In this document: positions 1 to 64,000 of the stretch, piece after piece
How positions within the stretch are numbered: position 1 is the first letter of the stretch
How the letters are laid out: each line of letters begins with the position of its first letter
Assembly: GCF_029023725.1 (NCBI RefSeq)
Contig: NZ_CP119075.1
Location: 2,723,501-2,787,500, forward strand
From: Synoicihabitans lomoniglobus
Lineage (GTDB): Bacteria; Verrucomicrobiota; Verrucomicrobiia; Opitutales; Opitutaceae
DNA: 64,000 nt
Direction: 5' to 3'
Translations under genes and position numbers: made by a program
The notes under the pieces: model-generated
Seen by the model: the letters and a program-made list of their open reading frames with translations, nothing else
The model's database searches: none
What the model was told of the DNA's origin: nothing

Positions 1-815
1 CCCTGCATCTACTGGCTCATGACGATTGGGCGGGAACGTTAAACCTACCGCTCAAGCTTCGTCCTCGGGCAGATCGCGAGTTCGGTCAGCTTTATCGGAA
101 TGCGACCGCACGCATGCCGGTGTCGCCCGCCATGGAGGAATCCTACGCCCGCCAGTATAAGGCGCGAGGCACGATCATTTATCCGTCGCGAGCAAGGGAC
201 TGCGTGAAGCTGGTTCGACCACGACTTCGCCGTCCGAACGCGGGAGAGTTTGTTTTCGCCTACGCTGGGTCGGCACCGTCGATCGGCCAACGTCGGACCC
301 TGATTGATTTTGCCAATACCGTCGCGCCATTGGGGGTAAAACTCCGCGTCTATCAGGCACTATCGATGGAGAATCTTCGCCGGGAAGGTCTGCGTTCGGA
401 TAATCTGGAAATCGCTGCGTTTCGCCCCGTGGCCGAACTGCACGAGGATCTCATCAACCGAGCCGACGCCATGTATCTGCCGATGAGTTTCGCCCCCGAA
501 GACGAAGCCAATGTGCGACTGTGTTTCCCCAGTAAATTGGCCGACTACACCGTCGTCGGTCTACCAATTTTAGTGCGTTCTCCGATATTCGGAACGGCCA
601 CCCGTTGGGCGAAAGAAAATCCCGGGGCCGCCCTGCTCGTCACCGATGATGACGCATCAACGCTCGTCAGCGCGGTCCGAACATTGGTGGAGGATCCAGA
701 ACGAAGGGAGTCGCTGGCCCGCGCCGCCTTGGAGACGGGCGAAGCCATGTTTGGCCACGCGCAAGTCTCCAAGCTATTTCAAGCGCAATTGATCGCCGCT
801 CGCGCCCATCGATGA
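1..815 (+). CDS. Glycosyltransferase, GT4-like, 5' end cut by window
   Basis: The reading frame is open from base 3 and has no credible start inside the window, so this is the C-terminal part (about 270 residues) of a longer protein. The visible part resembles the C-terminal Rossmann domain of GT-B (GT4-type) glycosyltransferases: a strand reading FVFAYAGSA opens the domain. Further on, the stretch LCFPSKLADYTVVGLPILV matches the place where such enzymes bind the nucleotide-sugar phosphates. A final helix follows a VEDPERRESLARAA segment, typical of this fold. It is followed after 34 bases by another glycosyltransferase. The sugar and acceptor cannot be told. An internal ATG at 114 is too late to be the true start because homologous sequence continues upstream of it. 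Confidence 0.75.
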   Translation, partial: LHLLAHDDWAGTLNLPLKLRPRADREFGQLYRNATARMPVSPAMEESYARQYKARGTIIYPSRARDCVKLVRPRLRRPNAGEFVFAYAGSAPSIGQRRTLIDFANTVAPLGVKLRVYQALSMENLRREGLRSDNLEIAAFRPVAELHEDLINRADAMYLPMSFAPEDEANVRLCFPSKLADYTVVGLPILVRSPIFGTATRWAKENPGAALLVTDDDASTLVSAVRTLVEDPERRESLARAALETGEAMFGHAQVSKLFQAQLIAARAHR

Positions 816-849
816 GCGACGCTCCTTCCATCACTCTTGTGAGAAAAAA

Positions 850-1788
850 ATGAGCCTGTTTGGTCGTGCCCTGTATTTGGCCTATCATCGTCCATTGGGC
901 GCTGTTCGCAGTTCCCTGCGCCAGGGGGGACCATGGGCGCAGCGGAGGACGGCTAGGGCTCGGACCGAAATGCAGGAGGCCATCGCAAAGCTTCCAACCG
1001 TCTCGTCGGCGGCAGGAACACCGCTTGAGGTGCATCTGCTCACAGGTCGAAACTTCGCTTATCAAAGCGCTTTTTGCCTCTACACACTTGCCCGCCACTG
1101 CCCCTGCCCGATCGCGGTGAATCTGTATGACGACGGAACATTGCACAGTGAGTCGATCGATTCATTGCAACGCATTTTCCCCGACCTCGTGCTCCACGCC
1201 CACCAAACACTGGTAGAACGCAGAAACGAGTTTTTACCTCGGGAGCAGTTCCCCGTCTTATGTGAACGCTGGGAAAATTATCCGCACATTCGAAAGATCA
1301 TCGATGTCCATCTCGCCCGGGTCGGCCCACGTTTGGTGCTCGACAGCGATTTGTTGTTTTGGCGGGAGCCCCGCTTTCTATTGGACTGGGCGCGATCATC
1401 AGGCCCTCCACTGCACGCTATCGATGCTCAGGAAAATTACGGCTATCCGCGTGGTCTCATGGAAGAACTCACGGGAGCTCCCATCGGGGACCGGGTGAAT
1501 GTTGGCGTCTGTGCCATCCGATCCGAACAGATTGATTGGGAATTCTTGGAATACGCGTCCCGCCGCATGACCGAACTACACGGCACCAACTACTACCTTG
1601 AACAAGCGTTGTTCGCTATGTTGGTGGCTCGAGAGGGTCCTGCGGCGATCGCCCCCGCGACGGACTATATCACCATGCCCTCGAGCAGAGAAATCGCCCA
1701 TCCCACTGCTGCGATGCATCACTACGTGGACCTGTCGCGCATTGCCTATCACCGACAAGCATGGCGACTCGCTTTGCAATCAACATGA
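850..1788 (+). CDS. Glycosyltransferase, GT-A type with DSD motif
   Basis: 312 residues. The metal and nucleotide-sugar binding motif of GT-A enzymes is visible as LVLDSDLLF, with Asp165 and Asp167. The same DSDLLF string recurs in the gene at 5967, so the two may be distant paralogues. A second conserved-looking patch, RVNVGVCAIRSE near residues 215-225, fits the acceptor side seen in GT8-like proteins. No signal peptide or membrane segment is seen, so it probably works in the cytoplasm on lipid-linked intermediates. The ATG at 850 follows the previous stop by 34 bases. The last 15 codons are nearly repeated at 3762-3809, which marks a lost relative. Specificity is unknown. Confidence 0.7.
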   Translation: MSLFGRALYLAYHRPLGAVRSSLRQGGPWAQRRTARARTEMQEAIAKLPTVSSAAGTPLEVHLLTGRNFAYQSAFCLYTLARHCPCPIAVNLYDDGTLHSESIDSLQRIFPDLVLHAHQTLVERRNEFLPREQFPVLCERWENYPHIRKIIDVHLARVGPRLVLDSDLLFWREPRFLLDWARSSGPPLHAIDAQENYGYPRGLMEELTGAPIGDRVNVGVCAIRSEQIDWEFLEYASRRMTELHGTNYYLEQALFAMLVAREGPAAIAPATDYITMPSSREIAHPTAAMHHYVDLSRIAYHRQAWRLALQST

Positions 1789-1825
1789 CTATTTCGCACG
1801 CTCGTGGGTATGCTGATCCCCGCCG

Positions 1826-2800
1826 GTGTCAAACAACTCAGAAGCGCACGGTGTTATGCCTATTCCTGTTTCTCCTTTGAGTTCACTTCCGCCGGTAAAA
1901 ATTCGCGACCTTCCCCGGATTTTTATTAAAGAAGAGCTGGCCCGATATTTTAACGCGACTCCACCTGAGGACATCGTCCCGTGTGACTATGCTATTTGGC
2001 GCTGCAGCGAAACTGGTTTCGAATTCGCAGAGCCGAGGATACCAGGGAATAACGCTTTCTACGAATGGATCAGTAATATGCCGCATTACTATCCTGACCA
2101 CCGCTGGGAATACGATATAGTAGCCGCCAAGCTGAACGACGTGGCCGTATGGGACCGTCCGCTCCGCGTGTTGGACATCGGCTGCGGTTCAGGCAACTTT
2201 CTCGCCAAATTACCGCCCAGAGTAGAGAAATGGGGGTTGGATTCAACCCCATCAGCCATCTCGAAATGCCGAGAACGAGGAATTCACGCACTCAACAATA
2301 CAATGAGCGAGGCGATCGCCCAGGACGAATCCTTACGTTCGTCGTTCGATTGTGTAACTGCGTTTCACTGCCTCGAACATGTGGCCGATCCCGTTGATTT
2401 CATCGGTGAAATGATACAGTTTCTCGCCCCGATAGGCCGTCTTTTCGTAAGCACGCCATATTCTCCGATGAGCTTCGAATCTGATTGGTTTGATGTCCAA
2501 AATCACCCCCCCCACCATCTTGGCCGATGGAACAAAACTGCCTATCAACGACTCGCCGCGTTACAGGGAATGCAAGTCAAGCTTCACATGCCACCAGCCG
2601 CTCCCTTGCTTGCGCGGATGTTTCAGACGACCCGTTACCGCTTAGTCGGACCTACTCGACCTCTTAGTCGTATACGGCAGACTGTCGCGATGTTGGCCCA
2701 CATCCCCACAACGCTTCGAATTTTAGTTCACCAATTGAAAAGGGAGCGTATCGCCGGTCGCATGGCTGCCGATACCGTCCTTGTTGAATTCAACCAGTGA
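1826..2800 (+). CDS. Class I SAM-dependent methyltransferase
   Basis: 324 residues with a clear SAM-binding motif I, VLDIGCGSGNFLAKL around residue 116, followed by an acidic loop and a CLEHVADPVDF post-II motif. This places it in the Methyltransf_11/23 group found throughout polysaccharide loci, where such enzymes O-methylate sugars. The first 100 residues form a separate N-terminal region without zinc cysteines pairs. The GTG at 1826 gives the longest protein; an in-frame ATG at 1856 (MPIPVSP) is an equally possible start. The stop overlaps the GTG of the next gene in a GTGA, which suggests translational coupling. Acceptor sugar unknown. Confidence 0.8.
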   Translation: MSNNSEAHGVMPIPVSPLSSLPPVKIRDLPRIFIKEELARYFNATPPEDIVPCDYAIWRCSETGFEFAEPRIPGNNAFYEWISNMPHYYPDHRWEYDIVAAKLNDVAVWDRPLRVLDIGCGSGNFLAKLPPRVEKWGLDSTPSAISKCRERGIHALNNTMSEAIAQDESLRSSFDCVTAFHCLEHVADPVDFIGEMIQFLAPIGRLFVSTPYSPMSFESDWFDVQNHPPHHLGRWNKTAYQRLAALQGMQVKLHMPPAAPLLARMFQTTRYRLVGPTRPLSRIRQTVAMLAHIPTTLRILVHQLKRERIAGRMAADTVLVEFNQ

Positions 2801-3645
2801 AGCCCCCTGTAAGTAAGCCCCGTAGTTTATCTCCGTCTTGGCACCTACTCACATTTGCCGACGCGCGCTATCAAACTGCCCGAAAACATCTCGTCGCCTC
2901 CGCGCACGAGTTCGGTGCCACTTCCGTAAAAGCGCATGAGCCCTGCTCCATATCCCATTTTAGTTGGAGCAAGCGCAACCGTGACATACTCAGAGCCTCA
3001 AAAGGCGCGGGTTACTGGCTCTGGAAGCCTTTTCTCATTCTAGAGTCGTTGCGCGCTCTTCCGAGTGACGAATTTCTGATCTATGCCGACGCTGGCACCG
3101 CCTTCGTCGCCTCGCCCGAATCTCTCTTCCCCTTATGTCGGGAACGTAATGGCTTGCTGATGTTTCAGGTCCATGGCTACAAAAACGTAACCTACGTCAA
3201 GCGCGACTGCTTTGTGCTCATGGACTGCGATATGCCTCACTACTGGCAGGCAGAGCAGGTTAATGCAGCCTTCCTCGTCCTCCAGCGCACCCCGACCGCG
3301 CTCGCATTCATCGCTGAATGGATCGCCTGGGCCGACAGTCACGAACTCATCACAGATGCGCCAAACCGATTCGGTGAGCCAAACCTCCCAGACTTCCTCG
3401 CGCACCGTCACGACCAATCGATTCTTTCGCTTTTGGCCGAGAAGCACAGAATCCCGCGCTCGCCAGATCCCAGCCAATGGGGTGAACCACATCGGCATCA
3501 GTCCGACGGTAAATTCGTGCCATACCCAACGATATTCAGACACCACCGTCAGCGAACGCTCTTCCTCCGGGAACGCCTTCGCATATGGCTAGGTGCCCGA
3601 CGTCATGCACTATTCGGCGAAAAAAAGAAGACCTCGGTTTCTTGA
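2797..3645 (+). CDS. Putative glycosyltransferase with ADAGT motif
   Basis: 282 residues starting at a GTG that overlaps the previous stop. The strand EFLIYADAGTAF (about residue 95) is a DxD-like element, and HDQSILSLLAEK (about residue 205) is the late motif seen in several galactosyl- and mannosyltransferase-like GT-A families, where the His and Asp help to bind metal and acceptor. The N-terminal half contains SKRNRDI and GAGYWLWKPFLI, a pattern I associate with uncharacterised glycosyltransferases of capsule loci. No membrane segment. The C-terminus is very basic (about ten Arg or Lys in the last thirty residues), which may help membrane contact. Function as a transferase is inferred, substrate unknown. 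Confidence 0.6.
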   Translation: MKPPVSKPRSLSPSWHLLTFADARYQTARKHLVASAHEFGATSVKAHEPCSISHFSWSKRNRDILRASKGAGYWLWKPFLILESLRALPSDEFLIYADAGTAFVASPESLFPLCRERNGLLMFQVHGYKNVTYVKRDCFVLMDCDMPHYWQAEQVNAAFLVLQRTPTALAFIAEWIAWADSHELITDAPNRFGEPNLPDFLAHRHDQSILSLLAEKHRIPRSPDPSQWGEPHRHQSDGKFVPYPTIFRHHRQRTLFLRERLRIWLGARRHALFGEKKKTSVS

Positions 3646-3761
3646 TCCAACAATGGTGGCTAGCGCTAATCAGCGCATGCTTCGGTAGCAATAAGCAAGT
3701 GCACACTACCAAGAGCAGCTCAAGCCGTCGTCGAATCCTCATCGTGACACCGAGCCTCGTC

Positions 3762-3809
3762 ATCGCAATTCACCGACAAGCTTGGCGGCTCGTCCTGCCA
3801 CCAGCATGA
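3762..3809 (+). pseudogene. 3' scrap of a lost glycosyltransferase gene
   Basis: The bases 3762-3811 align without gaps to 1741-1790, the last codons of the glycosyltransferase at 850: 37 of 50 bases agree by eye. Translated, the end IAYHRQAWRLALQST is matched by IAIHRQAWRLVLPPA, and both are followed by the same ATGA junction into the next frame. No open frame upstream in 3646-3761 resembles the rest of that gene. The simplest reading is that a paralogue once stood directly upstream of the gene at 3806 and was deleted, leaving its tail. The rest of 3646-3805 shows nothing recognisable. Confidence 0.6.
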
Positions 3810-4768
3810 CCGCTGCTCCCCTTGTCAGCATACTGATTCCTGCCTTCAACGCTGGGCCTTGGATCAATGCTTCCGTCGGATCGGCGATCGAGCAGAGTCA
3901 TGAGCGTTGTGAAATCATTGTCGTCGACGATGGCTCATCGGATGAGACGTTGGCACGCGGACAAAAAATTGCATCTCGATTCCCGGACCGGGTTAAGGTG
4001 ATGAGTCAAATAAATGCCGGAGCCGCCGCCGCCCGCAACCACGCCCTGCGCTTGGCCCGGGGCGAATATATCCAATATCTGGATGCGGATGACCTGCTCT
4101 CCCGCGACAAGATCAAACTGCAATTGGAAATATTGGCCCGGTCCCCGGCGCACGCGTTGGCGACGTGTCGGTGGGGGCGTTTTCACGATTCCCCTGCCGA
4201 CGCTCGGTTTGTCGACGACGAGGTCTTCCGAGATTTCGAGCCCATTGAATGGATCATCGCCCACGCCGCTCATCTAAAAATGATTCACCCAGCGGCCTGG
4301 CTCGTGCCGAGAGAGGTCGCTGAACGCGCCGGTGAATGGGACGAATCGCTCACGTTGAATGATGACGGGGAATATTTCGCGCGAGTGACTTTGGCATCGG
4401 CCGGACTACGCTTCACCACCGACCCCGCTGCGGCTAGTTACTATCGATCGGGCCTATCTGGCAGTCTCAGCGATCGCAAATCCCTCACCGCGTTGCAGTC
4501 GCTCCATCATACCGGGGAACTCCTCCAATCGCATCTCTTCGCCGCCAGTGATCGCCCCGAAACCCGCCAAGCTATGGCGGATCATTGGCAACACTTATGC
4601 TATGAGCTTTACCCCGACGCACCTATCCTATCGCGGGATGCCGCCAAACGTTCCCATGCCTTGGGCGGATCGACTGTGTCCCCGCCATTGGGCGGTCGCC
4701 AAAAGCTGGTGGCCCGACTCTTCGGTTGGCGGGCTGCGCGTCGGTGGGCCTCCATCATCCGACGATGA
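3806..4768 (+). CDS. Family 2 glycosyltransferase
   Basis: 320 residues from the ATG at 3806. A TTG at 3782 would give eight more residues, but these belong to the relic tail of another gene. Standard GT2 (GT-A fold) signatures are present: PLVSILIPAFNA at the N-terminus, VVDDGSSDE with Asp41 and Asp42, and the metal-binding YLDADDLL with Asp93, Asp95 and Asp96. A later segment (TLNDDGEYFARV) supplies the catalytic-base region. It uses an NDP-sugar to extend a lipid-linked oligosaccharide at the cytoplasmic face, as the family does; the sugar is not predictable. Its stop overlaps the next start in an ATGA. Confidence 0.85.
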   Translation: MTAAPLVSILIPAFNAGPWINASVGSAIEQSHERCEIIVVDDGSSDETLARGQKIASRFPDRVKVMSQINAGAAAARNHALRLARGEYIQYLDADDLLSRDKIKLQLEILARSPAHALATCRWGRFHDSPADARFVDDEVFRDFEPIEWIIAHAAHLKMIHPAAWLVPREVAERAGEWDESLTLNDDGEYFARVTLASAGLRFTTDPAAASYYRSGLSGSLSDRKSLTALQSLHHTGELLQSHLFAASDRPETRQAMADHWQHLCYELYPDAPILSRDAAKRSHALGGSTVSPPLGGRQKLVARLFGWRAARRWASIIRR

Positions 4769-5970
4769 GTAAACGGATATCGATCCTCACTTCGGGACCA
4801 CTGTGCCGCAACCCACGCGTCCTCAAAGAAGCGCGTTCTCTGTCATCTGCGGGCTACACCGTCACCGTGCTGGCGATCGCTCACGATCCCCATTTCGAAG
4901 CGCGCGACGCAGCCATTTTGGAGAAAGCTCGCTTTCATAAAATCGTGCTGGATCGCATGGGGAGCAACATCCCGGTCCGTATCGTCTATTTTTTCGAACG
5001 TTTGCTGACTTGGATCCTGCTACGCGGGGCGATCGCTCACCCCGCGCGACTGGGACCGTATCACGCCTTGCTGCGACTGGCACGTCGACATACAGGCGAC
5101 TTGATTATCGCTCACACGGAATTGCCGTTGATTGTCGCCGCCCAGTTGAATCGCGAAGGACGTAGGGTGGCGGCGGACTTGGAAGATTGGCACAGTCAGG
5201 ACTTGCTCTCCGACGCCCGTCTGTTCCGTCCGCTACAACTACTGACCCAAACCGAGCGCACGCTGCTAACGACGGCGAGTTATGTCACCACTACCTCGCA
5301 AGCGATGGCCGAGGCCTTGGCGGCTCATTACGGCACCCCTCCCCCCAAAGTAGTTTACAACGCGTTTCCATTGTCCGGAACACCCGCTCCGCTCCCTCGC
5401 CAACAATCGCCATCATTCGTTTGGCTATCCCAGACAATTGGACCCGGGCGAGGGCTCGAACAATTTTTAGCCGCGTGGAATCTCACGACTCAAAACTCGC
5501 AAGTTTGTCTCGTTGGTCAGGTCGACGAGTCATTTCGAGAATCGCTTCTGAGTCTGCTCGATGCTTCCCACCGATTACGTTTGCACTTTCAGCCTACTCT
5601 CCCGCCCAGCGAATTACCTCTTCTTTTCACCACTCACGATTTCGGTCTCGCCCTCGAACCAGATACCCCGGCGAACAAAAATCTCACCGTGAGTAATAAA
5701 ATCTTCCACTACCTCGATGCTGGGCTGGCGATCGTGGCGACACCGACCGCCGGGCAACGAGAAGTTTTTGATCAAGTTCCTTGCGCTGCGCTACTCGACG
5801 ACCTGTCGGACCCGAAGCGATTAGCGACTCAATTGGATGCCGTGCTGCAGGATCACAAGCTGCTGCGCCAAATGGGAACAGCTTCCCGTCAAGCAGCCGA
5901 AACGATGTTCAATTGGAATCAAAGCGAAACTGTATTGCTCGCGGCGGTCGCGACTGCGTTGAACGCATGA
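4765..5970 (+). CDS. Glycosyltransferase, GT4-like
   Basis: 401 residues. I chose the ATG at 4765 because it overlaps the preceding stop (ATGA) and opens directly with ISILTSGPLCRNPRVLKEA, a usual N-terminal strand and loop of GT4-like GT-B enzymes. An upstream in-frame ATG at 4726 lies within the previous gene. The N-terminal domain shows a likely acceptor-side HTELP motif. The C-terminal domain opens with SFVWLSQTIGPGRGLEQFL and carries NLTVSNKIFHYLDAGLAIVAT, the phosphate-binding stretch in relatives of this type. The classical EX7E is degenerate. Specificity unknown. Confidence 0.8.
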   Translation: MSKRISILTSGPLCRNPRVLKEARSLSSAGYTVTVLAIAHDPHFEARDAAILEKARFHKIVLDRMGSNIPVRIVYFFERLLTWILLRGAIAHPARLGPYHALLRLARRHTGDLIIAHTELPLIVAAQLNREGRRVAADLEDWHSQDLLSDARLFRPLQLLTQTERTLLTTASYVTTTSQAMAEALAAHYGTPPPKVVYNAFPLSGTPAPLPRQQSPSFVWLSQTIGPGRGLEQFLAAWNLTTQNSQVCLVGQVDESFRESLLSLLDASHRLRLHFQPTLPPSELPLLFTTHDFGLALEPDTPANKNLTVSNKIFHYLDAGLAIVATPTAGQREVFDQVPCAALLDDLSDPKRLATQLDAVLQDHKLLRQMGTASRQAAETMFNWNQSETVLLAAVATALNA

Positions 5971-6938
5971 GCCTTCCACTCGTCACGCTGCAAATCAGCC
6001 TGGCTCCATCCGACTTCCGACATGCCAGGTATTTGTTGCCGCATCAGATCTCCACTTGGCGCGGGCAGGTGGACGAGATTTTGCTGACAATCGACCTGCA
6101 TCGGAGTGCCGGCCGATTCGCGATCGATTGGGAAGTCGGCCGTGACCGCATCCTCGAACTCGCGCACTCCATCGCCGATGCCCGCATTGTGACTGTCGAC
6201 TACGAGGAAAGTGCCGAACAAAAAGTCGCCGAGACGTTCTTAGGCGGGAAGACTCCGGTGCCTCGCAAGGATTTTCGCGGCGGCCCCTACTACGCCTACC
6301 TCTTTGGGCTCTCCGAGGCGCGCCACGATCATGTGTTGCATCTCGATTCGGACTTGCTTTTCGGTGGGCACTCGCCGCATTGGATGAAAGAAGCCTTGGC
6401 CGATCAAGCCGCCGATGAACGCGTGCTTATCAGTGCGCCTCTACCAGGTCCGCCTGCGCCCGACGGTGCGCTTCACTCCCAAGTCACGTCACCCGTGCCC
6501 AACCGACCGAACACTCATGATTTCGATTTCATGAGCACGCGTTTGTTTATGTTATCTAAAACGCGTTTTCGAGACACAATCCGAGCTCTGGAGCCGCGTC
6601 GCCCTCCGGTATGGAGGGATTCGATCAAGGCCATGGTTGAGGGCAATCCAGCAGAGGATCTACCCGAGCACCTGTTTACCTCGGCCATGCGAAAGCACGG
6701 TCTCGTGCGACGCGAATTCCTCGGAACCGGAAAAGGAATGTGGCACCTACACCCGCCCTATCGATGCCGCGACTTTTACGATAAACTTCCCGACTTGATT
6801 GCGCGCTGTAAGTCTGGAGACATTCCCTATGATCAGCGCGGAGACCATGACATCAACGATTCACTCGTGGATTGGACCGAAGCGAGAACGGCACTCGCGC
6901 ACAATCGATGGTGGCGACGACTGGCGAAGCGACTCTGA
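5967..6938 (+). CDS. Glycosyltransferase, GT-A type with DSD motif
   Basis: 323 residues from the ATG at 5967, which overlaps the previous stop; the frame stays open 186 bases further upstream but that part is inside the preceding gene. LHLDSDLLFGG with Asp127 and Asp129 is the metal-binding motif. The N-terminal strand LVTLQISLAPSDFRHA and the long charged loop at 60-100 differ from standard GT2, so this is an atypical GT-A enzyme related in its core to the gene at 850. A run of His, Pro and Tyr residues near 265 (MWHLHPPYR) may be at the active site. It ends the first tightly packed run; 150 bases without a gene follow. Confidence 0.65.
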   Translation: MSLPLVTLQISLAPSDFRHARYLLPHQISTWRGQVDEILLTIDLHRSAGRFAIDWEVGRDRILELAHSIADARIVTVDYEESAEQKVAETFLGGKTPVPRKDFRGGPYYAYLFGLSEARHDHVLHLDSDLLFGGHSPHWMKEALADQAADERVLISAPLPGPPAPDGALHSQVTSPVPNRPNTHDFDFMSTRLFMLSKTRFRDTIRALEPRRPPVWRDSIKAMVEGNPAEDLPEHLFTSAMRKHGLVRREFLGTGKGMWHLHPPYRCRDFYDKLPDLIARCKSGDIPYDQRGDHDINDSLVDWTEARTALAHNRWWRRLAKRL

Positions 6939-7088
6939 ACGCACGGTTTAGGCGCATGGCACCTCGTCAATAAGAAATTTGTGCGACATGAAGGTTCGGC
7001 GATCGTCGGCCTCTAACTGTAATCTCGGTCTAAATCCACTTGGCGTGCCAAAACGGACATCCCAACGAATCAAGGACTCCAGCTCACC

Positions 7089-8366
7089 ATGAGTTCATCT
7101 GCTCGCCCGCTACGGCTTTTGTTCGTGGCTCCTCATTTTCCGCCGACGAACGCGCCGGATGGCCAGCGGTTGCGAATCTTGCTGCCCGAGTTTGTGACCG
7201 CTGGCTGTGAATGCACGGTGCTTTCGGCACGGCCGGAGGATTGTTTAGCCCCAGTCGAAAACGAACTGATGGAATCGTTACCGACCGAGGGTTGGACGCA
7301 CCACCAAATCGCGGCTCGCGCAGCCAAATGGGGGGTGCGCAACATCGGTTTGCGGATCAAATCGCACCTCGGTCGCCACGCCGAGGAATTGCTCAAAAAA
7401 CAGCAGTTCGATGTCGTGTATTTCTCTACTACGCAATTTGCCTGCCTGCCGTTGGCGCTCGATTGGTTGGATCGATTTGGACTCCCTTACGTGATCGATC
7501 TTCAGGACCCGTGGGTGAACGATTATTACGAACGCCCAGGTGCGCCGCCGCCACCCGGCGGATGGAAACACCGTTTTGCGCGCTGGGCTGCGCAAAGACA
7601 GGAACCGCGCGTGTTACGGCGGTGTTCTCATCTCGTCAGTGTGTCCGCCGACTACGTGACCACCCTCTCGCGACGGTATGCTTGGTTCAAACCGGAGCAC
7701 GGCACCGTGATTCCGTTCGGGTGGTCCGTTCGCGATCAACTTATTGCACGCGCCAAACCGGTCGCGCAAAGTAGTAAACCTGTTATCAGATACATCGGGC
7801 GAGTTGGTGATGATATGGCCGCACTATTGGATAAATTGTTTGCCCACGTGGCTATTTGGAAAAACCACCGTGCCAGCGACCTACCCCTTCCGACGTGGGA
7901 ATTCATCGGCACCAGCTACGCAGGCACCAGCGGCGGTGGAGTCGTGCAAGCCGCCGCCGCACGGCATGGCTTGTCGGCCCATGTCAGCGAGCAACCGGAG
8001 CGGATCGGATACTTCGACGGATTGGCTCGGTTGCAGTCCGCATGGGCCAATCTGGTCCTAGGTTCCGATGATCTCGGATATTCGCCCTCGAAGACATGGC
8101 CATTGCTCGCGACTGGTAGACCGTGGCTCGCGATGACGCATTCTCAAAGCGTGATTCACAACCTGCTTCCTCGTGATTCCAGCGGCGGGTGTGTTTTGAG
8201 CGATCATCGGAATCCCGGCGCGGCTCTGGGAGCGTTTCTCGATTGTATTTGTCGCGAATACCCTTCGCAAACTACTCTGCCAGCATGCTTGACCGGTTTG
8301 GCGAGCACCCAACTGGCAAAGAGTCATTTGGAAATCTTCAACCGTGTGACGATCCAACGCCCATGA
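7089..8366 (+). CDS. Glycosyltransferase, GT4-like
   Basis: 425 residues. The start LRLLFVAPHFPPTNAPDGQRL is a typical GT4 N-terminal strand with the glycine/proline-rich donor-side loop. FDVVYFSTTQFACLPLAL and YVIDLQDPWVNDYYE form the N-terminal Rossmann domain; the DPW sequence is common in GT4 enzymes of surface glycan loci. The C-terminal domain begins about residue 230 (VIRYIGRVGDD). The usual EX7E is not obvious; the stretch YSPSKTWPLLATGRPWLAM takes its place. It follows the 150-base gap 6939-7088, the longest in block 1, so it may be the first gene of a transcription unit; no clear promoter hexamers are visible there. Confidence 0.75.
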   Translation: MSSSARPLRLLFVAPHFPPTNAPDGQRLRILLPEFVTAGCECTVLSARPEDCLAPVENELMESLPTEGWTHHQIAARAAKWGVRNIGLRIKSHLGRHAEELLKKQQFDVVYFSTTQFACLPLALDWLDRFGLPYVIDLQDPWVNDYYERPGAPPPPGGWKHRFARWAAQRQEPRVLRRCSHLVSVSADYVTTLSRRYAWFKPEHGTVIPFGWSVRDQLIARAKPVAQSSKPVIRYIGRVGDDMAALLDKLFAHVAIWKNHRASDLPLPTWEFIGTSYAGTSGGGVVQAAAARHGLSAHVSEQPERIGYFDGLARLQSAWANLVLGSDDLGYSPSKTWPLLATGRPWLAMTHSQSVIHNLLPRDSSGGCVLSDHRNPGAALGAFLDCICREYPSQTTLPACLTGLASTQLAKSHLEIFNRVTIQRP

Positions 8367-8370
8367 ATCA

Positions 8371-9822
8371 ATGAGCCCACGAGATTCGTCCACTGCTGCA
8401 GTTAATGACCACTCCGAAGAGCTGGCGTCCAGAGTGGCCTCCTATCGTCTGTATCGATTCGGAGCGGGACTACTCACAGCAGCTATTTTCGCAATTTGGC
8501 TCGCCCACCCCGAACGCGATGTCACGCAAATTGCCTTGGGGTCTGCGATGCTGGTGTTGGCCGTGCTACCAGCCTTAATGTGGGCAAAACACATGAGGCT
8601 CTGGTTTCCTGTTTTCGAGATCTTCATGCTCACCGGCGTCGCGTTTTACGTTCTACCCTTCACCGGCTCTCAATCTGACTTAGTCGGATTCGACCCGGCG
8701 GTTTTGAACAAGTCGGCATTCACGGTCGTTGCTTTCCAAATCGCTGCGATTTTCGCATTCAACACCACCCGGATGCGTTTCCGTCCTAGTCGCTCGTGGA
8801 CGCGCCCCCTTTTGCCGGAGAGCGCGATGAAATTGTCTGCAATCGGCATCTGGCTAAACACGGCCTACATTGGCATTTCGCAATTCACCGTGTTGATACC
8901 CTACGAGTTAGCCGCCCCTCTTCGCGCCGTGTTCTTCGGCTGCGGAACTATCTCGGTTTTTATTCAATGTCGGTATTGGGGACAACAACGCCTATCAGGT
9001 TACGCTCGGCTCGGATTGATCGCCAACATCTTTGCCCAGTCTGCGATGTTAGCCTCTCAGCTTTACCTAATTAATGTTATTTCTATTTTAGGGCTGTCGT
9101 TCATCGCCTATACCACCACGAGTCGAAAGATTCCACTACTGGCAATCGCCATTTCGATTCCCTTTCTCGGATTGTTACACAGCGGGAAATCAGAAATGCG
9201 AAAAATTTATTGGGGCGGCGATTCAAAACGTGCCCCTGAACTAACTGACCTCTATTCATTCTATCAGGAATGGTTTGCTCTGGGCATTTCAGGGCACGGC
9301 GAAAACAGTTCCGAGAATGATACTGATGCAAGTTTGATCCAACGTGCCTCTTTATTCCAAATCATTGCCGTCACTGTGGATCGTGTTCCGGACAAACTTC
9401 CGTTTCTTTCAGGAGAAAGCTACAAAGACGTTCCGGCGTTGTTTGTGCCACGCTATTTCTGGCCGGGAAAACCCACCGCACTTGAAGCAAACGTCCGTCT
9501 TTCCCTGTATTTCGGGTTGGTGGCGGAATATTCCGCCGATTCCGTTTCCATCGCATTCGGCATGTTGGCGGAAGCATATGCAAATTTTGGATTCATAGGT
9601 ATCCTGGGTCTTGGCGCATTGATGGGGACGCTTTTCAAACGCGTGTGCGTCGCGGCGGAGGGAGTAGATCTCCTGTCTCCGCTCGGTATATTCGTCATCC
9701 TATTGACCGCATGGAGTCTCCAAGTTGAAATGGTCGCGGCCACGTGGTTGTCGTCACTGTTTCAAGCCACTGTCGTCATGGTGCTCGGGCCCATGTTTGG
9801 CCTCAGATTGATCGGTCGATGA
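8371..9822 (+). CDS. Wzy-like oligosaccharide repeat polymerase
   Basis: 483 residues, very hydrophobic, with about ten to twelve membrane segments spread over the whole length and one large hydrophilic loop at about 270-370. This is the arrangement of Wzy-type polymerases, which join lipid-linked repeat units at the periplasmic face. The loop ends with PALFVPRYFWPGKPTA, a string that recurs in members of this group just before the last membrane helices. The first 30 residues are polar and cytoplasmic. No flippase (Wzx) gene is next to it, which is unusual for a Wzy locus. Sequence identity within the family is generally low, so the name rests on topology and context. Confidence 0.65.
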   Translation: MSPRDSSTAAVNDHSEELASRVASYRLYRFGAGLLTAAIFAIWLAHPERDVTQIALGSAMLVLAVLPALMWAKHMRLWFPVFEIFMLTGVAFYVLPFTGSQSDLVGFDPAVLNKSAFTVVAFQIAAIFAFNTTRMRFRPSRSWTRPLLPESAMKLSAIGIWLNTAYIGISQFTVLIPYELAAPLRAVFFGCGTISVFIQCRYWGQQRLSGYARLGLIANIFAQSAMLASQLYLINVISILGLSFIAYTTTSRKIPLLAIAISIPFLGLLHSGKSEMRKIYWGGDSKRAPELTDLYSFYQEWFALGISGHGENSSENDTDASLIQRASLFQIIAVTVDRVPDKLPFLSGESYKDVPALFVPRYFWPGKPTALEANVRLSLYFGLVAEYSADSVSIAFGMLAEAYANFGFIGILGLGALMGTLFKRVCVAAEGVDLLSPLGIFVILLTAWSLQVEMVAATWLSSLFQATVVMVLGPMFGLRLIGR

Positions 9823-11042
9823 GTAGCACCCGCCTCGATAGTTTTAGTGAGCGCAGCACGGTCAAAAAAACTCGACTGGCCATCGTGCTGTCTCACCCGG
9901 TCCAGTATTATGCTCCATGGTTTGCCCAGATCTCGAGGCTCCCATCGATCGCTCTGAGGGTATTTTACTTATTCAATCCCGACGACAAGCAACAAAACGA
10001 TCCGGGATTCGGTCATGCCGTGAGTTGGGATGTGGACTTACTCTCGGGCTACGACCATGAGTTCGTGCCCAACACCGCCGCCCATCCTTCACCCAATGCC
10101 TTCAAGGGTCTACGCAATCCGGGTTTGCCCGCTCGTTTGGACGCATTCGACGCGGATGCTGTGTTACTTTTCGGTTATGCCTTCACCACGCACGCGGGAT
10201 TGATTCTGCGCCGTAAACTTCGACGTTTGCGACCACCGCTTCTATTTCGCGGCGACTCCCATCTACTTGGCGGACCTCCCCCGCGACGACTCAAAACGTG
10301 GTTGCTGAGATTCGTGTTCTCGGGTGTTGATGCCGTGTTGGCCGTAGGTAAATCCAATGCCGCCTATTTCCGGTATTTCGGCGTTCCGTCTCAGAAACTT
10401 TTTTTTGCCCCCCACGCCGTCGATACGCCACATTTCACCGCCACCAACGAACGTTGCGCCTCCGCCCTCCACCAACGCAAGGAGATGGGCATCGACCCCG
10501 AAGATCATGTGATTCTTTTCGCCGGGAAATTCACCGCCAAGAAACGACCCGACATGCTCCTCTCGGCATTCGTGCAAGCTGCACCACAAAGAACTCATTT
10601 GGTTCTCGCCGGAAACGGACATCTCGAACCATCGCTGCGCGCCACGGCCGGAGATCATCCGAGGGTTCATTTTCTCCCTTTCGCCAATCAGCAACTCATG
10701 CCCACGCGCTACTTGTTGGGAGACGTTTTCGCCCTGCCTTCCGCCGGACGCTATGAAACATGGGGACTGGCCGTGAACGAAGCCATGCATCTGGGACGGC
10801 CCGCCATCGTGAGCGATGTCGTAGGCTGTCAAACTGATCTGGTAACAAACAAAGACACCGGCTGGGTCTTTCCAGCTAGTGATCTCGAAGCGCTACGCAA
10901 TATTGTTGGTGAAATCGACGGCATGTCCAAAAGCGAACTCGTCGCACTCGGCCAAAATGCGCGAAGTCGGGCAGCCGCCTACAACTACGAAAACGCGACC
11001 ACCGGTCTGCTCTCCGCCCTTAAATTCGTCAGCACGGTATGA
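9819..11042 (+). CDS. Family 4 glycosyltransferase
   Basis: 407 residues from the ATG at 9819, which overlaps the previous stop (ATGA); the frame upstream of it belongs to the polymerase. LAIVLSHPVQYYAPWF is a characteristic N-terminal motif of a GT4 subgroup in which the HPxQ loop faces the acceptor. The C-terminal domain carries ILFAGKFTAKKRPDMLL and the catalytic EX7E region as ETWGLAVNE, followed by AMHLGRPAIVSDVVG. All parts expected of an active retaining GT-B enzyme are present. It acts on a nucleotide sugar in the cytoplasm; the sugar is not predictable. The next gene starts inside its stop codon. Confidence 0.88.
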   Translation: MSSTRLDSFSERSTVKKTRLAIVLSHPVQYYAPWFAQISRLPSIALRVFYLFNPDDKQQNDPGFGHAVSWDVDLLSGYDHEFVPNTAAHPSPNAFKGLRNPGLPARLDAFDADAVLLFGYAFTTHAGLILRRKLRRLRPPLLFRGDSHLLGGPPPRRLKTWLLRFVFSGVDAVLAVGKSNAAYFRYFGVPSQKLFFAPHAVDTPHFTATNERCASALHQRKEMGIDPEDHVILFAGKFTAKKRPDMLLSAFVQAAPQRTHLVLAGNGHLEPSLRATAGDHPRVHFLPFANQQLMPTRYLLGDVFALPSAGRYETWGLAVNEAMHLGRPAIVSDVVGCQTDLVTNKDTGWVFPASDLEALRNIVGEIDGMSKSELVALGQNARSRAAAYNYENATTGLLSALKFVSTV

Positions 11043-12202
11043 AAATTACTATTGTTAGCGGATTTTTCCTGCCCATACCGCCCTTGGCTGGGGGAGCCAC
11101 CGAGAAGACGTGGTATCGTCTCGCCCAAGTCTTCGCCGCACGTGGCCACGAGATAACCATTGTCTCAAGAACATGGGAGGGATTGCCCGATAACTCTGTC
11201 TCCGGAGGGATCAGGCACCTTCGACTGACCGGCTACGATCACAGTCCGAATCTACGAAAGAATCTCTGGCTTGATTTGAAATGGAGCCTCCGCGTTTATC
11301 GCCACTTGCCCAAGGCTGATATCGTGGTGGTGAATTCAGTCGCGCTGCCGGTATGGCTGGGAACTATACGCCGCTCTACTGGCAAAGTCGTGATTATGAC
11401 CGGACGCGTCCCCAAAGGGCAGTATCGTTGGTATCGTAAGATATCCATGGTGTTGGCGGCCAGCACTCACATCCGCTCCGCTGTAATCGCAGAAAATCCT
11501 CGCTTGACCAAAGTAACCGACGTCTGGGGCTACCCGATCGATTGGCAACTGATGTCCGCCCAGAGTTCCCCTTACGCAACGACTGACCTGAACCATTCGC
11601 GTGAAGTTACCATCGGCTACATTGGCCGTATCCATCGGGAAAAAGGTATTACTGTCTTGAGCGAGGCGGTGTCGCTCCTATGCAAACGGGACGGACTTCC
11701 GCCTTGGAATGTGCTGGTGTGTGGCCCCACAGAAATTTCCCGAGGAGGATCCGGCGATGCGTATGCGAATGAAATAAAGACGAGCATGACCGAGTCGATC
11801 GGACCATCCCGAGTTCGATGGATGCCGCCGCAATTCGATGGCGCTAAACTCGCCGCCGTGTATCAATCATTGGACGTGTTTTGCCTGCCCAGTCTATCCG
11901 AGAACGGAGAGACCTTCGGAGTGGCTGCGGTCGAAGCGATGGCTGCGGGGGCAGCGACCGTCGTTTCCCAACTCTCATGCTTTCAAGATTTCGCCGAAAA
12001 CAACCGCACCGCGCTCGTATTCGATCACCGTTCCATTCGTGCCGCAGAGGATCTGGCCGCTGCGTTAGAACGACTAATCCGGGATCCTGAACTCAGGCAA
12101 CGCGTGGCCCGAGAGAGTCAAAACGAGGTCGCACGTTTCGATTTTCAAACCTACGCAGATTCTCTGCTACAGAATTTTGATCGCCTCATCTCGAGCGATT
12201 GA
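11039..12202 (+). CDS. Family 4 glycosyltransferase
   Basis: 387 residues. The N-terminus ITIVSGFFLPIPPLAGGATE is the donor-loop region of GT4 enzymes (PPxxGGxE type). The C-terminal domain starts near 195 (VTIGYIGRIHREKGITVL) and contains VFCLPSLSENGETFGVAAVEAMAAG, with Glu of ETFGVAAVE forming the EX7E pair. Complete and unremarkable for the family. The ATG lies in an ATGA overlap with the preceding gene, so the two are probably translated together. Acceptor and donor unknown. Confidence 0.88.
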   Translation: MKITIVSGFFLPIPPLAGGATEKTWYRLAQVFAARGHEITIVSRTWEGLPDNSVSGGIRHLRLTGYDHSPNLRKNLWLDLKWSLRVYRHLPKADIVVVNSVALPVWLGTIRRSTGKVVIMTGRVPKGQYRWYRKISMVLAASTHIRSAVIAENPRLTKVTDVWGYPIDWQLMSAQSSPYATTDLNHSREVTIGYIGRIHREKGITVLSEAVSLLCKRDGLPPWNVLVCGPTEISRGGSGDAYANEIKTSMTESIGPSRVRWMPPQFDGAKLAAVYQSLDVFCLPSLSENGETFGVAAVEAMAAGAATVVSQLSCFQDFAENNRTALVFDHRSIRAAEDLAAALERLIRDPELRQRVARESQNEVARFDFQTYADSLLQNFDRLISSD

Positions 12203-12228
12203 AGCCATAGAGCCAATCCATATTCGTT

Positions 12229-12795
12229 TTGTCTAACGCACCTCCCTTTCTCGGACAAAATTGCGCGACCCCTTATCCCAAGCGGGAAATCCTACTTCGC
12301 ATTGCCTGGTCCATCGTCCAAGCGACCCTGTTTCGCTGGAGTCCGCGCCCATGGCACCGTTGGCGGGCCCTCTTGCTGCGATGTTTTGGTGCCGAGATTC
12401 CCCGCATCGATCAAGTGGTGATATTTCCAACCGTGAAGACCATATTCCCGTGGCGGTTGCACCTCGAACCTCGAACCATGGTCGGCCACGAAGTGACTTT
12501 GTATAATCTGGCAACCATTCGTTTGGGATATGGAGCTAACATCAGTCAACGATCCTACCTGTGTGCCGGTTCTCACGATTTTGAGCAGTGGTCGATGCCG
12601 CTCGTAACGAAACAGATTGAAATCGCCTCCAATGTCTGGGTGGCGGCAGATGTTTTTGTCGGTCCCGGAGTTTCAATCGGGGAACTCGCCGTAATCGGCG
12701 CTCGATCCGTTGTGATTAAGAACATTCCCGCACGCATGGTATGTGCGGGAAATCCATGCCGCCCGCTTCGGCCGCGCGAAGTCCCTCGCGGTTAG
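12229..12795 (+). CDS. WcaF-like O-acyltransferase (left-handed beta helix)
   Basis: 188 residues. The C-terminal 110 residues show the imperfect hexapeptide repeats of left-handed parallel beta-helix acyltransferases (for example IRLGYGANISQRSYLCAG, then VWVAADVFVGPGVSIGELAVIG). The catalytic His of the family is in CAGSHDFEQ, and the closing IPARMVCAGNPCRPLR is the hallmark end of the WcaF/NodL group. The N-terminal part (RIAWSIVQATLFRWSPRPWHRWRALLLRCFGA) is the WcaF-type lead-in. It most likely transfers acetyl from acetyl-CoA to a sugar of the repeat unit. The only sensible start is a TTG at 12229; no ATG or GTG precedes the conserved region. Confidence 0.82.
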   Translation: MSNAPPFLGQNCATPYPKREILLRIAWSIVQATLFRWSPRPWHRWRALLLRCFGAEIPRIDQVVIFPTVKTIFPWRLHLEPRTMVGHEVTLYNLATIRLGYGANISQRSYLCAGSHDFEQWSMPLVTKQIEIASNVWVAADVFVGPGVSIGELAVIGARSVVIKNIPARMVCAGNPCRPLRPREVPRG

Positions 12796-12798
12796 CCT

Positions 12799-13932
12799 AT
12801 GCGCATCGCTCACATCGTCGCCAGCCTTGCCTCACGCCACGGGGGACCGAGTCGTTCGGTGCGAGAACTTGCGCGCGCTCAGGCTCGTCTGGACCACGAG
12901 GTCGAAATCCTCGTAACCGGCGCGGCCCCCTCCACGGAAGAGAATGAGAACGTCACCGTGCGCACATTTCACAGAGATATTCCGCAATTTGCCTGTCCGT
13001 CCCGGCAGATGAGCAGGTTCCTCCACCATTCCGACTACGAGGTGGTGCACGCTCATGGCGTGTGGTTGCGACCGCTGCACTATGCCCATCATTTCTCGCG
13101 CACCCATGCCGTTCCATTGGTGCTGGCGCCTCGCGGGATGATGACGCCTTGGGCATGGTCACATCACCGCCGACGCAAGCAAGTAGCCCGAGTGTTGATC
13201 CACCCAGGAGCCCTTGAGGCCGTGACCGGATGGCACACGACCAGCGAAGCCGAAACACTTGAAATAAAAGCATTGGGGTTTCAGCAGCCAAGTTGCCTGG
13301 CCTCCAATGGTGTGGCCTTGCCCACCGCCAATCAACGAGAGGAGAGCAAGGCCTATTGGACCCCAAAAGCCGCTTCACTGCAGGGCAGACGTGTCGCGCT
13401 GTTTTATTCACGATTCCATCGAAAAAAGCGCGTATTGGAGCTCATCAATTTGTGGTGCCAGGCACCACGCCCAGGCTGGGCTCTTCTCATCGTGGGTATC
13501 GACGACGAATACACCATCGACACCGTTCGAGATCACGTCACGTCACAGCAAAAACCAGACGATTTCATCATGGTCTGCAATGGGGACGGCGCGCCGCCTC
13601 CATTCGGCGTCGCCGACCTGTTTTTGCTGCCTTCGCATTCGGAAAACTTCGGACTCGTAGTGGCGGAAAGTTTGGCGCACGCCGTCCCGGTCCTCGTAAC
13701 CGATGGCACCCCTTGGCAAGACGTTCACGTCCATGCGGCGGGTTGGTGCGTGGGTTGGGCCGAGTTCGCAGGCACGTTAAAGTCGGCCTTAGCCTTGACC
13801 ACCGATGAACTCCGCAACGCGGGAGAACGCGGCCAAGCCTGGGTGACACAAGCATTCACTTGGAAGAAACCGGCGGCTCGGTTGATCGAGTTTTATCAAG
13901 AACTGATAACCAGCCATCGAGATTTGAAATGA
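12799..13932 (+). CDS. Family 4 glycosyltransferase
   Basis: 377 residues starting at ATG, three bases after the previous stop. RIAHIVASLASRHGGPSRSV is a GT4 N-terminal motif of the GGP type. YEVVHAHGVWLRP and PLVLAPRGMMTPWA are strongly typical of a GT4 subgroup common in exopolysaccharide loci. The EX7E pair lies in SENFGLVVAESLAHA. The domain boundary is near residue 195. All catalytic elements look intact. Substrate unknown. Overlaps the next gene in an ATGA. Confidence 0.88.
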   Translation: MRIAHIVASLASRHGGPSRSVRELARAQARLDHEVEILVTGAAPSTEENENVTVRTFHRDIPQFACPSRQMSRFLHHSDYEVVHAHGVWLRPLHYAHHFSRTHAVPLVLAPRGMMTPWAWSHHRRRKQVARVLIHPGALEAVTGWHTTSEAETLEIKALGFQQPSCLASNGVALPTANQREESKAYWTPKAASLQGRRVALFYSRFHRKKRVLELINLWCQAPRPGWALLIVGIDDEYTIDTVRDHVTSQQKPDDFIMVCNGDGAPPPFGVADLFLLPSHSENFGLVVAESLAHAVPVLVTDGTPWQDVHVHAAGWCVGWAEFAGTLKSALALTTDELRNAGERGQAWVTQAFTWKKPAARLIEFYQELITSHRDLK

Positions 13933-15335
13933 ACGAATCCCCGGAACTCCGGCACCGCCACAGCGGATTGCTGAGCTTGCTCACGTTTTGGCACGTGGCG
14001 ATTTTCGTGGTCACGACTTCGTGGATGTTCGGCGGAAAAATCGACTGGGCCAAGGTTCCGCTTTCGCTATGGGGAACGTTGAGTCTGGGACTCACCATCG
14101 CCGGTTTCATGAGTCGCCGAAACCAAGGACAGCCATTGATCCGACCACTACTGTGGTTGCTTCCGGCGCTGCTGCTGGGTCTCCAAATTGTGACGAGCGC
14201 GTTCAACCTCAATTTCCGCGTGGTCCCGCTTTTCGACAGTTTGGTCTACCGTCCTGTCGCCCCGCTCACCTGGCTGCCCAGTGGGGCCAAACCTGTCGAG
14301 GCGCTGTCGGAACTCTGGCTGCTATTCGGTCTGTATTTGAGTGGATTCACTCTGGCGCTAAACGTATCCAGCATACGGTTACTTCAGCGCCTGATGCTGG
14401 TGCTCGCCATGAACACCACCGTCTTGGCGGTATTCGGCACGCTACAGGAACTAGTCCACGCGGACATGTTTTTCGGCTGGGTGAAATCGCCGAACCCCAC
14501 GTTTTTTGGCACGTTTGTATATCACAACCACTGGGGCCCCTTCGCTTTGATGGGTATCATGATGTGGTTTGCTCTCGTGCCCAGTCTCGCGGGACGAGAC
14601 GCTGGGCGAGGATTCTACCACTCGCCGGCGGTGGGGGCGTTAGTGGCCGCGTTGTTGATCGCCGTAACGATCCCCATGACCACGTCCCGTTCGGGCACGA
14701 TGATGCTGGGCGTGATCTTACTCGGCATCACTGTAGTGGAGAGCCGGCGAGTGATTACCCGCACGCGACGCCGCGGCGGCAGCGCCCGCGCCAAAGTCGC
14801 GGGGTTGTGCCTCGCAACGGTGTTGGTTGCGGGCGCGGTCTACTACATGGGCGGGAAAACCATTCGTGCCCGAATAGCGGATACGCGATCTCAGCTCGCG
14901 GCCATGAAAACGCAAGGATCAATCGGTGAACGGGCCACCATCTACACCACGTCCCTGGAAATCTGGCGGGACAAACCGTGGTTCGGCTGGGGGCTCGAAT
15001 CGTGGGAACTGCTCCATCGTCGCCGCACTCCGCTCACGGACCGCGGCGATGGCATTCCCATCTACTATCGGGAGGCGCATTCGGACTGGCTGTGCGCCCT
15101 CGCCGAAACTGGAGGCGTAGGAACACTACTTTTACTCGCGATGGGCATCGTTCCGTTATGGAGTATGAGACGCCAACTCAAAGGCTCGGCATTCTCTTTG
15201 CATCTGTTGGCCGTCAATCTGTTGATTGCGCTCTATGCATGGGTGGAATTCCCTTTGGCCAATCCGGCCGTGGTATTGACCTACTGGGTAGTCCTCTTCA
15301 CTGCCGTGCGTCACGCCCGCCTTTCCGCGCACTAA
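13929..15335 (+). CDS. O-antigen ligase / polymerase family membrane protein
   Basis: 468 residues from the ATG at 13929 (overlap with the previous stop). About ten to twelve hydrophobic segments are visible. A large periplasmic loop lies between about 310 and 395 and contains ARIADTRSQ and the GWGLESWELL region. The sequence FVYHNHWGPFALM near residue 200 and the loop with HSDWL are what I expect of the Wzy_C (WaaL/O-antigen ligase) superfamily, in which a loop His and Arg are catalytic. It could either ligate the finished chain to an acceptor or act as a polymerase. Since the gene at 8371 is a better Wzy candidate, ligase or a second polymerase is a reasonable guess, not proven. Confidence 0.75.
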   Translation: MNESPELRHRHSGLLSLLTFWHVAIFVVTTSWMFGGKIDWAKVPLSLWGTLSLGLTIAGFMSRRNQGQPLIRPLLWLLPALLLGLQIVTSAFNLNFRVVPLFDSLVYRPVAPLTWLPSGAKPVEALSELWLLFGLYLSGFTLALNVSSIRLLQRLMLVLAMNTTVLAVFGTLQELVHADMFFGWVKSPNPTFFGTFVYHNHWGPFALMGIMMWFALVPSLAGRDAGRGFYHSPAVGALVAALLIAVTIPMTTSRSGTMMLGVILLGITVVESRRVITRTRRRGGSARAKVAGLCLATVLVAGAVYYMGGKTIRARIADTRSQLAAMKTQGSIGERATIYTTSLEIWRDKPWFGWGLESWELLHRRRTPLTDRGDGIPIYYREAHSDWLCALAETGGVGTLLLLAMGIVPLWSMRRQLKGSAFSLHLLAVNLLIALYAWVEFPLANPAVVLTYWVVLFTAVRHARLSAH

Positions 15336-15339
15336 AATC

Positions 15340-16158
15340 GTGTATTCCGTTGTCATTCTGACCCTAAACGAAGCCCAGCGCCTGCCGGGCTGTCTGGCTT
15401 CGGTGGCGATGTGCGACGACGTCGTGGTGCTCGATTCCGGCTCGACCGACAATACCCTCGAAGTGGCCAAAGCGGCGGGAGCGCGGATATTTTCCAATCC
15501 GTTTCAAAATTTTGCCCAACAACGCAACCACGCGCACGACCGCATCCCTTTTCGACATCCCTGGTTGTTGCATCTGGATGCCGATGAACGAATGACGGCC
15601 GAACTTCACGCCGAATGCATGGCGTGGTGCCCCGCGCCGGGAGTTGTCGGCGCGTGGATTGCGCCCAAAATGTTATGGCGAGAACGTTGGATTCGCCGCT
15701 GCACCGATTTCCCGGCCTGGCAGGCTCGATTCGTAAATCCAGAGTCCTTTCGGTTCATCGAAGTGGGCCACGGCCAGCGCGAGGCACCCGGCACAAAATT
15801 GGCGTATTTCCAAAACAACTACTTGCACGATTTATCCTCCGAGGGGGTTGACGGGTGGTTGGAAAAGCATCGGCGCTATGCGCGGGTCGAAGCCAAAGAA
15901 CAATTCCAAGCGACTCCCCTACCATGGTCGGACCTGGTCGCATCCGATCGGTTGGTCCGAAGACGCGCTTTGAAGCAACTCAGCTACCGGTTGCCTCTGC
16001 GCTCACTAGCCCGGTTCGTATATCAATACATCCTTCGCCAAGGATTTCGGGACGGTCGGGCGGGATGGGAATATTGTCGCTTGATCGCACGCTACGAAGG
16101 TTTTGCCCAAAACGAATTACGAGCTCTGCGCCGGAGTCGCCGCTCCCCACAATCATGA
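15340..16158 (+). CDS. WaaE/KdtX-like family 2 glycosyltransferase
   Basis: 272 residues from a GTG at 15340. The opening YSVVILTLNEAQRLPGCL and VVVLDSGSTDNTL are the signature of the WaaE-like GT2 subgroup, and LHLDADERMT gives the metal-binding Asp80 and Asp82. Members of this group add glucose or related sugars to heptose or other core residues; in exopolysaccharide loci they have varied roles. The C-terminal 60 residues are basic and hydrophobic (RSLARFVYQYILRQGFRDG) and probably lie on the membrane. The stop overlaps the next start. Confidence 0.85.
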   Translation: MYSVVILTLNEAQRLPGCLASVAMCDDVVVLDSGSTDNTLEVAKAAGARIFSNPFQNFAQQRNHAHDRIPFRHPWLLHLDADERMTAELHAECMAWCPAPGVVGAWIAPKMLWRERWIRRCTDFPAWQARFVNPESFRFIEVGHGQREAPGTKLAYFQNNYLHDLSSEGVDGWLEKHRRYARVEAKEQFQATPLPWSDLVASDRLVRRRALKQLSYRLPLRSLARFVYQYILRQGFRDGRAGWEYCRLIARYEGFAQNELRALRRSRRSPQS

Positions 16159-17360
16159 CGACGAATAAGATCATATTCGTTAATCGGGTTTTTTGGCCTG
16201 CCGAGGACGCCACCGCGCAATTGCTGTATGACCTCGCCACTGGCCTGGCGGCAACGGGATCGACAGTGGAAATCGTCACTGCCAGTGATGGGGCTGAATC
16301 CCTCTCCCCGGCATCGGGCGCTGCGATCAAAATTCACCGCCTTGATCAAAATCGCATGCGAACCGTGGGCCTCTTGGCCAAGGCGATGGGTTATCTCAGG
16401 TTTGCTCTCCGAGCGCGTGAAGCGATCAAACGCATCGTGCGACCCGGAGACCGTGTCGTCGCGATGACCGATCCCCCGCTCCTGGGGCCATGGTTAGGCC
16501 AACTTGCGCGAGATCGAGGCGCGCATATGTGGCACTGGTCACAAGACCTCTATCCCGAGGTCGCCCTGGCCATCGCCCCCTTCGGAGTATTCACGAAAAT
16601 ACTCGGAAACGTAAAAGGTTGGAGAGATCGTGAATGGCGAGCGGCCACGGGAGTCGTGGCGATTGGCGATGACATGGCTACGAAAATCCGTGCCCGCCAA
16701 GTTTCCCCGGACAAAATCCAAATTTCCGGCAACTGGTGTCCCGCCGGACTTAATTTCGCGGATGCTGTTAGCCAGCGCGAAGCCTGGAACGTTTCCTCCG
16801 ATGACTTCGTGGTCGCCTATTCGGGAAATCTGGGCAGAGCCCATACCTTGGCTCCTCTGGTCGAATTGGCAGCACGTTTTAGTGAGGAAAGCGCAGTGAA
16901 ATTTCTGGTGATCGGCCAAGGCCCCCAGAAAAGCAGGTTGGAGCAACGAGCCGAGGAATTGAAAGCGGTCAACTGCCGATTCCTCCCTCCGGCTCCACGG
17001 AGTGATCTCGGTCGCAACCTCGCCGCCGCCGACTTGCATGTCATCACCATGCGGGCGGACTGCGTCGGCGTGGTTTGGCCCAGTAAATTCTACGGGATCG
17101 TCGCGGCGGGCCGTCCGATTCTATTTATCGGTCCCGCCGACGCGGAAATCGCGCAAATCATCACCCGCGAAGGGTTGGGTATAGCCGTGGCCGAGAATGA
17201 TTTCGCGACCGCGGAAGATTTTATCGTATCACTGCGTGGCGATCCCAACCGTCAAACGATGCTCAGACGGCGGTTGAACGCATTCCATCGCGACCTTCCC
17301 GGTCTGGCCGGTGCCGTCGCGTCTTGGCAACGCTGGCTGACCAGCCCAGTTTCGTCGTAA
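16155..17360 (+). CDS. Family 4 glycosyltransferase, WbuB-like
   Basis: 401 residues from the ATG at 16155, in an ATGA overlap; the frame is open for 300 bases upstream but that is inside the preceding gene. IIFVNRVFWPAEDATAQLL and the segment GAHMWHWSQDLYPEVA resemble the WbuB/GT4 subgroup that adds the second sugar to the lipid-linked precursor. The C-terminal domain opens with FVVAYSGNLGRAHTL and has WPSKFYGIVAAGRPILFIG at the nucleotide-phosphate site. Its position directly before the initiating phosphosugar transferase (17383) fits an early step in repeat-unit assembly. Confidence 0.85.
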   Translation: MTTNKIIFVNRVFWPAEDATAQLLYDLATGLAATGSTVEIVTASDGAESLSPASGAAIKIHRLDQNRMRTVGLLAKAMGYLRFALRAREAIKRIVRPGDRVVAMTDPPLLGPWLGQLARDRGAHMWHWSQDLYPEVALAIAPFGVFTKILGNVKGWRDREWRAATGVVAIGDDMATKIRARQVSPDKIQISGNWCPAGLNFADAVSQREAWNVSSDDFVVAYSGNLGRAHTLAPLVELAARFSEESAVKFLVIGQGPQKSRLEQRAEELKAVNCRFLPPAPRSDLGRNLAAADLHVITMRADCVGVVWPSKFYGIVAAGRPILFIGPADAEIAQIITREGLGIAVAENDFATAEDFIVSLRGDPNRQTMLRRRLNAFHRDLPGLAGAVASWQRWLTSPVSS

Positions 17361-17382
17361 TCTTCTCAACGCCACCCAAACA

Positions 17383-18780
17383 GTGAGTCTCCCCTCCATC
17401 CGCTCTCGCCGTCTGCCCATTCTGCTACTGTTGGGATTGGACACTCTGGTGTTTGTCGCCGTCTTCAATTTGAGCGGCTGGCTGCGTGGCATCGTCGGAC
17501 CGGAACGCTGGATCATTGAGCCGTTGCTGGTTCCGCTCCTGTTCACGATTACGACCCTTTACTTAATCGACGGGTATCGGACGCGCACGGAGATGATGAG
17601 CGCCGACTACACCTCGCAACACTGTTTGGCATGCTTGATGGCCATGCTTGCCACCCTGTTGGTGACCTTTGTCGCGTTTCCCGCCAATTACCCGCTGCAG
17701 GGATCGCGAAGTGTTATCGCCATTACGTTCCTGGTCATCTCCGGGCTCACACTCACCTACCGTAGATCGCTTCACCGTTGGCTGCATCTCGATCGAGGTG
17801 ATCGCAGCGTTTTGTTCATCGGAAATTCAGCCGCTTGTAAGGAATTTCGCGAAGTGTGTGCCAGTAACGGCATGGCGGAAAAAATCGTGTGCGCTGTGAT
17901 GGAAGAACAAGCACCGACGAAGCCGATCGAGCACAGTGATTCTCTGATGCGCGACTACGCGTCAGTGCTCACCGATATTCGATCCGGCAAGCTCCGCACC
18001 GAGGCGATTGTGTTGAAAGAGTCGGCGTTTCATATGCCGTTGGATTTAGCCAACCAACTCACCGAGCTCTACTTCCGCGGCGTCCCCACTTACACGCTGG
18101 AGCTGTTTTATGAATCCTACTGGCGAAAGATCCCCCTCTATCGCATCAATCATATTTGGCTTTTTCAGGAGGGTTTCGAAATGGCCCGCAGTCCCATCTT
18201 TGGCCGTATGAAACGACTCTTCGATGTCATCGCGGCGACCACCGGTTTGATCATAGCGAGTCCTGTTCTGTTGGCGGCCGCACTCGCGATCAAATTGCAG
18301 GACGGAAGCGCGGTCCTGTTTCGGCAGTCACGAGTCGGGCTGCATCGGCAATCTTTTAAGATAATCAAGCTCCGCTCGATGACCGACAAACCCGTCCTGA
18401 GCGGAGACAATCGTTACACTCAAAACGACGATCCTCGTATCACGCGCATCGGTGGGTTCCTCCGTAAAACCCGCTTGGATGAAGTCCCCCAGTTGTGGAA
18501 CGTTTTGAAAGGAGACATGAGCCTGATCGGACCACGGGCTGAGTGGGATGAACTGGTGAAAGACTACGATGAAACCATTCCCTGTTATCACTTCAGGCAC
18601 TTGGTTAAACCGGGCATCACCGGCTGGGCTCAGATCAATTATCCTTACGGGGCAAACATCGACGACACCTTGAGAAAACTGGAATACGATCTCTACTACA
18701 TTCGTCATTTCTCGTTCGTGATGGATGCCGCCATCGTGTTGCGAACCATCCACATCATGCTTTTCGGTAAGGGGAAGTAG
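17383..18780 (+). CDS. Polyprenyl glycosylphosphotransferase, WcaJ-like
   Basis: 465 residues. It transfers a sugar-1-phosphate from an NDP-sugar to undecaprenyl phosphate, the first step of repeat-unit synthesis. The N-terminal part has about four membrane segments followed by a Rossmann-like CoA-binding-type domain (RSVLFIGNSAACKEF). The catalytic bacterial sugar transferase domain starts near Lys277 with KRLFDVIAATTGLIIASPVL, followed by RQSRVGLHRQSFKIIKLRSM. The conserved DEVPQLWNVLKGDMSLIGPR and the closing PGITGWAQIN are complete. The long, five-membrane-segment architecture matches WcaJ/WbaP types rather than the short PglC type. A GTG at 17383 is the only suitable start. Which sugar is moved is not predictable from sequence alone. 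Confidence 0.92.
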   Translation: MSLPSIRSRRLPILLLLGLDTLVFVAVFNLSGWLRGIVGPERWIIEPLLVPLLFTITTLYLIDGYRTRTEMMSADYTSQHCLACLMAMLATLLVTFVAFPANYPLQGSRSVIAITFLVISGLTLTYRRSLHRWLHLDRGDRSVLFIGNSAACKEFREVCASNGMAEKIVCAVMEEQAPTKPIEHSDSLMRDYASVLTDIRSGKLRTEAIVLKESAFHMPLDLANQLTELYFRGVPTYTLELFYESYWRKIPLYRINHIWLFQEGFEMARSPIFGRMKRLFDVIAATTGLIIASPVLLAAALAIKLQDGSAVLFRQSRVGLHRQSFKIIKLRSMTDKPVLSGDNRYTQNDDPRITRIGGFLRKTRLDEVPQLWNVLKGDMSLIGPRAEWDELVKDYDETIPCYHFRHLVKPGITGWAQINYPYGANIDDTLRKLEYDLYYIRHFSFVMDAAIVLRTIHIMLFGKGK

Positions 18781-18816
18781 CCAACTTTCCCAAACGCGGG
18801 ATACGTTTTCCGTCTC

Positions 18817-20226
18817 ATGTCAGCTCAGTCAGATTTTATGAAAACTTTTGATTTTATTGCCATCGGCGGTGGCTCCGCCGGATTTAATGCCGCGAGAGTT
18901 GCGGCGGACCTGGGTAAGAAAGTCGCGGTCGTCGACGGTGCCAAAACCTTGGGCGGTCTGTGTATTCTCAAAGGGTGCATGCCTTCGAAAACCCTGCTCT
19001 ATGCGACCGACGTGCTTCATCTCGCCCAGCACGGACGTGATTTCGGCCTCAAAATCCCTTCAGCGCGCGTCGACATGAAGCGACTCCATGCGAGGAAACG
19101 AGCAATCATTGGCGAGTTTGCGGACTATCGGCAGCAAGCGATGACCTCCGGGAAATACTCAATCTTTCGTGAATCCGCTCGGTTCTTGGACGCCGACACT
19201 GTGGAATTGGCCGACGGCACGAAGCTCCGAGGCAAACGCTTCATCATTGGCACCGGTTCTCGGGTCGCGGTCCCTCCCATTCCCGGGCTCTCCGATGTCG
19301 ACGCTTGGACCAGCGACGACGTGCTCGATCTCGATCATGTGCCCGAGAGTGTAATCGTGCTAGGGGGAGGTATCGTAGCCTGTGAACTGGGTCAGTTTTT
19401 GCGCCGCATCGGGTCACGCGTGGTGCTCATTCAACGGAGCCCGAACATTCTTAAAGATCACTCGCCAGCGGCCTCCGAAGTCGTGCAGCAGGCGTTTCGC
19501 GACGACGGCATCGATCTGCACACCGATACCAAAATCGAATCCATCTCTCGTTCCGCCCGTGGGATCTCGGTGCGTTTTCGCAGTTCGGGTCGAATCGTCA
19601 CACGCCACGCCAAGCATCTGTTCAATGCGCTCGGTCGTTCACCCAACACCGATGGACTCGATTTGGAGAAAGCTGGCGTAAAACTCAGCGACGATGGACG
19701 CATCAAAACCAATCGCTGGCAGCAAACCTCCCAATCTCACATCTATGCGGGTGGCGATGTTTGCGGTCCCCACGACATCGTGCATCTGGCGGTGGCCCAG
19801 GGTGAGCTCGCCGCCCGCCATGCGTTCGGCGTCAAAGCGCTCAAGCCCATCGACCCCGCGTTGCTGCTGAACGTGGTATTTACGGATCCTCCCCTGGCGT
19901 CGATCGGCATCCAGGAAAGTGAATTACAGGAAAACAACGTGCCCTACGCCGTCGCAACCTACCCTTTCGATGACCACGGCAAGTCCATCCTCATGAACGC
20001 CACCCGAGGCTACGTGAAGGTCATCGCCGATCGCAAACGCGGGCGCGTATTGGGAGCGGAAATTGCCGGCTCTCAAGCCGGTGAACTCATCCACTGCTTC
20101 AGCACGCCGTTGGCCATGAAGGCCACCGTGCACGATATGCTCAAAGCGCCATGGTATCACCCGACCTTGGCCGAAATTCTAACCTACCCGTTAGAAGACA
20201 TCGCTGAGCAAATCACGGCACAATGA
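18817..20226 (+). CDS. Dihydrolipoamide dehydrogenase-like flavoprotein
   Basis: 469 residues of the pyridine nucleotide-disulphide oxidoreductase family. FAD binding: FIAIGGGSAGFNAARVA at 13-29. The redox pair is present as GGLCILKGCMPSK with Cys49 and Cys54. NAD(P)H binding: VIVLGGGIVACELGQFLRR. Second FAD motif: IYAGGDVCG. The C-terminal His-Glu dyad that protonates the disulphide is in WYHPTLAEIL. Length and domain order equal those of lipoamide dehydrogenase and mercuric reductase core. The active-site motif differs from the usual GGTC(L)NxGC form, and no E2 or E3-partner genes are near, so its true substrate is open. An ATG at 18838 (seven codons later) is an alternative start. It overlaps the next gene by ATGA. 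Confidence 0.85.
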   Translation: MSAQSDFMKTFDFIAIGGGSAGFNAARVAADLGKKVAVVDGAKTLGGLCILKGCMPSKTLLYATDVLHLAQHGRDFGLKIPSARVDMKRLHARKRAIIGEFADYRQQAMTSGKYSIFRESARFLDADTVELADGTKLRGKRFIIGTGSRVAVPPIPGLSDVDAWTSDDVLDLDHVPESVIVLGGGIVACELGQFLRRIGSRVVLIQRSPNILKDHSPAASEVVQQAFRDDGIDLHTDTKIESISRSARGISVRFRSSGRIVTRHAKHLFNALGRSPNTDGLDLEKAGVKLSDDGRIKTNRWQQTSQSHIYAGGDVCGPHDIVHLAVAQGELAARHAFGVKALKPIDPALLLNVVFTDPPLASIGIQESELQENNVPYAVATYPFDDHGKSILMNATRGYVKVIADRKRGRVLGAEIAGSQAGELIHCFSTPLAMKATVHDMLKAPWYHPTLAEILTYPLEDIAEQITAQ

Positions 20227-21008
20227 AACAACTAATCATTTCCTTTCTAGATGTCTTTCTGGCCATCACCCACTTGGAATATTTACCGGTTCGAGTGCGC
20301 TCGGGTATCGCCGCAGGCGCAAAATGGACACTTTATCCTTGGAGTGCCTATTGGCGAACGGGACAAGAACCAGAGATCCATCAAGCGATGGAAAACTGGG
20401 ATGACCTATCCGGCAAGGTAGTGTGGGACCTCGGGGCGCATTTCGGCATTTACAGTGTGGGACTCGCTCGACGAACCGGCCCCGCCGGGCAAGTCGTAGC
20501 ATTCGAACCCAACCCGTTTAGTTTCGCGCGACTGGAAAGGCATCGACGCATGAATAGCTTATCCTGGATGAAATGTATCAACGCAGCGGTTACTAGTCAG
20601 CCCGGTGAAATTGAACTTCTCAGCTACGGCACCCTCCGTAGCACTACGACGCATCTGCCTTACGAAGGTGAAACGGTAACTGCGGAAGCCGCCCCTATAA
20701 AAGTTAAAGCAGTATCACTGGACCAACTGGTGCAATCCCGCGAGATTCGCCTCCCTAATTTTATCAAAGTGGACGTCGAGGGCCATGCCCAGTCCGCTCT
20801 CGAAGGAGCTCGCATGTCGCTGGCCAAAACTCGACCTACGCTCATTTTGGCCTTCCATAGCCAAGCCGAAATTGACGGCACGATGTCCATTCTGAAGCCG
20901 CTCGATTACAGCCTCCAAATCCTATCAGAAACAAAATCAGGGGACGGTTCTCTCATAGGTAAGGACGTTTTGTTCACTCCAAACCCTCAATCCACGGTAG
21001 CCAATTGA
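20223..21008 (+). CDS. FkbM-family methyltransferase
   Basis: 261 residues. VWDLGAHFGIYSVGLARRTG is SAM motif I of the FkbM family, VVAFEPNPFSFARL is motif II with the acidic residue that holds the ribose, and FIKVDVEGHAQSALEGA is the FkbM-specific motif. Such enzymes O-methylate sugars of surface glycans or natural products. It is the last gene of block 1; the ATG overlaps the stop of the flavoprotein gene. Downstream is a terminator-like hairpin at 21062-21088. Confidence 0.88.
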   Translation: MKQLIISFLDVFLAITHLEYLPVRVRSGIAAGAKWTLYPWSAYWRTGQEPEIHQAMENWDDLSGKVVWDLGAHFGIYSVGLARRTGPAGQVVAFEPNPFSFARLERHRRMNSLSWMKCINAAVTSQPGEIELLSYGTLRSTTTHLPYEGETVTAEAAPIKVKAVSLDQLVQSREIRLPNFIKVDVEGHAQSALEGARMSLAKTRPTLILAFHSQAEIDGTMSILKPLDYSLQILSETKSGDGSLIGKDVLFTPNPQSTVAN

Positions 21009-21040
21009 AGGTAGACCTACTCCTTCCAACCTAATTTTCC

Positions 21041-21100
21041 GAACGCTTTATCCACGATTAAGCCGTCCAAATTTGGGCGGCGTTTTTTGATTTCGACAAC
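21041..21100 (-). pseudogene. Relic copy of the hisA 3' end
   Basis: Bases 21041-21100 align without gaps to 21242-21301 within hisA: 50 of 60 agree by eye. On the - strand the relic reads EIKKRRPNLDGLIVDKAFG against EIEKRRPNLDGVIVGKALY in hisA. The similarity fades on both sides. It therefore looks like the remains of a second hisA 3' end, left either by a tandem duplication or by a past recombination event that brought block 1 next to hisA. The remainder of the gap 21009-21190 shows nothing else. Confidence 0.75.
21062..21088 (+). terminator. Rho-independent terminator-like hairpin
   Basis: A 7-base stem GCCGTCC / GGGCGGC (one G-U pair) with a 6-base AT-rich loop is followed by G and six T on the + strand. 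It is 54 bases after the stop of the last block 1 gene, where a terminator is wanted. It sits exactly inside the relic hisA sequence, so the hairpin derives from coding sequence. Confidence 0.55.
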
Positions 21101-21190
21101 CGCGGTAATCGGGCTTCGCAAACTCACGCCAGTCAGTGGAAAATGGAACTTAACCGAGAACGTCCGCCTAAATCAAAACGCTGATTTCTC

Positions 21191-21919
21191 CTAACCTGCA
21201 CGCAAGTGCAATAAGTCCGCTAAATCTACCCGCTTCTCGTAGAGCGCTTTACCCACGATGACGCCGTCCAGATTTGGACGGCGTTTTTCGATTTCGGCCA
21301 AAGCCACCACGTCCTCACGCTTACTCACCCCCCCGCTGGCGATCACGTGCGCCGTAACCGCATGGGCTATCTCCTCCTGCGCCGCAAGATTTGGGCCCGT
21401 CAACATGCCGTCGGTGCCGATGTCGGTGTAGATGAGAGTCGAAACTCCAATCGCGTCCATACGCTTCGCCATCTCGATGGCATCAACACCCGTCGTGTCG
21501 ACCCAGCCTTTGACCGCTACTTTTCCAGCCTTGGCATCGATCCCCACGGCAATGCGTTGGCCGAATTCCGCCACCAGCTCCGCGACAAAAGATTCACTTT
21601 CAGCCGCCCGAGTGCCCACCACTACCCGGCTCACACCGATTTCAAGCGCTCGCATGACCTTGGCGCGATCGCGCATGCCACCGCCCATTTGGACCTTCAT
21701 GCCCGTCGCGACGATCGCTTCAATTTGCGCCAGATTGTGCGGTGATCCCGCGAAGGCCCCATCCAAGTCAACGACGTGCACCCATTCGCTGCCGGCGGCT
21801 TTGAACGTCGCGGCCACCTCGGCGGGATTGGTCGCATACACGGTTTCCTGATCGGCGCGGCCCTGGAGCAAACGCACGGCGCGACCGTTTTTGATATCAA
21901 TGGCTGGGTAGATGGTCAT
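21191..21919 (-). CDS. hisA: Phosphoribosylformimino-AICAR ribotide isomerase
   Basis: 242 residues, full length for HisA, the fourth enzyme of histidine synthesis (ProFAR to PRFAR isomerisation). It has the half-barrel repeats of HisA/HisF: the catalytic Asp8 in AIDIKNGRAVRL, Asp128 in AVGIDAKAG, the phosphate-binding MGGGMRD and VVVGTRAAES, then IYTDIGTDGM and IASGGVSK. No other his gene is next to it, so the pathway is dispersed in this genome or continues outside the window. The ATG at 21919 gives MTIYPAIDIKNG, the standard start. The + strand of its C-terminal region contains a hairpin with a T run (21263-21288). Confidence 0.96.
   Translation of the reverse strand: MTIYPAIDIKNGRAVRLLQGRADQETVYATNPAEVAATFKAAGSEWVHVVDLDGAFAGSPHNLAQIEAIVATGMKVQMGGGMRDRAKVMRALEIGVSRVVVGTRAAESESFVAELVAEFGQRIAVGIDAKAGKVAVKGWVDTTGVDAIEMAKRMDAIGVSTLIYTDIGTDGMLTGPNLAAQEEIAHAVTAHVIASGGVSKREDVVALAEIEKRRPNLDGVIVGKALYEKRVDLADLLHLRAG
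21263..21288 (+). other. Terminator-like hairpin inside hisA, antisense
   Basis: A perfect 7-base stem GCCGTCC / GGACGGC around a 6-base loop, followed by G and five T, lies on the + strand within the hisA codons for RRPNLDG. It could stop transcription that reads from block 1 into hisA. It is the parental form of the hairpin at 21062. It may equally be a by-product of the codons. Confidence 0.35.
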
Positions 21920-21986
21920 ATGGACTGAAAAAGGTTTCCGAGCCGGGATTCCGAATTCACGTTAGAGGAAAAGCAACGGTTCAATC

Positions 21987-23060
21987 ATGTCCAAATCCTC
22001 TTACTCTCCCCCCGTATTTCTCACCGACCTCCTCGCCGCCCGCGCTCCTTCCGGCGATGAATTCGAATCCCAAGCCGTGTTCGACCGTTACGTCACCCCG
22101 GCGGCGGATACTTACCAGAAAGATGCGCTCGGCAACCGTATCGCCACGCTCAACCCGAAAGGGGATCCCGTGCTGATGCTCGCCGGTCACTTGGACGAGT
22201 TGGGTCTGCTTATCACCTACGTGAACCCGGAGGGATTTCTCTATTTCAACACCATCGGCGGCCACGACCGCGTGATGATCGCCGGGCGACGGGTGATTAT
22301 TCGCACCGCCCAAGGGCCCGTGAGAGGGATCACGGGAAAGCGAGCGATTCACTTAATGAGCCCGGAGGATCGCAAGAAGGTCCCTGAAATTCATGAAATG
22401 TGGATCGACATCGGAGCGACCTCCAAAGCCGATGCATTGCAGCGTATCCGTATCGGCGATACCGTCACCTACGACCACGAGTTCGAACTTTTGCATGGCA
22501 CAATTGGCACCGCCCGAGCGTTCGACAACAAAGCCGGGGCCTACATCGTGGGCGAAACGCTTATCCGACTGGCCGCCGGTAAGAAAAAAACAGCGGCTCA
22601 AGTCGTGGCGGTCGGAACCGCTCAGGAAGAAATCGGTGTCCGTGGGGCCACGACATCGAGCTACCACGTCGATCCGCACATCGCAATTGCCGTCGATGTC
22701 GGGCACGCTACGGACCACCCCGACTGCGACAATCGGAAGTATGGCGAAACCAAACTGGGCGGCGGCCCCATTATTTGTCGCGGCCCGAACATCAATCCCC
22801 TCGTCTACGAACGCTTGGTCAAGGCCGCCCGAAAGGCCAAAATTGACTATCAATTGGAAGCTGATCCTCGTCCCACTGGCACGGATGCCCGGGCTATCCA
22901 AATGGCCCGAGGGGGCGTCGCCACGGGTCTCATCAGCGTGCCGTTGCGCTACATGCATACGCCCAGTGAAATGGTCGACCTGGCCGATATAGAAGCGTCC
23001 GTGAAACTGCTGGTGGAGTTTGCCAAAGCTCTCAAGCCCGGCGATTACCTGCACTGGTAG
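21987..23060 (+). CDS. M42-family metallopeptidase (aminopeptidase)
   Basis: 357 residues. All ligands of the dinuclear zinc or cobalt site of M42/M28-clan aminopeptidases can be placed: His68 in LAGHLDELG, Asp180 in RAFDNKAGA, the catalytic Glu214 and ligand Glu215 in TAQEEIGVRGA, Asp237 in AVDVGHATD and His324 in RYMHTPSE. The family comprises glutamyl or deblocking aminopeptidases that form large cytoplasmic tetrahedral complexes. No signal peptide. Divergent from hisA with 67 bases between the starts, and convergent with the ABC exporter genes. A housekeeping peptidase with no evident tie to the glycan loci. Confidence 0.92.
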   Translation: MSKSSYSPPVFLTDLLAARAPSGDEFESQAVFDRYVTPAADTYQKDALGNRIATLNPKGDPVLMLAGHLDELGLLITYVNPEGFLYFNTIGGHDRVMIAGRRVIIRTAQGPVRGITGKRAIHLMSPEDRKKVPEIHEMWIDIGATSKADALQRIRIGDTVTYDHEFELLHGTIGTARAFDNKAGAYIVGETLIRLAAGKKKTAAQVVAVGTAQEEIGVRGATTSSYHVDPHIAIAVDVGHATDHPDCDNRKYGETKLGGGPIICRGPNINPLVYERLVKAARKAKIDYQLEADPRPTGTDARAIQMARGGVATGLISVPLRYMHTPSEMVDLADIEASVKLLVEFAKALKPGDYLHW

Positions 23061-23124
23061 GGCTCACCGTTTAAACTGGTCCCATGACGCAGCGATCTCC
23101 GCGCCGGTTCCCGCTCCGGAACGA

Positions 23125-23826
23125 CTAATCCGTAACGAATTCGCCGTCCCGCATGGGGCGCACGAAATCGCACCGTTTGGCAATATCTGGATTGTGGGTG
23201 ACCAAAACGATGGCCTGACCATTTTCCTTGGCTAAGCTCGTAAGCAAATTGAACACCATGTCGGAGTTCTTTTGATCGAGATTGCCGGTCGGTTCATCGG
23301 CCAAAATGACCGAGGGTTCATTAGCCAAGGCTCGAGCGACCGCCACACGCTGTTGTTCACCACCTGAAAGCTGGGTGCCCAACCGGTGGGTCTTATCCGC
23401 CAATCCCACCGAAGTGAGGAGTGATGTCGCGCGCGCTTCCATTTCCGCCGCACTCAGACGTCCCTGCTTGCGCATGGGCATCATGACATTCTCCAAGGCG
23501 GAAAACTCGAGCATGAGAAAATGAAACTGAAAGACAAAACCCAGGTGGCGGTTCCGAGCGGCCGTGCGGGCTTGGTCGCTGCTGTTCGACATGAGTTCGC
23601 CCGCCAACCAAATTCTACCATCGTCCGGCTGGTCCAACAGTCCCAACTGATACAGCAAGGTCGATTTGCCACAACCGGAGGGTCCGACAATCGCATAGAC
23701 GTTCCCTCGCTTGGCCTCGAAAGAAACGCCACGTAAAACGTGCACCCGCCCCTCGCCTTCGCCCAGATAGCGGTGCATGCCTTCGCACCGAAGCACGATG
23801 TCGGATTGCATCGATTTCGCGCTCAT
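23125..23826 (-). CDS. LolD/MacB-type ABC transporter ATPase
   Basis: 233 residues. Walker [19 protein letters not shown]-loop FVFQFHFLM, signature [15 protein letters not shown], Walker [13 protein letters not shown] and the switch His in LVTHNPD are all intact. Length and sequence type match the LolD/FtsE/MacB-ATPase group, which works with FtsX-type permeases as mechanotransmission ATPases. It is the last gene of a four-gene operon on the - strand and overlaps the permease gene by four bases. Confidence 0.93.
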
Positions 23827-25079
23827 TGGGCAGTCCCCCGAATCACGTCACCCGGTTCCAATCGGGCCGCTCGTTGCGCCGGCACCAGGCTCGCCAACAT
23901 CACCATAATGATGGCCGTTATGACCGCGGCCACATAATGCCAAATCGACCAAGCCACGATAAACGTATCCGTTGCAAAAATACCGGTGATTCGCACCGGC
24001 ACATGGGAAATGGCATACGTGCCGCCAGCCCCCAGCAGGCAGCCCAAAACCGTGCCAATCATCAGCACGATAAGAGCCTGCCAAAGAAAAATCTGCGAGA
24101 CATCGTCCCGCGTGTAGCCCATCGAGCGCAGGATCGCGATGTCCTTGGTTTTCTCCATGACGATCATGGCCAGCGTGTTGAACATCGCCAACCCGGCTAT
24201 CAGGGTAAATACCGATACCGTAATGGCGGAAGATATCCGTAGTGCGCCGAACACATCCAACCATGTCTTCTCGCGATGCTGCCAACTCTCCGCGTTGTAG
24301 CGCAGTGTTTCACTCATCAACAACGCATCGCCCGGCGCACGATCGGGTTCAATCAAGCCCACCTGTAAAAACGTCGCCCCACTCGTCTTTTTCAGTAGCG
24401 ACCGGGATTCCCCCAAGTGCATGTAAATTCGTTCTCGATCCAAATCCGCCACCCCGGTTTCGAAAACCGCCGCGACAGTATACCGCCGGTTCTGTTCGCG
24501 GGTTTGCAGTAACAACGAATCCCCGGGACTGAGCCGGAGACGACGGGCTAATTGGCTCCCGACGATGACGCCCAGAGGCGTTACTCGGTAAGCCCCTAAA
24601 TCACCGTCGACGATTTGGTTTTCCAAATCCGAGACCGCAATGTGGTCGTCGAGTTCTATACCATAGACCTTGGCGTCTTCACTCTTAAATGAACTCTCCG
24701 CCGTGACCGAGCCCGTCACGACCTGAGATATCGCCGCCACGTTGGCAAACGGCTTGAGCGCATTGATCAGCAGGCGCGGCTCTTCGATGCCTTCGATGTA
24801 TTTACGGTTTTCTTGATTTGAGATGACCATGCTCGATTCGCCAGGATCGTATCCCGCCGCCATCATGTTCCCCATCGTGTCCTGCATTTTATCCGCGATG
24901 CGAATCGCACCGTTGGTGCCCAGGATCGTCCGAATGAAAAACTTCTCAAATCCACTGGTGGTGGCTTGGGTGATAATGAACAAGCCGATGCCGAGCACGA
25001 TACAGGAAAGGCTCATGAACATGGCCCGCTTTTTCGCGGTCAGAAACCGCAGCGCGATTCTAAAATTGGGCGACATCAC
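23823..25079 (-). CDS. FtsX-type ABC permease (LolC/MacB-like)
   Basis: 418 residues. One membrane segment near residues 20-40 is followed by a periplasmic domain of about 230 residues and then three membrane segments (about 285-410), the MacB/LolC topology. The final segment ALIVLMIGTVLGCLLGAGG and the closing VPAQRAARLEPGDVIRG are FtsX-family signatures. The protein passes force from ATP hydrolysis to a periplasmic partner instead of moving substrate through the membrane. With the adaptor and TolC-like genes upstream, this looks like an efflux-type (MacAB or DevBCA) machine, not lipoprotein sorting. Confidence 0.9.
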   Translation of the reverse strand: MMSPNFRIALRFLTAKKRAMFMSLSCIVLGIGLFIITQATTSGFEKFFIRTILGTNGAIRIADKMQDTMGNMMAAGYDPGESSMVISNQENRKYIEGIEEPRLLINALKPFANVAAISQVVTGSVTAESSFKSEDAKVYGIELDDHIAVSDLENQIVDGDLGAYRVTPLGVIVGSQLARRLRLSPGDSLLLQTREQNRRYTVAAVFETGVADLDRERIYMHLGESRSLLKKTSGATFLQVGLIEPDRAPGDALLMSETLRYNAESWQHREKTWLDVFGALRISSAITVSVFTLIAGLAMFNTLAMIVMEKTKDIAILRSMGYTRDDVSQIFLWQALIVLMIGTVLGCLLGAGGTYAISHVPVRITGIFATDTFIVAWSIWHYVAAVITAIIMVMLASLVPAQRAARLEPGDVIRGTAQ

Positions 25080-25084
25080 GCCGG

Positions 25085-26182
25085 TTATTTCCGCTCCACC
25101 GGGTTTACCCGATCACCGTTCCGAAACAAATCCAGCTCCTCGGTGACCACCAGCTCACCTGGTTCGATACCCTCCAGAATTTCCACCTCATTGAGGCTTT
25201 CGTAACCCACGTCCACGGTGCGCACTTCAATCGTGCCATCATTGACCACCATGACCTTGTCACCGATAAGCGCACGCCGGTGAATGAGAGTGGTGCCGTT
25301 TCGTTCGGCCGTGATGATGGAAACCTCCCCCGTGAGTCCCGGGACCAGTTTAACCGGATCGATATTGACCTCCAAGTGAACGATATATCGTAGGGTCTCC
25401 GGGTCGGCCGCAGGCAAGATTTTGGAGACTTTGGCGTTATATTGGTCATTGCCGTAACCGAGAAAACGCACCGATGCCGTTTGGCCCAAGGCAAGGTTGG
25501 AAAAATTCTCCTCACTGATCCGAGCTTCCACCGTGCGACTCGTGGAAATCAACAAGGCGATCGGTGAGTTGGCTCCGATCAAATCCCCCGGACGGGCATA
25601 GACTTCGGACACGACGCACTCGAACGGTGCGGTGATACGCATCTTGGCCAACTGACGTCGCTTCTGAGCGAGCGTGTTTTCGAACGTCGCCAACAATTGG
25701 CGGTTGTTCACTTCCTCCAATTTGAGTTTTTGCTCAATCTGCTGCACCGACCTTTCTTGCTTGCGGAATTCCGCCTCGGAAAGATTCCCGCTGCGCATCA
25801 GTCGTCGTGAGATCTCCAAACTCTCCTGGGCTGACGCCAGATCCAATTCAATCGACGACCCTACTTCAATGCGATCCTTGGCCGCCAAATAGTCGGATTC
25901 GATGCGCTCGATCTCGAGCTCCAAGTCGGAGGTATCAATCTGCACCAAAACGTCATTCTTGTTGAAGTGAGCTCCGGCATCCAGCTCGGACAGCACCACC
26001 CTGCCCCCAACCTCACTTTTAAGGTCCATATCAAATTCCGCCAAAACGGCCACACTACCCGGAACCGCCCGGACCGCCTTCCCCGACCAAGCAGCATGCA
26101 CGACTGCATTGTGCCGGTTAGTGACCCTATATATAGTCCCCACTAGGGCTAAGACTACAACAATGAAGAATAGCTTTTTCAT
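25085..26182 (-). CDS. HlyD/MacA-type periplasmic adaptor
   Basis: 365 residues. An N-terminal membrane anchor (KKLFFIVVVLALVGTIYRVT) leads to a lipoyl-type half motif (GGRVVLSELDAGAHFNKNDVLVQID), and a coiled hairpin of about 100 residues follows (residues 110-190). The second lipoyl half (ITAPFECVVSEVYARPGDLI) comes next, then the beta-barrel and membrane-proximal domains. This is the order of MacA/HlyD/DevB adaptors that link the permease to the outer-membrane channel. The stop is 5 bases before the permease start, and the start overlaps the TolC-like gene by four bases, so the subunits are probably made together. Confidence 0.92.
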   Translation of the reverse strand: MKKLFFIVVVLALVGTIYRVTNRHNAVVHAAWSGKAVRAVPGSVAVLAEFDMDLKSEVGGRVVLSELDAGAHFNKNDVLVQIDTSDLELEIERIESDYLAAKDRIEVGSSIELDLASAQESLEISRRLMRSGNLSEAEFRKQERSVQQIEQKLKLEEVNNRQLLATFENTLAQKRRQLAKMRITAPFECVVSEVYARPGDLIGANSPIALLISTSRTVEARISEENFSNLALGQTASVRFLGYGNDQYNAKVSKILPAADPETLRYIVHLEVNIDPVKLVPGLTGEVSIITAERNGTTLIHRRALIGDKVMVVNDGTIEVRTVDVGYESLNEVEILEGIEPGELVVTEELDLFRNGDRVNPVERK

Positions 26183-27558
26183 CGACTGGAAATATTGAAA
26201 AGATCGACCGCTGGGTCCGCGTCAATATAGGCAAGGAACTGAACAATTGCCATAAGATGGCTATACCTTGCATTCATGGCATTCAACAGTGCGACATTTC
26301 GGTCATCTACCGCCGTGCTAATCGTAGATTCCGCCACTTCCCCGCGACCATATTGCTCTCGATGAAACTCCAGCGCGCCTTCAGCTGAAGCATAGAGTCG
26401 CTCTTCAATCATCAACGATCGAGCACTCAATCGAATCATTTCCGCTTGATTATTAATCATCTCCCATTGCGATTCTTCGGCCTCATCAAGTGCGTGTTGA
26501 GCAGATCTCGACAACGCCAAAGCAGAACGCACAGCTCCTTTGGTTCGGAAGCCATCAAAAATATTCCAATTCATACTCAATCCACCGAAAACGTACTGGG
26601 TTTCATAACGGTAGACAGGAATTGTATTTAAGTTTTGTTCGTCTTGAGTAATACCTGCGACCAAATTCAGGCGGGGACGGAGCCCCATGCGGACGCTGTG
26701 CAGGTTTATTCGCTGGACTTTTAACTCATTTTTAAGAGCCAATATTTCTCGCGTCTCATTCAATTCGCCTGCTCTAAATTGTGCCATAAAGGTATCGACC
26801 ATTTCAACCCCTGCGTTTTCAGGCAAAAGCGGGATAGTCTCGGGCATCTCACTGATTCCCAGAGTATCTCGACCAACCAACCTCGCCAGCGCACGCTTAC
26901 CGCGCTCTAATTCAGACTCAACCTGTACTGTCGTCAGTTCTGCGCGAGACTGAGCAATCTCAAGCGGGAAAATTGCAGTAGGTGCAATGGCCTGTCGGGT
27001 TAGCCGCTCCCTCCCTTGAATCAATTTCTCCGATGCTAGTTCCAATCGGTATTGATTAAGAGTAACAACAAACTCTTTTACTATTAATTGTAAATACTGG
27101 GCTCGAACTTCAGCGGCTAACGCTTCATAGGCCTCTTGAGCCCTGCCCATGTTTATCAATCGACGAATTTCCGCCACCCGAACTCCATTTTTTATAGTCC
27201 CCCAGTGATAAATGGCCTGTGATACGTTAAATCCATAGTAGAGCTTATCAGCTCGGGTAGCCCCCATCGCGCCGGTGCGCTTTTCGTTGCCCCAAGTTTG
27301 CGAAACTCCGAGGCTGAGTTGCGGTAAGCGAGCACTTTTGGCTGAAATCTCGTAGCCCTCTAATTCTTGATCATAAATACGCTGAGCAAGTATTCGCGGA
27401 GATTGAGAAGATGCGTCCGCCAACAGCGAATTGAGATCTGGGAAAAGCGTTTCAGGCAACAATACTGAAGAGTCCGCGGAGGCGACGGGTAAAAGCCCCA
27501 AAAACAAGCCACAAACTGTGGCCATCACGGCTCGGAAAGAATATTTCTTAGATGACAT
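26179..27558 (-). CDS. TolC-family outer membrane efflux protein
   Basis: 459 residues from the ATG at 27558, which opens with SSKKYSFRAVMATVCGLFLGLLPVASADS, a good Sec signal peptide with an Ala-x-Ala cleavage site. The frame is open to 27816, but that stretch lacks protein-like character and would bury the signal peptide. The mature part has the two-fold helical repeat of TolC proteins, for example ISAKSARLPQLSLGVSQTWG and HSVRMGLRPRLNLVAGITQD, each followed by a membrane-strand segment and long helices. It forms the outer-membrane duct of the exporter below it. First gene of the operon tolC-like, adaptor, permease, ATPase. Confidence 0.9.
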   Translation of the reverse strand: MSSKKYSFRAVMATVCGLFLGLLPVASADSSVLLPETLFPDLNSLLADASSQSPRILAQRIYDQELEGYEISAKSARLPQLSLGVSQTWGNEKRTGAMGATRADKLYYGFNVSQAIYHWGTIKNGVRVAEIRRLINMGRAQEAYEALAAEVRAQYLQLIVKEFVVTLNQYRLELASEKLIQGRERLTRQAIAPTAIFPLEIAQSRAELTTVQVESELERGKRALARLVGRDTLGISEMPETIPLLPENAGVEMVDTFMAQFRAGELNETREILALKNELKVQRINLHSVRMGLRPRLNLVAGITQDEQNLNTIPVYRYETQYVFGGLSMNWNIFDGFRTKGAVRSALALSRSAQHALDEAEESQWEMINNQAEMIRLSARSLMIEERLYASAEGALEFHREQYGRGEVAESTISTAVDDRNVALLNAMNARYSHLMAIVQFLAYIDADPAVDLFNISSR

Positions 27559-27790
27559 TGGTTTAGCTAGACTGCGGACCCTCGATCGGACAGAGGGTTC
27601 CAAAACGAATAAGACATAGGACGCCAACCACCAAGCAAGGACAAAGCATCCGAATTTTGACCGTCCCGGGAACTGAGCCCCGCCCAAGAACGACAAGGCT
27701 GGTGCGGAGCAATTATTCAGATATCGAGAACGCCGAAAATTTGGAAATCGTGGAAATTTCTGCAAATCGATCGACACAATTAGGTCGAAC
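27559..27790 (-). promoter_or_regulatory. Leader region of the exporter operon
   Basis: 232 bases lie between the TolC-like start and the IS end and must hold the promoter of the exporter operon, but no convincing promoter hexamers are visible. A small stem ACCCTC / GAGGGT (27578-27583 with 27593-27598) sits 20 bases upstream of the ATG and could fold in the leader RNA. Confidence 0.3.
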
Positions 27791-27830
27791 TGATCGGGCC
27801 TGAGAAAAATGGACACGGGAATCTCTTAGA
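27791..27830 (+). repeat. IS left terminal inverted repeat
   Basis: The first 15 bases match the right end perfectly; after a 5-base mismatch block, two further 7-base matches (GACACGG and TCTCTTA) follow. It precedes the orfA start by 14 bases. Confidence 0.9.
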
Positions 27831-27844
27831 AAGAGAAACCTAAA

Positions 27845-28138
27845 GTGAAACGAAACCGACACAGCGCCGAGTTTAAGCGCGAAGCCGCCAGGCTGATGAT
27901 CATGGACGGGCTGAGTGCCCCGGAGGTCTCCCGGAAGTTGGATGTGAACCCGAGTCTGCTTTACCGCTGGAAACGCGAGCAACTGGCCGAGATGGATGCG
28001 GCGAGTCCGCCGCACGCGAAGTCGAGCCCGACCCAGTTGGCCGCCGAGATCGACCAGCTGCGCAAGCAACTGGCGAAAGAAAAGCGGATCAATGAGATCC
28101 TAAAAAAAACGGTGAGCTACTTCGCCAAGGACGAGTGA
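27845..28138 (+). CDS. IS3-family transposase OrfA
   Basis: 97 residues from a GTG. The helix-turn-helix that recognises the IS ends is visible as FKREAARLMIMDGLSAPEVSRKLDVNPSLLYRW (read in two parts at residues 9-41). A leucine-zipper-like helix (QLAAEIDQLRKQLAKEKRIN) follows and serves for dimerisation. The stop overlaps the OrfB start (GTGA), and a slippery A AAA AAC heptamer lies at 28104-28110 shortly before the end. Confidence 0.93.
   Translation: MKRNRHSAEFKREAARLMIMDGLSAPEVSRKLDVNPSLLYRWKREQLAEMDAASPPHAKSSPTQLAAEIDQLRKQLAKEKRINEILKKTVSYFAKDE
28104..28110 (+). promoter_or_regulatory. Programmed -1 frameshift site A AAA AAC
   Basis: A run of eight A followed by C (28102-28110) contains the slippery heptamer A AAA AAC in register with orfA. 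The -1 frame is open from there into orfB, so slippage would give the OrfAB fusion transposase that IS3 elements need for transposition. No strong downstream stem was worked out. Confidence 0.65.
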
Positions 28139-29046
28139 GCCGCTTCGTGTTCATGCGAAAACATCAGCACAGGTATGACGTGGCCGAGATGGGCGAAGCG
28201 CTCGGCGTCTCGCGCAGCGGATACTACCGCTGGATCGAGGCCAGACCCTCGGTCCGCCGAGAGCAGGACGAAGCGATCAAGCCAGTGATCGAGCAAGTCG
28301 TGCGTCGGGCTTGCGGCCCCTACGGTTACCGGCCGGTCCACCAACATCTGCGTGAGCAGGGCGTGGACTGTGGCCGTGATCGCACCCTGCGCCTGATGCA
28401 CGAGTTGGAGTTGGTCGGCCGCTCCCATGCCCGGTTCAAGCCGATGGGCACCGACAGCGAGCATCTGTTTGGCTACCATCCCAACTTACTCAAGCAGTTG
28501 GGGAAACCGGAGCATCGCGATCAGATCTGGGTGGCCGACACCACCTATCTGCGCACGGACGAGAGCTGGTGTTATCTGGCGACGGTGATGGATCTATGCA
28601 CCCGACGCATCGTCGGCTGGAGCGTCTCCGATCGCAACGACACCGCCCTGGTCTGCACCGCGTTGGAAAACGCCGTGCAAACCCGCGGCGAAGTCCGCGC
28701 CGGCATCGTGCATCACAGCGACCGGGGCAGCACCTACGCCGCGGATCGCTACCAACGCCTGCTGGCCAAGCTGAAAATGCACCCGAGCATGAGCGCCAAG
28801 GGCAACTGCTACGACAATGCCGCGATGGAGTCCTTCTTTGGTCGCTACAAAACGGCCGCAGTGCGCGACCACGTCTTTGCCAACGAAGCCCAAGTCCGCG
28901 CCAACGTCTTCAACTACATCGAAGTCTTCTACAACCGATTCCGCAAACACGCCTCTCTGGGCTACCTGAGCCCGATGCAGGCGGAGGCAAAAATCTTGCC
29001 CCCCATGGGGGGCAATGCACAACCCGATTGCCTAACCCGCAACTAA
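28135..29046 (+). CDS. IS3-family transposase OrfB (DDE)
   Basis: 303 residues. The catalytic triad is Asp135 (WVADTTYL), Asp196 (HHSDRGSTY) and Glu232 (AMESFFGRYK). The 35 residues between the second Asp and the Glu are the DD(35)E spacing of IS3. The N-terminal HTH-21-type region contains VSRSGYYRWIEARPS and GPYGYRPVHQHL. No stop or frame break interrupts the frame. Made either from its own GTG, or mainly as the OrfAB fusion. Confidence 0.95.
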   Translation: MSRFVFMRKHQHRYDVAEMGEALGVSRSGYYRWIEARPSVRREQDEAIKPVIEQVVRRACGPYGYRPVHQHLREQGVDCGRDRTLRLMHELELVGRSHARFKPMGTDSEHLFGYHPNLLKQLGKPEHRDQIWVADTTYLRTDESWCYLATVMDLCTRRIVGWSVSDRNDTALVCTALENAVQTRGEVRAGIVHHSDRGSTYAADRYQRLLAKLKMHPSMSAKGNCYDNAAMESFFGRYKTAAVRDHVFANEAQVRANVFNYIEVFYNRFRKHASLGYLSPMQAEAKILPPMGGNAQPDCLTRN

Positions 29047-29061
29047 ACCCATAACCCACCA

Positions 29062-29101
29062 AATAAGAGACGACCGTGTCTCACCATCTCAGGCCCGATC
29101 A
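29062..29101 (-). repeat. IS right terminal inverted repeat
   Basis: Complement of the left end with 29 of 40 matching bases, including the outer 15. The 197 bases after it, up to the wzm start, show no gene and no clear promoter. Confidence 0.9.
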
Positions 29102-29298
29102 CTATGGAACCAGCGACGAATGAGTTTCGTAAACCTTAGCCTCATGAATGCGTCCAATCTTTAAGTGAGAAGTTGAGCATCGTTCCGCGTTTTCTTGCAA
29201 AAGCGGTTTTCTCGGCGCTTCTAGGCCCAAGTCGCCTGATGGACTAACTCACCGCCTCATTCGATCACAGGGGCGCTAAGGCCCATTGAGTTTCAATC

Positions 29299-30111
29299 AT
29301 GAAGAAAAAACGCAGTCATCTCTTGAGTGTTTTCACGAGCTACAGGGAATTACTCTGGCAATTCACCGTGCGCAATTTGCAGATGCGCCACCAAGGAAGC
29401 TATCTCGGCATCGTTTGGTCAGTGCTGAACCCTCTGTTGATGGTTGCGCTCTACGTATTCGTATTCGGCTACGTATTCGGTGGCTCGTTCAACACCTCCC
29501 AGCCTGAGTCCCGCGTGGCATATGCGCTGACTGTTTTTCTGGGACTGACGATCTATGGTTTCGTTGGTGAAGTCATGGGATTCTCCGTGACCAGTATTAT
29601 TAGCCAGCCCAACTTGGTGAAGAAGGTCGTATTCCCCATGGAAATCCTTCCTACCTCGGCTGTATGGGTCGCGGCTTTCAACACACTCATTAGTCTGCTT
29701 TTGGTCGGTATCGGCCTGGTTTTTCTTGGCGATGGACTTCCGCTTCGGGCCCTGTGGCTTCCCGTTGTTCTGCTACCGTTAGGCATGATGATGCTGGGGG
29801 GGGCGTGGTTAGGCGCCGCAATCGGAGTATTCTTTCGCGATGTAGGTCAGACGATCGGATTTTTAAACATGGTAGTGATGTTTTCGAGCGGAGTTTTTTA
29901 TCCTGTGAGTGCGATACCTGAAGCCGCTTGGGCCATCCTACGTTTCAACCCACTGCTACTTACGATTCACATGGCACGCGAATGCATGATTTGGAACGAA
30001 CCCTTTAATCCAAAGTATCTGGCTTACACTTTCCTGGTCGGCTTCGGGATGATGGTCACGGGCCATTGGGTTTTCCAACGCCTTAAGTCGGCCTTCGCCG
30101 ATGTTGTTTGA
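29299..30111 (+). CDS. wzm: Polysaccharide ABC transporter permease (Wzm)
   Basis: 270 residues, ABC-2 type membrane protein with six membrane segments. LLWQFTVRNLQMRHQGSYLG and IVWSVLNPLLMVALYVFVFG are the diagnostic N-terminal part of the Wzm/TagG/KpsM group, and the loop with FFRDVGQTIGFLNMVVMFSSGVFYPV is equally typical. Together with Wzt it moves a finished, undecaprenyl-diphosphate-linked polysaccharide across the inner membrane. Its ATPase partner is not adjacent but 24 kb downstream (54527). It opens block 3, 197 bases after the IS element. Confidence 0.95.
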   Translation: MKKKRSHLLSVFTSYRELLWQFTVRNLQMRHQGSYLGIVWSVLNPLLMVALYVFVFGYVFGGSFNTSQPESRVAYALTVFLGLTIYGFVGEVMGFSVTSIISQPNLVKKVVFPMEILPTSAVWVAAFNTLISLLLVGIGLVFLGDGLPLRALWLPVVLLPLGMMMLGGAWLGAAIGVFFRDVGQTIGFLNMVVMFSSGVFYPVSAIPEAAWAILRFNPLLLTIHMARECMIWNEPFNPKYLAYTFLVGFGMMVTGHWVFQRLKSAFADVV

Positions 30112-30160
30112 ATCGCCTAATGGCGCTTGAGCCTGCCCGAGGTCGCTCAACCCAGCTGAA

Positions 30161-31654
30161 ATGGACGAAGAACTCAATTCAAGCGCGGCCAAATTACGCG
30201 TTTTAGTCGACCTTGCAAGGTTGCCCCGGGGCGGCAGCAGCGGCGGCATCCGCCCAGCGATCCTAGAGATGATCGGGTGGCTGGTCCGGTCCCGTATGCC
30301 AATTTTCGAACTAGTGCTCGTAGTCCCGGCGAATCACGACATTGGACCTTGGCGTGAACATCTTCGAAAGGCCGACGAAATTTTGACTGATCCCGGCGTC
30401 TCGTTCGACCTCGCTGCTCGTCTGGAATGCGATTTGGTTTACAGTCCACTCGGCTCCCCGGTCCACGCTTGTCCCGGCGTTCCCACAGTTTCCCTTGTGG
30501 TCGATGTGCTGCACCGCGAGTTTCCCTTGACTCTAACGGACGCGGACTTGGCCGTGCGGGAACTCGAGTTCACACACCTTGTGAGTGTCAGCGACGGAAT
30601 TCAGGTGATTTCCGACTACACTCTCGACCGCTTTCATTATCACTATCCATTAACGGACGATCGAACCACACGCATCTATCTTCCCATCCAGGACCGCTTC
30701 CCGATAAATGCAAAAGACTGCGATCCGCCTATCCATCTCACCTCCCCCTATTTTTTCTACCCCGCCAATAGTTGGATTCACAAAAATCACGAAACCCTGT
30801 TGGTCGCTTACGCAATCTACCGGCAGAATACCGGAGGCGAACCTTGGCCTTTAGTCCTAACCGGATATCCCGACCAACGCATGCAAACGTTGAGGATACA
30901 TGCCCATGCACTTGGTATCGGAAACTCGGTCCATTTTCTTGGATTCGTCGACGAAACTCGGCTTGCATGGCTATATCGTAATGCGGGAGGCATGATCTTT
31001 CCATCGCTGCACGAGGGCTTCGGTATCCCGTTGCTTGAGGCGATGGCAGCTGGAGTGCCAATAATCTGTGGCGATAAAACTGCAATTCCTGAAGTGGTGG
31101 GGGAAGCCGCAATTCTGGTAGATTGCCGGAACCCGGACAAATTGGCTGCCCAAATTGAGATCCTCTCCAACGATCCTGGGATTCGCGACAATCTCAAGAA
31201 GAGTGGCAAGGCGCGCCTAACCCACTTTTCAGCGGAACGGGAAGCCGGAGCATTGATCGCCTTATTCGCACGCATCTCATCCGCACCCGCTCGATTTCGA
31301 CATTCCGGCTACTGGATTGAAGATGGACTAACAGACCCAGCAGCGGCCTTTGCTCTTCCGCAGCTGTCCCAACCTGCTTCGATTCATCTCAAACTGAAAC
31401 CACTCCCGGCTCCGCGCACTCTACTTCTTTCAAGCGGGAAAATGATCTTGGGAGAATTTAACCTACCTCCCTCGAAACCGGCTTTTCTGACGGCGGGCCT
31501 ACCGGCTCTCGCCTCGACACTCATGCTTCGCATTTTGAACGCGAACCGATTGAGCAGCGAGGACCCAAGAGTGCACGGTGTGCAAATCGAGTCCCTCGAA
31601 GTCATCGAGGCCGACAACACAATTCACAATATATTGGCTCCTTGCTCCCAATGA
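30161..31654 (+). CDS. GT4 glycosyltransferase with C-terminal extension
   Basis: 497 residues. The first 380 form a GT4 enzyme of the mannosyltransferase-like type: RVLVDLARLPRGGSSGGIRP at the N-terminus, YFFYPANSWIHKNHETLLVA at the start of the second domain, and HEGFGIPLLEAMAAGVPIICG with the EX7E pair EGFGIPLLE. The remaining 115 residues are a beta-rich extension. It begins near SAPARFRHSGYWIEDGLTD, contains LLLSSGKMILGEF, and ends with DPRVHGVQIESLEVI. This end resembles the last strand of the module found in 32901, 43237, 52413 and 54527, but the match is weak. Overlaps the next gene by ATGA. Confidence 0.85.
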   Translation: MDEELNSSAAKLRVLVDLARLPRGGSSGGIRPAILEMIGWLVRSRMPIFELVLVVPANHDIGPWREHLRKADEILTDPGVSFDLAARLECDLVYSPLGSPVHACPGVPTVSLVVDVLHREFPLTLTDADLAVRELEFTHLVSVSDGIQVISDYTLDRFHYHYPLTDDRTTRIYLPIQDRFPINAKDCDPPIHLTSPYFFYPANSWIHKNHETLLVAYAIYRQNTGGEPWPLVLTGYPDQRMQTLRIHAHALGIGNSVHFLGFVDETRLAWLYRNAGGMIFPSLHEGFGIPLLEAMAAGVPIICGDKTAIPEVVGEAAILVDCRNPDKLAAQIEILSNDPGIRDNLKKSGKARLTHFSAEREAGALIALFARISSAPARFRHSGYWIEDGLTDPAAAFALPQLSQPASIHLKLKPLPAPRTLLLSSGKMILGEFNLPPSKPAFLTAGLPALASTLMLRILNANRLSSEDPRVHGVQIESLEVIEADNTIHNILAPCSQ

Positions 31655-32784
31655 AAATCGGTTTGGATTTGGCACAGTCAGCTTCAACTCGCGCCGGCGG
31701 AGGTAGATACGCTCAAACCCTGCTTGAGGCCATGGCGCGTCTGCCGCATAATGACGAGTTCATCTGCTATCGCAGCTTTGCAAATTGGATTAATCCGCCA
31801 GAATCCATCGCAAAATTACCGAACCTCTCCCGAGGCGGTGACCCGCAGGACCATGCTAAAACCGAATCAGTGATTCGAGAATGGCGGGAGGCTTTGGCCA
31901 CAGGCGATTTCCCCGGCACACCTGAGATCGTTCACGCTACCAGTTTTCAAGCTCCACGGGTAAGGAATGCAGCGCTAGTGGTTTCGATCTTTGATTTCAG
32001 TTTTTGGGCAGTTCCTCAATTCACTACCGATCGAATACGATACGACTGCCAGCAAGGCGTCCTCGACTCTCTCGCTCATGCGAATGGACTGATTTTTATA
32101 TCTGAACACGCCCGAGGAGAATTTGATCATTTCATTCCCAATTTTGAGCGGAAAGCCAAGGTGAAATCTGCGGTCATACCGCTCGCCTCATTTCTGCCTC
32201 GACTGACGAAATTATCAAATGAAGGCACTGGCGAATTTTGGTTGTTTGTTGGAACCCAAGAACCTCGCAAAAACCTGCAAACCTTACTTACGGCTTTCGA
32301 GAGGTATGTGAACCAAGTGGAGTCACCACTCGCGCTGTGGATTGCGGGCGGAGAAGGATGGCTTGAGTCATCATGGCAAGAGCAACTTCGTCGTTTGGAA
32401 AGTCGCGGACTGGTGCGCCGCCTTGGGTATGTCTCTGACGCTGAACTGGTGAAGTTTTACCGAAAGGCCCGCGCCTTATTCCTCCCCAGTTGGTATGAAG
32501 GTTTTGGACTACCAGTTATAGAGGCCATGAGCCAAGGTTGTCCTGTGGTATGCTCCAATCGGACCAGTTTGCCAGAAATCGCCGGACGCGCGGCAATTTT
32601 ACTAGATCCGTCACAGCCAACTCTTTGGACCGAAGCATTAATCGAGCTTCACGATCACGATGAGCGACGTGAAGATCTGGCGACCAACGGGATGGCCCAA
32701 GCCTCGAAATTCAGCTGGGAAAATACCGCAAAACTTACCCGAAATTTCTACGAAGAAGTTCTAGCCTCACACAAGGGCTTCTGA
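31651..32784 (+). CDS. Family 4 glycosyltransferase
   Basis: 377 residues from the ATG at 31651 (ATGA overlap); a TTG three codons upstream is less likely. KIGLDLAQSASTRAGGGRYA is the donor-loop region, WLFVGTQEPRKNLQTLLTAF starts the second domain and YEGFGLPVIEAMSQGCPVVC carries the EX7E pair. These are the traits of the WbdA/WbdB/MtfA-like mannosyltransferases seen in ABC-type O-antigen loci, which suggests mannose or a similar sugar, though that is only family resemblance. Confidence 0.88.
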   Translation: MKIGLDLAQSASTRAGGGRYAQTLLEAMARLPHNDEFICYRSFANWINPPESIAKLPNLSRGGDPQDHAKTESVIREWREALATGDFPGTPEIVHATSFQAPRVRNAALVVSIFDFSFWAVPQFTTDRIRYDCQQGVLDSLAHANGLIFISEHARGEFDHFIPNFERKAKVKSAVIPLASFLPRLTKLSNEGTGEFWLFVGTQEPRKNLQTLLTAFERYVNQVESPLALWIAGGEGWLESSWQEQLRRLESRGLVRRLGYVSDAELVKFYRKARALFLPSWYEGFGLPVIEAMSQGCPVVCSNRTSLPEIAGRAAILLDPSQPTLWTEALIELHDHDERREDLATNGMAQASKFSWENTAKLTRNFYEEVLASHKGF

Positions 32785-32836
32785 TTCCAACTCCTGTATT
32801 GCCCATCAGCTTTTCAGGTCCCATCCCTCATTTCTC

Positions 32837-32855
32837 AATTGACTGAGCGTCAATT
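32837..32855. promoter_or_regulatory. Perfect inverted repeat, operator-like
   Basis: AATTGAC - TGAGC - GTCAATT is a perfect 7-base inverted repeat with a 5-base spacer, 45 bases upstream of the start at 32901 and within the 116-base gap after the GT4 gene. It is the size of a dimeric repressor site. A chance palindrome cannot be excluded. Confidence 0.3.
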
Positions 32856-32900
32856 CCAGATCGCAAAACACTGCAGGGATAACCCATTTTTTGTCTATTC

Positions 32901-33464
32901 ATGGCCCAAACTAAGACCAATCTCCTCGATGTCGATGACCTCATGGCACGAATACGTGCCGAGGTTTCTCAACAAATGCACCGTTCTGCCCTACAGAAGC
33001 GCTCCAGCCAAGCGCTCTATTCTCCGGGTCAAGTATTAAATTTCAAAAAAGGCGGCAACGCGGAATCACATCTGGTGGATGGTTGGGCTACCGCTGAAAC
33101 AAACTACCGATGGACGGTATCTGAATCAGCAACCATGGCATTTCGCTTCGAACAAACAGCTGCGGACATGGTTCTCACTTTTACAGCCCATCCCCATCTG
33201 GGCGGGGAAACTAGTCGGCAAACCGTCACTGCATCGTGGGACAATACGCCGGTCGGCTCTTGGAACGTCAGCCAGCCCGGCACCTACAGCACCTTAATCC
33301 TCAGCGAGGCGAATGGCAGCGACAATATCCACAATTTGCGTTTCTCGATTCCAACTTGCTTTTCTCCCGAGTCGAAAGGGATCAGTGCCGATCCTCGCCC
33401 TCTCGGTTTGGCCTTCGTTGAACTTATTCTTCACCCCGCTGATGCTTTCGGGTTCCAAAAATGA
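32901..33464 (+). CDS. Stand-alone glycan-locus beta module protein
   Basis: 187 residues. After a 55-residue lead-in (TKTNLLDVDDLMARIRAEV, a possible amphipathic helix), the protein is one beta-rich module. It starts with HLVDGWATAETNYRWTVSES (Gly61-Trp62) and ends with ADPRPLGLAFVELIL. The same beginning and end frame the C-termini of the proteins at 43237, 52413 and 54527. I do not recognise a named function; the form suggests a carbohydrate-binding or cap-recognising sandwich domain. No signal peptide, so it is probably cytoplasmic. Its stop overlaps the start of the coiled-coil methyltransferase, which points to joint action. Confidence 0.75.
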   Translation: MAQTKTNLLDVDDLMARIRAEVSQQMHRSALQKRSSQALYSPGQVLNFKKGGNAESHLVDGWATAETNYRWTVSESATMAFRFEQTAADMVLTFTAHPHLGGETSRQTVTASWDNTPVGSWNVSQPGTYSTLILSEANGSDNIHNLRFSIPTCFSPESKGISADPRPLGLAFVELILHPADAFGFQK

Positions 33465-35572
33465 GTCTCCCTTCACCTGCTCCGTCAGATTCGCCGTCGT
33501 TGGCCGATCTCCCTTCATTATCAGTCGAAATTTCGTTGAATCAACCAGGGTTCGCGCTGCCCGAGGCCGTCTTACAGTCGATTCCATTACCGGTCGATTT
33601 CGACGAGGTGGTGCGTGCCGCCAACGACGAAAACCGGGACAAAATTGCTCTATTTCGCCGGCAAGGCCTGGTTAACAAGCTTACGCTGCAAGCGCTGGAA
33701 AGCGTGGGGCTTTCCTTGTCGCAACTCGCCCGCGAAATTGAGAATCGCGATCGTGTTTTGGAGCTGTTGACGGCGCATTTGAATCAACACGGAGATCGCG
33801 TGCAGCGACATTACTCGGGGCTGGCTAGACATATACACGCTCTCACCCATCATCTTGAGAAGATCACCGGGGATCAAAAAGAACAGAGCGAACGGGAGGC
33901 GATGCTCACCGCATACACGCGCCAGCTCACGGAGCAGATCGAGGAAGTTGCCGGTAATCTCCATACTCAAATGCAGCGAGATGCCGAGACGGCGAACACT
34001 CGAGTCGATCAGCTTACCCAACAAATCGAGGAGGTTGCCGGAAATCTCCACACTCAGCTGGAACAGGATTCCATAATCGCGAACACGCGAACGAGCATCT
34101 TGACCGCTATTTCTCGTGCAACGGAAGGACGCCTGAAAGACCTGAACCAGCGAGTTTCTTCACTACAAAATGACTTAAAGTTTAAAGCGGAGTCCAGCCG
34201 GTTGGAAGATCAGGAACAGCGTGCGACCAACGAAGGGGCAGCGCTCCGCCAGCGGGTCACCACTCTCGAAAACGACCTATCGATAGCCAAAGTTCAATCT
34301 GAGAAATTGGAAGCCGAGCGGTCCAAACAGCGCGCTGATTTCGACCGAAACCAAGCATCGAGTCTCGAAAAAGCTTTCAAGAAAATCAACTCACTCGAAT
34401 CCGAATTATCCACCCGGATAGCTAGAATCGAGAAGGAACATTCTTCCCAACTCGACGAGGCCGCTAAAAAAATCGAAGCACTTGAATCGACGCTCTCCGC
34501 ACAGCTTAAATCAATTAAAGAACACGAAGCCACCAACCGATCCAAAGCGGTGAAACGGGAGAATTCGTTAGCATCATCGATTCGCTCAGCCAACGTCGGA
34601 CACAAGGATTTAACCGCTCAAATTGATTCCCTTCGTTCGGATTTACTCTCTGTGGTCGAAAACTGCTCCAATCTCGAACGGCGTCAGGAGTCGTCTGAAG
34701 CATCACTTTCAGCCTTCTCCAACATCTCGAAACAACTTCTCCCTACCATACGAGCCCAGCTGCAAAGGCTCGCCGAAGTTGATGAAGCGCACCAACAGGA
34801 AGCAGCTTCTGAAGCGCTTGAAACCGCTACCGATGCTGAAACCGTCCAAATGGATGGATTTTACGCTGCACTGGAGGCTAGATTCCGCGGCCCGCGTGCT
34901 CTTATTCGTGAACGCCAGTCTCACTATCTACAAACGATTGATGACGCCCGTGAACGTGTGGAAACATTCCCGCCCGTATTAAGATCCACCGATGACGAGC
35001 ACCCGCTCGATAGTCTCTATGCCACAAGAGGTTTGCTAGATTTAGGCTGCGGTCGCGGTGAATGGCTCGAACTACTCAAAGAAAGAAACCTCTCGGCCAT
35101 TGGGATTGAAATGAACCAATTCTTTCTCGGCACTTGCCGCGAAAGAGGCGTTGAGGTCATTGAGGCAAATCTCGTCAAATTTTTGTCTGAAGCGCCCGCC
35201 GATACCGTATCTGTGATAACAGGCTTTCATGTCATCGAGCATTTGCCATTCCCCATTTTACAAAAAGTCATTCGGGATTGCTTCCGAATTCTCCGGCGGG
35301 GAGGGATCGTTATTTTCGAAACACCTAACCCAGGAAATATCCTTACCAGTGCATTAAACTTCCGCATCGACCCCACTCATCAACATCCAGTTCATCCCGC
35401 CTTGGGAGAATTTCTTTTGCAAAATGGAGGTTTCAGTAATGTTCGACTAGAGTTTTTACACCCCTACGACTCGTCAAAACTTGTAGGTGCGGAAGGGGAT
35501 CCAGTTGCAGACCGATTCAACGCCTATTTCCATGGGCCGCAAGATTATGCCGTGATCGGAGTAAAACCGTGA
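33461..35572 (+). CDS. Coiled-coil methyltransferase, WbdD-like chain terminator
   Basis: 703 residues. Residues 1-100 are of unclear fold; about 110-455 are almost pure heptad coiled coil rich in Glu, Lys, Gln and Ser; 500-703 are a class I methyltransferase (LLDLGCGRGEWLELL at about 525, FHVIEHLPFPIL, then LRRGGIVIFETPNPGN). In E. coli O8/O9a, WbdD joins a methyltransferase to a coiled coil, caps the growing chain and measures its length. Here the order is reversed (coil first, methyltransferase last), and no kinase domain is seen. Position between a GT set and Wzm/Wzt supports a capping role. A 29-residue internal repeat lies at 155-212. Capping and measuring are inferred. Confidence 0.8.
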   Translation: MSLPSPAPSDSPSLADLPSLSVEISLNQPGFALPEAVLQSIPLPVDFDEVVRAANDENRDKIALFRRQGLVNKLTLQALESVGLSLSQLAREIENRDRVLELLTAHLNQHGDRVQRHYSGLARHIHALTHHLEKITGDQKEQSEREAMLTAYTRQLTEQIEEVAGNLHTQMQRDAETANTRVDQLTQQIEEVAGNLHTQLEQDSIIANTRTSILTAISRATEGRLKDLNQRVSSLQNDLKFKAESSRLEDQEQRATNEGAALRQRVTTLENDLSIAKVQSEKLEAERSKQRADFDRNQASSLEKAFKKINSLESELSTRIARIEKEHSSQLDEAAKKIEALESTLSAQLKSIKEHEATNRSKAVKRENSLASSIRSANVGHKDLTAQIDSLRSDLLSVVENCSNLERRQESSEASLSAFSNISKQLLPTIRAQLQRLAEVDEAHQQEAASEALETATDAETVQMDGFYAALEARFRGPRALIRERQSHYLQTIDDARERVETFPPVLRSTDDEHPLDSLYATRGLLDLGCGRGEWLELLKERNLSAIGIEMNQFFLGTCRERGVEVIEANLVKFLSEAPADTVSVITGFHVIEHLPFPILQKVIRDCFRILRRGGIVIFETPNPGNILTSALNFRIDPTHQHPVHPALGEFLLQNGGFSNVRLEFLHPYDSSKLVGAEGDPVADRFNAYFHGPQDYAVIGVKP
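33923..34096 (+). repeat. 87-bp tandem repeat inside the coiled coil
   Basis: Two adjacent units, 33923-34009 and 34010-34096, encode 29 residues each, starting QLTEQIEEVAGNLHTQ and QLTQQIEEVAGNLHTQ. 20 of 29 residues agree; the match is near perfect over the first 16 and weaker over the rest. The unit length (29) is about four heptads plus one, so a duplication would lengthen the coil. Confidence 0.85.
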
Positions 35573-38500
35573 GTGGTTCTAAAACTGACCGTAAAATTGC
35601 GATCGTCACACCGTGGTTCGGGCGCGAACTCAAAGGAGGCGCCGAACTTCAATCATGGAACTTAGCTCTTCGGTTTGCCGGCCGCGGTTACGAAGTCGAG
35701 GTCATTACCACCTGCTGCAGCTCATTTCAGAATGATTGGTCAACCAACGACTTACCAGCTGGGCGAACAACAGAACCGGAAGGCTTTTCCGTTCTACGTT
35801 TCCCTGTTAAACCGAGAGATCGGGCTGCATTCGATCGAGTTTGCGGCTACCTGCTTTCCCTAGATCCAGCATCGCTCACACCAGGAGTAAGTCCACTTTC
35901 GGAGGAAGATGAGAGTGTGTTTGAGGAGCATCTAATCCGTTGTCCGTCGCTGCTCGAGTATTTAGGCAAAGAGGGATGGCGCTATCGCGCATTTATTTTT
36001 CTTCCCTATCTTTACGGCCCAATCCTGAAAGGTCTTCCCATTGTAGCTTCAAGAGCATGGTTGCAGCCCTGCTTGCATGATGAAGCCTATGCTTACCTTA
36101 GATGTGTCCAGCGGATATTTTTTGAGGCGAAACACATCCTTTGGAACAGCGCGGGAGAAGAAGCATTGGGTTTGCGGCTCTACGGACCAGCCATTAAACC
36201 AAAGTCCGCAGTCGTAGGGGAAGGCGTCGAACCCATTTCTCCCCTTCCGTCGGGTCCGGATATCGAACGATTAAACGAGTTAACACCTTTTGTCCTCGTG
36301 CTCGGGCGAAAAGATCGCGGTAAAGGCACCTATCTTGTAGCGGAAGCCTTCAAAGCTCATCGTTCCAACGGCCATTCAAGTCTGAACATGGTGATCGCGG
36401 GTCCGGGCTCCGACAATTTTTCCGATCCCTCTTCGGGCATTTTCGACTTGGGTTTGGTTTCCGAAGACGTGCGAGCTTGGCTGCTACGAAAAACAATCGC
36501 CCTGCTCCAGCCGAGCCCGAACGAAAGCTTTTCACGCGTAATCTTCGAGGCATGGTTTGTATCCAAACCAGTGGTTGCTCGTCGCTCCTGTCTTGCCACT
36601 GCGGAAGCGGTCAAATCTAGCCGCGGAGGTTGGCTCGCAGAAAACCGCGATGAATGGATTGAGATGCTGGAACAGTTGGAATTGATGGATGGCGCTGATC
36701 TCGCAGCCGCCGGGCAGCAAGGTTCCGATTATGCTGCTCATTTAGCGACGTGGGAAAACGTCATGGATCGCTACGATGAACTGTTGGCGCCAGCGACCAA
36801 CATGGAAGCTCAAGAAATTGAGATCAATTTGACCATCTACGCGCTTGAACCACAACGCATCATACTAATTGCTGGATTGAGAGAGGTGGCGAGTTGGGAA
36901 ATCAGCACCGATCAGCCAAAAGAGGTTGATGGTCTTCGTGCCACGATTTTCGAGCATGATCGAATTCTCTATCTGGAGACTAATCGTTCATCCCGCCGCA
37001 CCGCCCCAGATCCACGCAACCGCGGATTCTGTCTCACACGATTTGAAGCTAGAAACGAACAGGGGAGCGACCTGCGCGTGCGCTTGAGCAAAGGTTGGAA
37101 CCGCAGCGAAGATGGGAACGGCAGTTACCCACGATGGTCAACTGGATCTGCCGAAATTACCATCAATTCCCCCACAGTCAAAGGCCAAGGTCAAATCCAT
37201 CAAGTCTTGCCCAATCTCGGCTACGGTGACGCGATCGGTAATCACAGTATGTGGATCCGTGAACAACTACAGATGCTCGGCTATGATTCTGAGATTTTTG
37301 CACGACACATTGCACCAGAAGTCATTGACGAAGCTCACCACTTAACCGGTCCGGGGGCCCTGCCGAAAACCGCCGCACTGCTGTATCATCATTCAATTGG
37401 GACGGAAATAACCCCTTGGGTTTGCAACCATCCTGCAGCGAGGGGACTTATATACCACAATATCACGCCAGCGGAATTTTTCCGGCACTATCGTCCTGAA
37501 CTAGTGAAAATATGCCGGGACGGACGCAGAGATCTTCGCCATTTAGCGCCGTTCTTCCGCGTCAACGTCGGCGACTCGGCCCACAACGCATCCGAGCTCG
37601 AAGAAAACGGATTTGATGCGCCGGGTGTGCTGCCACTATGTATTGACCCGCAACATTGGTCCTTTCCCCCTGACGACCGAATTATGGCCGAGCTGCATGG
37701 AAAGGGTAGCAACATTCTGTTCGTAGGTCGTATTGTTCCAAACAAACGGCATGAGGACCTGATTGTTGGGTTTTTCCATTTACGACTCCGCGATCCGAAC
37801 GCCCGCCTATATCTCGTTGGCACTGCGGACGTCGCTTCGTTCTATCAGGATTGCCTGTCGGAGCTCGTCAGGGGTCTTCAACTCGAAGATTCCGTGCAAT
37901 TCGTAGGTCGGGTGAACGAAGCACAATTGAATGCCTACTATCGTTGTGCGTCGCTATTTTGGTGTGCTAGTGAACATGAAGGGTTTTGTGTGCCACTCAT
38001 AGAGGCGATGTGGTTCGACGTCCCGGTTCTCTCCTACGCCTCCACCGCAATCCCGGAAACTCTTGCCGGATCTGGATGTCTGTATCACTCTAAGGCCGAT
38101 CCTAACGTAGCGGCCGACCTCGCTTTCAAGCTGCTTCACGACAGTGACTATCGGGAAAGCATTCTAAGCGGTCAGCGGACTCGACGGGAAGCATTCCTTC
38201 CCGCCCGCGTCAGACCGATTCTCGAAAATATCGCCGCGAATCTGCAATCCCTGCAAGGTGAAGCTCCTCCGCCACCGATGGATATCGGGACCCCGCGCAC
38301 GATTGCTGTGGTCAAGCTCGATCACATTGGAGACTTGGTTCTCGCGACACCGGTGTTTGCCGCGTTGAAAAGCCGATTTCCCAATGCGGAGATCACCGCG
38401 GTTGTTGCACCGAGTTCAGCGCCTATCCTAGAGGCGAATCCGAACGTAAGACACATAGTGACTTACAATGCACCGTGGATGTGGCGTAATCCGCCAGCAG

Positions 38501-39378
38501 GACGAAAACTTGCGCATTTACTGGACGCCAATGCGGCCGGCCAACGCATGCTTTTGGAAACAAAATTCGACTTGGTCGTGAATCTACGCTCTGACCACGG
38601 CAATGTTCCTTTTGCTGCGTCAATCCCGCATCGCATATTGCTCTCCTACACCAATGACACGTCCTACGGTTTTTTCATTACACATCCATTGACGCGGACT
38701 AAGGCCATGCACGCAACGGAACAGCACCGACAACTCCTCGCAGCGGTTGGTGTAACCGATTGGTCGGACCCCGAACTTTTTCCGTCTCCAGCCCACCACT
38801 CAGCTGTCGAAAAGACACACAGCTTCGAACCCGGGACCATTGCTCTTTTCCCCGGTGCTGGAGTGCCACTTAAGAAGTGGCCTATCGCAAAGTTCACCAA
38901 ACTCGCCCACTTACTCGTTGAACAAGGACTGCCTGTGGTTGTGATTGGAGCTCGCGACGAACTCGAAGATGCAGAAAAGATTTCCGCGGTGCCTGGCGTC
39001 GTGAATCTTTGTGGGAAATTCTCTCTTCTAGAAACGGCTTCTGCGCTCGCGTGCTGCTCCGCACTTGTCAGCAATGACAGCGCGCCCGTCCATATCGCGG
39101 CGGCCATGGGCACGCCAGTGATTTGCATAACTCGGCCGTTGGTTCGGGATGAGTTTTCACCGGTAGGAATCCAACATCTCACCTGCTGTGCCAACTTGTG
39201 TTACAATCCTTGCGACGGTTTTGATCCGACCAAACGCAGCATTGCCGTCGAACAATGCCAGTGTATCGAAGATATCACAGTCGAAGACGTTCTCCGAAAG
39301 GTGCGCAGCATCAACGCATTGAGTTTTTGCTCGTCCAGCCTCCCAGCAGAATCCAGCGCGCCTGCGGTCACACCATGA
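35569..39378 (+). CDS. Triple glycosyltransferase GT4-GT4-GT9
   Basis: 1269 residues from a GTG in a GTGA overlap. Domain 1 (about 1-395) is GT4: VTPWFGRELKGGAELQSWNL and the EX7E pair in NESFSRVIFEAW. Residues 415-525 are beta-rich and contain TAPDPRNRGFCLTRFEA and, at 509, GWNRSEDGNGSYPRWSTGSA. These resemble the end and the beginning of the recurrent module. Domain 2 (about 540-890) is a second GT4 (FVGRIVPNKRHEDLIV, EGFCVPLIEAM). Domain 3 (about 910-1260) is GT9, the ADP-heptose transferase family: IAVVKLDHIGDLVLATPVF, FPGAGVPLKKWP and SNDSAPVHIAAAMGTPVI. The next five genes make ADP-heptose, so domain 3 probably adds heptose. Such a single chain may build a fixed trisaccharide. Confidence 0.9.
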   Translation: MSGSKTDRKIAIVTPWFGRELKGGAELQSWNLALRFAGRGYEVEVITTCCSSFQNDWSTNDLPAGRTTEPEGFSVLRFPVKPRDRAAFDRVCGYLLSLDPASLTPGVSPLSEEDESVFEEHLIRCPSLLEYLGKEGWRYRAFIFLPYLYGPILKGLPIVASRAWLQPCLHDEAYAYLRCVQRIFFEAKHILWNSAGEEALGLRLYGPAIKPKSAVVGEGVEPISPLPSGPDIERLNELTPFVLVLGRKDRGKGTYLVAEAFKAHRSNGHSSLNMVIAGPGSDNFSDPSSGIFDLGLVSEDVRAWLLRKTIALLQPSPNESFSRVIFEAWFVSKPVVARRSCLATAEAVKSSRGGWLAENRDEWIEMLEQLELMDGADLAAAGQQGSDYAAHLATWENVMDRYDELLAPATNMEAQEIEINLTIYALEPQRIILIAGLREVASWEISTDQPKEVDGLRATIFEHDRILYLETNRSSRRTAPDPRNRGFCLTRFEARNEQGSDLRVRLSKGWNRSEDGNGSYPRWSTGSAEITINSPTVKGQGQIHQVLPNLGYGDAIGNHSMWIREQLQMLGYDSEIFARHIAPEVIDEAHHLTGPGALPKTAALLYHHSIGTEITPWVCNHPAARGLIYHNITPAEFFRHYRPELVKICRDGRRDLRHLAPFFRVNVGDSAHNASELEENGFDAPGVLPLCIDPQHWSFPPDDRIMAELHGKGSNILFVGRIVPNKRHEDLIVGFFHLRLRDPNARLYLVGTADVASFYQDCLSELVRGLQLEDSVQFVGRVNEAQLNAYYRCASLFWCASEHEGFCVPLIEAMWFDVPVLSYASTAIPETLAGSGCLYHSKADPNVAADLAFKLLHDSDYRESILSGQRTRREAFLPARVRPILENIAANLQSLQGEAPPPPMDIGTPRTIAVVKLDHIGDLVLATPVFAALKSRFPNAEITAVVAPSSAPILEANPNVRHIVTYNAPWMWRNPPAGRKLAHLLDANAAGQRMLLETKFDLVVNLRSDHGNVPFAASIPHRILLSYTNDTSYGFFITHPLTRTKAMHATEQHRQLLAAVGVTDWSDPELFPSPAHHSAVEKTHSFEPGTIALFPGAGVPLKKWPIAKFTKLAHLLVEQGLPVVVIGARDELEDAEKISAVPGVVNLCGKFSLLETASALACCSALVSNDSAPVHIAAAMGTPVICITRPLVRDEFSPVGIQHLTCCANLCYNPCDGFDPTKRSIAVEQCQCIEDITVEDVLRKVRSINALSFCSSSLPAESSAPAVTP

Positions 39379-39923
39379 GCACAAACCTCAATCGTGCCGA
39401 ACCGGGCAAAGCCATCTTTTTAGATCGCGACGGGACTATAATCACTGATGTCGGCTATTTGAGCGATCCCTGTAAGGTCGAACTGCTGCCTGGGGCATCT
39501 GAAGCCTTGAAGGCTCTACGAATCAACGGGTTTCGACTCTTCCTTTTTACAAATCAGAGCGGTGTTGGACGTGGTTTTTTCCCCCTGGAAACGGTAGAAA
39601 TATGCAACCAAAGGATGGAAAAACTATTGGATTTACCCGATCCGGTTTTTGACGGCGTTTGTATCGCTCCCGAGGCTCCCAACCAACCAGTGGTTTATCG
39701 GAAGCCGAGTCCCCGCTACATCATTGAAACGGTGATCAATCAGCAGCTGGATAAAACTCAATGTTGGATGGTAGGCGACAAACGAAGCGACGTCGAAGCG
39801 GGCCTTTTAGCGGGAATTAATGCGGCCCGAATTGGGGATAGCAATCTCACTGGTTTACCTAAAGAAGTGCTTCACTTTCAGACGCTAAACGCTTTTGCGC
39901 TCAGGATAATTGCAGGAACTTAG
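39375..39923 (+). CDS. gmhB: Heptose-1,7-bisphosphate 7-phosphatase
   Basis: 182 residues from the ATG at 39375 (ATGA overlap with the triple transferase). HAD-type phosphatase motifs: AIFLDRDGTII (nucleophile and acid Asp), LFTNQSGVGRG, and VGDKRSDVEAGLLAGI. Length and GVxRGFF loop fit GmhB, which removes the C7 phosphate from D-glycero-D-manno-heptose 1,7-bisphosphate. Most GmhB proteins carry a Cys-rich zinc loop before the RKP motif. Here the loop reads GVCIAPEAPNQPVVYRKPSP with one Cys only, so zinc is probably not bound. Histidinol phosphatase is the related alternative, but the next four genes settle the pathway. Confidence 0.88.
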   Translation: MSTNLNRAEPGKAIFLDRDGTIITDVGYLSDPCKVELLPGASEALKALRINGFRLFLFTNQSGVGRGFFPLETVEICNQRMEKLLDLPDPVFDGVCIAPEAPNQPVVYRKPSPRYIIETVINQQLDKTQCWMVGDKRSDVEAGLLAGINAARIGDSNLTGLPKEVLHFQTLNAFALRIIAGT

Positions 39924-39940
39924 TAAGCTGGAAAAAGACG

Positions 39941-40438
39941 ATGCTTCAAAACTCTAAATTATTATCTCTCGACAGCCTGATCACGAAACGTGAACGTTTG
40001 CGCCACATTCACAAAACGTGCGTCTTGACGAACGGTTGTTTCGATCTGCTGCACACAGGTCATCTGTTTTTCTTACAGGCCGCACGTAACTTGGGCGATT
40101 ACTTGATTGTAGCATTGAACAGCGATTCCAGCATTCGAGCGCTAAAGGGGACTGGTCGACCAGTGATCACGGAAACGGAGCGCGCTTATGCGTTAGCCGC
40201 CTTGGAGTGCGTCGATTGCGTATTGGTGTTCAAAACTCCGGATCTTGAGGAGGAGATTAAAGCAATCTGCCCCGACATTTATGCCAAGGCAGGCGATTAC
40301 TCTCTGACCCGATTGCACTCTGGCGAAAGAGCTGCGTTGGAGACTTGTGACGCTAAGATTGAGTTTCTGCCGTTCTTGGAAGGATTTAGCACCACCAATT
40401 TAATTCATAAAATCGCCCGAGCCGGAGAAATTACCTGA
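39941..40438 (+). CDS. rfaE2: Heptose 1-phosphate adenylyltransferase
   Basis: 165 residues. VLTNGCFDLLHTGHLFFLQ holds the HxGH nucleotide-binding motif of the cytidylyltransferase-like family, and ALNSDSSIRALKGTGRPV is the substrate loop of the HldE C-terminal domain. It makes ADP-D-glycero-beta-D-manno-heptose from heptose 1-phosphate and ATP. In enterobacteria this activity is fused to the kinase as HldE; here it is a free protein and the kinase is a separate gene at 42032. Confidence 0.93.
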   Translation: MLQNSKLLSLDSLITKRERLRHIHKTCVLTNGCFDLLHTGHLFFLQAARNLGDYLIVALNSDSSIRALKGTGRPVITETERAYALAALECVDCVLVFKTPDLEEEIKAICPDIYAKAGDYSLTRLHSGERAALETCDAKIEFLPFLEGFSTTNLIHKIARAGEIT

Positions 40439-40463
40439 ATCCGTTGCCTTTCCCGTCAATTTA

Positions 40464-41456
40464 ATGCCCTTAATCAATCCACGCATTGTCATTACTGGAG
40501 CAGCCGGCTTTATCGGTAGTCGGCTCCTGGCCCGCTTAAATGAAACCACATCCGCCGAAGATATCTTGGCGGTTGACCACCCCATCTCGCAAAGAAAGGT
40601 AACCAATCTGGCGGTGGCTCCCGACGTATCGTTTCTTACTCATACCGCATTTATCGAGGCGCTTGAATCAGGTTCGCTTTCACCGGAAGTGATCTTCCAC
40701 ATGGGAGCCTGTAGCTCTACCGTAGAAACCGATTGGAGATATCTAGCAGAAAACAACATTCGATACTCTCAGCGTATATGGGAGTGGAGCGCCGCCAACG
40801 GGCGACAATTTATCTACGCTTCGAGTGCAGCAACTTACGGCGATGGCACCCACGGATTTGATGACGAGTATGACATACAAAATTTGAGGCCACTCAACCT
40901 CTATGGCAAATCCAAGCACGATTTTGATCTTTGGGTCGAAGCACAAACGCAAAAGGATCGTGCTCGTCCGGCACAGTGCGTGGGTCTGAAGTTCTTTAAC
41001 GTCTATGGTCCGGGCGAGTCCCACAAAGGCCGCATGGCATCGATGGTTTTTCATGGATGGAACCAATTACGGGATACGGGGGCGGTCCGGCTATTCAAGT
41101 CACATCATTCCGATTACGCCGATGGCGGCCAACTCCGCGATTTCATCTATGTAGCTGATGTCGTCGACGTCATACTAACGTTAACTAAGCAACCCCAAGT
41201 GTCTGGGCTTTTCAATCTCGGCACAGGCCGCGCTCACTCCTTTCGGTCGCTAATCGAGGAACTATTCCGGGCAGTAGGTCAGCCCCCCAACATAGAATAC
41301 ATACCAATGCCGCGTGATTTGAGGTCAAAGTATCAATACTTCACCGAAGCCAAAATGCGAAAACTGACCGAAGCCGGAATCTCTTTTTCGCCTACGCCAC
41401 TCTCCGATGCGGTCGCCGACTATGCACAATGGCTTCGTGCCAACGCTCCCATTTGA
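40464..41456 (+). CDS. hldD: ADP-glyceromanno-heptose 6-epimerase
   Basis: 330 residues of the extended short-chain dehydrogenase family. NAD(P) motif: IVITGAAGFIGSRLLARLN. Substrate and catalytic features of HldD: IFHMGACSSTVETDWRYLAENN, the catalytic FIYASSAATYG and Tyr-x-x-x-Lys in LYGKSKHDFD, then GLKFFNVYGPGESHKGRMASM. These are highly specific for HldD, which converts ADP-D,D-heptose to ADP-L,D-heptose. Length matches the family. 25 bases after the adenylyltransferase gene. Confidence 0.96.
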   Translation: MPLINPRIVITGAAGFIGSRLLARLNETTSAEDILAVDHPISQRKVTNLAVAPDVSFLTHTAFIEALESGSLSPEVIFHMGACSSTVETDWRYLAENNIRYSQRIWEWSAANGRQFIYASSAATYGDGTHGFDDEYDIQNLRPLNLYGKSKHDFDLWVEAQTQKDRARPAQCVGLKFFNVYGPGESHKGRMASMVFHGWNQLRDTGAVRLFKSHHSDYADGGQLRDFIYVADVVDVILTLTKQPQVSGLFNLGTGRAHSFRSLIEELFRAVGQPPNIEYIPMPRDLRSKYQYFTEAKMRKLTEAGISFSPTPLSDAVADYAQWLRANAPI

Positions 41457-41471
41457 GCTCAAGATTAAGCT

Positions 41472-42035
41472 ATGATTTCCACCCTACTAGCAGAGCTGAT
41501 CGCCACGTTGGAGGAAAGTCGTCGACTCATTCCTGCTATTGAGGCAGCAGGACATGAAATCCGCACGGCCTTACGGGCAAAAAGAAGAATATATACCGCC
41601 GGTAACGGAGGCAGCGCAGCCGACGCCATGCACCTCGCGGAAGAACTAATTGGTCGATTTGACCGAGAGCGTCCATCACTTCCCGCAATTCCTCTTTGTT
41701 CCGACTCTGCCACACTAACATGTATCGCCAACGACTACGGTTTTGAAAAAATATTCTCCCGACAAATCGAAGGATTGGGTCAATCGGGTGATATTTTGGT
41801 GATTTTTTCAACGAGTGGTAAGTCGCTTAATATAATCACCGCTTTGCAGGTAGCCCGCGATCGCGGACTAAGAACCATCGCCGTGCTAGGTAAGGACGGG
41901 GGCCCTTCAAAATTGATTGCTGACCATGCTATCGTAGTGCCTAGCCAATCCACGGCCCGAATTCAGGAAGTCCACACTTTTATCCTTCACGCTTGGCTTT
42001 CGCTGATCGAGGGCGACCTCGAACTCGTCCAATGA
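41472..42035 (+). CDS. gmhA: Sedoheptulose 7-phosphate isomerase
   Basis: 187 residues, a single SIS domain. IYTAGNGGSAADAMHLAEELIGRF is the phosphate-binding signature of GmhA, followed by PLCSDSATLTCIANDYGFE, VIFSTSGKSLNI and QEVHTFILHAWLSLIE. It starts the pathway by turning sedoheptulose 7-phosphate into D-glycero-D-manno-heptose 7-phosphate. The DnaA-partner DiaA is a relative, but the setting among heptose genes decides the call. Overlaps the kinase gene by ATGA. Confidence 0.96.
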   Translation: MISTLLAELIATLEESRRLIPAIEAAGHEIRTALRAKRRIYTAGNGGSAADAMHLAEELIGRFDRERPSLPAIPLCSDSATLTCIANDYGFEKIFSRQIEGLGQSGDILVIFSTSGKSLNIITALQVARDRGLRTIAVLGKDGGPSKLIADHAIVVPSQSTARIQEVHTFILHAWLSLIEGDLELVQ

Positions 42036-43015
42036 CCCCGCTATCTCTCGATTTTCTCGATCGTATTTCCGTCTTAGTGGTCGGCGATGTGATGCTCGAC
42101 CGCTACATCTGGGGAGATATTCGACGTATTTCCCCTGAAGCTCCAGTGCCAGTAGTCGAGATCGATCGGGAAACTTGCACGGCAGGCGGTGCCGCCAACG
42201 TTGCTCTCAACCTTGCCGCACTTGGGGTGAGCTGCGAAATATTTGGGGCATTTGGTTGCGATGCGGCAGGTGAGGAACTCAGTTGCCTGTTGAAGAAACA
42301 CCACGTTGCATTCGAGCCTAGGTTAGCCCGCAATGGCACCGCCACTATCACTAAAACGCGCGTCCTTGCTCAAAACCAACAGGTTTGCCGCCTCGATCGG
42401 GAAGAGCGCCCGCCTCTATATACACTAGCTGTCGGCGGCTTAATGGATCTACTGGCCGAAAAATCAATGCAATACAGTGCAGTGATAATATCTGACTATG
42501 CAAAAGGAACAATCGACCAAGCAGTCATCGATCGCTTGCGTCAGGTATGCAAAGAAAAAAATGTCTTTCTCTCACTTGACCCGAAGCCCACTCGTTCACT
42601 GGAAATAAGTGGCTTCAATTTACTCACGCCGAACCGCCGCGAAGCCAACTTACTGGCAGGCCTTCCTGCGCATTGCAGCTTTGAACAATGCGCGGCTGAA
42701 GACGTGGCACAATTAGTTATCGATCGCCATCGACCTGAACATATGGTTATGACTCTGAGTGAAAATGGTATGCTTTTGAAATCTCGTGAGAGGTCCGCCC
42801 GCCATTTCCCCACGATAGCGCATCAGGTCGCCGACGTATCCGGTGCTGGTGATACCGTTGTTGCCACGCTTACTGCCGCCATGAGCGCCGGACTGAGTCC
42901 GGAGGATGCTGTGCACATTGCCAATACAGCAGCGGGTGTGGTAGTCAGCAAGTTGGGAACGGCCACCGTAACTCGCAGTGAGTTATCCAAGGCCTTGCAC
43001 CTTCCCTCGATCTGA
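42032..43015 (+). CDS. rfaE1: Heptose 7-phosphate kinase
   Basis: 327 residues from the ATG at 42032 (ATGA overlap). PfkB/ribokinase fold: VLVVGDVMLDRYIWGDIRRISPEAPVP is the HldE N-terminal signature (read in two parts), GGAANVALNLAALG is the substrate site, and VSGAGDTVVATL contains the catalytic Asp and anion hole. It phosphorylates heptose 7-phosphate at C1. With gmhA, gmhB, rfaE2 and hldD it completes the ADP-heptose pathway in one run of five genes. It ends the run; 221 bases without a clear gene follow. Confidence 0.95.
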   Translation: MTPLSLDFLDRISVLVVGDVMLDRYIWGDIRRISPEAPVPVVEIDRETCTAGGAANVALNLAALGVSCEIFGAFGCDAAGEELSCLLKKHHVAFEPRLARNGTATITKTRVLAQNQQVCRLDREERPPLYTLAVGGLMDLLAEKSMQYSAVIISDYAKGTIDQAVIDRLRQVCKEKNVFLSLDPKPTRSLEISGFNLLTPNRREANLLAGLPAHCSFEQCAAEDVAQLVIDRHRPEHMVMTLSENGMLLKSRERSARHFPTIAHQVADVSGAGDTVVATLTAAMSAGLSPEDAVHIANTAAGVVVSKLGTATVTRSELSKALHLPSI

Positions 43016-43183
43016 TCGCTCTGACTTCTTCAAATTTAAATGGCCGTGCCGTTTCGAATCGATTTCTTCCAACGGACTGAACCTTCTCAATTCGCTTTGT
43101 CAACTCTTAGGAAGGCTTCGCTCTACCGAATGGTAAAGTAGATCACAAGGTTCCCGTAAGGCAAATGCCCCTTTATCCGAAAT

Positions 43184-43212
43184 CCCCCCCCCCTCCCCCC
43201 CCACACACACAC
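43184..43212 (+). repeat. Poly-C and CA simple repeat before a membrane protein
   Basis: C10 (43184-43193), T, C8 (43195-43202) and (AC)5 (43203-43212), then more C-rich sequence to 43229. Between the in-frame ATG at 43165 and the ATG at 43237 the frame is open and would encode a Pro/His-rich stretch. Runs like these slip in replication, and they are also hard to sequence. Confidence 0.85.
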
Positions 43213-43236
43213 CCGCCCCCCGCGCCCCCGACAAAC

Positions 43237-45468
43237 ATGCCAACAATCAAAACCAAACGGCGTTACATAACTGGGGAGGCTACGCTCTATTTATCAGTTG
43301 TGCTCGCAGTGCTCACGATACTTTGGTGGGGATTTGACCTTCGTCGCTGGAATTTCGAAATACCTTTGAACATTGACGGGGACGCGCTGCACTATCTAGC
43401 GATAGCTAGATCAATGCTCGAAAGTGCCGAATGGTGGCGAATCGATCGGCTATCCGCACCTTTTGAGCTTAATATGCTGTTGTTTCCCTTCTGCGGCATG
43501 ACAGAAATTTTCCTGCTCAATCTTTGGTCGTTAGTTACCGATACCCCAGGATCAGTCGTATTCGGAGTTTTTTTGAGTTCGTTCGTTCTCGCAGCCGCTT
43601 CAGCCTGCTGGAGCCTGAGAACTTTGGGATACTCCCCCCTAATAGCAGCGACCGCCGGTATTTTGTTCGCGTTCATCCCATCGGTCTTTCTACGAAATAC
43701 GGCTCATTTAATGCTGCTACACTACATGGTTCCATTCCCCTGCGCTACCGCTGTGTTGATTGCTTCAGACACATTGAGAGACCTGAGTCGCACTCGAAGA
43801 TGGGTTACCGTAGGATTCACCTGTGTGGTTGGTTTAAGTTATATTTACACTGCCTTCTTTGGCTGCTTCCTTTTATGCGTTGCAGCTCTGATCGCGTGGG
43901 CGAGGCGCGGTTCGATTCGCGCAACAATCTGGCCGGGCGCAATCATTGCGGTTATCGCTGTGCTGGCATTTTTTTCACTTTTGCCAAGTATCCTGGCTTG
44001 GAAAAACGATCTAATCGCAAGTGATGCTTTAATCGGTTCCAAGAGCATGGCCGACTCCGACACCTACGGACTTAAACTTCGCCATCTCATCACTCCGCGA
44101 CAGGATCATCCACTTTCGCTTTTCCGAGATTTCACTAATGAAACAGTGGGACACTTTCCCCTAGATAACGAAAACACGACGTCAAAAATCGGCGGGCTTC
44201 CCTCCTTGGGATTATTGACCTTACTGTTCATTGCAGTATCCGGTTATTTTTCTAGAACTTGGCTCCCATTAAAGTCGCCGCTCATAGCTTCATCCTCGTT
44301 GGCTATAAGTTCTTTTTTGCTGGCGACCATCGGCGGATTGGGCAGCCTTTTCAATCTTTGGATCAGTTCTGAAATACGGTGCTATAATCGTATAAGCGTA
44401 TTTATCGCGTTTCTCGCTATTGTTCCGGTCGCCTACGCATTACAGAACATTAGCCACCGAATACCTAAACTCGGGAGTTATGCAGTATGCACTCTAGTCG
44501 TTATAATTGGTGTCCTCGATCAAGCCTCGTTCGGCTACGTAGCATCATTACACCACAACGGGGAAGCTCGTTATCTCGAAACCAAAGAATTTATTACTAA
44601 ATTGGAGAATGAGCTACCGGAGGAAGCTTTAATTTACCAGCTTCCCCATATGCCGTATCCACATACTCCGCCAATGTTGCGTTTCGGCGCCCATTCCCAT
44701 CTTCTGGCCTACGTAACATCAACCTCGCTAAATTGGAGCTGGCCCGCCCTCACGGGCGAGGCGCTAACGTTTAACTCGGAACTAACCCAAGTTTCATTGA
44801 TCGATTTCGTAACCAAACTCTCCGAATCGAATTTCTCCGGAATTTTAGTTAACACGACAGCTTATGAGGATAAAGGCGCGGCGATAGTAGAAAATTTAGA
44901 GCATTTACTAACCCAAAAGGCGTTGCTATCTACCCAAGGAGAATATGCTTTTGTCGCAATTCCGGCAACCGGAAAAAAGCAAATCAACCCGAACATCGAA
45001 GTTTACTTGGCGGCGAAAGAGGTGCCGATCCTGATACCTCTAAATCACATGGTGGATTTTTCTGAATTCGGCGACAGCGAGCGACATTTAAATGGAGGTT
45101 GGTCGCATCAAGAAACCGATTTTCGTTGGACAGTGGGGCCAGAATCCGGTCTCCAGTTTTTTTTCAAGGAAATGCCTGAAACAGCCCTGCATCTCTCTTT
45201 TTCCACGTTTACTCTCCTCGCCCCTTCTCAGACCAAAAAAACAGCTGAAATCTTCGCGAACGATCGATTGGTGGGATCTTGGGTTTTCGACACCACGGAT
45301 AACGACAGTATCCGTATCGTTGAAATTCCACCTGAAGCAATTTCTCCAAACCGTCTGCTTGACCTAAGGCTCATCATCGACCCACCTTCCTCGCCCCTCT
45401 CACTTGGAGTGAATGCTGACTCGCGGCCTCTGGGCATTGCGATTCGATCGATAACCATCTCCAATTAA
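43237..45468 (+). CDS. GT-C-like membrane protein with C-terminal module
   Basis: 743 residues from the ATG at 43237. An upstream in-frame ATG at 43165 would add a Pro-rich 24-residue tract from the C-repeat, which does not look like protein, so I prefer 43237. About eleven membrane segments occupy residues 20-440. The first periplasmic loop carries NIDGDALHYLAIARSM, with acidic residues like those of GT-C lipid-linked sugar transferases. A soluble part follows, and the last 125 residues are the recurrent module: HLNGGWSHQETDFRWTVGPE (Gly621-Trp622) to ADSRPLGIAIRSITI. Related architectures are the sugar-translocase-like proteins of O-antigen loci. Role as a periplasmic glycosyltransferase is inferred. 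Confidence 0.7.
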   Translation: MPTIKTKRRYITGEATLYLSVVLAVLTILWWGFDLRRWNFEIPLNIDGDALHYLAIARSMLESAEWWRIDRLSAPFELNMLLFPFCGMTEIFLLNLWSLVTDTPGSVVFGVFLSSFVLAAASACWSLRTLGYSPLIAATAGILFAFIPSVFLRNTAHLMLLHYMVPFPCATAVLIASDTLRDLSRTRRWVTVGFTCVVGLSYIYTAFFGCFLLCVAALIAWARRGSIRATIWPGAIIAVIAVLAFFSLLPSILAWKNDLIASDALIGSKSMADSDTYGLKLRHLITPRQDHPLSLFRDFTNETVGHFPLDNENTTSKIGGLPSLGLLTLLFIAVSGYFSRTWLPLKSPLIASSSLAISSFLLATIGGLGSLFNLWISSEIRCYNRISVFIAFLAIVPVAYALQNISHRIPKLGSYAVCTLVVIIGVLDQASFGYVASLHHNGEARYLETKEFITKLENELPEEALIYQLPHMPYPHTPPMLRFGAHSHLLAYVTSTSLNWSWPALTGEALTFNSELTQVSLIDFVTKLSESNFSGILVNTTAYEDKGAAIVENLEHLLTQKALLSTQGEYAFVAIPATGKKQINPNIEVYLAAKEVPILIPLNHMVDFSEFGDSERHLNGGWSHQETDFRWTVGPESGLQFFFKEMPETALHLSFSTFTLLAPSQTKKTAEIFANDRLVGSWVFDTTDNDSIRIVEIPPEAISPNRLLDLRLIIDPPSSPLSLGVNADSRPLGIAIRSITISN

Positions 45469-45604
45469 GTTTCTAATAAAGCCTCCGACACGAATCCACA
45501 ATTTTTCTCTCTTCTAAATCCATACTTCCGGCGGATGATACCAATCAATGCACCGGGCACGACTCAAACTCTGAAAGCATGTTCGACTTTCCGTCACTTC
45601 ACCC

Positions 45605-47119
45605 ATGAAAGTCTGTCTAATTAACCCACCTCTGATTTCGCAAAAAGATGATCCCCACACTGGAATCATCTTTATGCCATTCATGTTGGCTTATCTTTCC
45701 GCCTTTTTAAAGCAACAAGGTCACCAAGTGCATGTGACCGATGCACTTGGTGAGGCTCCCGCCAAATACCTACCATTTGAGGATCGCTACATTCAAGGCC
45801 TAAGCATACAGGAAACCGTCAACAAGATTCCCGTCGACACCGAAGTTGTGATCATTTATTTCATCGGCGTCGCAGCTCACAGGGCCATATCCGATATCGC
45901 AATCGAGATTCGAAAAAGACACCCGAACACTCGATTGGTTCTTATGGAAAACTCTCAGGCGGTTACCGCAATTTCTCTTCGCCACGATGCTGAAGCTTTT
46001 TTGAATTTGGGCTACGAGGTGCTGTTAACCGGCGACCCCGAACGTCCGGCAGCAGAAATGTTGAAAGCTTGGTCTAATGAGAACGATACCCCAGAATCAG
46101 CCGGACTGATTTTTCGCAAGATTGACGGAAACCTTTCCATGATGGTGAAAATCCAACCTGATCGAGACTTGGACAACCTTCCTTTTCCCGACTGGAAATC
46201 TTTTCCGCTGAAAAATTATTGGACTATCGGTTACGCGCACGGACCGCAGGAATCGAAATACCTGCCATTACTAACATCTCGCGGCTGTCCCGTCCCATGC
46301 CGTTTTTGTGTGATACCCGCTACGAATCAACGCAAATGGCGGCCTCGATCAGCCGAGAATGTGGTCGATGAAATGGCTCATTGGCAAATTACTTTAGGCG
46401 TTTCCGAATTCCACATTGAAGACGTCAATCCGACTGTGCGAAATCAACGAATGGTTGACATTTCAAATGAAATCACTCGGAGAAAATTGAAGGTTAAGTG
46501 GAAATTCGCATCCGGCACCAAGATTGAAACAATGGAACTAGATACCATCCCAATATTGGCTGCCGCAGGTTGCAATTATATTTCTTTCTCACCTGAAACC
46601 GGTTCACCCGAACTTCTGAAGAAAATCAATAAACCATTCAAGCACGATCTCGCCTTTGAAATGGTTAAATTAATGCACAAGCATGGGATTCGCTCACAAG
46701 CATGTTTTGTACTCGGATTCCCGGGCGAAACGAAAGAAGATGTCAGGCTAACCAAAAACTATATTAAAAAATTAACCAAAGCGGGGTTAGACGAAATTGC
46801 TCAATTCATTATCACCCCCATCCCTGGCTCCGCCATATTTGATCAATACAGTGGTTATGATAATTATTCGCAACTTACTTTTTCGCCAAAATGGCGTAAA
46901 GATTTTGCCAAATTAAGCCAACGACGCTTACTACATTACGTATCTTTCGCTGTATGGAAATGCTGGTATCACCCACTCAAAGTTTGTGGAAACGTGAAAG
47001 GTATTTTGGCAGGTCGGTTCAAGACCAAACTTGAACAGGCACTATATCGAGTATCAATTTGGCGTATTCGTAGACTTTTCGGCTCCTTTCCGCGTTCTCT
47101 ATATGGCTCAACTGAATAA
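45605..47119 (+). CDS. B12-binding domain radical SAM protein
   Basis: 504 residues. The N-terminal 150 residues form a Rossmann-like cobalamin-binding domain (KVCLINPPLISQKDD; MLAYLSAFLKQQGHQVHVTDA). The DxHxxG His loop is absent, as is usual in class B enzymes. The radical SAM core has the 4Fe-4S motif TSRGCPVPCRFCVIP with Cys228, Cys232 and Cys235, then EFHIEDVNPTV and ISFSPETGSPELLKKINKP. Such enzymes methylate unreactive carbon or phosphorus, or do other radical chemistry. In a polysaccharide locus it may make a C-methyl or other unusual sugar or acid. Iron-sulphur and B12 dependence is known for the family; the substrate is unknown. Start of the AT-rich segment. Confidence 0.88.
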   Translation: MKVCLINPPLISQKDDPHTGIIFMPFMLAYLSAFLKQQGHQVHVTDALGEAPAKYLPFEDRYIQGLSIQETVNKIPVDTEVVIIYFIGVAAHRAISDIAIEIRKRHPNTRLVLMENSQAVTAISLRHDAEAFLNLGYEVLLTGDPERPAAEMLKAWSNENDTPESAGLIFRKIDGNLSMMVKIQPDRDLDNLPFPDWKSFPLKNYWTIGYAHGPQESKYLPLLTSRGCPVPCRFCVIPATNQRKWRPRSAENVVDEMAHWQITLGVSEFHIEDVNPTVRNQRMVDISNEITRRKLKVKWKFASGTKIETMELDTIPILAAAGCNYISFSPETGSPELLKKINKPFKHDLAFEMVKLMHKHGIRSQACFVLGFPGETKEDVRLTKNYIKKLTKAGLDEIAQFIITPIPGSAIFDQYSGYDNYSQLTFSPKWRKDFAKLSQRRLLHYVSFAVWKCWYHPLKVCGNVKGILAGRFKTKLEQALYRVSIWRIRRLFGSFPRSLYGSTE

Positions 47120-48062
47120 ATCTCCCTCCATCAACAATCCTGACTTGTTCGATGACACCCAATGCCCTGTTTGTAATGGGTTGAAATTTACAGTTCTCAA
47201 AGAGGCTACTTATACCTCTGGGATTAATGAAGATAATCTACTCAAGCTCTACAGTGCATCGAGCCACTCCGGACTTCTAGACCAAGTCGTGAAATGCAAG
47301 AGCTGCGATAGCGTTTATCTCAATCCGAGGCCAAAACAGGATATCATTATCAAATCCTATCAAGATGCGATTGACCCGGTCTTCGTAGAACAAAACGACG
47401 CAAGAATCGCGACGTTTCGAAGATCGCTGGAAAATTTAGAACGGCGTCATGGATTCTCAGCCTCTTCGCATCCTAAAATTTTGGATGTGGGTTGTGCGGG
47501 CGGTGCATTCTTACGAGCAGCATCCGACCGCGGTTATGAAGCCATAGGGATCGAACCTAGTCGATGGATGGTGGACCATGCTCGAAATAAACTTGGAGTG
47601 GACGCACGTCAGGGAATATTGACTGCTAATTCTTTTCAAAATAATTCATTCGACATTGTATCGCTCTGGGACGTTTTAGAGCACTTACCAGAACCGTCCA
47701 TGACATTGGACGACATAGCTCAAATGCTAAAACCAGGTGGATTTCTCATCGTGAATTACCCGGATATTGGGAGTCTAGCGGCGCGAGTTCTCGGGGGGCG
47801 TTGGCCTTTCTGGCTCAGCGTCCATCTAACCTACTACACTCGCCAGACAATACGAAAGCAATTAAATCAGTGCGGCTTCGATGTGGTTAGCATTAAGCCA
47901 TACTTTCAAAGTTTAAAATTAGGATACGCCTTGGAACGCGCCAGCGTAATATTTAAACCATTTTCAATTCTTGGAAGCCTGGTAAACCTTTGCCGATTCC
48001 AATCGGTGCCAATACGCTACAACATGGGTCAAACACTCGTTTTGGCGCGAAAACGGGCATGA
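47103..48062 (+). CDS. SAM methyltransferase with zinc ribbon
   Basis: 319 residues from the ATG at 47103, overlapping the radical SAM gene by 17 bases. The N-terminal 70 residues carry two Cys pairs, QCPVCNGLKF and VKCKSCDSVYL, a likely structural zinc ribbon seen in many glycan-locus methyltransferases. Motif I is KILDVGCAGGAFLRAA near residue 140, and LWDVLEHLPEPSM and LKPGGFLIVNYPDIGS complete the class I core. The C-terminal segment (residues 220-319) is typical of the group. It probably methylates a nucleotide sugar or sugar product made by the neighbours. Confidence 0.88.
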   Translation: MAQLNKSPSINNPDLFDDTQCPVCNGLKFTVLKEATYTSGINEDNLLKLYSASSHSGLLDQVVKCKSCDSVYLNPRPKQDIIIKSYQDAIDPVFVEQNDARIATFRRSLENLERRHGFSASSHPKILDVGCAGGAFLRAASDRGYEAIGIEPSRWMVDHARNKLGVDARQGILTANSFQNNSFDIVSLWDVLEHLPEPSMTLDDIAQMLKPGGFLIVNYPDIGSLAARVLGGRWPFWLSVHLTYYTRQTIRKQLNQCGFDVVSIKPYFQSLKLGYALERASVIFKPFSILGSLVNLCRFQSVPIRYNMGQTLVLARKRA

Positions 48063-48703
48063 CCATACCAAATAGGTTCAAGGCTATTATTTTCGATATG
48101 GACGGCGTGCTTATAAATTCAAGTGATTGCCATGCCAACGCTTTTCGACAAGTTTTTAATTCTATTGGTATAAAGAATTTTCACTACCCTGACTACGCCG
48201 GAAGGCGGACCACAGAAGTCATTACATCGGTTTTCATACATCACGGACTAAAACCAGACGTCAATTTAATTAAACACCTCGCGAAACAGAAAACTGCGCT
48301 GGCATTATCTTTTATCAGAAATAAACAACCAATATTCGATGGCACTACTGAGATGCTCAAACGATTGTTTCCTAAATTTCAACTTGCTTTAGCGAGTTCT
48401 GCATCCCGCCAATCGGTAGACCTTTTCCTAGAACTATCAACGTCTAAAAGTCTCTTTAAAACAACGCTGTGTGGTGACGACGTGGCCGAAGCCAAACCTT
48501 CTCCGGAAATTTATATAACAACTTCGAACCGCTTGTCAATTGAACCATCTCAATGCCTTGTCGTTGAAGATGCCATCTCTGGGATCGATGCGGCTTTGAA
48601 TGCTGGCATGACTGTATGGTCCGTTACTACTACTCACACTAGAAATGAACTTATTACAGCCGGCGCACACGTTGTTTTAAAAAATGCGGCTTCTTTACAC
48701 TAA
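48059..48703 (+). CDS. HAD-family phosphatase / phosphomutase
   Basis: 214 residues from the ATG at 48059 (ATGA overlap). AIIFDMDGVLINSSDCHANAF holds the nucleophile and acid Asp, LALASSASRQSV is motif II, AKPSPEIY contains the Lys of motif III, and VVEDAISGIDAALNAGM is motif IV. The helical cap after motif I is of C1 type, as in beta-phosphoglucomutase and phosphoglycolate phosphatase. It could be a phosphatase or mutase for a small phosphorylated precursor used by the nucleotidyltransferase that follows. Eight bases separate the two genes. Confidence 0.88.
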   Translation: MTIPNRFKAIIFDMDGVLINSSDCHANAFRQVFNSIGIKNFHYPDYAGRRTTEVITSVFIHHGLKPDVNLIKHLAKQKTALALSFIRNKQPIFDGTTEMLKRLFPKFQLALASSASRQSVDLFLELSTSKSLFKTTLCGDDVAEAKPSPEIYITTSNRLSIEPSQCLVVEDAISGIDAALNAGMTVWSVTTTHTRNELITAGAHVVLKNAASLH

Positions 48704-48711
48704 TTAACGCA

Positions 48712-49527
48712 TTGAAAACTAAAGTATCAATTATTTCAAACATTGACGACTTACCTGCGGAACTTGTTGCAGGCGATCCCTCGAAGAGCAAGAATTGGTC
48801 GGTAGTTGTTGCAGCAGCCGGCAAGGGCTCCAGACTTAACTGGCATCTGCCGAAGATCCTCTTCCCAATTGACGGCCAGTCAATACTCGAACGTTTGGTT
48901 AAAGTATTTAAACCACATGCCCAACATTTTGTATTCGTGTTATCGCCTACCGGAGCACCACTGGTAAAGGTTGAAACCGAAAAGCTTCTCCCTGATCGAC
49001 ACTCGATCGCTATACAATGTACACCAAATGGAATGGCAGATGCCGTACTTACCGGATTGGGAAAAGTCAAAACTCCGAATGTCATTGTAGTTTGGGGAGA
49101 CCAAGCAGCATTGCGTCATCGCACAATTGCCGCCGGTGTTTATAAATTGGAAACCGGCAATTTCGATGCGGTAATTCCTACGGTCATAAGATCTAATCCA
49201 TACATCCATTTTGAGCGTGATTCTAACCACTCAATCAAATATGTGCGACAAGCACGGGAAGGAGATATTATGCCTAAGGTTGGAGAGAGCGACGCTGGAG
49301 TATTTTTCTTTAAAACACAGATGTTAAAATCTGCGATTCTCGCACCCGCACACCAATCAGACATGCGCGGCGCAAGAACCAACGAAATTAATTTGTTACC
49401 TTTAATTCCATTGCTTGCTCGCAATTATAAAATAGCATCACTTAACGGTGTCACCGAAACCGAGTCTCTCGGTATCAACTCTCTCGCTGACGCAGAACGA
49501 ATGGAACAAATGCTTCGGGTGAATTGA
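48712..49527 (+). CDS. Nucleotidyltransferase, NTP_transferase type
   Basis: 271 residues, starting at a TTG since no ATG or GTG precedes the conserved part. After about 35 residues without a known motif, WSVVVAAAGKGSRLNWHLPKILFPI is the nucleotide-binding loop (GxGxR then PK) of GlmU/RmlA/CofC-like enzymes, and VVWGDQAALRH holds the metal-binding Asp. The segment ESDAGVFFFK and the NEINLLPLIPLLA near the end fit a sugar nucleotidylyltransferase. No C-terminal acetyltransferase repeat is present. Its stop overlaps the CofD-like::GT2 gene (TTGA), so the two are probably co-translated. The activated compound may be a sugar phosphate or, by analogy with CofC, a phospho-acid. Confidence 0.82.
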   Translation: MKTKVSIISNIDDLPAELVAGDPSKSKNWSVVVAAAGKGSRLNWHLPKILFPIDGQSILERLVKVFKPHAQHFVFVLSPTGAPLVKVETEKLLPDRHSIAIQCTPNGMADAVLTGLGKVKTPNVIVVWGDQAALRHRTIAAGVYKLETGNFDAVIPTVIRSNPYIHFERDSNHSIKYVRQAREGDIMPKVGESDAGVFFFKTQMLKSAILAPAHQSDMRGARTNEINLLPLIPLLARNYKIASLNGVTETESLGINSLADAERMEQMLRVN

Positions 49528-51530
49528 ATCAGATGCAGGCATCCAATAAAATAAACATTGTTCTCTTCTCCGGCGGAAGTGGAACAAAAAGCATCACGGA
49601 GGCGTTTCTCAAACATCCGCAGATCAATCTTTCCATTTTACTCAACGCTTATGACGACGGGCACTCCACCGGTCGTCTGCGTAAATTTATTCCAGGAATG
49701 CTCGGTCCCTCCGACGTCCGTAAGAACATCAGCCGTCTCATGCCTCTAAATGAACGCTGTTTCAAAGCCTTGGCAGAACTATCCGATTTACGACTGCCTA
49801 AAAAGATTCGATATGATGACGCAGTCACAATTATTAGAGGGTTATCCTCTCGATCCAGTGAGAACCTTCCTAAGGATATAACTTCTCTTTTTGTTTCTTT
49901 AACTTTGAAACAAATTGATACGCTTTCAATCTGGTGTAATGAATTCCTTAACTACGCAAGCAAGCGCGCCGAAGAAGGATCCCCGTTCGACTACAACGAT
50001 TGCGCGTTAGGAAATATTTTGTTCGCTGGTTGTTATTTAACCTCAAAACAGAACTTCAATACAGCGATTAAGTCATTCTCAGCTTTCTATGAGATAAAAT
50101 CGCACCTACTGAATGTGACGGATGGAGAAAACTTATTTTTGGTCGCTACTACGGAAGAAGGAACCGTACTGCGAAATGAAGCCGATATCGTTTCAGAACA
50201 TTCCGGCTCCAAAATATCTGGCATATATTTGCTTCAAGAATCTGCTTTTCGTGAGAGTATTCAAAGCAACTTACTTGACGACGCAGAAGCATCGGAATTC
50301 ATTCGCCGAAATCATGTCTTTCCGAAACTTAACGAAGAACTACCAGATGTTTTCGAAAATGCGGATGTCATCATTTACGGTCCGGGAACCCAGCATTCTT
50401 CTCTTTTCCCTTCCTATCTAACTGAAGGAATAGCCGAGCTAGTCGCCGCGAATAAACAGGCGGACAAGGTGTTTATTTGCAACACGAGAAAAGACCATGA
50501 TATTGTCGCCGAAGACGCAGGAAGCATCGCACGACGTTTCCTTCATTGCATGAGGCGATATGATAAAGTCGATCTCAATGAAGAAAATTTCGTAACTCAC
50601 TTCTTTATTCAAAAGTCTCCAGAATCAAATTCAACTGATAGCACGCTTGTACCGTTCAATTTGGAGTCCTTTCCGTTTGCTTCGAGAAAACTAGTCCTAC
50701 TCGACTGGGAAACCCCTGAAGGCCACCACATCGGAGGCCGAGTGCTTGAAGAGCTCCAAGTTATCGTGCAGCCTCGATTGGAAGTGGTGCTAAAATCCAT
50801 ACATCATTTAGTAACGATTGTAGTTCCGGCTTTAAACGAAGAGGAAACAATAGAGAAATCATTAAAGCAGCTTTTAGCACTCGATTTCTCCGAACTCAAT
50901 CTGGCTAAAGAAATATTGTTCGTCGATGGGGGCTCCACCGACCGAACTAATGAGATTGTATCCACACTCTCGGGCGTGCGAAAAATACAAGTAAGAAATT
51001 CGCACGGAAGAGGAGATGCGCTTCGCGCAGGTATCGATAATTCTAAAGGCAACATCGTAGTATTCTTTCCTGCGGATGCGGAGTATTCAGCGAAAGATCT
51101 TCATCCCATTGTCACCGCGTTCATTCAGGGCAATTTTGAAGTCGTATTCGGAAGTCGCGCCATCAAATGCGTCAATTTGAACCGTCGCATTAACGAAATT
51201 TACGGTAACGCTTGGATGAGTTATTTCATGAGTAAATACGGCGGTATCTTACTCAGCATGACTGCATTACTCCTATACAATCGCTATGTCGCAGATCCTC
51301 TCACCAGTATAAAAGCATTCGACGGTCGCATTCTTCGAAGCCTGAAATTAAAATCTTCCGGGGTCGACCTTGATATGGAACTGATTGCGAAAGTCAGTCG
51401 CTTGGAAAAATTCATTTTAGAGATTCCGGTCGAATATCTACCTCGTGCAAAATCGGAAGGCAAGAAGACGACCCCATGGCAGGGGTTACGAGCGCTTTGG
51501 GCCTTCTTCAGATACAGATTCGACAATTAA
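49524..51530 (+). CDS. CofD/YvcK-like domain fused to GT2 glycosyltransferase
   Basis: 668 residues. Residues 10-400 match the CofD/YvcK superfamily: VLFSGGSGTKSITEAFLK (glycine loop at 17-20), LNAYDDGHSTGRLRKFI (Asp44, Asp45, Arg51, Arg53), GPSDVRKNISRL (62-72), and YGPGTQHSSLFPSYLTEGIA near 286. Residues 430-668 are a complete GT2 domain of the dolichol-phosphate-mannose synthase type: VTIVVPALNEEETIEKS, LFVDGGSTDRTNE, FFPADAEYSAKDL and, late, VEYLPRAKSEGKKTTPW. CofD transfers a phospho-acid from a GDP-activated donor to form a phosphodiester; YvcK-type proteins bind UDP-sugars and have a regulatory role. I know of no characterised protein with this fusion. A TTG at 49524 overlaps the previous stop; ATG at 49533 is an alternative start. 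Confidence 0.85.
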   Translation: MNQMQASNKINIVLFSGGSGTKSITEAFLKHPQINLSILLNAYDDGHSTGRLRKFIPGMLGPSDVRKNISRLMPLNERCFKALAELSDLRLPKKIRYDDAVTIIRGLSSRSSENLPKDITSLFVSLTLKQIDTLSIWCNEFLNYASKRAEEGSPFDYNDCALGNILFAGCYLTSKQNFNTAIKSFSAFYEIKSHLLNVTDGENLFLVATTEEGTVLRNEADIVSEHSGSKISGIYLLQESAFRESIQSNLLDDAEASEFIRRNHVFPKLNEELPDVFENADVIIYGPGTQHSSLFPSYLTEGIAELVAANKQADKVFICNTRKDHDIVAEDAGSIARRFLHCMRRYDKVDLNEENFVTHFFIQKSPESNSTDSTLVPFNLESFPFASRKLVLLDWETPEGHHIGGRVLEELQVIVQPRLEVVLKSIHHLVTIVVPALNEEETIEKSLKQLLALDFSELNLAKEILFVDGGSTDRTNEIVSTLSGVRKIQVRNSHGRGDALRAGIDNSKGNIVVFFPADAEYSAKDLHPIVTAFIQGNFEVVFGSRAIKCVNLNRRINEIYGNAWMSYFMSKYGGILLSMTALLLYNRYVADPLTSIKAFDGRILRSLKLKSSGVDLDMELIAKVSRLEKFILEIPVEYLPRAKSEGKKTTPWQGLRALWAFFRYRFDN

Positions 51531-51535
51531 AGAAA

Positions 51536-52270
51536 ATGAAAACTCTATCTATTATTATTCCAGCCTACAACGAGTCCGCTACCATTGGCGATTTGTTGGT
51601 TAAAATTAATTCAGTAGATTTAACCCCACTCGGTTTCTCAAAGGAAGTCTTAGTAGTAGACGATGGATCGAATGACAATACAGCTGCCATTGCGTCATCA
51701 CATTCTAATATCATTTGCTTCACACAAGTGCCTAACCAAGGGAAAGGCAAGGCCGTTCGTCGAGGCATTATAGAGTGTAGCGGCGACTTTATACTTATTC
51801 AGGATGCAGACTTGGAATACAATCCAAACAATTATTTTGAACTTGTCGCTGCGCTATCTTCACAAAACAACACAGCTGTCTACGGGAGTCGCATACTTGG
51901 CCAAAAACGTTTGCCTAATGCATCACGCCTTTTTCCTGGAAAGCACCCGAATCAAGACATCGGTCCTTGGTTCGCCGGAATCGTGTTGTCAATCTGGACT
52001 GCACTACTATACAGAAAGTGGATCACAGACACGCTCACAGCTTATAAACTTTATCCTGCGAAATATCTTAAATCCCTAAAACTAGAAACTTCCGGATTTG
52101 AAACCGATCATGAAATCACAGCTAAACTTATAAATGGGGGGGTAAATATTATTGAAATCCCAGTCGATTACCGTCCGCGATCAGTCAATGAAGGGAAAAA
52201 AATTAAACCTCGAGACGGACTGATTGCACTTCGCACGTTGTGGCGATATCGTAATTTCTCTCGACGCTAG
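51536..52270 (+). CDS. GT2 glycosyltransferase, DPM1/DpgS-like
   Basis: 244 residues from the ATG at 51536, five bases after the previous stop. LSIIIPAYNESATIGDLL, VVDDGSNDNT, and QDADLEYNPNNYFEL give the donor and metal sites; the absence of C-terminal membrane helices fits polyprenyl-phosphate-sugar synthases of the DPM1 type. The end (VDYRPRSVNEGKKIKPRDG) mirrors that of the GT2 half of the preceding protein (VEYLPRAKSEGKKTTPWQG), so the two may be paralogues. It probably forms a polyprenyl-phosphate sugar used by periplasmic GT-C enzymes such as the next gene. Confidence 0.87.
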   Translation: MKTLSIIIPAYNESATIGDLLVKINSVDLTPLGFSKEVLVVDDGSNDNTAAIASSHSNIICFTQVPNQGKGKAVRRGIIECSGDFILIQDADLEYNPNNYFELVAALSSQNNTAVYGSRILGQKRLPNASRLFPGKHPNQDIGPWFAGIVLSIWTALLYRKWITDTLTAYKLYPAKYLKSLKLETSGFETDHEITAKLINGGVNIIEIPVDYRPRSVNEGKKIKPRDGLIALRTLWRYRNFSRR

Positions 52271-52381
52271 GCTAACGTTTGTTTTCTCCAACCCATTTCA
52301 GGGTTAACTTTCATAATAAAACATAGGAGCCATCAACCGATATTCAGCGCATCCTCATCTGCGCAACGCGTGATTAATTCA

Positions 52382-52390
52382 TGCTATATT
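52382..52390 (+). promoter_or_regulatory. Extended -10 promoter-like sequence
   Basis: TGCTATATT matches the extended -10 consensus (TG-n-TATAAT) in all but one base and lies 22 bases before the ATG of the gene at 52413. No good -35 hexamer is present, as is common for extended -10 promoters. The 142-base gap 52271-52412 holds no gene; a short GCGCA / TGCGC stem also lies in it. Confidence 0.35.
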
Positions 52391-52412
52391 TTTTCGGCAT
52401 TAAAAAAACACC

Positions 52413-54482
52413 ATGAATATTAAGGTTCGAGCGCTTTTCCTTCCTTCAACGAAAGAGAAAACGGGATTTTTGACCACCCGCTGCATCATTACGGTGATAG
52501 CCTGCATTGCAATTACAACTCTTTACATAAACGATGTTTCACGCCCCGATTTTAGTAATGATGGTTTTCTCGGCTGGGTCGGCTGGTATGACCAAGGGGA
52601 GTACTACAAATCCGCCAATGCTTTAGCTTCCGGTAATCTAGCCCCGAGTGAACATACCTACCCCCCCGGATACCCTATTCTAGCTGCGCCTTTCATCCGA
52701 TTATCGCCTCAACATGCATTTCTACCGGTCATTTTAGTTTCCTCTTTTCTAGTATTTTTCATCTTTCTTTCCGTGGCTACTCGCGCACTTGGTTTAGCGC
52801 CGGCGACCCTTTCATTGATACTAGGAGCGTTCGCCCTACCTGATGTAACAAGAGCATATGTGATACCATGGACCAACACATTCTCAGCTGCCCTATTAGG
52901 TTTGCTTTACTTCTTAATCGACCGAGTCAGTCGAAAAGTGAGATACCCAACTGGTAGAGGCTCCCTCCTACACACTTTGGCAATAGCATTTGTCGCAGGC
53001 TACATATTCACCGTCCGTCCTGTAGACATACTATTAACAATCCCCGCGGCTATTGCTCTGCTTGCTATTTGGTATAGATCGTGGAGCATTTCGACGTGTC
53101 GAGCAACCAGACCCTATATAATAATGTTGGCCCTCGGTTTACCAACTGCGGCTCTTGCACCATCATTAATGCTTCTTTTCAATCAAGTTGTATATGCTGA
53201 TGCTTTCGGAGGGTATCTCAAAATTGCGACGCCTGAAGGAGGAGGCGGCGGGTTTGACTTCGCAATTGTACTGCAGAAAATGATATCTCTCCTGATCGAC
53301 GGCAGAGAAATGTATCTCACCGACCGATTAGGCTTATTTTCGCTTCTTCCGTGGACGTTGATGGGTATTTGTGCGTTACCTTGTCTTTTTTTCCGCCTGC
53401 CAATTGCGTTAAAGGCTCTCAGTATTGCTTGCTTAATGCAGTTATTTGTTTACTCTGGATTCGGAGATCTAACCGGACATAATTTATACAAATACCTTAA
53501 CGTTCGTTGCTTCATTTGGCCGACGCTATGGCTCAGCTTTTTTGCAACTTGGGGCATCCTCCTAATAATAAAACAATCGGGTCGCCACAGAGTCGCCACC
53601 TCATTGATTATCATTTCGGGAAGCATAATTTTACTTTGCTTACGTGTGAACGCGACACGTTGGCCCGCCCCGGATTTTGAAATCGGTCCTGACAATCGTG
53701 CGCAAACATTTCGCGTAACCCACAACAAGGAACAACCAATCAGCTTTATTGATTTACTAGAAAGCACCGCTATGCGTTTCCATCCGGATTCACGCCAAAC
53801 GAAAGTTTGGGTGGATGGAGTCCCGTTGTTATCTGAGGCGGATTATAAAGTATGTGGCGGGACAGCACTGCCGTTCTTTCGTATTTTGTTCACCCGACCC
53901 ATTAGCGGTGAAGTAATAGACGTGAACCTAACCCCTACCTCACCGACTCACAATATTTCCGGGGCCTCACGTATTTACTTGGGAACACTGTCATCCGAAA
54001 TCAGTAATCCGGTATATAAACGAGGCGGAAGCGAGTTAAGCAAATATATACTTCTGACGGCCCATTCAACGGAACAGTTTGAGTTTGGACACGACCGAAT
54101 AGGCAATTACTTATTGAGAGAAGGTTGGAGCTCTCCCGAACAGTCGCACGCATGGAGCAACATGGCTCACAGCGTAATTGAATTTGGCGTTATCAAAGAT
54201 AACCACACTCATGAATTGACTCTAACAGGCAATACTTTCGGCAAACAAAACACAGATATCATTATAAACGGGACAAAAGTCGGATCAATCACAGGTGTTC
54301 ATGATCAACAAATTTTTAAGATAAACATTAATGTGCCACCTGACAGAGTGACCAATAATGGTAAAATTCGTCTAGAACTCCGTCACCATAATGCTGTATC
54401 GCCATTTGACTTAGGAATGAACGGAGATAAACGACAATTGGCGATCGCTCTAAAGGGGTTGAAGGTATCAGTAGTAAGGTAG
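52413..54482 (+). CDS. GT-C-like membrane protein with C-terminal module
   Basis: 689 residues. About eleven membrane segments fall between residues 25 and 410. The first periplasmic loop contains WVGWYDQGEYYKSANALASG with adjacent acidic residues, and YPPGYPILAAPFIRL follows, a layout of GT39/GT83-type GT-C enzymes that use polyprenyl-phosphate sugars. A soluble stretch of about 150 residues and a final module of about 120 residues (REGWSSPEQSHAWS at Gly571-Trp572, ending MNGDKRQLAIALKGLKV) complete it. The final module is the same type as in 32901, 43237 and 54527, with the most diverged last strand (RQLAIA in place of RPLGLA). Domain order parallels 43237, although the membrane parts differ clearly. 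Confidence 0.7.
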   Translation: MNIKVRALFLPSTKEKTGFLTTRCIITVIACIAITTLYINDVSRPDFSNDGFLGWVGWYDQGEYYKSANALASGNLAPSEHTYPPGYPILAAPFIRLSPQHAFLPVILVSSFLVFFIFLSVATRALGLAPATLSLILGAFALPDVTRAYVIPWTNTFSAALLGLLYFLIDRVSRKVRYPTGRGSLLHTLAIAFVAGYIFTVRPVDILLTIPAAIALLAIWYRSWSISTCRATRPYIIMLALGLPTAALAPSLMLLFNQVVYADAFGGYLKIATPEGGGGGFDFAIVLQKMISLLIDGREMYLTDRLGLFSLLPWTLMGICALPCLFFRLPIALKALSIACLMQLFVYSGFGDLTGHNLYKYLNVRCFIWPTLWLSFFATWGILLIIKQSGRHRVATSLIIISGSIILLCLRVNATRWPAPDFEIGPDNRAQTFRVTHNKEQPISFIDLLESTAMRFHPDSRQTKVWVDGVPLLSEADYKVCGGTALPFFRILFTRPISGEVIDVNLTPTSPTHNISGASRIYLGTLSSEISNPVYKRGGSELSKYILLTAHSTEQFEFGHDRIGNYLLREGWSSPEQSHAWSNMAHSVIEFGVIKDNHTHELTLTGNTFGKQNTDIIINGTKVGSITGVHDQQIFKININVPPDRVTNNGKIRLELRHHNAVSPFDLGMNGDKRQLAIALKGLKVSVVR

Positions 54483-54526
54483 ACGTTCCCGACTGTTCCC
54501 AACATTCATATCAAGATATTCAACTA

Positions 54527-56284
54527 ATGACTGGCCTGCCCGCCACGGAATCCATCGACAGCGCATCATCAATTAAAGTGAATGGACTCTCCAAGACCTA
54601 TCGTGTCTGGGAGAGTCCTTGGCATCGTCTGAAACACTTGTTGCTTGCAAATTTAAAGCGAATATCCGGGCAGCGAAACCCGATTCGTGAAAGATTGGAT
54701 CGTTGGACCGGCACGGGCTTTCGAGATGTCAAAGCATTGGCTAAAGTTTCGTTCGAGATAGGCCGTGGTGAAGTAGTGGGAATTATTGGTTATAACGGTT
54801 CAGGGAAATCCACCCTTCTTCAAATTCTTGCTGGAACCCTCACCCCAACGAGTGGCGAGGTGGAGGTTAACGGAAGGGTGGCCGCACTTTTAGAGTTGGG
54901 TTCTGGGTTTAATCCTGATTTTTCCGGCCGGGAAAACGCCTACCTTTACGGTGCGTTATTAGGATTTTCCCGCGAATATCTAAAGCAGCACATGCATGCG
55001 ATTGAGGAATTTGCTGAAATCGGTGAATTCATAGACGAACCTGTTAAAACCTACTCTACCGGTATGGTGACTCGATTGGCCTTTGCCGTTCTCACTCAAT
55101 TAGACCCCGATATACTTATCGTCGATGAAGCCTTATCTGTCGGAGATGCATACTTTCAACATAAATCCATCAACCTAATCAGACAGTTCCAACAGGCTGG
55201 GAAAACGATGCTAATCGTGAGCCACAGCCCCGGCACTATCAAGAGTATGTGCACCCGTGCCATTATTCTTGAACGGGGTGTTCTCATACGCGAGGGCCCG
55301 GCGGCCTCAGTTTGTGATTACTATAACGCTTTGGTCGCGAAAAAGCAGAAGGACGCAGAAATACGCCAAGTCGAACGCCATAAAGGGGGCCCGGTCATAA
55401 CACGATCCGGGGACCGTCGCGTGGTCATCGGTGACGTGGAACTGGTTGCAGAAAGCGGCGCACCTGCACGAACTTTCACTGTAGGTGAAACCGCTAGAAT
55501 AGCCTGCGCCTTGGAGGTTCGTAGTGAAGTCCACAATCCGACCGTCGGTATGCTGCTGAGGGACCGACTGGGAAGTGATGTTTTTGGTTCAAATACCCAT
55601 TATCAGAAAACCGAGGTCGGCACGCTCGAAGCAGGTCGCCGATGCGAGATCGTTTTCACCTTTCCGATGAACCTCGCCCCCGGTCGATATTCCATCACCG
55701 TCGCCGCACACTCCGGCCGAGACCACCTTTCCGACAACTACGACTGGCAAGACAACGTGATTGTTTTTGAGGTTCTTCCGGGCTTGGAAGCCACCTTTAC
55801 GGGAACCGCCTGGCTTAACTTAGAAGTCGAGGTCAACCGAGACAAGGTTTCGTTACTGCGCCCATACGCTTGGGGTAACGCGCTTAACTTCGGTGCCGAC
55901 GGTGAATCCATCCGCCACAAGCAACAAGGTTGGTCCGCAACGGAGGATCAACACACATGGACAGACGGACCTGAAGCAGTCTTGCGATTCGACTTACCCA
56001 GTTCGGAAACAGATCGGTCACTTCGCTTTCGAGTTGGTGGTTTTTGCACACCGGAGACTCCGCGGCAACGAGTGAGCATCTTGTTCGATGACGCGTTCAT
56101 CGCAGAACTGGAGATTAGCGAAATCTACGAACACATTATTCGTATTCCGTCTAGGATGTTAGCCAAATCGGGACGACATATTGTGAAGTTTGCGCTTCCT
56201 GATGCAACAGCGCCCGCAGCAATGGGGATCTCCGATGATTCCAGACTTCTCGCCCTCCAGTTTTTCGAACTATCAATCGTTTAA
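54527..56284 (+). CDS. wzt: Polysaccharide ABC transporter ATPase (Wzt) with two C-terminal domains
   Basis: 585 residues. ATPase (about 15-290): Walker A IGYNGSGKSTLLQIL at Gly88, TYSTGMVTRLAFAVL as the Wzt-type signature, Walker B ILIVDEALSVGD and the switch His in IVSHSPG. Residues 300-445 form the Wzt carbohydrate-binding domain (VIGDVELVAESGAPARTF; VGMLLRDRLGSDVFGSN; PGRYSITVAAH), which in E. coli O8/O9a recognises the capped chain end. Residues 455-585 add the recurrent module (QQGWSATEDQHTWTDGPEA at Gly468; DDSRLLALQFFELSI). Length exceeds E. coli Wzt by about 150 residues. Partner permease at 29299. Confidence 0.95.
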   Translation: MTGLPATESIDSASSIKVNGLSKTYRVWESPWHRLKHLLLANLKRISGQRNPIRERLDRWTGTGFRDVKALAKVSFEIGRGEVVGIIGYNGSGKSTLLQILAGTLTPTSGEVEVNGRVAALLELGSGFNPDFSGRENAYLYGALLGFSREYLKQHMHAIEEFAEIGEFIDEPVKTYSTGMVTRLAFAVLTQLDPDILIVDEALSVGDAYFQHKSINLIRQFQQAGKTMLIVSHSPGTIKSMCTRAIILERGVLIREGPAASVCDYYNALVAKKQKDAEIRQVERHKGGPVITRSGDRRVVIGDVELVAESGAPARTFTVGETARIACALEVRSEVHNPTVGMLLRDRLGSDVFGSNTHYQKTEVGTLEAGRRCEIVFTFPMNLAPGRYSITVAAHSGRDHLSDNYDWQDNVIVFEVLPGLEATFTGTAWLNLEVEVNRDKVSLLRPYAWGNALNFGADGESIRHKQQGWSATEDQHTWTDGPEAVLRFDLPSSETDRSLRFRVGGFCTPETPRQRVSILFDDAFIAELEISEIYEHIIRIPSRMLAKSGRHIVKFALPDATAPAAMGISDDSRLLALQFFELSIV

Positions 56285-56379
56285 TATTCGGTATCAACAC
56301 TACCTAGAAAATCCACAATCAATCTTTATACGAGGCATCGAATTTAAATAAAAAACAATTCGATAAAATTTACAATTTC

Positions 56380-57546
56380 ATGCCTGAATATAATTTCCTC
56401 ATAGTAGGTGCCGGATTCTCAGGCGCTGTCATCGCACGTCACTTAGCGACGCACACCAACGCTCGTATCGAAGTGATCGACTCGCGCGATCATATTGGTG
56501 GCAACTGCCACACAGCCAGGGACGCGGCTACCGGAGTAATGGTGCATACCTACGGCCCGCATATTTTCAACACGCGTCGGGACGATGTGTGGAACTACGT
56601 CAATCAGTTTGCCGAGTTTGGCCCCTACACTAATCGCGTAAAGGCCCACACGCCGCAGGGAGTCTTTGGGCTTCCGATCAACCTGCTGACCATCAACCAA
56701 TTTTTCGGCCAGACGTTTAGTCCGGCGGAAGCACGTGCCCACTTGGCTTCGCTTGGCGACCACTCGATCGAGGAGCCGCAGAATTTCGAGGAACAGGCCC
56801 TCAAATTTCTTGGCCGTAAATTGTATGAAAACTTTTTTCGCGGTTACACTATCAAGCAATGGGGTTGCGACCCCAAGGAACTGCCTGCTTCGATACTCAA
56901 ACGACTACCGGTTCGTTTTAACTATGATGACAGCTACTTCGACTGTGTCCACCAAGGTATCCCCCGTGAGGGATACACCGCGCTGATCGAGCGGATTTTG
57001 GATGCTCCACGCATTACGGTGAACCTCTCCCGTCCTTTCGATCCAGCCGAACGCACGAAGTACGAACACGTTTTTTACACCGGTCCAATAGATGCATTCT
57101 TCGAGCATCGCTACGGCCGATTAGGCTATCGCACGGTGACGTTCGAGCGCGTCGACGCGACCGGCGATTTTCAAGGCAACGCAGTCATCAATTATACTGA
57201 TGCCAAGGTCCCCTACTCCCGTGTTCATGAGCACAAACATTTCGCACCATGGGAATCGCATGAGCACACCGTGGCATTTCAGGAATACTCGAAAGAAACC
57301 CAGTCGGGCGACATCCCCTATTATCCAAAGCGTTTGAAGGCCGATGTGGAGCTATTACAGCGCTATGTCGAATTGGCGATGCAAGAGAGAGCCGTATCTT
57401 TCGTGGGTCGACTCGGCACTTACCGTTATTTGAACATGGATCAAGTTATTGGAGAATCCCTCGATTTCGCTCACCAAGCGGTCGACGCGCTTGCCCATGG
57501 CAAGCGCGTGCCGGTATTTTCTACTGCTCCAATATCTTCGTCATGA
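56380..57546 (+). CDS. glf: UDP-galactopyranose mutase
   Basis: 388 residues. FAD site: FLIVGAGFSGAVIARHLA at the N-terminus and IEVIDSRDHIGGNCHTA. The Glf-specific HTYGPHIFNTRRDDVWNYV, LPINLLTINQFFG, KLYENFFRGYTIKQWG, FNYDDSYFDCVHQGIP and the late KVPYSRVHEHKHF with its substrate-binding Arg are all present. It interconverts UDP-galactopyranose and UDP-galactofuranose, so the glycan probably contains galactofuranose. Full length and intact. Preceded by a 95-base AT-rich gap (56285-56379) without a clear promoter. The stop overlaps the next start. Confidence 0.97.
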   Translation: MPEYNFLIVGAGFSGAVIARHLATHTNARIEVIDSRDHIGGNCHTARDAATGVMVHTYGPHIFNTRRDDVWNYVNQFAEFGPYTNRVKAHTPQGVFGLPINLLTINQFFGQTFSPAEARAHLASLGDHSIEEPQNFEEQALKFLGRKLYENFFRGYTIKQWGCDPKELPASILKRLPVRFNYDDSYFDCVHQGIPREGYTALIERILDAPRITVNLSRPFDPAERTKYEHVFYTGPIDAFFEHRYGRLGYRTVTFERVDATGDFQGNAVINYTDAKVPYSRVHEHKHFAPWESHEHTVAFQEYSKETQSGDIPYYPKRLKADVELLQRYVELAMQERAVSFVGRLGTYRYLNMDQVIGESLDFAHQAVDALAHGKRVPVFSTAPISSS

Positions 57547-58247
57547 TTTCATCCGAGCTAGCCATAGTGATACCAGTTTACAATGAGTCCGCCAACATCG
57601 TCGCTTTACTCCAAGAATGGCGGGAGGTGCTTGATCCCTTGGACATCGATTATCGCATCCTCGCGTTCAATGACGGCTCTAGGGATGACACTGGCCGCAT
57701 TTTGGATGAGGCCACCAATACCCTTGATCGCCTAGAGGTGGTGCATAAACCCAATACTGGACATGGCCGCACCTGTCGATTCGGATACGATCGAGCTGTG
57801 AGTCTCGGTTTCGCTTGGATTCTTCAGATTGACTCAGATGGTCAGTGTGACCCGGCCTACTTCAAAGAAATTTGGAATAAACGCGTGAGCGCCGATTGCG
57901 TTTTTGGGTTGCGTGTTACGCGGGACGACGGGTGGAGGCGCGCTCTAATTTCAAGATTACTTCGCTTCTCCACATTTATTCTAACCGGACGCGACCTGCG
58001 TGACGCAAACGTGCCTTATCGGTTAATGCGAGCTGACGTGTTGCAACGTGCTCTCAAACGCGTTCCCGCCAATTTCGATATTCAAAATGTCGCCCTCACC
58101 CTTGCGCTCAAACGGGAGCGATTCGTGACCTGGTCCTATGTTCCGATTCGCTTCCGAGATCGCCAAGGGGGCACCAACAGCATCAATGTGGCGAAAATCC
58201 TCAAGATGGGTTGGGACATGCTCGCCTCACTCCATCGCGTAAGTTGA
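57543..58247 (+). CDS. Family 2 glycosyltransferase
   Basis: 234 residues from the ATG in an ATGA overlap with glf. LAIVIPVYNESANIVALL, FNDGSRDDTGRIL and ILQIDSDGQCDPAYF show the donor and metal sites of DPM1-like GT2 enzymes; the later DANVPYRLMRADVL and IRFRDRQGGTNSIN are typical of polyprenyl-phosphate glycosyltransferases. No C-terminal membrane helix. Adjacency to glf hints at a galactose-related step, but sequence type favours formation of a polyprenyl-phosphate sugar. Confidence 0.85.
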   Translation: MISSELAIVIPVYNESANIVALLQEWREVLDPLDIDYRILAFNDGSRDDTGRILDEATNTLDRLEVVHKPNTGHGRTCRFGYDRAVSLGFAWILQIDSDGQCDPAYFKEIWNKRVSADCVFGLRVTRDDGWRRALISRLLRFSTFILTGRDLRDANVPYRLMRADVLQRALKRVPANFDIQNVALTLALKRERFVTWSYVPIRFRDRQGGTNSINVAKILKMGWDMLASLHRVS

Positions 58248-58268
58248 TCTCAGTCCGGTTTTCTCAGA

Positions 58269-59003
58269 ATGACAGAATCACCCGAGCCCAGCCCGACCGA
58301 AAATCTCGATCGTCAGATCCAGGATCTGCGCCGGGAATTGGTGACTGCTGAGTTGGAGATAATTGAGCTCAATGACCGTTTAATTTCCAAGGAAACCGAC
58401 CGGGCGGATGCCGTCGCCCTGTTAGGTCGGGCGGAGTTGGTGCTTGAGGAAAAAATCGGCTACATAGTCACCCTCGATCATGCACTGAGTGCACGTATTC
58501 GGGAGCTGGAAACCGAGTGTGAAGAAAAAAAGGCAGAAATCGACCGACGCGAAAAAGTGATCAAGCGCGCCAACGCAACCGATGAACGCAACCGTGCGGA
58601 GCGAGACGCGATTATTGTGGAACTCAGTGAGCGGTTGGAATCTGCCAATCAAGCGACCAGTAAAGCTCATGAACTCGCCCGTGATTTCGCGGCAAAACTC
58701 GATGCCACCCAACAGAAGTTAAAACAAACCACGCTGGAATTAGTAACCAGCGAATCGAAATGTGGGCAAGTCGCCGCAGAATTAGAAATCACCCACGATC
58801 GAACAAACGAACTGACGACAAAACTATCGGCGGAGCGGGATAAAATTAACAAACTCCAAAACTCGCTGCAAGCGTCCGAGAATGCTCGCACGCAAACCAA
58901 GGCCTCGCTAACCGAGTCCGAGAAAAAGGTGGCAACCATCACATCTTCTCTACTGTGGCGGCTGTCGGGACCATGGCGGTATTTCTTTGGACCCGAGATA
59001 TGA
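58269..59003 (+). CDS. Coiled-coil protein, function unknown
   Basis: 244 residues, nearly all predicted coiled coil by eye (residues 10-225): heptads rich in Glu, Arg, Lys and Leu, for example DRQIQDLRRELVTAELEI and LSERLESANQATSKAHEL. The tail TSSLLWRLSGPWRYF is a motif I associate with coiled-coil segments attached to glycosyltransferases, and it may bind the membrane. The stop overlaps the start of the large GT4 gene (ATGA), so it probably is a partner or a split-off N-terminal coil of that enzyme. No catalytic motif. Confidence 0.7.
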   Translation: MTESPEPSPTENLDRQIQDLRRELVTAELEIIELNDRLISKETDRADAVALLGRAELVLEEKIGYIVTLDHALSARIRELETECEEKKAEIDRREKVIKRANATDERNRAERDAIIVELSERLESANQATSKAHELARDFAAKLDATQQKLKQTTLELVTSESKCGQVAAELEITHDRTNELTTKLSAERDKINKLQNSLQASENARTQTKASLTESEKKVATITSSLLWRLSGPWRYFFGPEI

Positions 59004-61003
59004 CAAAAGCTGATGCGCCCGAAATCGTGCATGGGCTGGAGACCCCTTACCCGCTGCGTCCCTTCCAGAACTACTTCCGACTAGAAGGTTGGGCTCTCAT
59101 AAAAAACGGTGCGGGGCGCACGCGTGCCCGGGTTCGCATCGACCAAAAAGTCTTCCTCCCCGAGTCGGAGCCTTTGCGAGACGATGTCGCCGTTTTGTAT
59201 CCTGAAATTCCGTATGCACGAACCAGCGGCTTCGTGTTCGTCTGTTTGCTTCCATTCGGTAACTATCTTGGCTCTCTTGAGGTGAGTAACGACGGTGGTT
59301 CGACGTGGCACACGGTGCGAAACATGATGATTCCAGTAAGCTCCCACCCGTTGATGGGAGCGTTTGAGACCGCTGGCACGGATGGGGTGCTAACCGAGAC
59401 AAAGCGATTGGCGGGTTGGCTGTGGCACCCCGAATTTACTTTGCGCGAAGTCGTCCTGCTGTTCGGCAATATCGCCGTTCCAGTTAAGTTCGGGGTGAGG
59501 AGACCCGACGTGGGCAGTCGGTTCCCTGGCCAACCCGAGGCTCAATTTTCAGGCTTTATCACATGCGAAAATCTACCGCGTGGCAAAGGACCAATTCGTT
59601 TACAAGCAACCACCACATGTGGCCGAGTCTATTTTCTGGACGCTAAGTTCAGCGCCAATCTACCAACCGGAGCTTATCTTAAACCCCGCTCTCCTCGTGA
59701 TATCTGGGAGTTGCCGCCTGCCCGGCTTCCGATGGCTGAACCCCGGGACAGCCCAACCGAGCGCGGATCGTTCAATTTACTTTTCGTTCTCTATGGCGAT
59801 TTTACCTCCAACAGTGCCTCACACATATCCGCGTTTGCTAACGAATTGATTGCGCGTGGCTTCGATTGCATCGTCGCCGTGCCTGAACACGCGGAAACCA
59901 TAGGTGCGCTTCCAGATGCACGATTCATGGCAATCGAATACGCCGACCTCGGTCAGCTGCCGAGTTTCTATCGAGACGGCCGCCCTCCGACCGTCGTCCA
60001 CGCTTGGACGACTCGAGAACTCGTGCGGCAGTTCAGCACAGCGGTCGCTTCACGCTTTGGCTCCCAAATTGTGGTGCATTTGGAAGACAACGAGCAGGAG
60101 CTTTTGGCAAATCATATCGGTTGCACTCGCAACGAGCTGAATTCCATGGATACGGTCGAACTGGACAGTCGTGTTCCCACTACACTTTCCCACCCGCGAA
60201 GGGCGGCCGAGCTATTGGCGAAGGCGGTGGGTGTCACCACGATTATTACTCGGTTGACGGAGTTTGTTCCGCCCCATGTCCCCCATGTCACGATTTGGCC
60301 AGCGGCAGCAAAGGCGTTTTATCCTCGTGAGACCAATGCCGGGTTACGCGCCAAACTCGGTTTGTCAGCAAACGATATTGTTCTTTTTTATCACGGAAAT
60401 GTGCATCAGGCCAATGCCCGTGAAGTGGGTGATTTATATCGAGCAGTCGAAATGCTCAATGACTCAGGCCTGTCTACTTGGCTGGTTCGCACGGGTCGAA
60501 ACGAACCGGAATTCGCCGAATGGGTGACCCCCCGGTTACGGGGTAAGTTCGTTGAGCTTGGTTTCATCAAACGATCAAAAGACCTGCCCACGTTGATGAG
60601 TATGGCGGACTTTTTCGTTCAGCCCGGTTCAGCAGGAGCATTCAATGACTATCGCTTTCCATCGAAACTACCAGAGTTTTTCGCACTCGGACGCCCCGTG
60701 ATACTACCCTCCTCAAATCTCGGCGAAACCCTGCAACATGGTCGAGACGCATTCATTTTAGAGAAGGCCGACAGCGCTGGGATTGCTTCTGCCATCAGCA
60801 CCTTGCATCAGAACAAGGGTTTGGCCAAGAAACTTGCAGCTGGAGCGATTGCTTTCGCCGCCGAAAATTTTTCGTGGACCCATAGCACCGACCGTCTGCT
60901 CGAATTCTACCTCAAACACACCTCTTTAAAAAACCCCGGCAATGAGCGCCGCCTTGCGGCCAAGTCGCTCAATGCAGCCTTTGCCCCGACAAATTGCGTC
61001 TAG
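59000..61003 (+). CDS. GT4-like glycosyltransferase with N-terminal beta domains
   Basis: 667 residues from the ATG at 59000 (ATGA overlap); the frame runs 45 bases further but inside the coiled-coil gene. Residues 1-235 are two beta-rich repeats, each containing a pattern like FRLEGWALIKNGAG or LAGWLWHPEFTL. These resemble other glycan-locus accessory domains, not a known enzyme. From about 265 the GT-B fold begins (NLLFVLYGDFTSNSASHISA), with DIVLFYHGNVHQANAREV at the second domain and YRFPSKLPEFFALGRPVILP at the nucleotide site. Sugar unknown. Overlaps the next frame's nominal start, but the real next start is at 61038. Confidence 0.78.
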   Translation: MTKADAPEIVHGLETPYPLRPFQNYFRLEGWALIKNGAGRTRARVRIDQKVFLPESEPLRDDVAVLYPEIPYARTSGFVFVCLLPFGNYLGSLEVSNDGGSTWHTVRNMMIPVSSHPLMGAFETAGTDGVLTETKRLAGWLWHPEFTLREVVLLFGNIAVPVKFGVRRPDVGSRFPGQPEAQFSGFITCENLPRGKGPIRLQATTTCGRVYFLDAKFSANLPTGAYLKPRSPRDIWELPPARLPMAEPRDSPTERGSFNLLFVLYGDFTSNSASHISAFANELIARGFDCIVAVPEHAETIGALPDARFMAIEYADLGQLPSFYRDGRPPTVVHAWTTRELVRQFSTAVASRFGSQIVVHLEDNEQELLANHIGCTRNELNSMDTVELDSRVPTTLSHPRRAAELLAKAVGVTTIITRLTEFVPPHVPHVTIWPAAAKAFYPRETNAGLRAKLGLSANDIVLFYHGNVHQANAREVGDLYRAVEMLNDSGLSTWLVRTGRNEPEFAEWVTPRLRGKFVELGFIKRSKDLPTLMSMADFFVQPGSAGAFNDYRFPSKLPEFFALGRPVILPSSNLGETLQHGRDAFILEKADSAGIASAISTLHQNKGLAKKLAAGAIAFAAENFSWTHSTDRLLEFYLKHTSLKNPGNERRLAAKSLNAAFAPTNCV

Positions 61004-61037
61004 CGCCATCCATTTTCAACACTGCATCCAGCCCATC

Positions 61038-62489
61038 ATGCCGCTCAGCCAGCCTCCTACAGACTCCAGTCAGACGATTCGTGAACATTTTGACCAGTTC
61101 GCACAACCGTTACCAGGTCTCGCGAGGGCGTATCGACGATTGCTGGCCCATTATTATAGCCTACTGATTCCTGTCGACGCCACGGTATTGGAAATCGGTT
61201 GTGGCAGTGGTGAACTCCTAAAACACATTCCCGCCAAACGAAAAGTGGGGGTGGATCTATCCATACGCCAGATTGAGTTGGCTAGAAACAATGTGCCAGA
61301 CGCGGTTTTCATTCAATCCGACGGTCAGTCACTGCCTCTCGACGAGACATTCGACTATGTCGTAATATCCGACACCATCAATTTTGTCGACGATGTGCAG
61401 GTCCTACTTTCCCGGATACGCACGGTGTGCACGCCCGCCACTCGCTTGCTCATCAACATCCCCAACACACTTTGGCGACCCGGCTTTGCATTGGCAGACG
61501 CGATCAACCTCCGCGGCGCACATCCCCACAGCAGTTGGCTCTCGCATCGCGACGTTCACAATTTGTTAACGCTCGCCAATTGGGATATCATCAAAACACA
61601 GCCCCGCGCTCTGTGGCCATTCGCAGCGGGTTGGTTCGAACGCACGATCAATCGATCTATCGCCCCGCTGCTCCCCTGGCTTTGTGTCACTCAGTTCATT
61701 GTCGCTCGTCCCTCGCTTTCAGATGGAGATTCTGAAACGCCACTACCAGCGGACCTGAAGTCTCCTCATGAAACCAGTGTAACCATCGTCGTGCCAGCTC
61801 GAAACGAGTCGGGTAACATTGAAGCGGCCATCACCCGCACTCCAGTGATGGGAGCGTGGACCGAATTTATTTTTGTCGAAGGCGGCTCCAAGGACGACAC
61901 ATGGGAAGAGATCCAACGCGTTCAGAGAGCATATCCTGACGTGCGCATTAAAGCCATCCAACAAACCGGCAAAGGGAAAGGAAACGCCGTGCGGGAGGGA
62001 TACGCACTAGCCGAAGGAGATATTCTGATGATTTTGGATACAGACCTCACGATGCCTCCCGAGGAACTGCCCAAATATTTTCATGCGCTTACCTCGGGCC
62101 ACTGTGAATTCGCCAATGGCTGTAGACTAGTCTACCCCATGGACGAGCACGCGATGCAGTTCCTTAACATGATAGCTAACAAAATATTTGGAATATTATT
62201 TTCGTGGCTAATGGGTCAACACCTCAAAGATACATTATGTGGCACCAAGGTCTTGCGACGCTCGGACTACCTGAAGCTGGAGGCCAATCGCGCCTATTTC
62301 GGTGATTTTGACCCTTTCGGTGACTTTGATTTAATATTCGGAGCCGACCGCATGAATCTTAAAATTCGAGACATTCCCATCCGATATCGCGACCGAACTT
62401 ACGGCTCCACCAATATCAACCGCTGGAGCCACGGGTGGCTGCTACTGCGGATGGTGCTCTTTGCCGCACGAAAACTGAAATTTGTGTGA
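61038..62489 (+). CDS. Methyltransferase-GT2 fusion protein
   Basis: 483 residues from the ATG at 61038; an in-frame start at 60942 would overlap the previous gene by 62 bases with sequence of no protein character. Residues 10-225 are a class I methyltransferase (VLEIGCGSGELLKHIPAK at about 50, FDYVVISDTINFVDD). Residues 245-483 are a GT2 domain: VTIVVPARNESGNIEAAI, FIFVEGGSKDDTWEE and MILDTDLTMPPEELPKYF, ending IRYRDRTYGSTNINRW. Both domains have complete motifs. It may methylate a sugar and start or end a chain with a polyprenyl-phosphate intermediate; the order of action is unknown. Confidence 0.85.
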   Translation: MPLSQPPTDSSQTIREHFDQFAQPLPGLARAYRRLLAHYYSLLIPVDATVLEIGCGSGELLKHIPAKRKVGVDLSIRQIELARNNVPDAVFIQSDGQSLPLDETFDYVVISDTINFVDDVQVLLSRIRTVCTPATRLLINIPNTLWRPGFALADAINLRGAHPHSSWLSHRDVHNLLTLANWDIIKTQPRALWPFAAGWFERTINRSIAPLLPWLCVTQFIVARPSLSDGDSETPLPADLKSPHETSVTIVVPARNESGNIEAAITRTPVMGAWTEFIFVEGGSKDDTWEEIQRVQRAYPDVRIKAIQQTGKGKGNAVREGYALAEGDILMILDTDLTMPPEELPKYFHALTSGHCEFANGCRLVYPMDEHAMQFLNMIANKIFGILFSWLMGQHLKDTLCGTKVLRRSDYLKLEANRAYFGDFDPFGDFDLIFGADRMNLKIRDIPIRYRDRTYGSTNINRWSHGWLLLRMVLFAARKLKFV

Positions 62490-62545
62490 GTGTTGCGTCG
62501 TTGACGCGAAAAAGCGGATCTCGCTTATTCCTTACTTCTTCTTCC

Positions 62546-63292
62546 ATGCCACTCTACGACTTCAGTAATCTGACCATTGATAAAACGATTTCTCCACTCG
62601 ACACCATGATCGTGCCCGGACGAAAAGAACAGTATTTCGAGATCGGGCATCGTGCTCTGGAGTTGGTGGAGTTCGCCGCGAGATTGTGCGAAAAACCTCA
62701 CTTCCCTAATATTCTTGATTTCGGTTGCGGCTACGCCCGCGTGCTTCGTTGGTTGCGTCCGCGTCACCACTACGCGGAGATCACCGCATGCGAATTAGAG
62801 CAAGAAGCGATCGATTTTTCCGCCCTCCATTGGGGAGCCATTCCGGTTCGCTCCCATAGAGACATCTCCCGCATAAAGTTCGACCGAAAGTTTGATCTCG
62901 TGTGGTGCGGATCGGTGCTCACTCACCTCGATCTCCCCCAATGGGAGCAGACCCTCGACATGTTAATTGACGCGACCAACGAATGCGGCGTCATTATCCT
63001 GACGCTCCAAGGTCGCTTTTTTGCCAGTGCACTGGCCAATAAGCAGCGCTATGTTGCTGACGATGTGGACCAAACCTCCCTTCTCGATGACTTCAAACGC
63101 AATGGTTTCGCCTACCAGAAATACTTTGATCGGCCCGACTACGGCATCACTCTTTCGGCACCTGAATGGGTTACACGTCTTATTTCCAAGCGAACCAACG
63201 TAATATTAAGATCCTACATTGAAGAGTCATGGGGCATGCAGGACGTAGTGATTCTCTACAAAGCCGAAAACTACTTCGCCAAGGTGCTGTAG
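62546..63292 (+). CDS. SAM-dependent methyltransferase
   Basis: 248 residues from the ATG at 62546; the frame extends upstream to 62435, but that part lies inside the previous gene. PNILDFGCGYARVLRWLRP is motif I and FDLVWCGSVLTHLDLPQWE is the post-I region. LQGRFFASAL and the final QDVVILYKAE fit a glycan-locus methyltransferase of the Methyltransf_25 type. Last + strand gene of block 3; it is 19 bases from the end of the convergent gene on the - strand. Confidence 0.85.
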   Translation: MPLYDFSNLTIDKTISPLDTMIVPGRKEQYFEIGHRALELVEFAARLCEKPHFPNILDFGCGYARVLRWLRPRHHYAEITACELEQEAIDFSALHWGAIPVRSHRDISRIKFDRKFDLVWCGSVLTHLDLPQWEQTLDMLIDATNECGVIILTLQGRFFASALANKQRYVADDVDQTSLLDDFKRNGFAYQKYFDRPDYGITLSAPEWVTRLISKRTNVILRSYIEESWGMQDVVILYKAENYFAKVL

Positions 63293-63311
63293 GTAAGAAA
63301 CGTGCACGGCA

Positions 63312-64000
63312 TTACTCAAATCGCAGATAACGCAGCCAAACTTGATCAAAGGCATTACTGCCGCGAGGTCCGGGAAGCACCCGAAACAATAGCATCGAGG
63401 CCACTCCACGCGGAATATCTAGTTTGATATTTCGTTCGCTTTGGTCCCCACGCGGGGACATCCAATCGGTATAAAGTGAAATAATCGAACCATCCTTGGC
63501 CACGAGCTCCGCCTGCACTGAAACCCCATCGAACGCCTCTTCCTGATAGGAATTAGGGTTAACCAAATAATCGAATGTCACCGTATCGGCGTCCTTCGGG
63601 ATTTCAAAATACAACTCCGTGGTGGCATGAGCCAGCAAAACTGCGTTGCCATCATAATAATTTATCAAGACCCCAAACGGTAACACTCCAAACAAAGGTG
63701 TAATACCCGTTTCACCTATCTCATCAGCCAAAGCTGTGCCTGAAATTTGAATACGATTCTCAACGGGTGTCAGTCGCTGAGATTGGTCCATCACGACCCC
63801 TGGTGGGATTTCCGACTCCAGAAGCTTTTGCATTTCAACGTAGCGGTCCGCCCGAGCATAGGCGGTCACTCTATTTTCCAACGTAAAAAGCGGAGTGGGA
63901 GCCAACCCCATATCGCTTATTCGCTCTACCACCCACTGAGGGTGATCACGAGAATCTCCCACCAATAATAGCAAAGGGACAGACTCATCTGCCAATAACC
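63312..64000 (-). CDS. C-terminal part of an unknown protein, cut by window
   Basis: At least 229 residues; the frame is open to the window edge with no stop, so the N-terminus lies to the right. No family recognised. The visible start (LLADESVPLLLLVGDS) looks like a membrane helix end or a Rossmann strand. Residues from about 80 on are beta-rich with many acidic residues (FEIPKDADTVTFDYLVNP; LLFRVLPGPRGSNAFDQVWL), a likely periplasmic sandwich domain. It might be the C-terminal domain of a membrane glycan enzyme like those at 43237 and 52413, though the module signature itself is not present. On the opposite strand to block 3, so it marks the end of that locus. Confidence 0.6.
   Translation of the reverse strand, partial: LLADESVPLLLLVGDSRDHPQWVVERISDMGLAPTPLFTLENRVTAYARADRYVEMQKLLESEIPPGVVMDQSQRLTPVENRIQISGTALADEIGETGITPLFGVLPFGVLINYYDGNAVLLAHATTELYFEIPKDADTVTFDYLVNPNSYQEEAFDGVSVQAELVAKDGSIISLYTDWMSPRGDQSERNIKLDIPRGVASMLLFRVLPGPRGSNAFDQVWLRYLRFE

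Follow-up and report, generated by a model that had tools for sequence, protein, structure and literature searches.

A candidate sugar-activation and transfer module built around a YvcK/CofD-fold protein in bacteria and large viral genomes

Introduction

Judging from sequence and predicted fold, the protein studied here most resembles the YvcK/GlmR group (UPF0052, TIGR01826). The part of the GlmR study cited here attributes UDP-sugar binding and uridyltransferase activity to GlmR, rather than phosphodiester formation, and reports that activity is down about 100-fold in a D40A/D41A/N198A triple mutant (PMC10128056). In the cited portion of a B. subtilis study, the uridyltransferase activity of GlmR is described as required for function (PMC13046274), and binding of UDP-sugars by YvcK is reported in the section cited of PMC5482804. 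For FbiA, of the CofD/FbiA and CofC/FbiD pair, the cited section gives D45 and D57 as metal ligands (PMC7253369). In phage SP-15, as described in the part cited, a single modified base carries both glucose and a glucuronate-1-phosphate diester (PMC5977210).

Here we describe a related gene set in the window, i.e., the whole 64,000-nucleotide stretch of Synoicihabitans lomoniglobus DNA that was analysed (contig NZ_CP119075.1, positions 2,723,501 to 2,787,500). Its central fusion protein is a member of a so far uncharacterised family of enzymes, spread over very different bacteria and large viral genomes, and no description of the family or of the module was found in the open PMC literature searched. 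The module protein shares with YvcK/GlmR the fold and many conserved positions, among them the two Asp, one Asn, one Arg, and a C-terminal His, but it is longer, is fused and operonic with HAD, nucleotidyltransferase (NTP), and glycosyltransferase partners, and differs in its family motifs: the PPGDxRN and GSxYTSxLP of YvcK are replaced by LGPSDxRKN and GTQxSSLxP. With CofD/FbiA and CofC/FbiD, the module shares the superfamily fold, the aligned metal Asp pair, and a nucleotidyltransferase partner, whereas this partner is GlmU-like instead of CofC-like and a HAD enzyme is present as a third partner. The GlmM-GlmU-GlmR route to UDP-GlcNAc likewise combines a sugar-phosphate enzyme, a GlmU-like uridylyltransferase domain, and a GlmR-like protein; the module differs in having HAD-type enzymes for GlmM and a linked glycosyltransferase.

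Results

The earlier note on this DNA, made from the sequence alone, had described two adjacent open reading frames, and both are present, with lengths of 271 and 668 aa (Table 1). Their proposed coupling through a TTGA overlap stands if the fusion protein starts at TTG 49524, but not if it starts at ATG 49533 (residue 4), 5 nt past the upstream stop. The HAD gene directly upstream of the NTP gene belongs to the same unit; its reading frame is open from 47990 and ends at 48703, with ATG 48059 as the probable start.

Table 1 Features of the locus (positions counted from the first nucleotide of the window)
Feature	Coordinates	Strand	Evidence
Radical SAM protein, wider set in some genomes	45605..47119	+	PF04055 7.9e-21
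SAM methyltransferase, wider set in some genomes	47031..48062	+	PF13489 2.7e-29
HAD enzyme, beta-phosphoglucomutase/sugar-phosphatase type	48059..48703	+	HAD_2 PF13419 4.8e-29
NTP, GlmU-like sugar-1-phosphate nucleotidyltransferase, 271 aa	48712..49527	+	NTP_transf_3 PF12804 5.7e-13
Fusion protein, 668 aa: CofD-superfamily domain and GT2 domain	49524..51530	+	Pfam
YvcK/CofD-type domain of fusion protein, residues 7-417	49542..50774	+	PF01933 8.5e-24
Asp44 codon of fusion protein	49653..49655	+	Aligned with FbiA metal ligand Asp45
Asp64 codon (GPSD) of fusion protein	49713..49715	+	Aligned with FbiA metal ligand Asp57
GT2 domain of fusion protein, dolichyl-phosphate-mannose-synthase-like	50790..51530	+	PF00535 3.2e-23; model
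Second GT2 gene, wider-set partner	51536..52270	+	PF00535 2.4e-25

Both halves proposed for the larger protein, an N-terminal CofD/YvcK domain and a complete C-terminal GT2, were borne out. CofD (PF01933) matches residues 12-325 (84.7 bits against a cut-off of 30) and Glycos_transf_2 (PF00535) residues 431-555, and all four motifs that had been quoted for the N-terminal domain are present. The AlphaFold2 model of the fusion protein (mean pLDDT 91.7, pTM 0.89) contains two domains that align to known folds, at about residues 6-422 and 426-668. Overlaid on known structures, the modelled CofD-like domain aligns with YvcK 2o2z (Z 34.0, rmsd 2.5, 300 aligned) and with FbiA 6uvx (Z 20.5, rmsd 3.7, 277 aligned); an FbiA chain is absent among the 50 Foldseek matches listed but present in the VIA list. 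The modelled GT2 domain (about residues 427-668) aligns with DPMS 5mlz (Z 24.1, rmsd 2.5, 222 aligned). Among NCBIfam models, the best match by bits is TIGR04357 (GAK CofD-like; 86.8 against a cut-off of 340), the YvcK/GlmR model TIGR01826 scores 72.6 bits, below its curated cut-off of 196, and TIGR01819, the CofD equivalog, is absent from the matches at E<=0.01. The family profile reaches CofD 3c3d weakly (2.5e-4), and a quick tree without bootstraps places the family on its own side of a branch relative to YvcK/GlmR (SH-aLRT 99). On these sequence and model comparisons, the domain is best described as YvcK/GlmR-like rather than CofD-like. When the full fusion protein was compared with 95 genomes, all of the matches listed, except the protein itself, fell in the GT2 part.

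The family signature reads NAYDxGxSTG..R / LGPSDxRKN / GTQxSSLxP. G[PV]SDx[RA]K is present in 100 of 105 loci; the loci were, however, found with two short peptide patterns, one of them LGPSD[LV]RK, so that part of the apparent conservation of N[CA]YD[ND]G and of this motif stems from the search itself. The earlier note had counted on key Asp residues being kept in homologues, and D44 and D64 are indeed invariant in all 52 aligned CofD-domain members (52 of 56 listed domains, with L016, L018, L072, and L098 left out). In an hhalign comparison with three FbiA/CofD proteins, these residues pair up with FbiA D45 and D57 (probability 93). YvcK and YbhK also keep both Asp, so that the pair does not distinguish between chemistries. 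The 52 diverse members share 20 invariant positions in the CofD-like domain, several of them polar and catalytic-looking.

The smaller upstream protein, previously likened to CofC, instead appears from its sequence to be GlmU-like. A profile of the NTP family (52 of 53 listed NTPs) matches GlmU across its full length (3e-28) and CTP:inositol-1-phosphate cytidylyltransferase at 1.9e-13; in Pfam, the window NTP itself also matches IspD (3e-8) and gave no match to CofC at E<=0.01. Two residues, Lys in the PK motif and Asp in the GD motif, are invariant in 52 of 52 members and are taken here as the counterparts of the catalytic GlmU K25 and D105; the position of GlmU Q76 is apparently unconserved in the family profile (by eye). 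Against the GlmU equivalog, the window NTP scores 57.1 bits, below the cut-off of 366.85, and its 271 aa lack the acetyltransferase half.

The HAD partner comes in two types. The profile of the window type (HADw; 25 of 34 members aligned) matches the TM1254 sugar phosphatase (2.9e-38), CbbY (3.7e-36), and beta-phosphoglucomutase (4g9b; 5.5e-36), which points to sugar phosphatases and beta-PGM as its nearest relatives; D12, D14, K145, and D170 (alignment numbering) are invariant in 25 of 25. By sequence, the phage/Firmicutes type (HADp) is closest to alpha-phosphoglucomutase/phosphomannomutase, enzymes that account for 15 of the 18 distinct PDB sequences matched at E<=1e-3. Its catalytic D9 and D11 are invariant in both alignments made (25/25, from 38 members, and 30/30). 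The best structural match of the HADp model is an alpha-PGM (Z 18.0, rmsd 3.8, 213 aligned), with other matches, including non-mutase HAD proteins, reaching Z 16.6, within about 2 of alpha-PGM.

We surveyed these partners across 105 nonredundant loci gathered by the two-pattern search, with the 80 best of 97 genome loci retained, counting a partner, from domain-limited profiles over all ORFs, if fused or <=2.5 kb away on the same strand. As the earlier note had anticipated, a nucleotidyltransferase regularly co-occurs with the family (89/105 loci); the HAD enzyme is found in 74/105 and both partners in 71/105. Four of the 105 (L014, L016, L018, and L019) are outgroup loci that lack the signature, and excluding them gives 89/101, 74/101, and 71/101, respectively. 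Of the NTP matches, 5 are fused and 5 lie farther away; among those nearby, 85 are on the same strand and 2 on the opposite one. The profiles detected no HAD in the vicinity of 31 of the 105 loci, although Pfam does show one at L111, one of these 31, and no NTP in the vicinity of 16; both sets include the four outgroup loci.

GT2 is optional, being fused in 47/105 loci, and the most constant partner is the NTP. In 43/105 proteins, a HAD domain occupies the place of the window protein's GT2 (CofD::HAD), with an extra GT2 domain in 1 of these 43. Other fusions include NTP::CofD::GT2 (three nonredundant loci, two Pfam-confirmed), CofD::NTP::HAD (one Omnitrophota protein of 2905 aa), and HAD::NTP beside a separate CofD::GT2 (L116 and L120). 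The C-terminal domain of the L070/L085 type is counted as GT2 by iterated profile only, with no Pfam GT2 for those two. At the level of predicted domains, HAD, NTP, and YvcK/CofD-fold proteins clearly travel together, variously fused, beside unrelated kinds of glycosyltransferase, in many bacterial phyla and on large viral contigs. Carriers include the cultured Fluviispira multicolorata (L097) and a Bacteriovorax with a fusion (L078). Of 15 module-bearing genomes tested, 5 also encode a true CofD/FbiA that passes the TIGR01819 cut-off, so the module protein is something other than their CofD.

Of 25 nonredundant viral loci, 22 have a T4-BGT-like or TAGT DNA glycosyltransferase <=3 kb away. The DNA hypermodification of SP-15, with a sugar-1-phosphate diester and glucose on the same base, is like the module product proposed below but differs in lacking a family match: SP-15, although present in the phage collection, gave no match at 1e-5 to the phage CofD domain and is not among the organisms counted with matches to the window protein. 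Its sugar-phosphate is therefore not explained by the GPSDxRK family. The HAD partner, the triple fusions, and these viral loci all lie beyond what the earlier note had covered.

Several assignments were tried and rejected. F420 biosynthesis was discarded because the organism's own genome (98.85% complete) shows 0 matches each to CofC (PF01983) and F420 ligase (PF01996), and no second PF01933 protein. A GAK system or anti-phage defence was set aside, the TIGR04357 cut-off being missed and PADLOC returning 0 matches for four proteins scanned; GAK neighbours, from one locus, are an ATP-grasp enzyme, an HprK-related kinase, and phosphatases, not the NTP, HAD, and glycosyltransferase of the module, and no ATP-grasp or HprK-type match was found among 10 window proteins scanned. 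The use of GlmR Arg301 and Asn198 to separate sensor from enzyme was dropped because the counterpart positions look variable, by eye, in E. faecalis YvcK and E. coli YbhK.

Discussion

The reading we tentatively place ahead, while holding it short of probable, is that the window genes represent one form of a mobile module for activating and transferring sugars, whose CofD-like enzyme would move sugar-1-phosphate onto an acceptor. Since proteins of this family sit with sugar-activating and sugar-attaching enzymes (for lipids, glycans, or viral DNA), their product may be an uncommon type of sugar-phosphate decoration. The route would lead from sugar-6-phosphate via sugar-1-phosphate to NDP-sugar, and from there to transfer of sugar-1-phosphate to the acceptor, with the HAD enzyme supplying sugar-1-phosphate, as a phosphohexomutase or phosphatase, and the NTP making the NDP-sugar. 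In the last and least certain step, the YvcK/CofD-fold enzyme would bind the NDP-sugar together with a metal coordinated by D44 and D64, and an acceptor hydroxyl would attack the beta-phosphate, in the way that FbiA/CofD handles its own substrate; NMP would leave and sugar-1-phosphate would be joined by a phosphodiester. The acceptor would be built or carried by the partner glycosyltransferase, GT2 in the window and the T4-BGT or TAGT type in viral contigs, and may in the window be a lipid-linked or growing glycan. Co-occurrence, fusions, the GlmU-like NTP, the HAD kinships, the kept metal Asp, the viral DNA glycosyltransferases, and the SP-15 precedent all support such a transfer; against it stand the domain's greater nearness to YvcK/GlmR than to CofD, the different activity reported for GlmR, the sharing of the Asp pair with YvcK and YbhK, the loci where partners are missing, the closeness in Z of other HAD phosphatases to alpha-PGM, and the lack of a family match in SP-15. 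A bolder version, possible but doubtful, would make the GPSDxRK proteins a new sugar-1-phosphate transferase family of YvcK/CofD fold, distinct from the stealth and membrane types of phosphoglycosyl transferase. Combined with a GlmU-like enzyme and a HAD mutase, they would form a portable phosphosugar-diester module for lipid-linked glycans, perhaps a polyketide-type product, and glycosylated DNA bases in huge phages.

A close rival, which we consider possible without finding it probable, is a supply module: the NDP-sugar produced by HAD and NTP would go straight to the glycosyltransferase, while the CofD-like domain would bind this NDP-sugar and regulate or channel it, or would be a second nucleotidyltransferase, as reported for GlmR. 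The nearness of this domain to YvcK/GlmR in sequence and fold, the parallel between the gene set and the GlmM, GlmU, and GlmR pathway, the donor requirement of the partner glycosyltransferases, and the uridyltransferase and UDP-sugar-binding activities reported for GlmR and YvcK in the portions cited (PMC10128056, PMC13046274, PMC5482804) all favour such a controller, but the fusion partner of the CofD-like part alternates between HAD, NTP, and GT2, and a second uridyltransferase next to a GlmU-like enzyme would be redundant. A pure regulator would presumably also be costly in viral contigs, where the CofD-like part is kept (the loci having been collected by this part), its GPSDxRK/GTQxSS signature departs from the PGDxRN/GSxYTS of YvcK, and B. 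subtilis GlmR Arg301 has no evident conserved counterpart, although E. faecalis YvcK, by eye, seems to lack it too. The narrower proposal of the earlier note, a YvcK-type sensor controlling the fused GT2, keeps its nearest family but loses GT2 as a constant partner, given the HAD found instead in 43/105 loci.

Other readings rank lower. The di-myo-inositol phosphate (DIP) pathway suggests a scheme, rather improbable here, in which an alcohol phosphate is activated by the NTP as an NDP-alcohol and coupled to a sugar phosphate by the CofD-like enzyme, after which the HAD enzyme cleaves off the terminal phosphate to leave a phosphodiester building block. The cytidylyltransferase match of the NTP profile and the closeness of HADw to phosphatases fit this scheme, but the GlmU match is far stronger and HADp is nearest to mutases. 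Unlikely, and more so, is a CofC/CofD pair activating a phospho-acid such as phosphoglycerate for placement on a glycan, the other proposal of the earlier note. The superfamily fold, the kept metal Asp, and a nucleotidyltransferase partner would suit it, yet the NTP is GlmU-like, the HAD partner points to sugar phosphates, the CofD profile match is weak, and the genome search found neither CofC nor F420 ligase. Least probable of all, we believe, is a mere scaffold without chemistry that gathers sugar enzymes: the CofD-like domain does occur fused to each of HAD, NTP, and GT2, but its invariant polar positions and the HAD::NTP fusions alongside a separate CofD::GT2 argue otherwise.

Through direct gene fusion, the module ties the biochemically unsettled YvcK/GlmR domain to sugar-activating enzymes, and offers a concrete approach to the question of which reaction is catalysed by YvcK-fold proteins. 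Should the viral modules prove to modify DNA, sugar-phosphate DNA hypermodification would arise from an identifiable gene set, and carriers among uncultured phages would become predictable. For the window organism, the module names a sugar branch for its surface glycan. The wider set around it recurs in part: separate-ORF homologues of the second GT2 gene (51-66% identity) are found in 18 other loci, homologues of the SAM methyltransferase in 13 (42-51%, with 2 more matches at 22-28%), and homologues of the radical SAM protein in 10 (40-47%, 3 of these on the opposite strand, with 2 more matches at 29%).

Identification and family placement of the CofD-like domain

Both open reading frames that the earlier note had read as a CofC/CofD-like pair are real (Table), and every motif it quoted for the fusion protein was found in the sequence. 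The TTGA overlap of four bases that it described between the two genes is possible if the fusion gene starts at TTG 49524, but remains uncertain given an alternative ATG start at 49533. In an AlphaFold2 model of the fusion protein built from a 48-sequence alignment (mean pLDDT 91.7, pTM 0.89), the N-terminal domain could be overlaid with VIA-align on both proposed relatives, and the modeled fold was far closer to YvcK (2o2z; Z 34.0, rmsd 2.5, 300 residues) than to FbiA (6uvx; Z 20.5, rmsd 3.7, 277 residues). The C-terminal domain aligned with dolichyl-phosphate mannose synthase (5mlz; Z 24.1, rmsd 2.5, 222 residues). A profile of 52 homologues matched five UPF0052/YvcK-type PDB sequences (2.3e-38 to 3.4e-28) and, weakly, CofD (3c3d, 2.5e-4). 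None of the curated NCBIfam cut-offs was reached by the window protein, which scored 86.8 bits against the GAK model (cut-off 340) and 72.6 bits against the YvcK model (cut-off 196); six of seven related proteins had matches at 1e-10, all below cut-offs, and the seventh had none. In a quick IQ-TREE run on 106 rows, a branch with SH-aLRT 99 split 101 rows from five YvcK/GAK rows, and the window protein clustered with seven Acidobacteriota proteins (support 100). Among 288 searched genomes of its own phylum, the family was detected at 1e-15 in its own genome only, a distribution that points to horizontal acquisition.

Key aspartates of the CofD/YvcK assignment are retained in homologues, with D44 and D64 invariant in 52 of 52 aligned family members. 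These fall on D45/D57 (hhalign, probability 93) of three CofD/FbiA-type proteins encoded in genomes that carry the module, and the numbering fits how these residues are spaced in M. smegmatis FbiA. In FbiA the two residues are described as binding a metal that touches the beta-phosphate of GDP, the acceptor hydroxyl lying nearby (PMC7253369). The pair thus marks a site that has been kept. Members of the family share the signature GPSDxRK, the YvcK counterpart being PGDxRN, and G[PV]SDx[RA]K occurs in 100/105 loci, although the same motif was partly used to collect them.

Composition of the module across loci

Scans yielded 30 viral and 80 genome loci (the best 80 of 97). Adding the window and records of plasmids and phages brought the set to 117 loci, or 105 after copies at least 90% identical were dropped. 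Domain-limited profiles run on all open reading frames placed the nucleotidyltransferase (NTP), either fused or no more than 2.5 kb away in the same orientation, in 89/105 loci, which supports the co-occurrence on which the earlier note's reading depended; by the same measure the HAD enzyme was present in 74/105 and both in 71/105. These 105 include four signature-less outgroup loci, without which the counts are 89, 74, and 71 of 101. The NTP was found in 24/25 viral loci and 65/80 others, and as an internal control its matches were split by strand and distance (5 fused, 85 nearby in the same orientation, 2 nearby in the opposite orientation, 5 farther off). By profile search, no NTP was found nearby in 16/105 loci and no HAD in 31/105, one of which (an Omnitrophota locus, L111) has a HAD by Pfam. 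No near HAD was found in 20 of the 42 CofD::GT2 loci, including several from Alphaproteobacteria and Legionellaceae; in some, for instance three from Magnetococcales, HAD and NTP are 4.6-5.3 kb distant.

The domain order of the window protein recurs in other genomes, CofD::GT2 being the architecture of the main open reading frame in 42 of the 105 loci, and CofD::HAD is as common (42). The remainder comprised CofD alone (14), NTP::CofD::GT2 (3), CofD::NTP (2), GT2::CofD::HAD (1), and GT2::CofD (1). Pfam bore out NTP::CofD::GT2 in one protein each from Patescibacteria and Bacteriovorax, CofD::NTP in WOR-1, and a HAD::NTP fusion in two Acidobacteria. About 750 N-terminal and >1100 C-terminal residues of the Omnitrophota protein had no Pfam match at 1e-3.

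Features of the window and of related loci
Feature	Position	Match or remark
Heptose-pathway-like gene set	39941-43015	By eye: HldE-like nucleotidyltransferase half, epimerase, GmhA, kinase
Large, apparently hydrophobic protein	43165-45468	No Pfam/NCBIfam match at 0.01
Radical SAM protein	45605-47119	Best NCBIfam match P-methyltransferase family, 7e-38, 130.5 bits (cut-off 575)
HAD enzyme	48059-48703
Nucleotidyltransferase, 271 aa, directly before fusion gene	48712-49527	NTP_transf_3, 5.7e-13
CofD::GT2 fusion protein, 668 aa	49524-51530
CofD-superfamily domain of fusion protein	Residues 12-325	PF01933, 8.5e-24
Glycosyltransferase family 2 domain of fusion protein	Residues 431-555	PF00535, 3.2e-23
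Large, apparently hydrophobic protein	52413-54482	No Pfam/NCBIfam match at 0.01
Omnitrophota CofD::NTP::HAD protein, 2905 aa	L111:1819-10536	CofD, NTP_transf_3, Hydrolase_3 (Pfam)
Viral loci with T4-type DNA beta-glucosyltransferase	L017, L021-L025, L027-L042, L045-L048	Own profile

Glycosyltransferase partners

The predicted glycosyltransferase partner of the module differs from one setting to another. A DPMS-like GT2 takes this place in the window, and the second GT2, methyltransferase, and radical SAM protein of the window also accompany the module in other loci (one Pseudomonadales, several Bdellovibrionota, one Synergistaceae, several Magnetococcales); homologues of the radical SAM protein (40-47% identity) occur with the module in 10 other loci. 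Viral loci instead carry a T4-type DNA beta-glucosyltransferase (PF09198, 3.3e-15 and 3.5e-17; PHROG 7922, 3.5e-42 to 1.4e-51) or a TET-associated glycosyltransferase (L043 and L044; PF20691, 2.8e-24 to 9.1e-35), where Pfam/PHROG confirmation covers three proteins of each type and the remaining viral enzymes were assigned by our own clusters and profiles. One of the two types was found within the fetched stretch in 23/25 nonredundant viral loci and at most 3 kb away in the same orientation in 22/25; neither was found in the fetched stretches of L026 and L049. The CofD::HAD and NTP proteins of viral locus L022 had no PHROG match at 1e-4. Thymidylate-synthase-like, guanylate-kinase-like, and thymidylate-kinase-like genes were seen near several T4-type loci.

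In Anaerocolumna (L090), an EryCIII-like glycosyltransferase adjoins the CofD and HAD genes, with no NTP found near them. These genes lie between that glycosyltransferase and a large open reading frame, by eye a putative polyketide synthase, a setting that suggests use in a natural product. CofD and HAD genes are also present in Clostridium KNHs205 (L092).

A candidate route to sugar-1-phosphate diesters

The NTP family profile matches GlmU over its full length (3e-28), with catalytic-type Lys and Asp invariant in 52/52 aligned members. Two distinct HAD classes, both keeping the catalytic Asp pair, fill the third place. By profile comparison, the window type is closest to sugar phosphatase TM1254, CbbY, and beta-phosphoglucomutase. 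The phage/Firmicutes type is closest by sequence to alpha-phosphoglucomutase and phosphomannomutase (15/18 distinct sequences), and its model ranks alpha-phosphoglucomutase 4bnd first (Z 18.0, rmsd 3.8, 213 aligned); the scores of non-mutase HAD proteins reach Z 16.6. Since all three parts by family resemblance indicate sugar phosphates and a nucleotide sugar, the activation of a phospho-acid proposed in the earlier note is not favored. The HAD would convert sugar-6-phosphate to sugar-1-phosphate and the NTP would form the NDP-sugar, two steps that follow from family resemblance. The CofD-like enzyme may then transfer sugar-1-phosphate from the NDP-sugar to form a diester on an acceptor built by the partner glycosyltransferase, making the whole route portable; this third step is our inference, drawn from the way CofD works and the pairing of the CofD-like part with very different glycosyltransferases. 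Such chemistry has a precedent in phage SP-15 DNA, reported to carry glucose and a glucuronate-1-phosphate diester on one base (PMC5977210), but a precedent for chemistry only, since in SP-15, part of the searched phage collection, the phage CofD domain found no relative at 1e-5.

In the main rival reading, the CofD-like part controls the supply of NDP-sugar or adds to it, as ascribed to GlmR. Listeria GlmR is reported to make UDP-GlcNAc from UTP and GlcNAc-1-P, an activity lowered ~100-fold in a D40A/D41A/N198A variant (PMC10128056). The invariant Asp pair cannot separate the two chemistries, since YvcK and E. coli YbhK keep it too; the two readings differ in whether NMP and a phosphodiester arise. 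The single domains of the module are already known. No description of the CofD-like family, the HAD/NTP/CofD triad, or the viral setting was found among the search listings from the open PMC literature, and there is a real chance that the central CofD-like enzyme is of a new type.

Further neighbors

As a heptose-pathway-like set precedes the locus, the window cluster may make a heptose-containing glycan. The two large, apparently hydrophobic proteins of the window are possibly GT-C type glycosyltransferases; in a Magnetococcales locus (L123), the gene after CofD::GT2 encodes a 720-aa protein with no Pfam match. On an Agrobacterium rubi plasmid (L019), a stand-alone YvcK-like gene adjoins a ROK-family gene and has genes for aldolase and sugar transport in its vicinity, which again hints that the YvcK fold serves in sugar-related roles.
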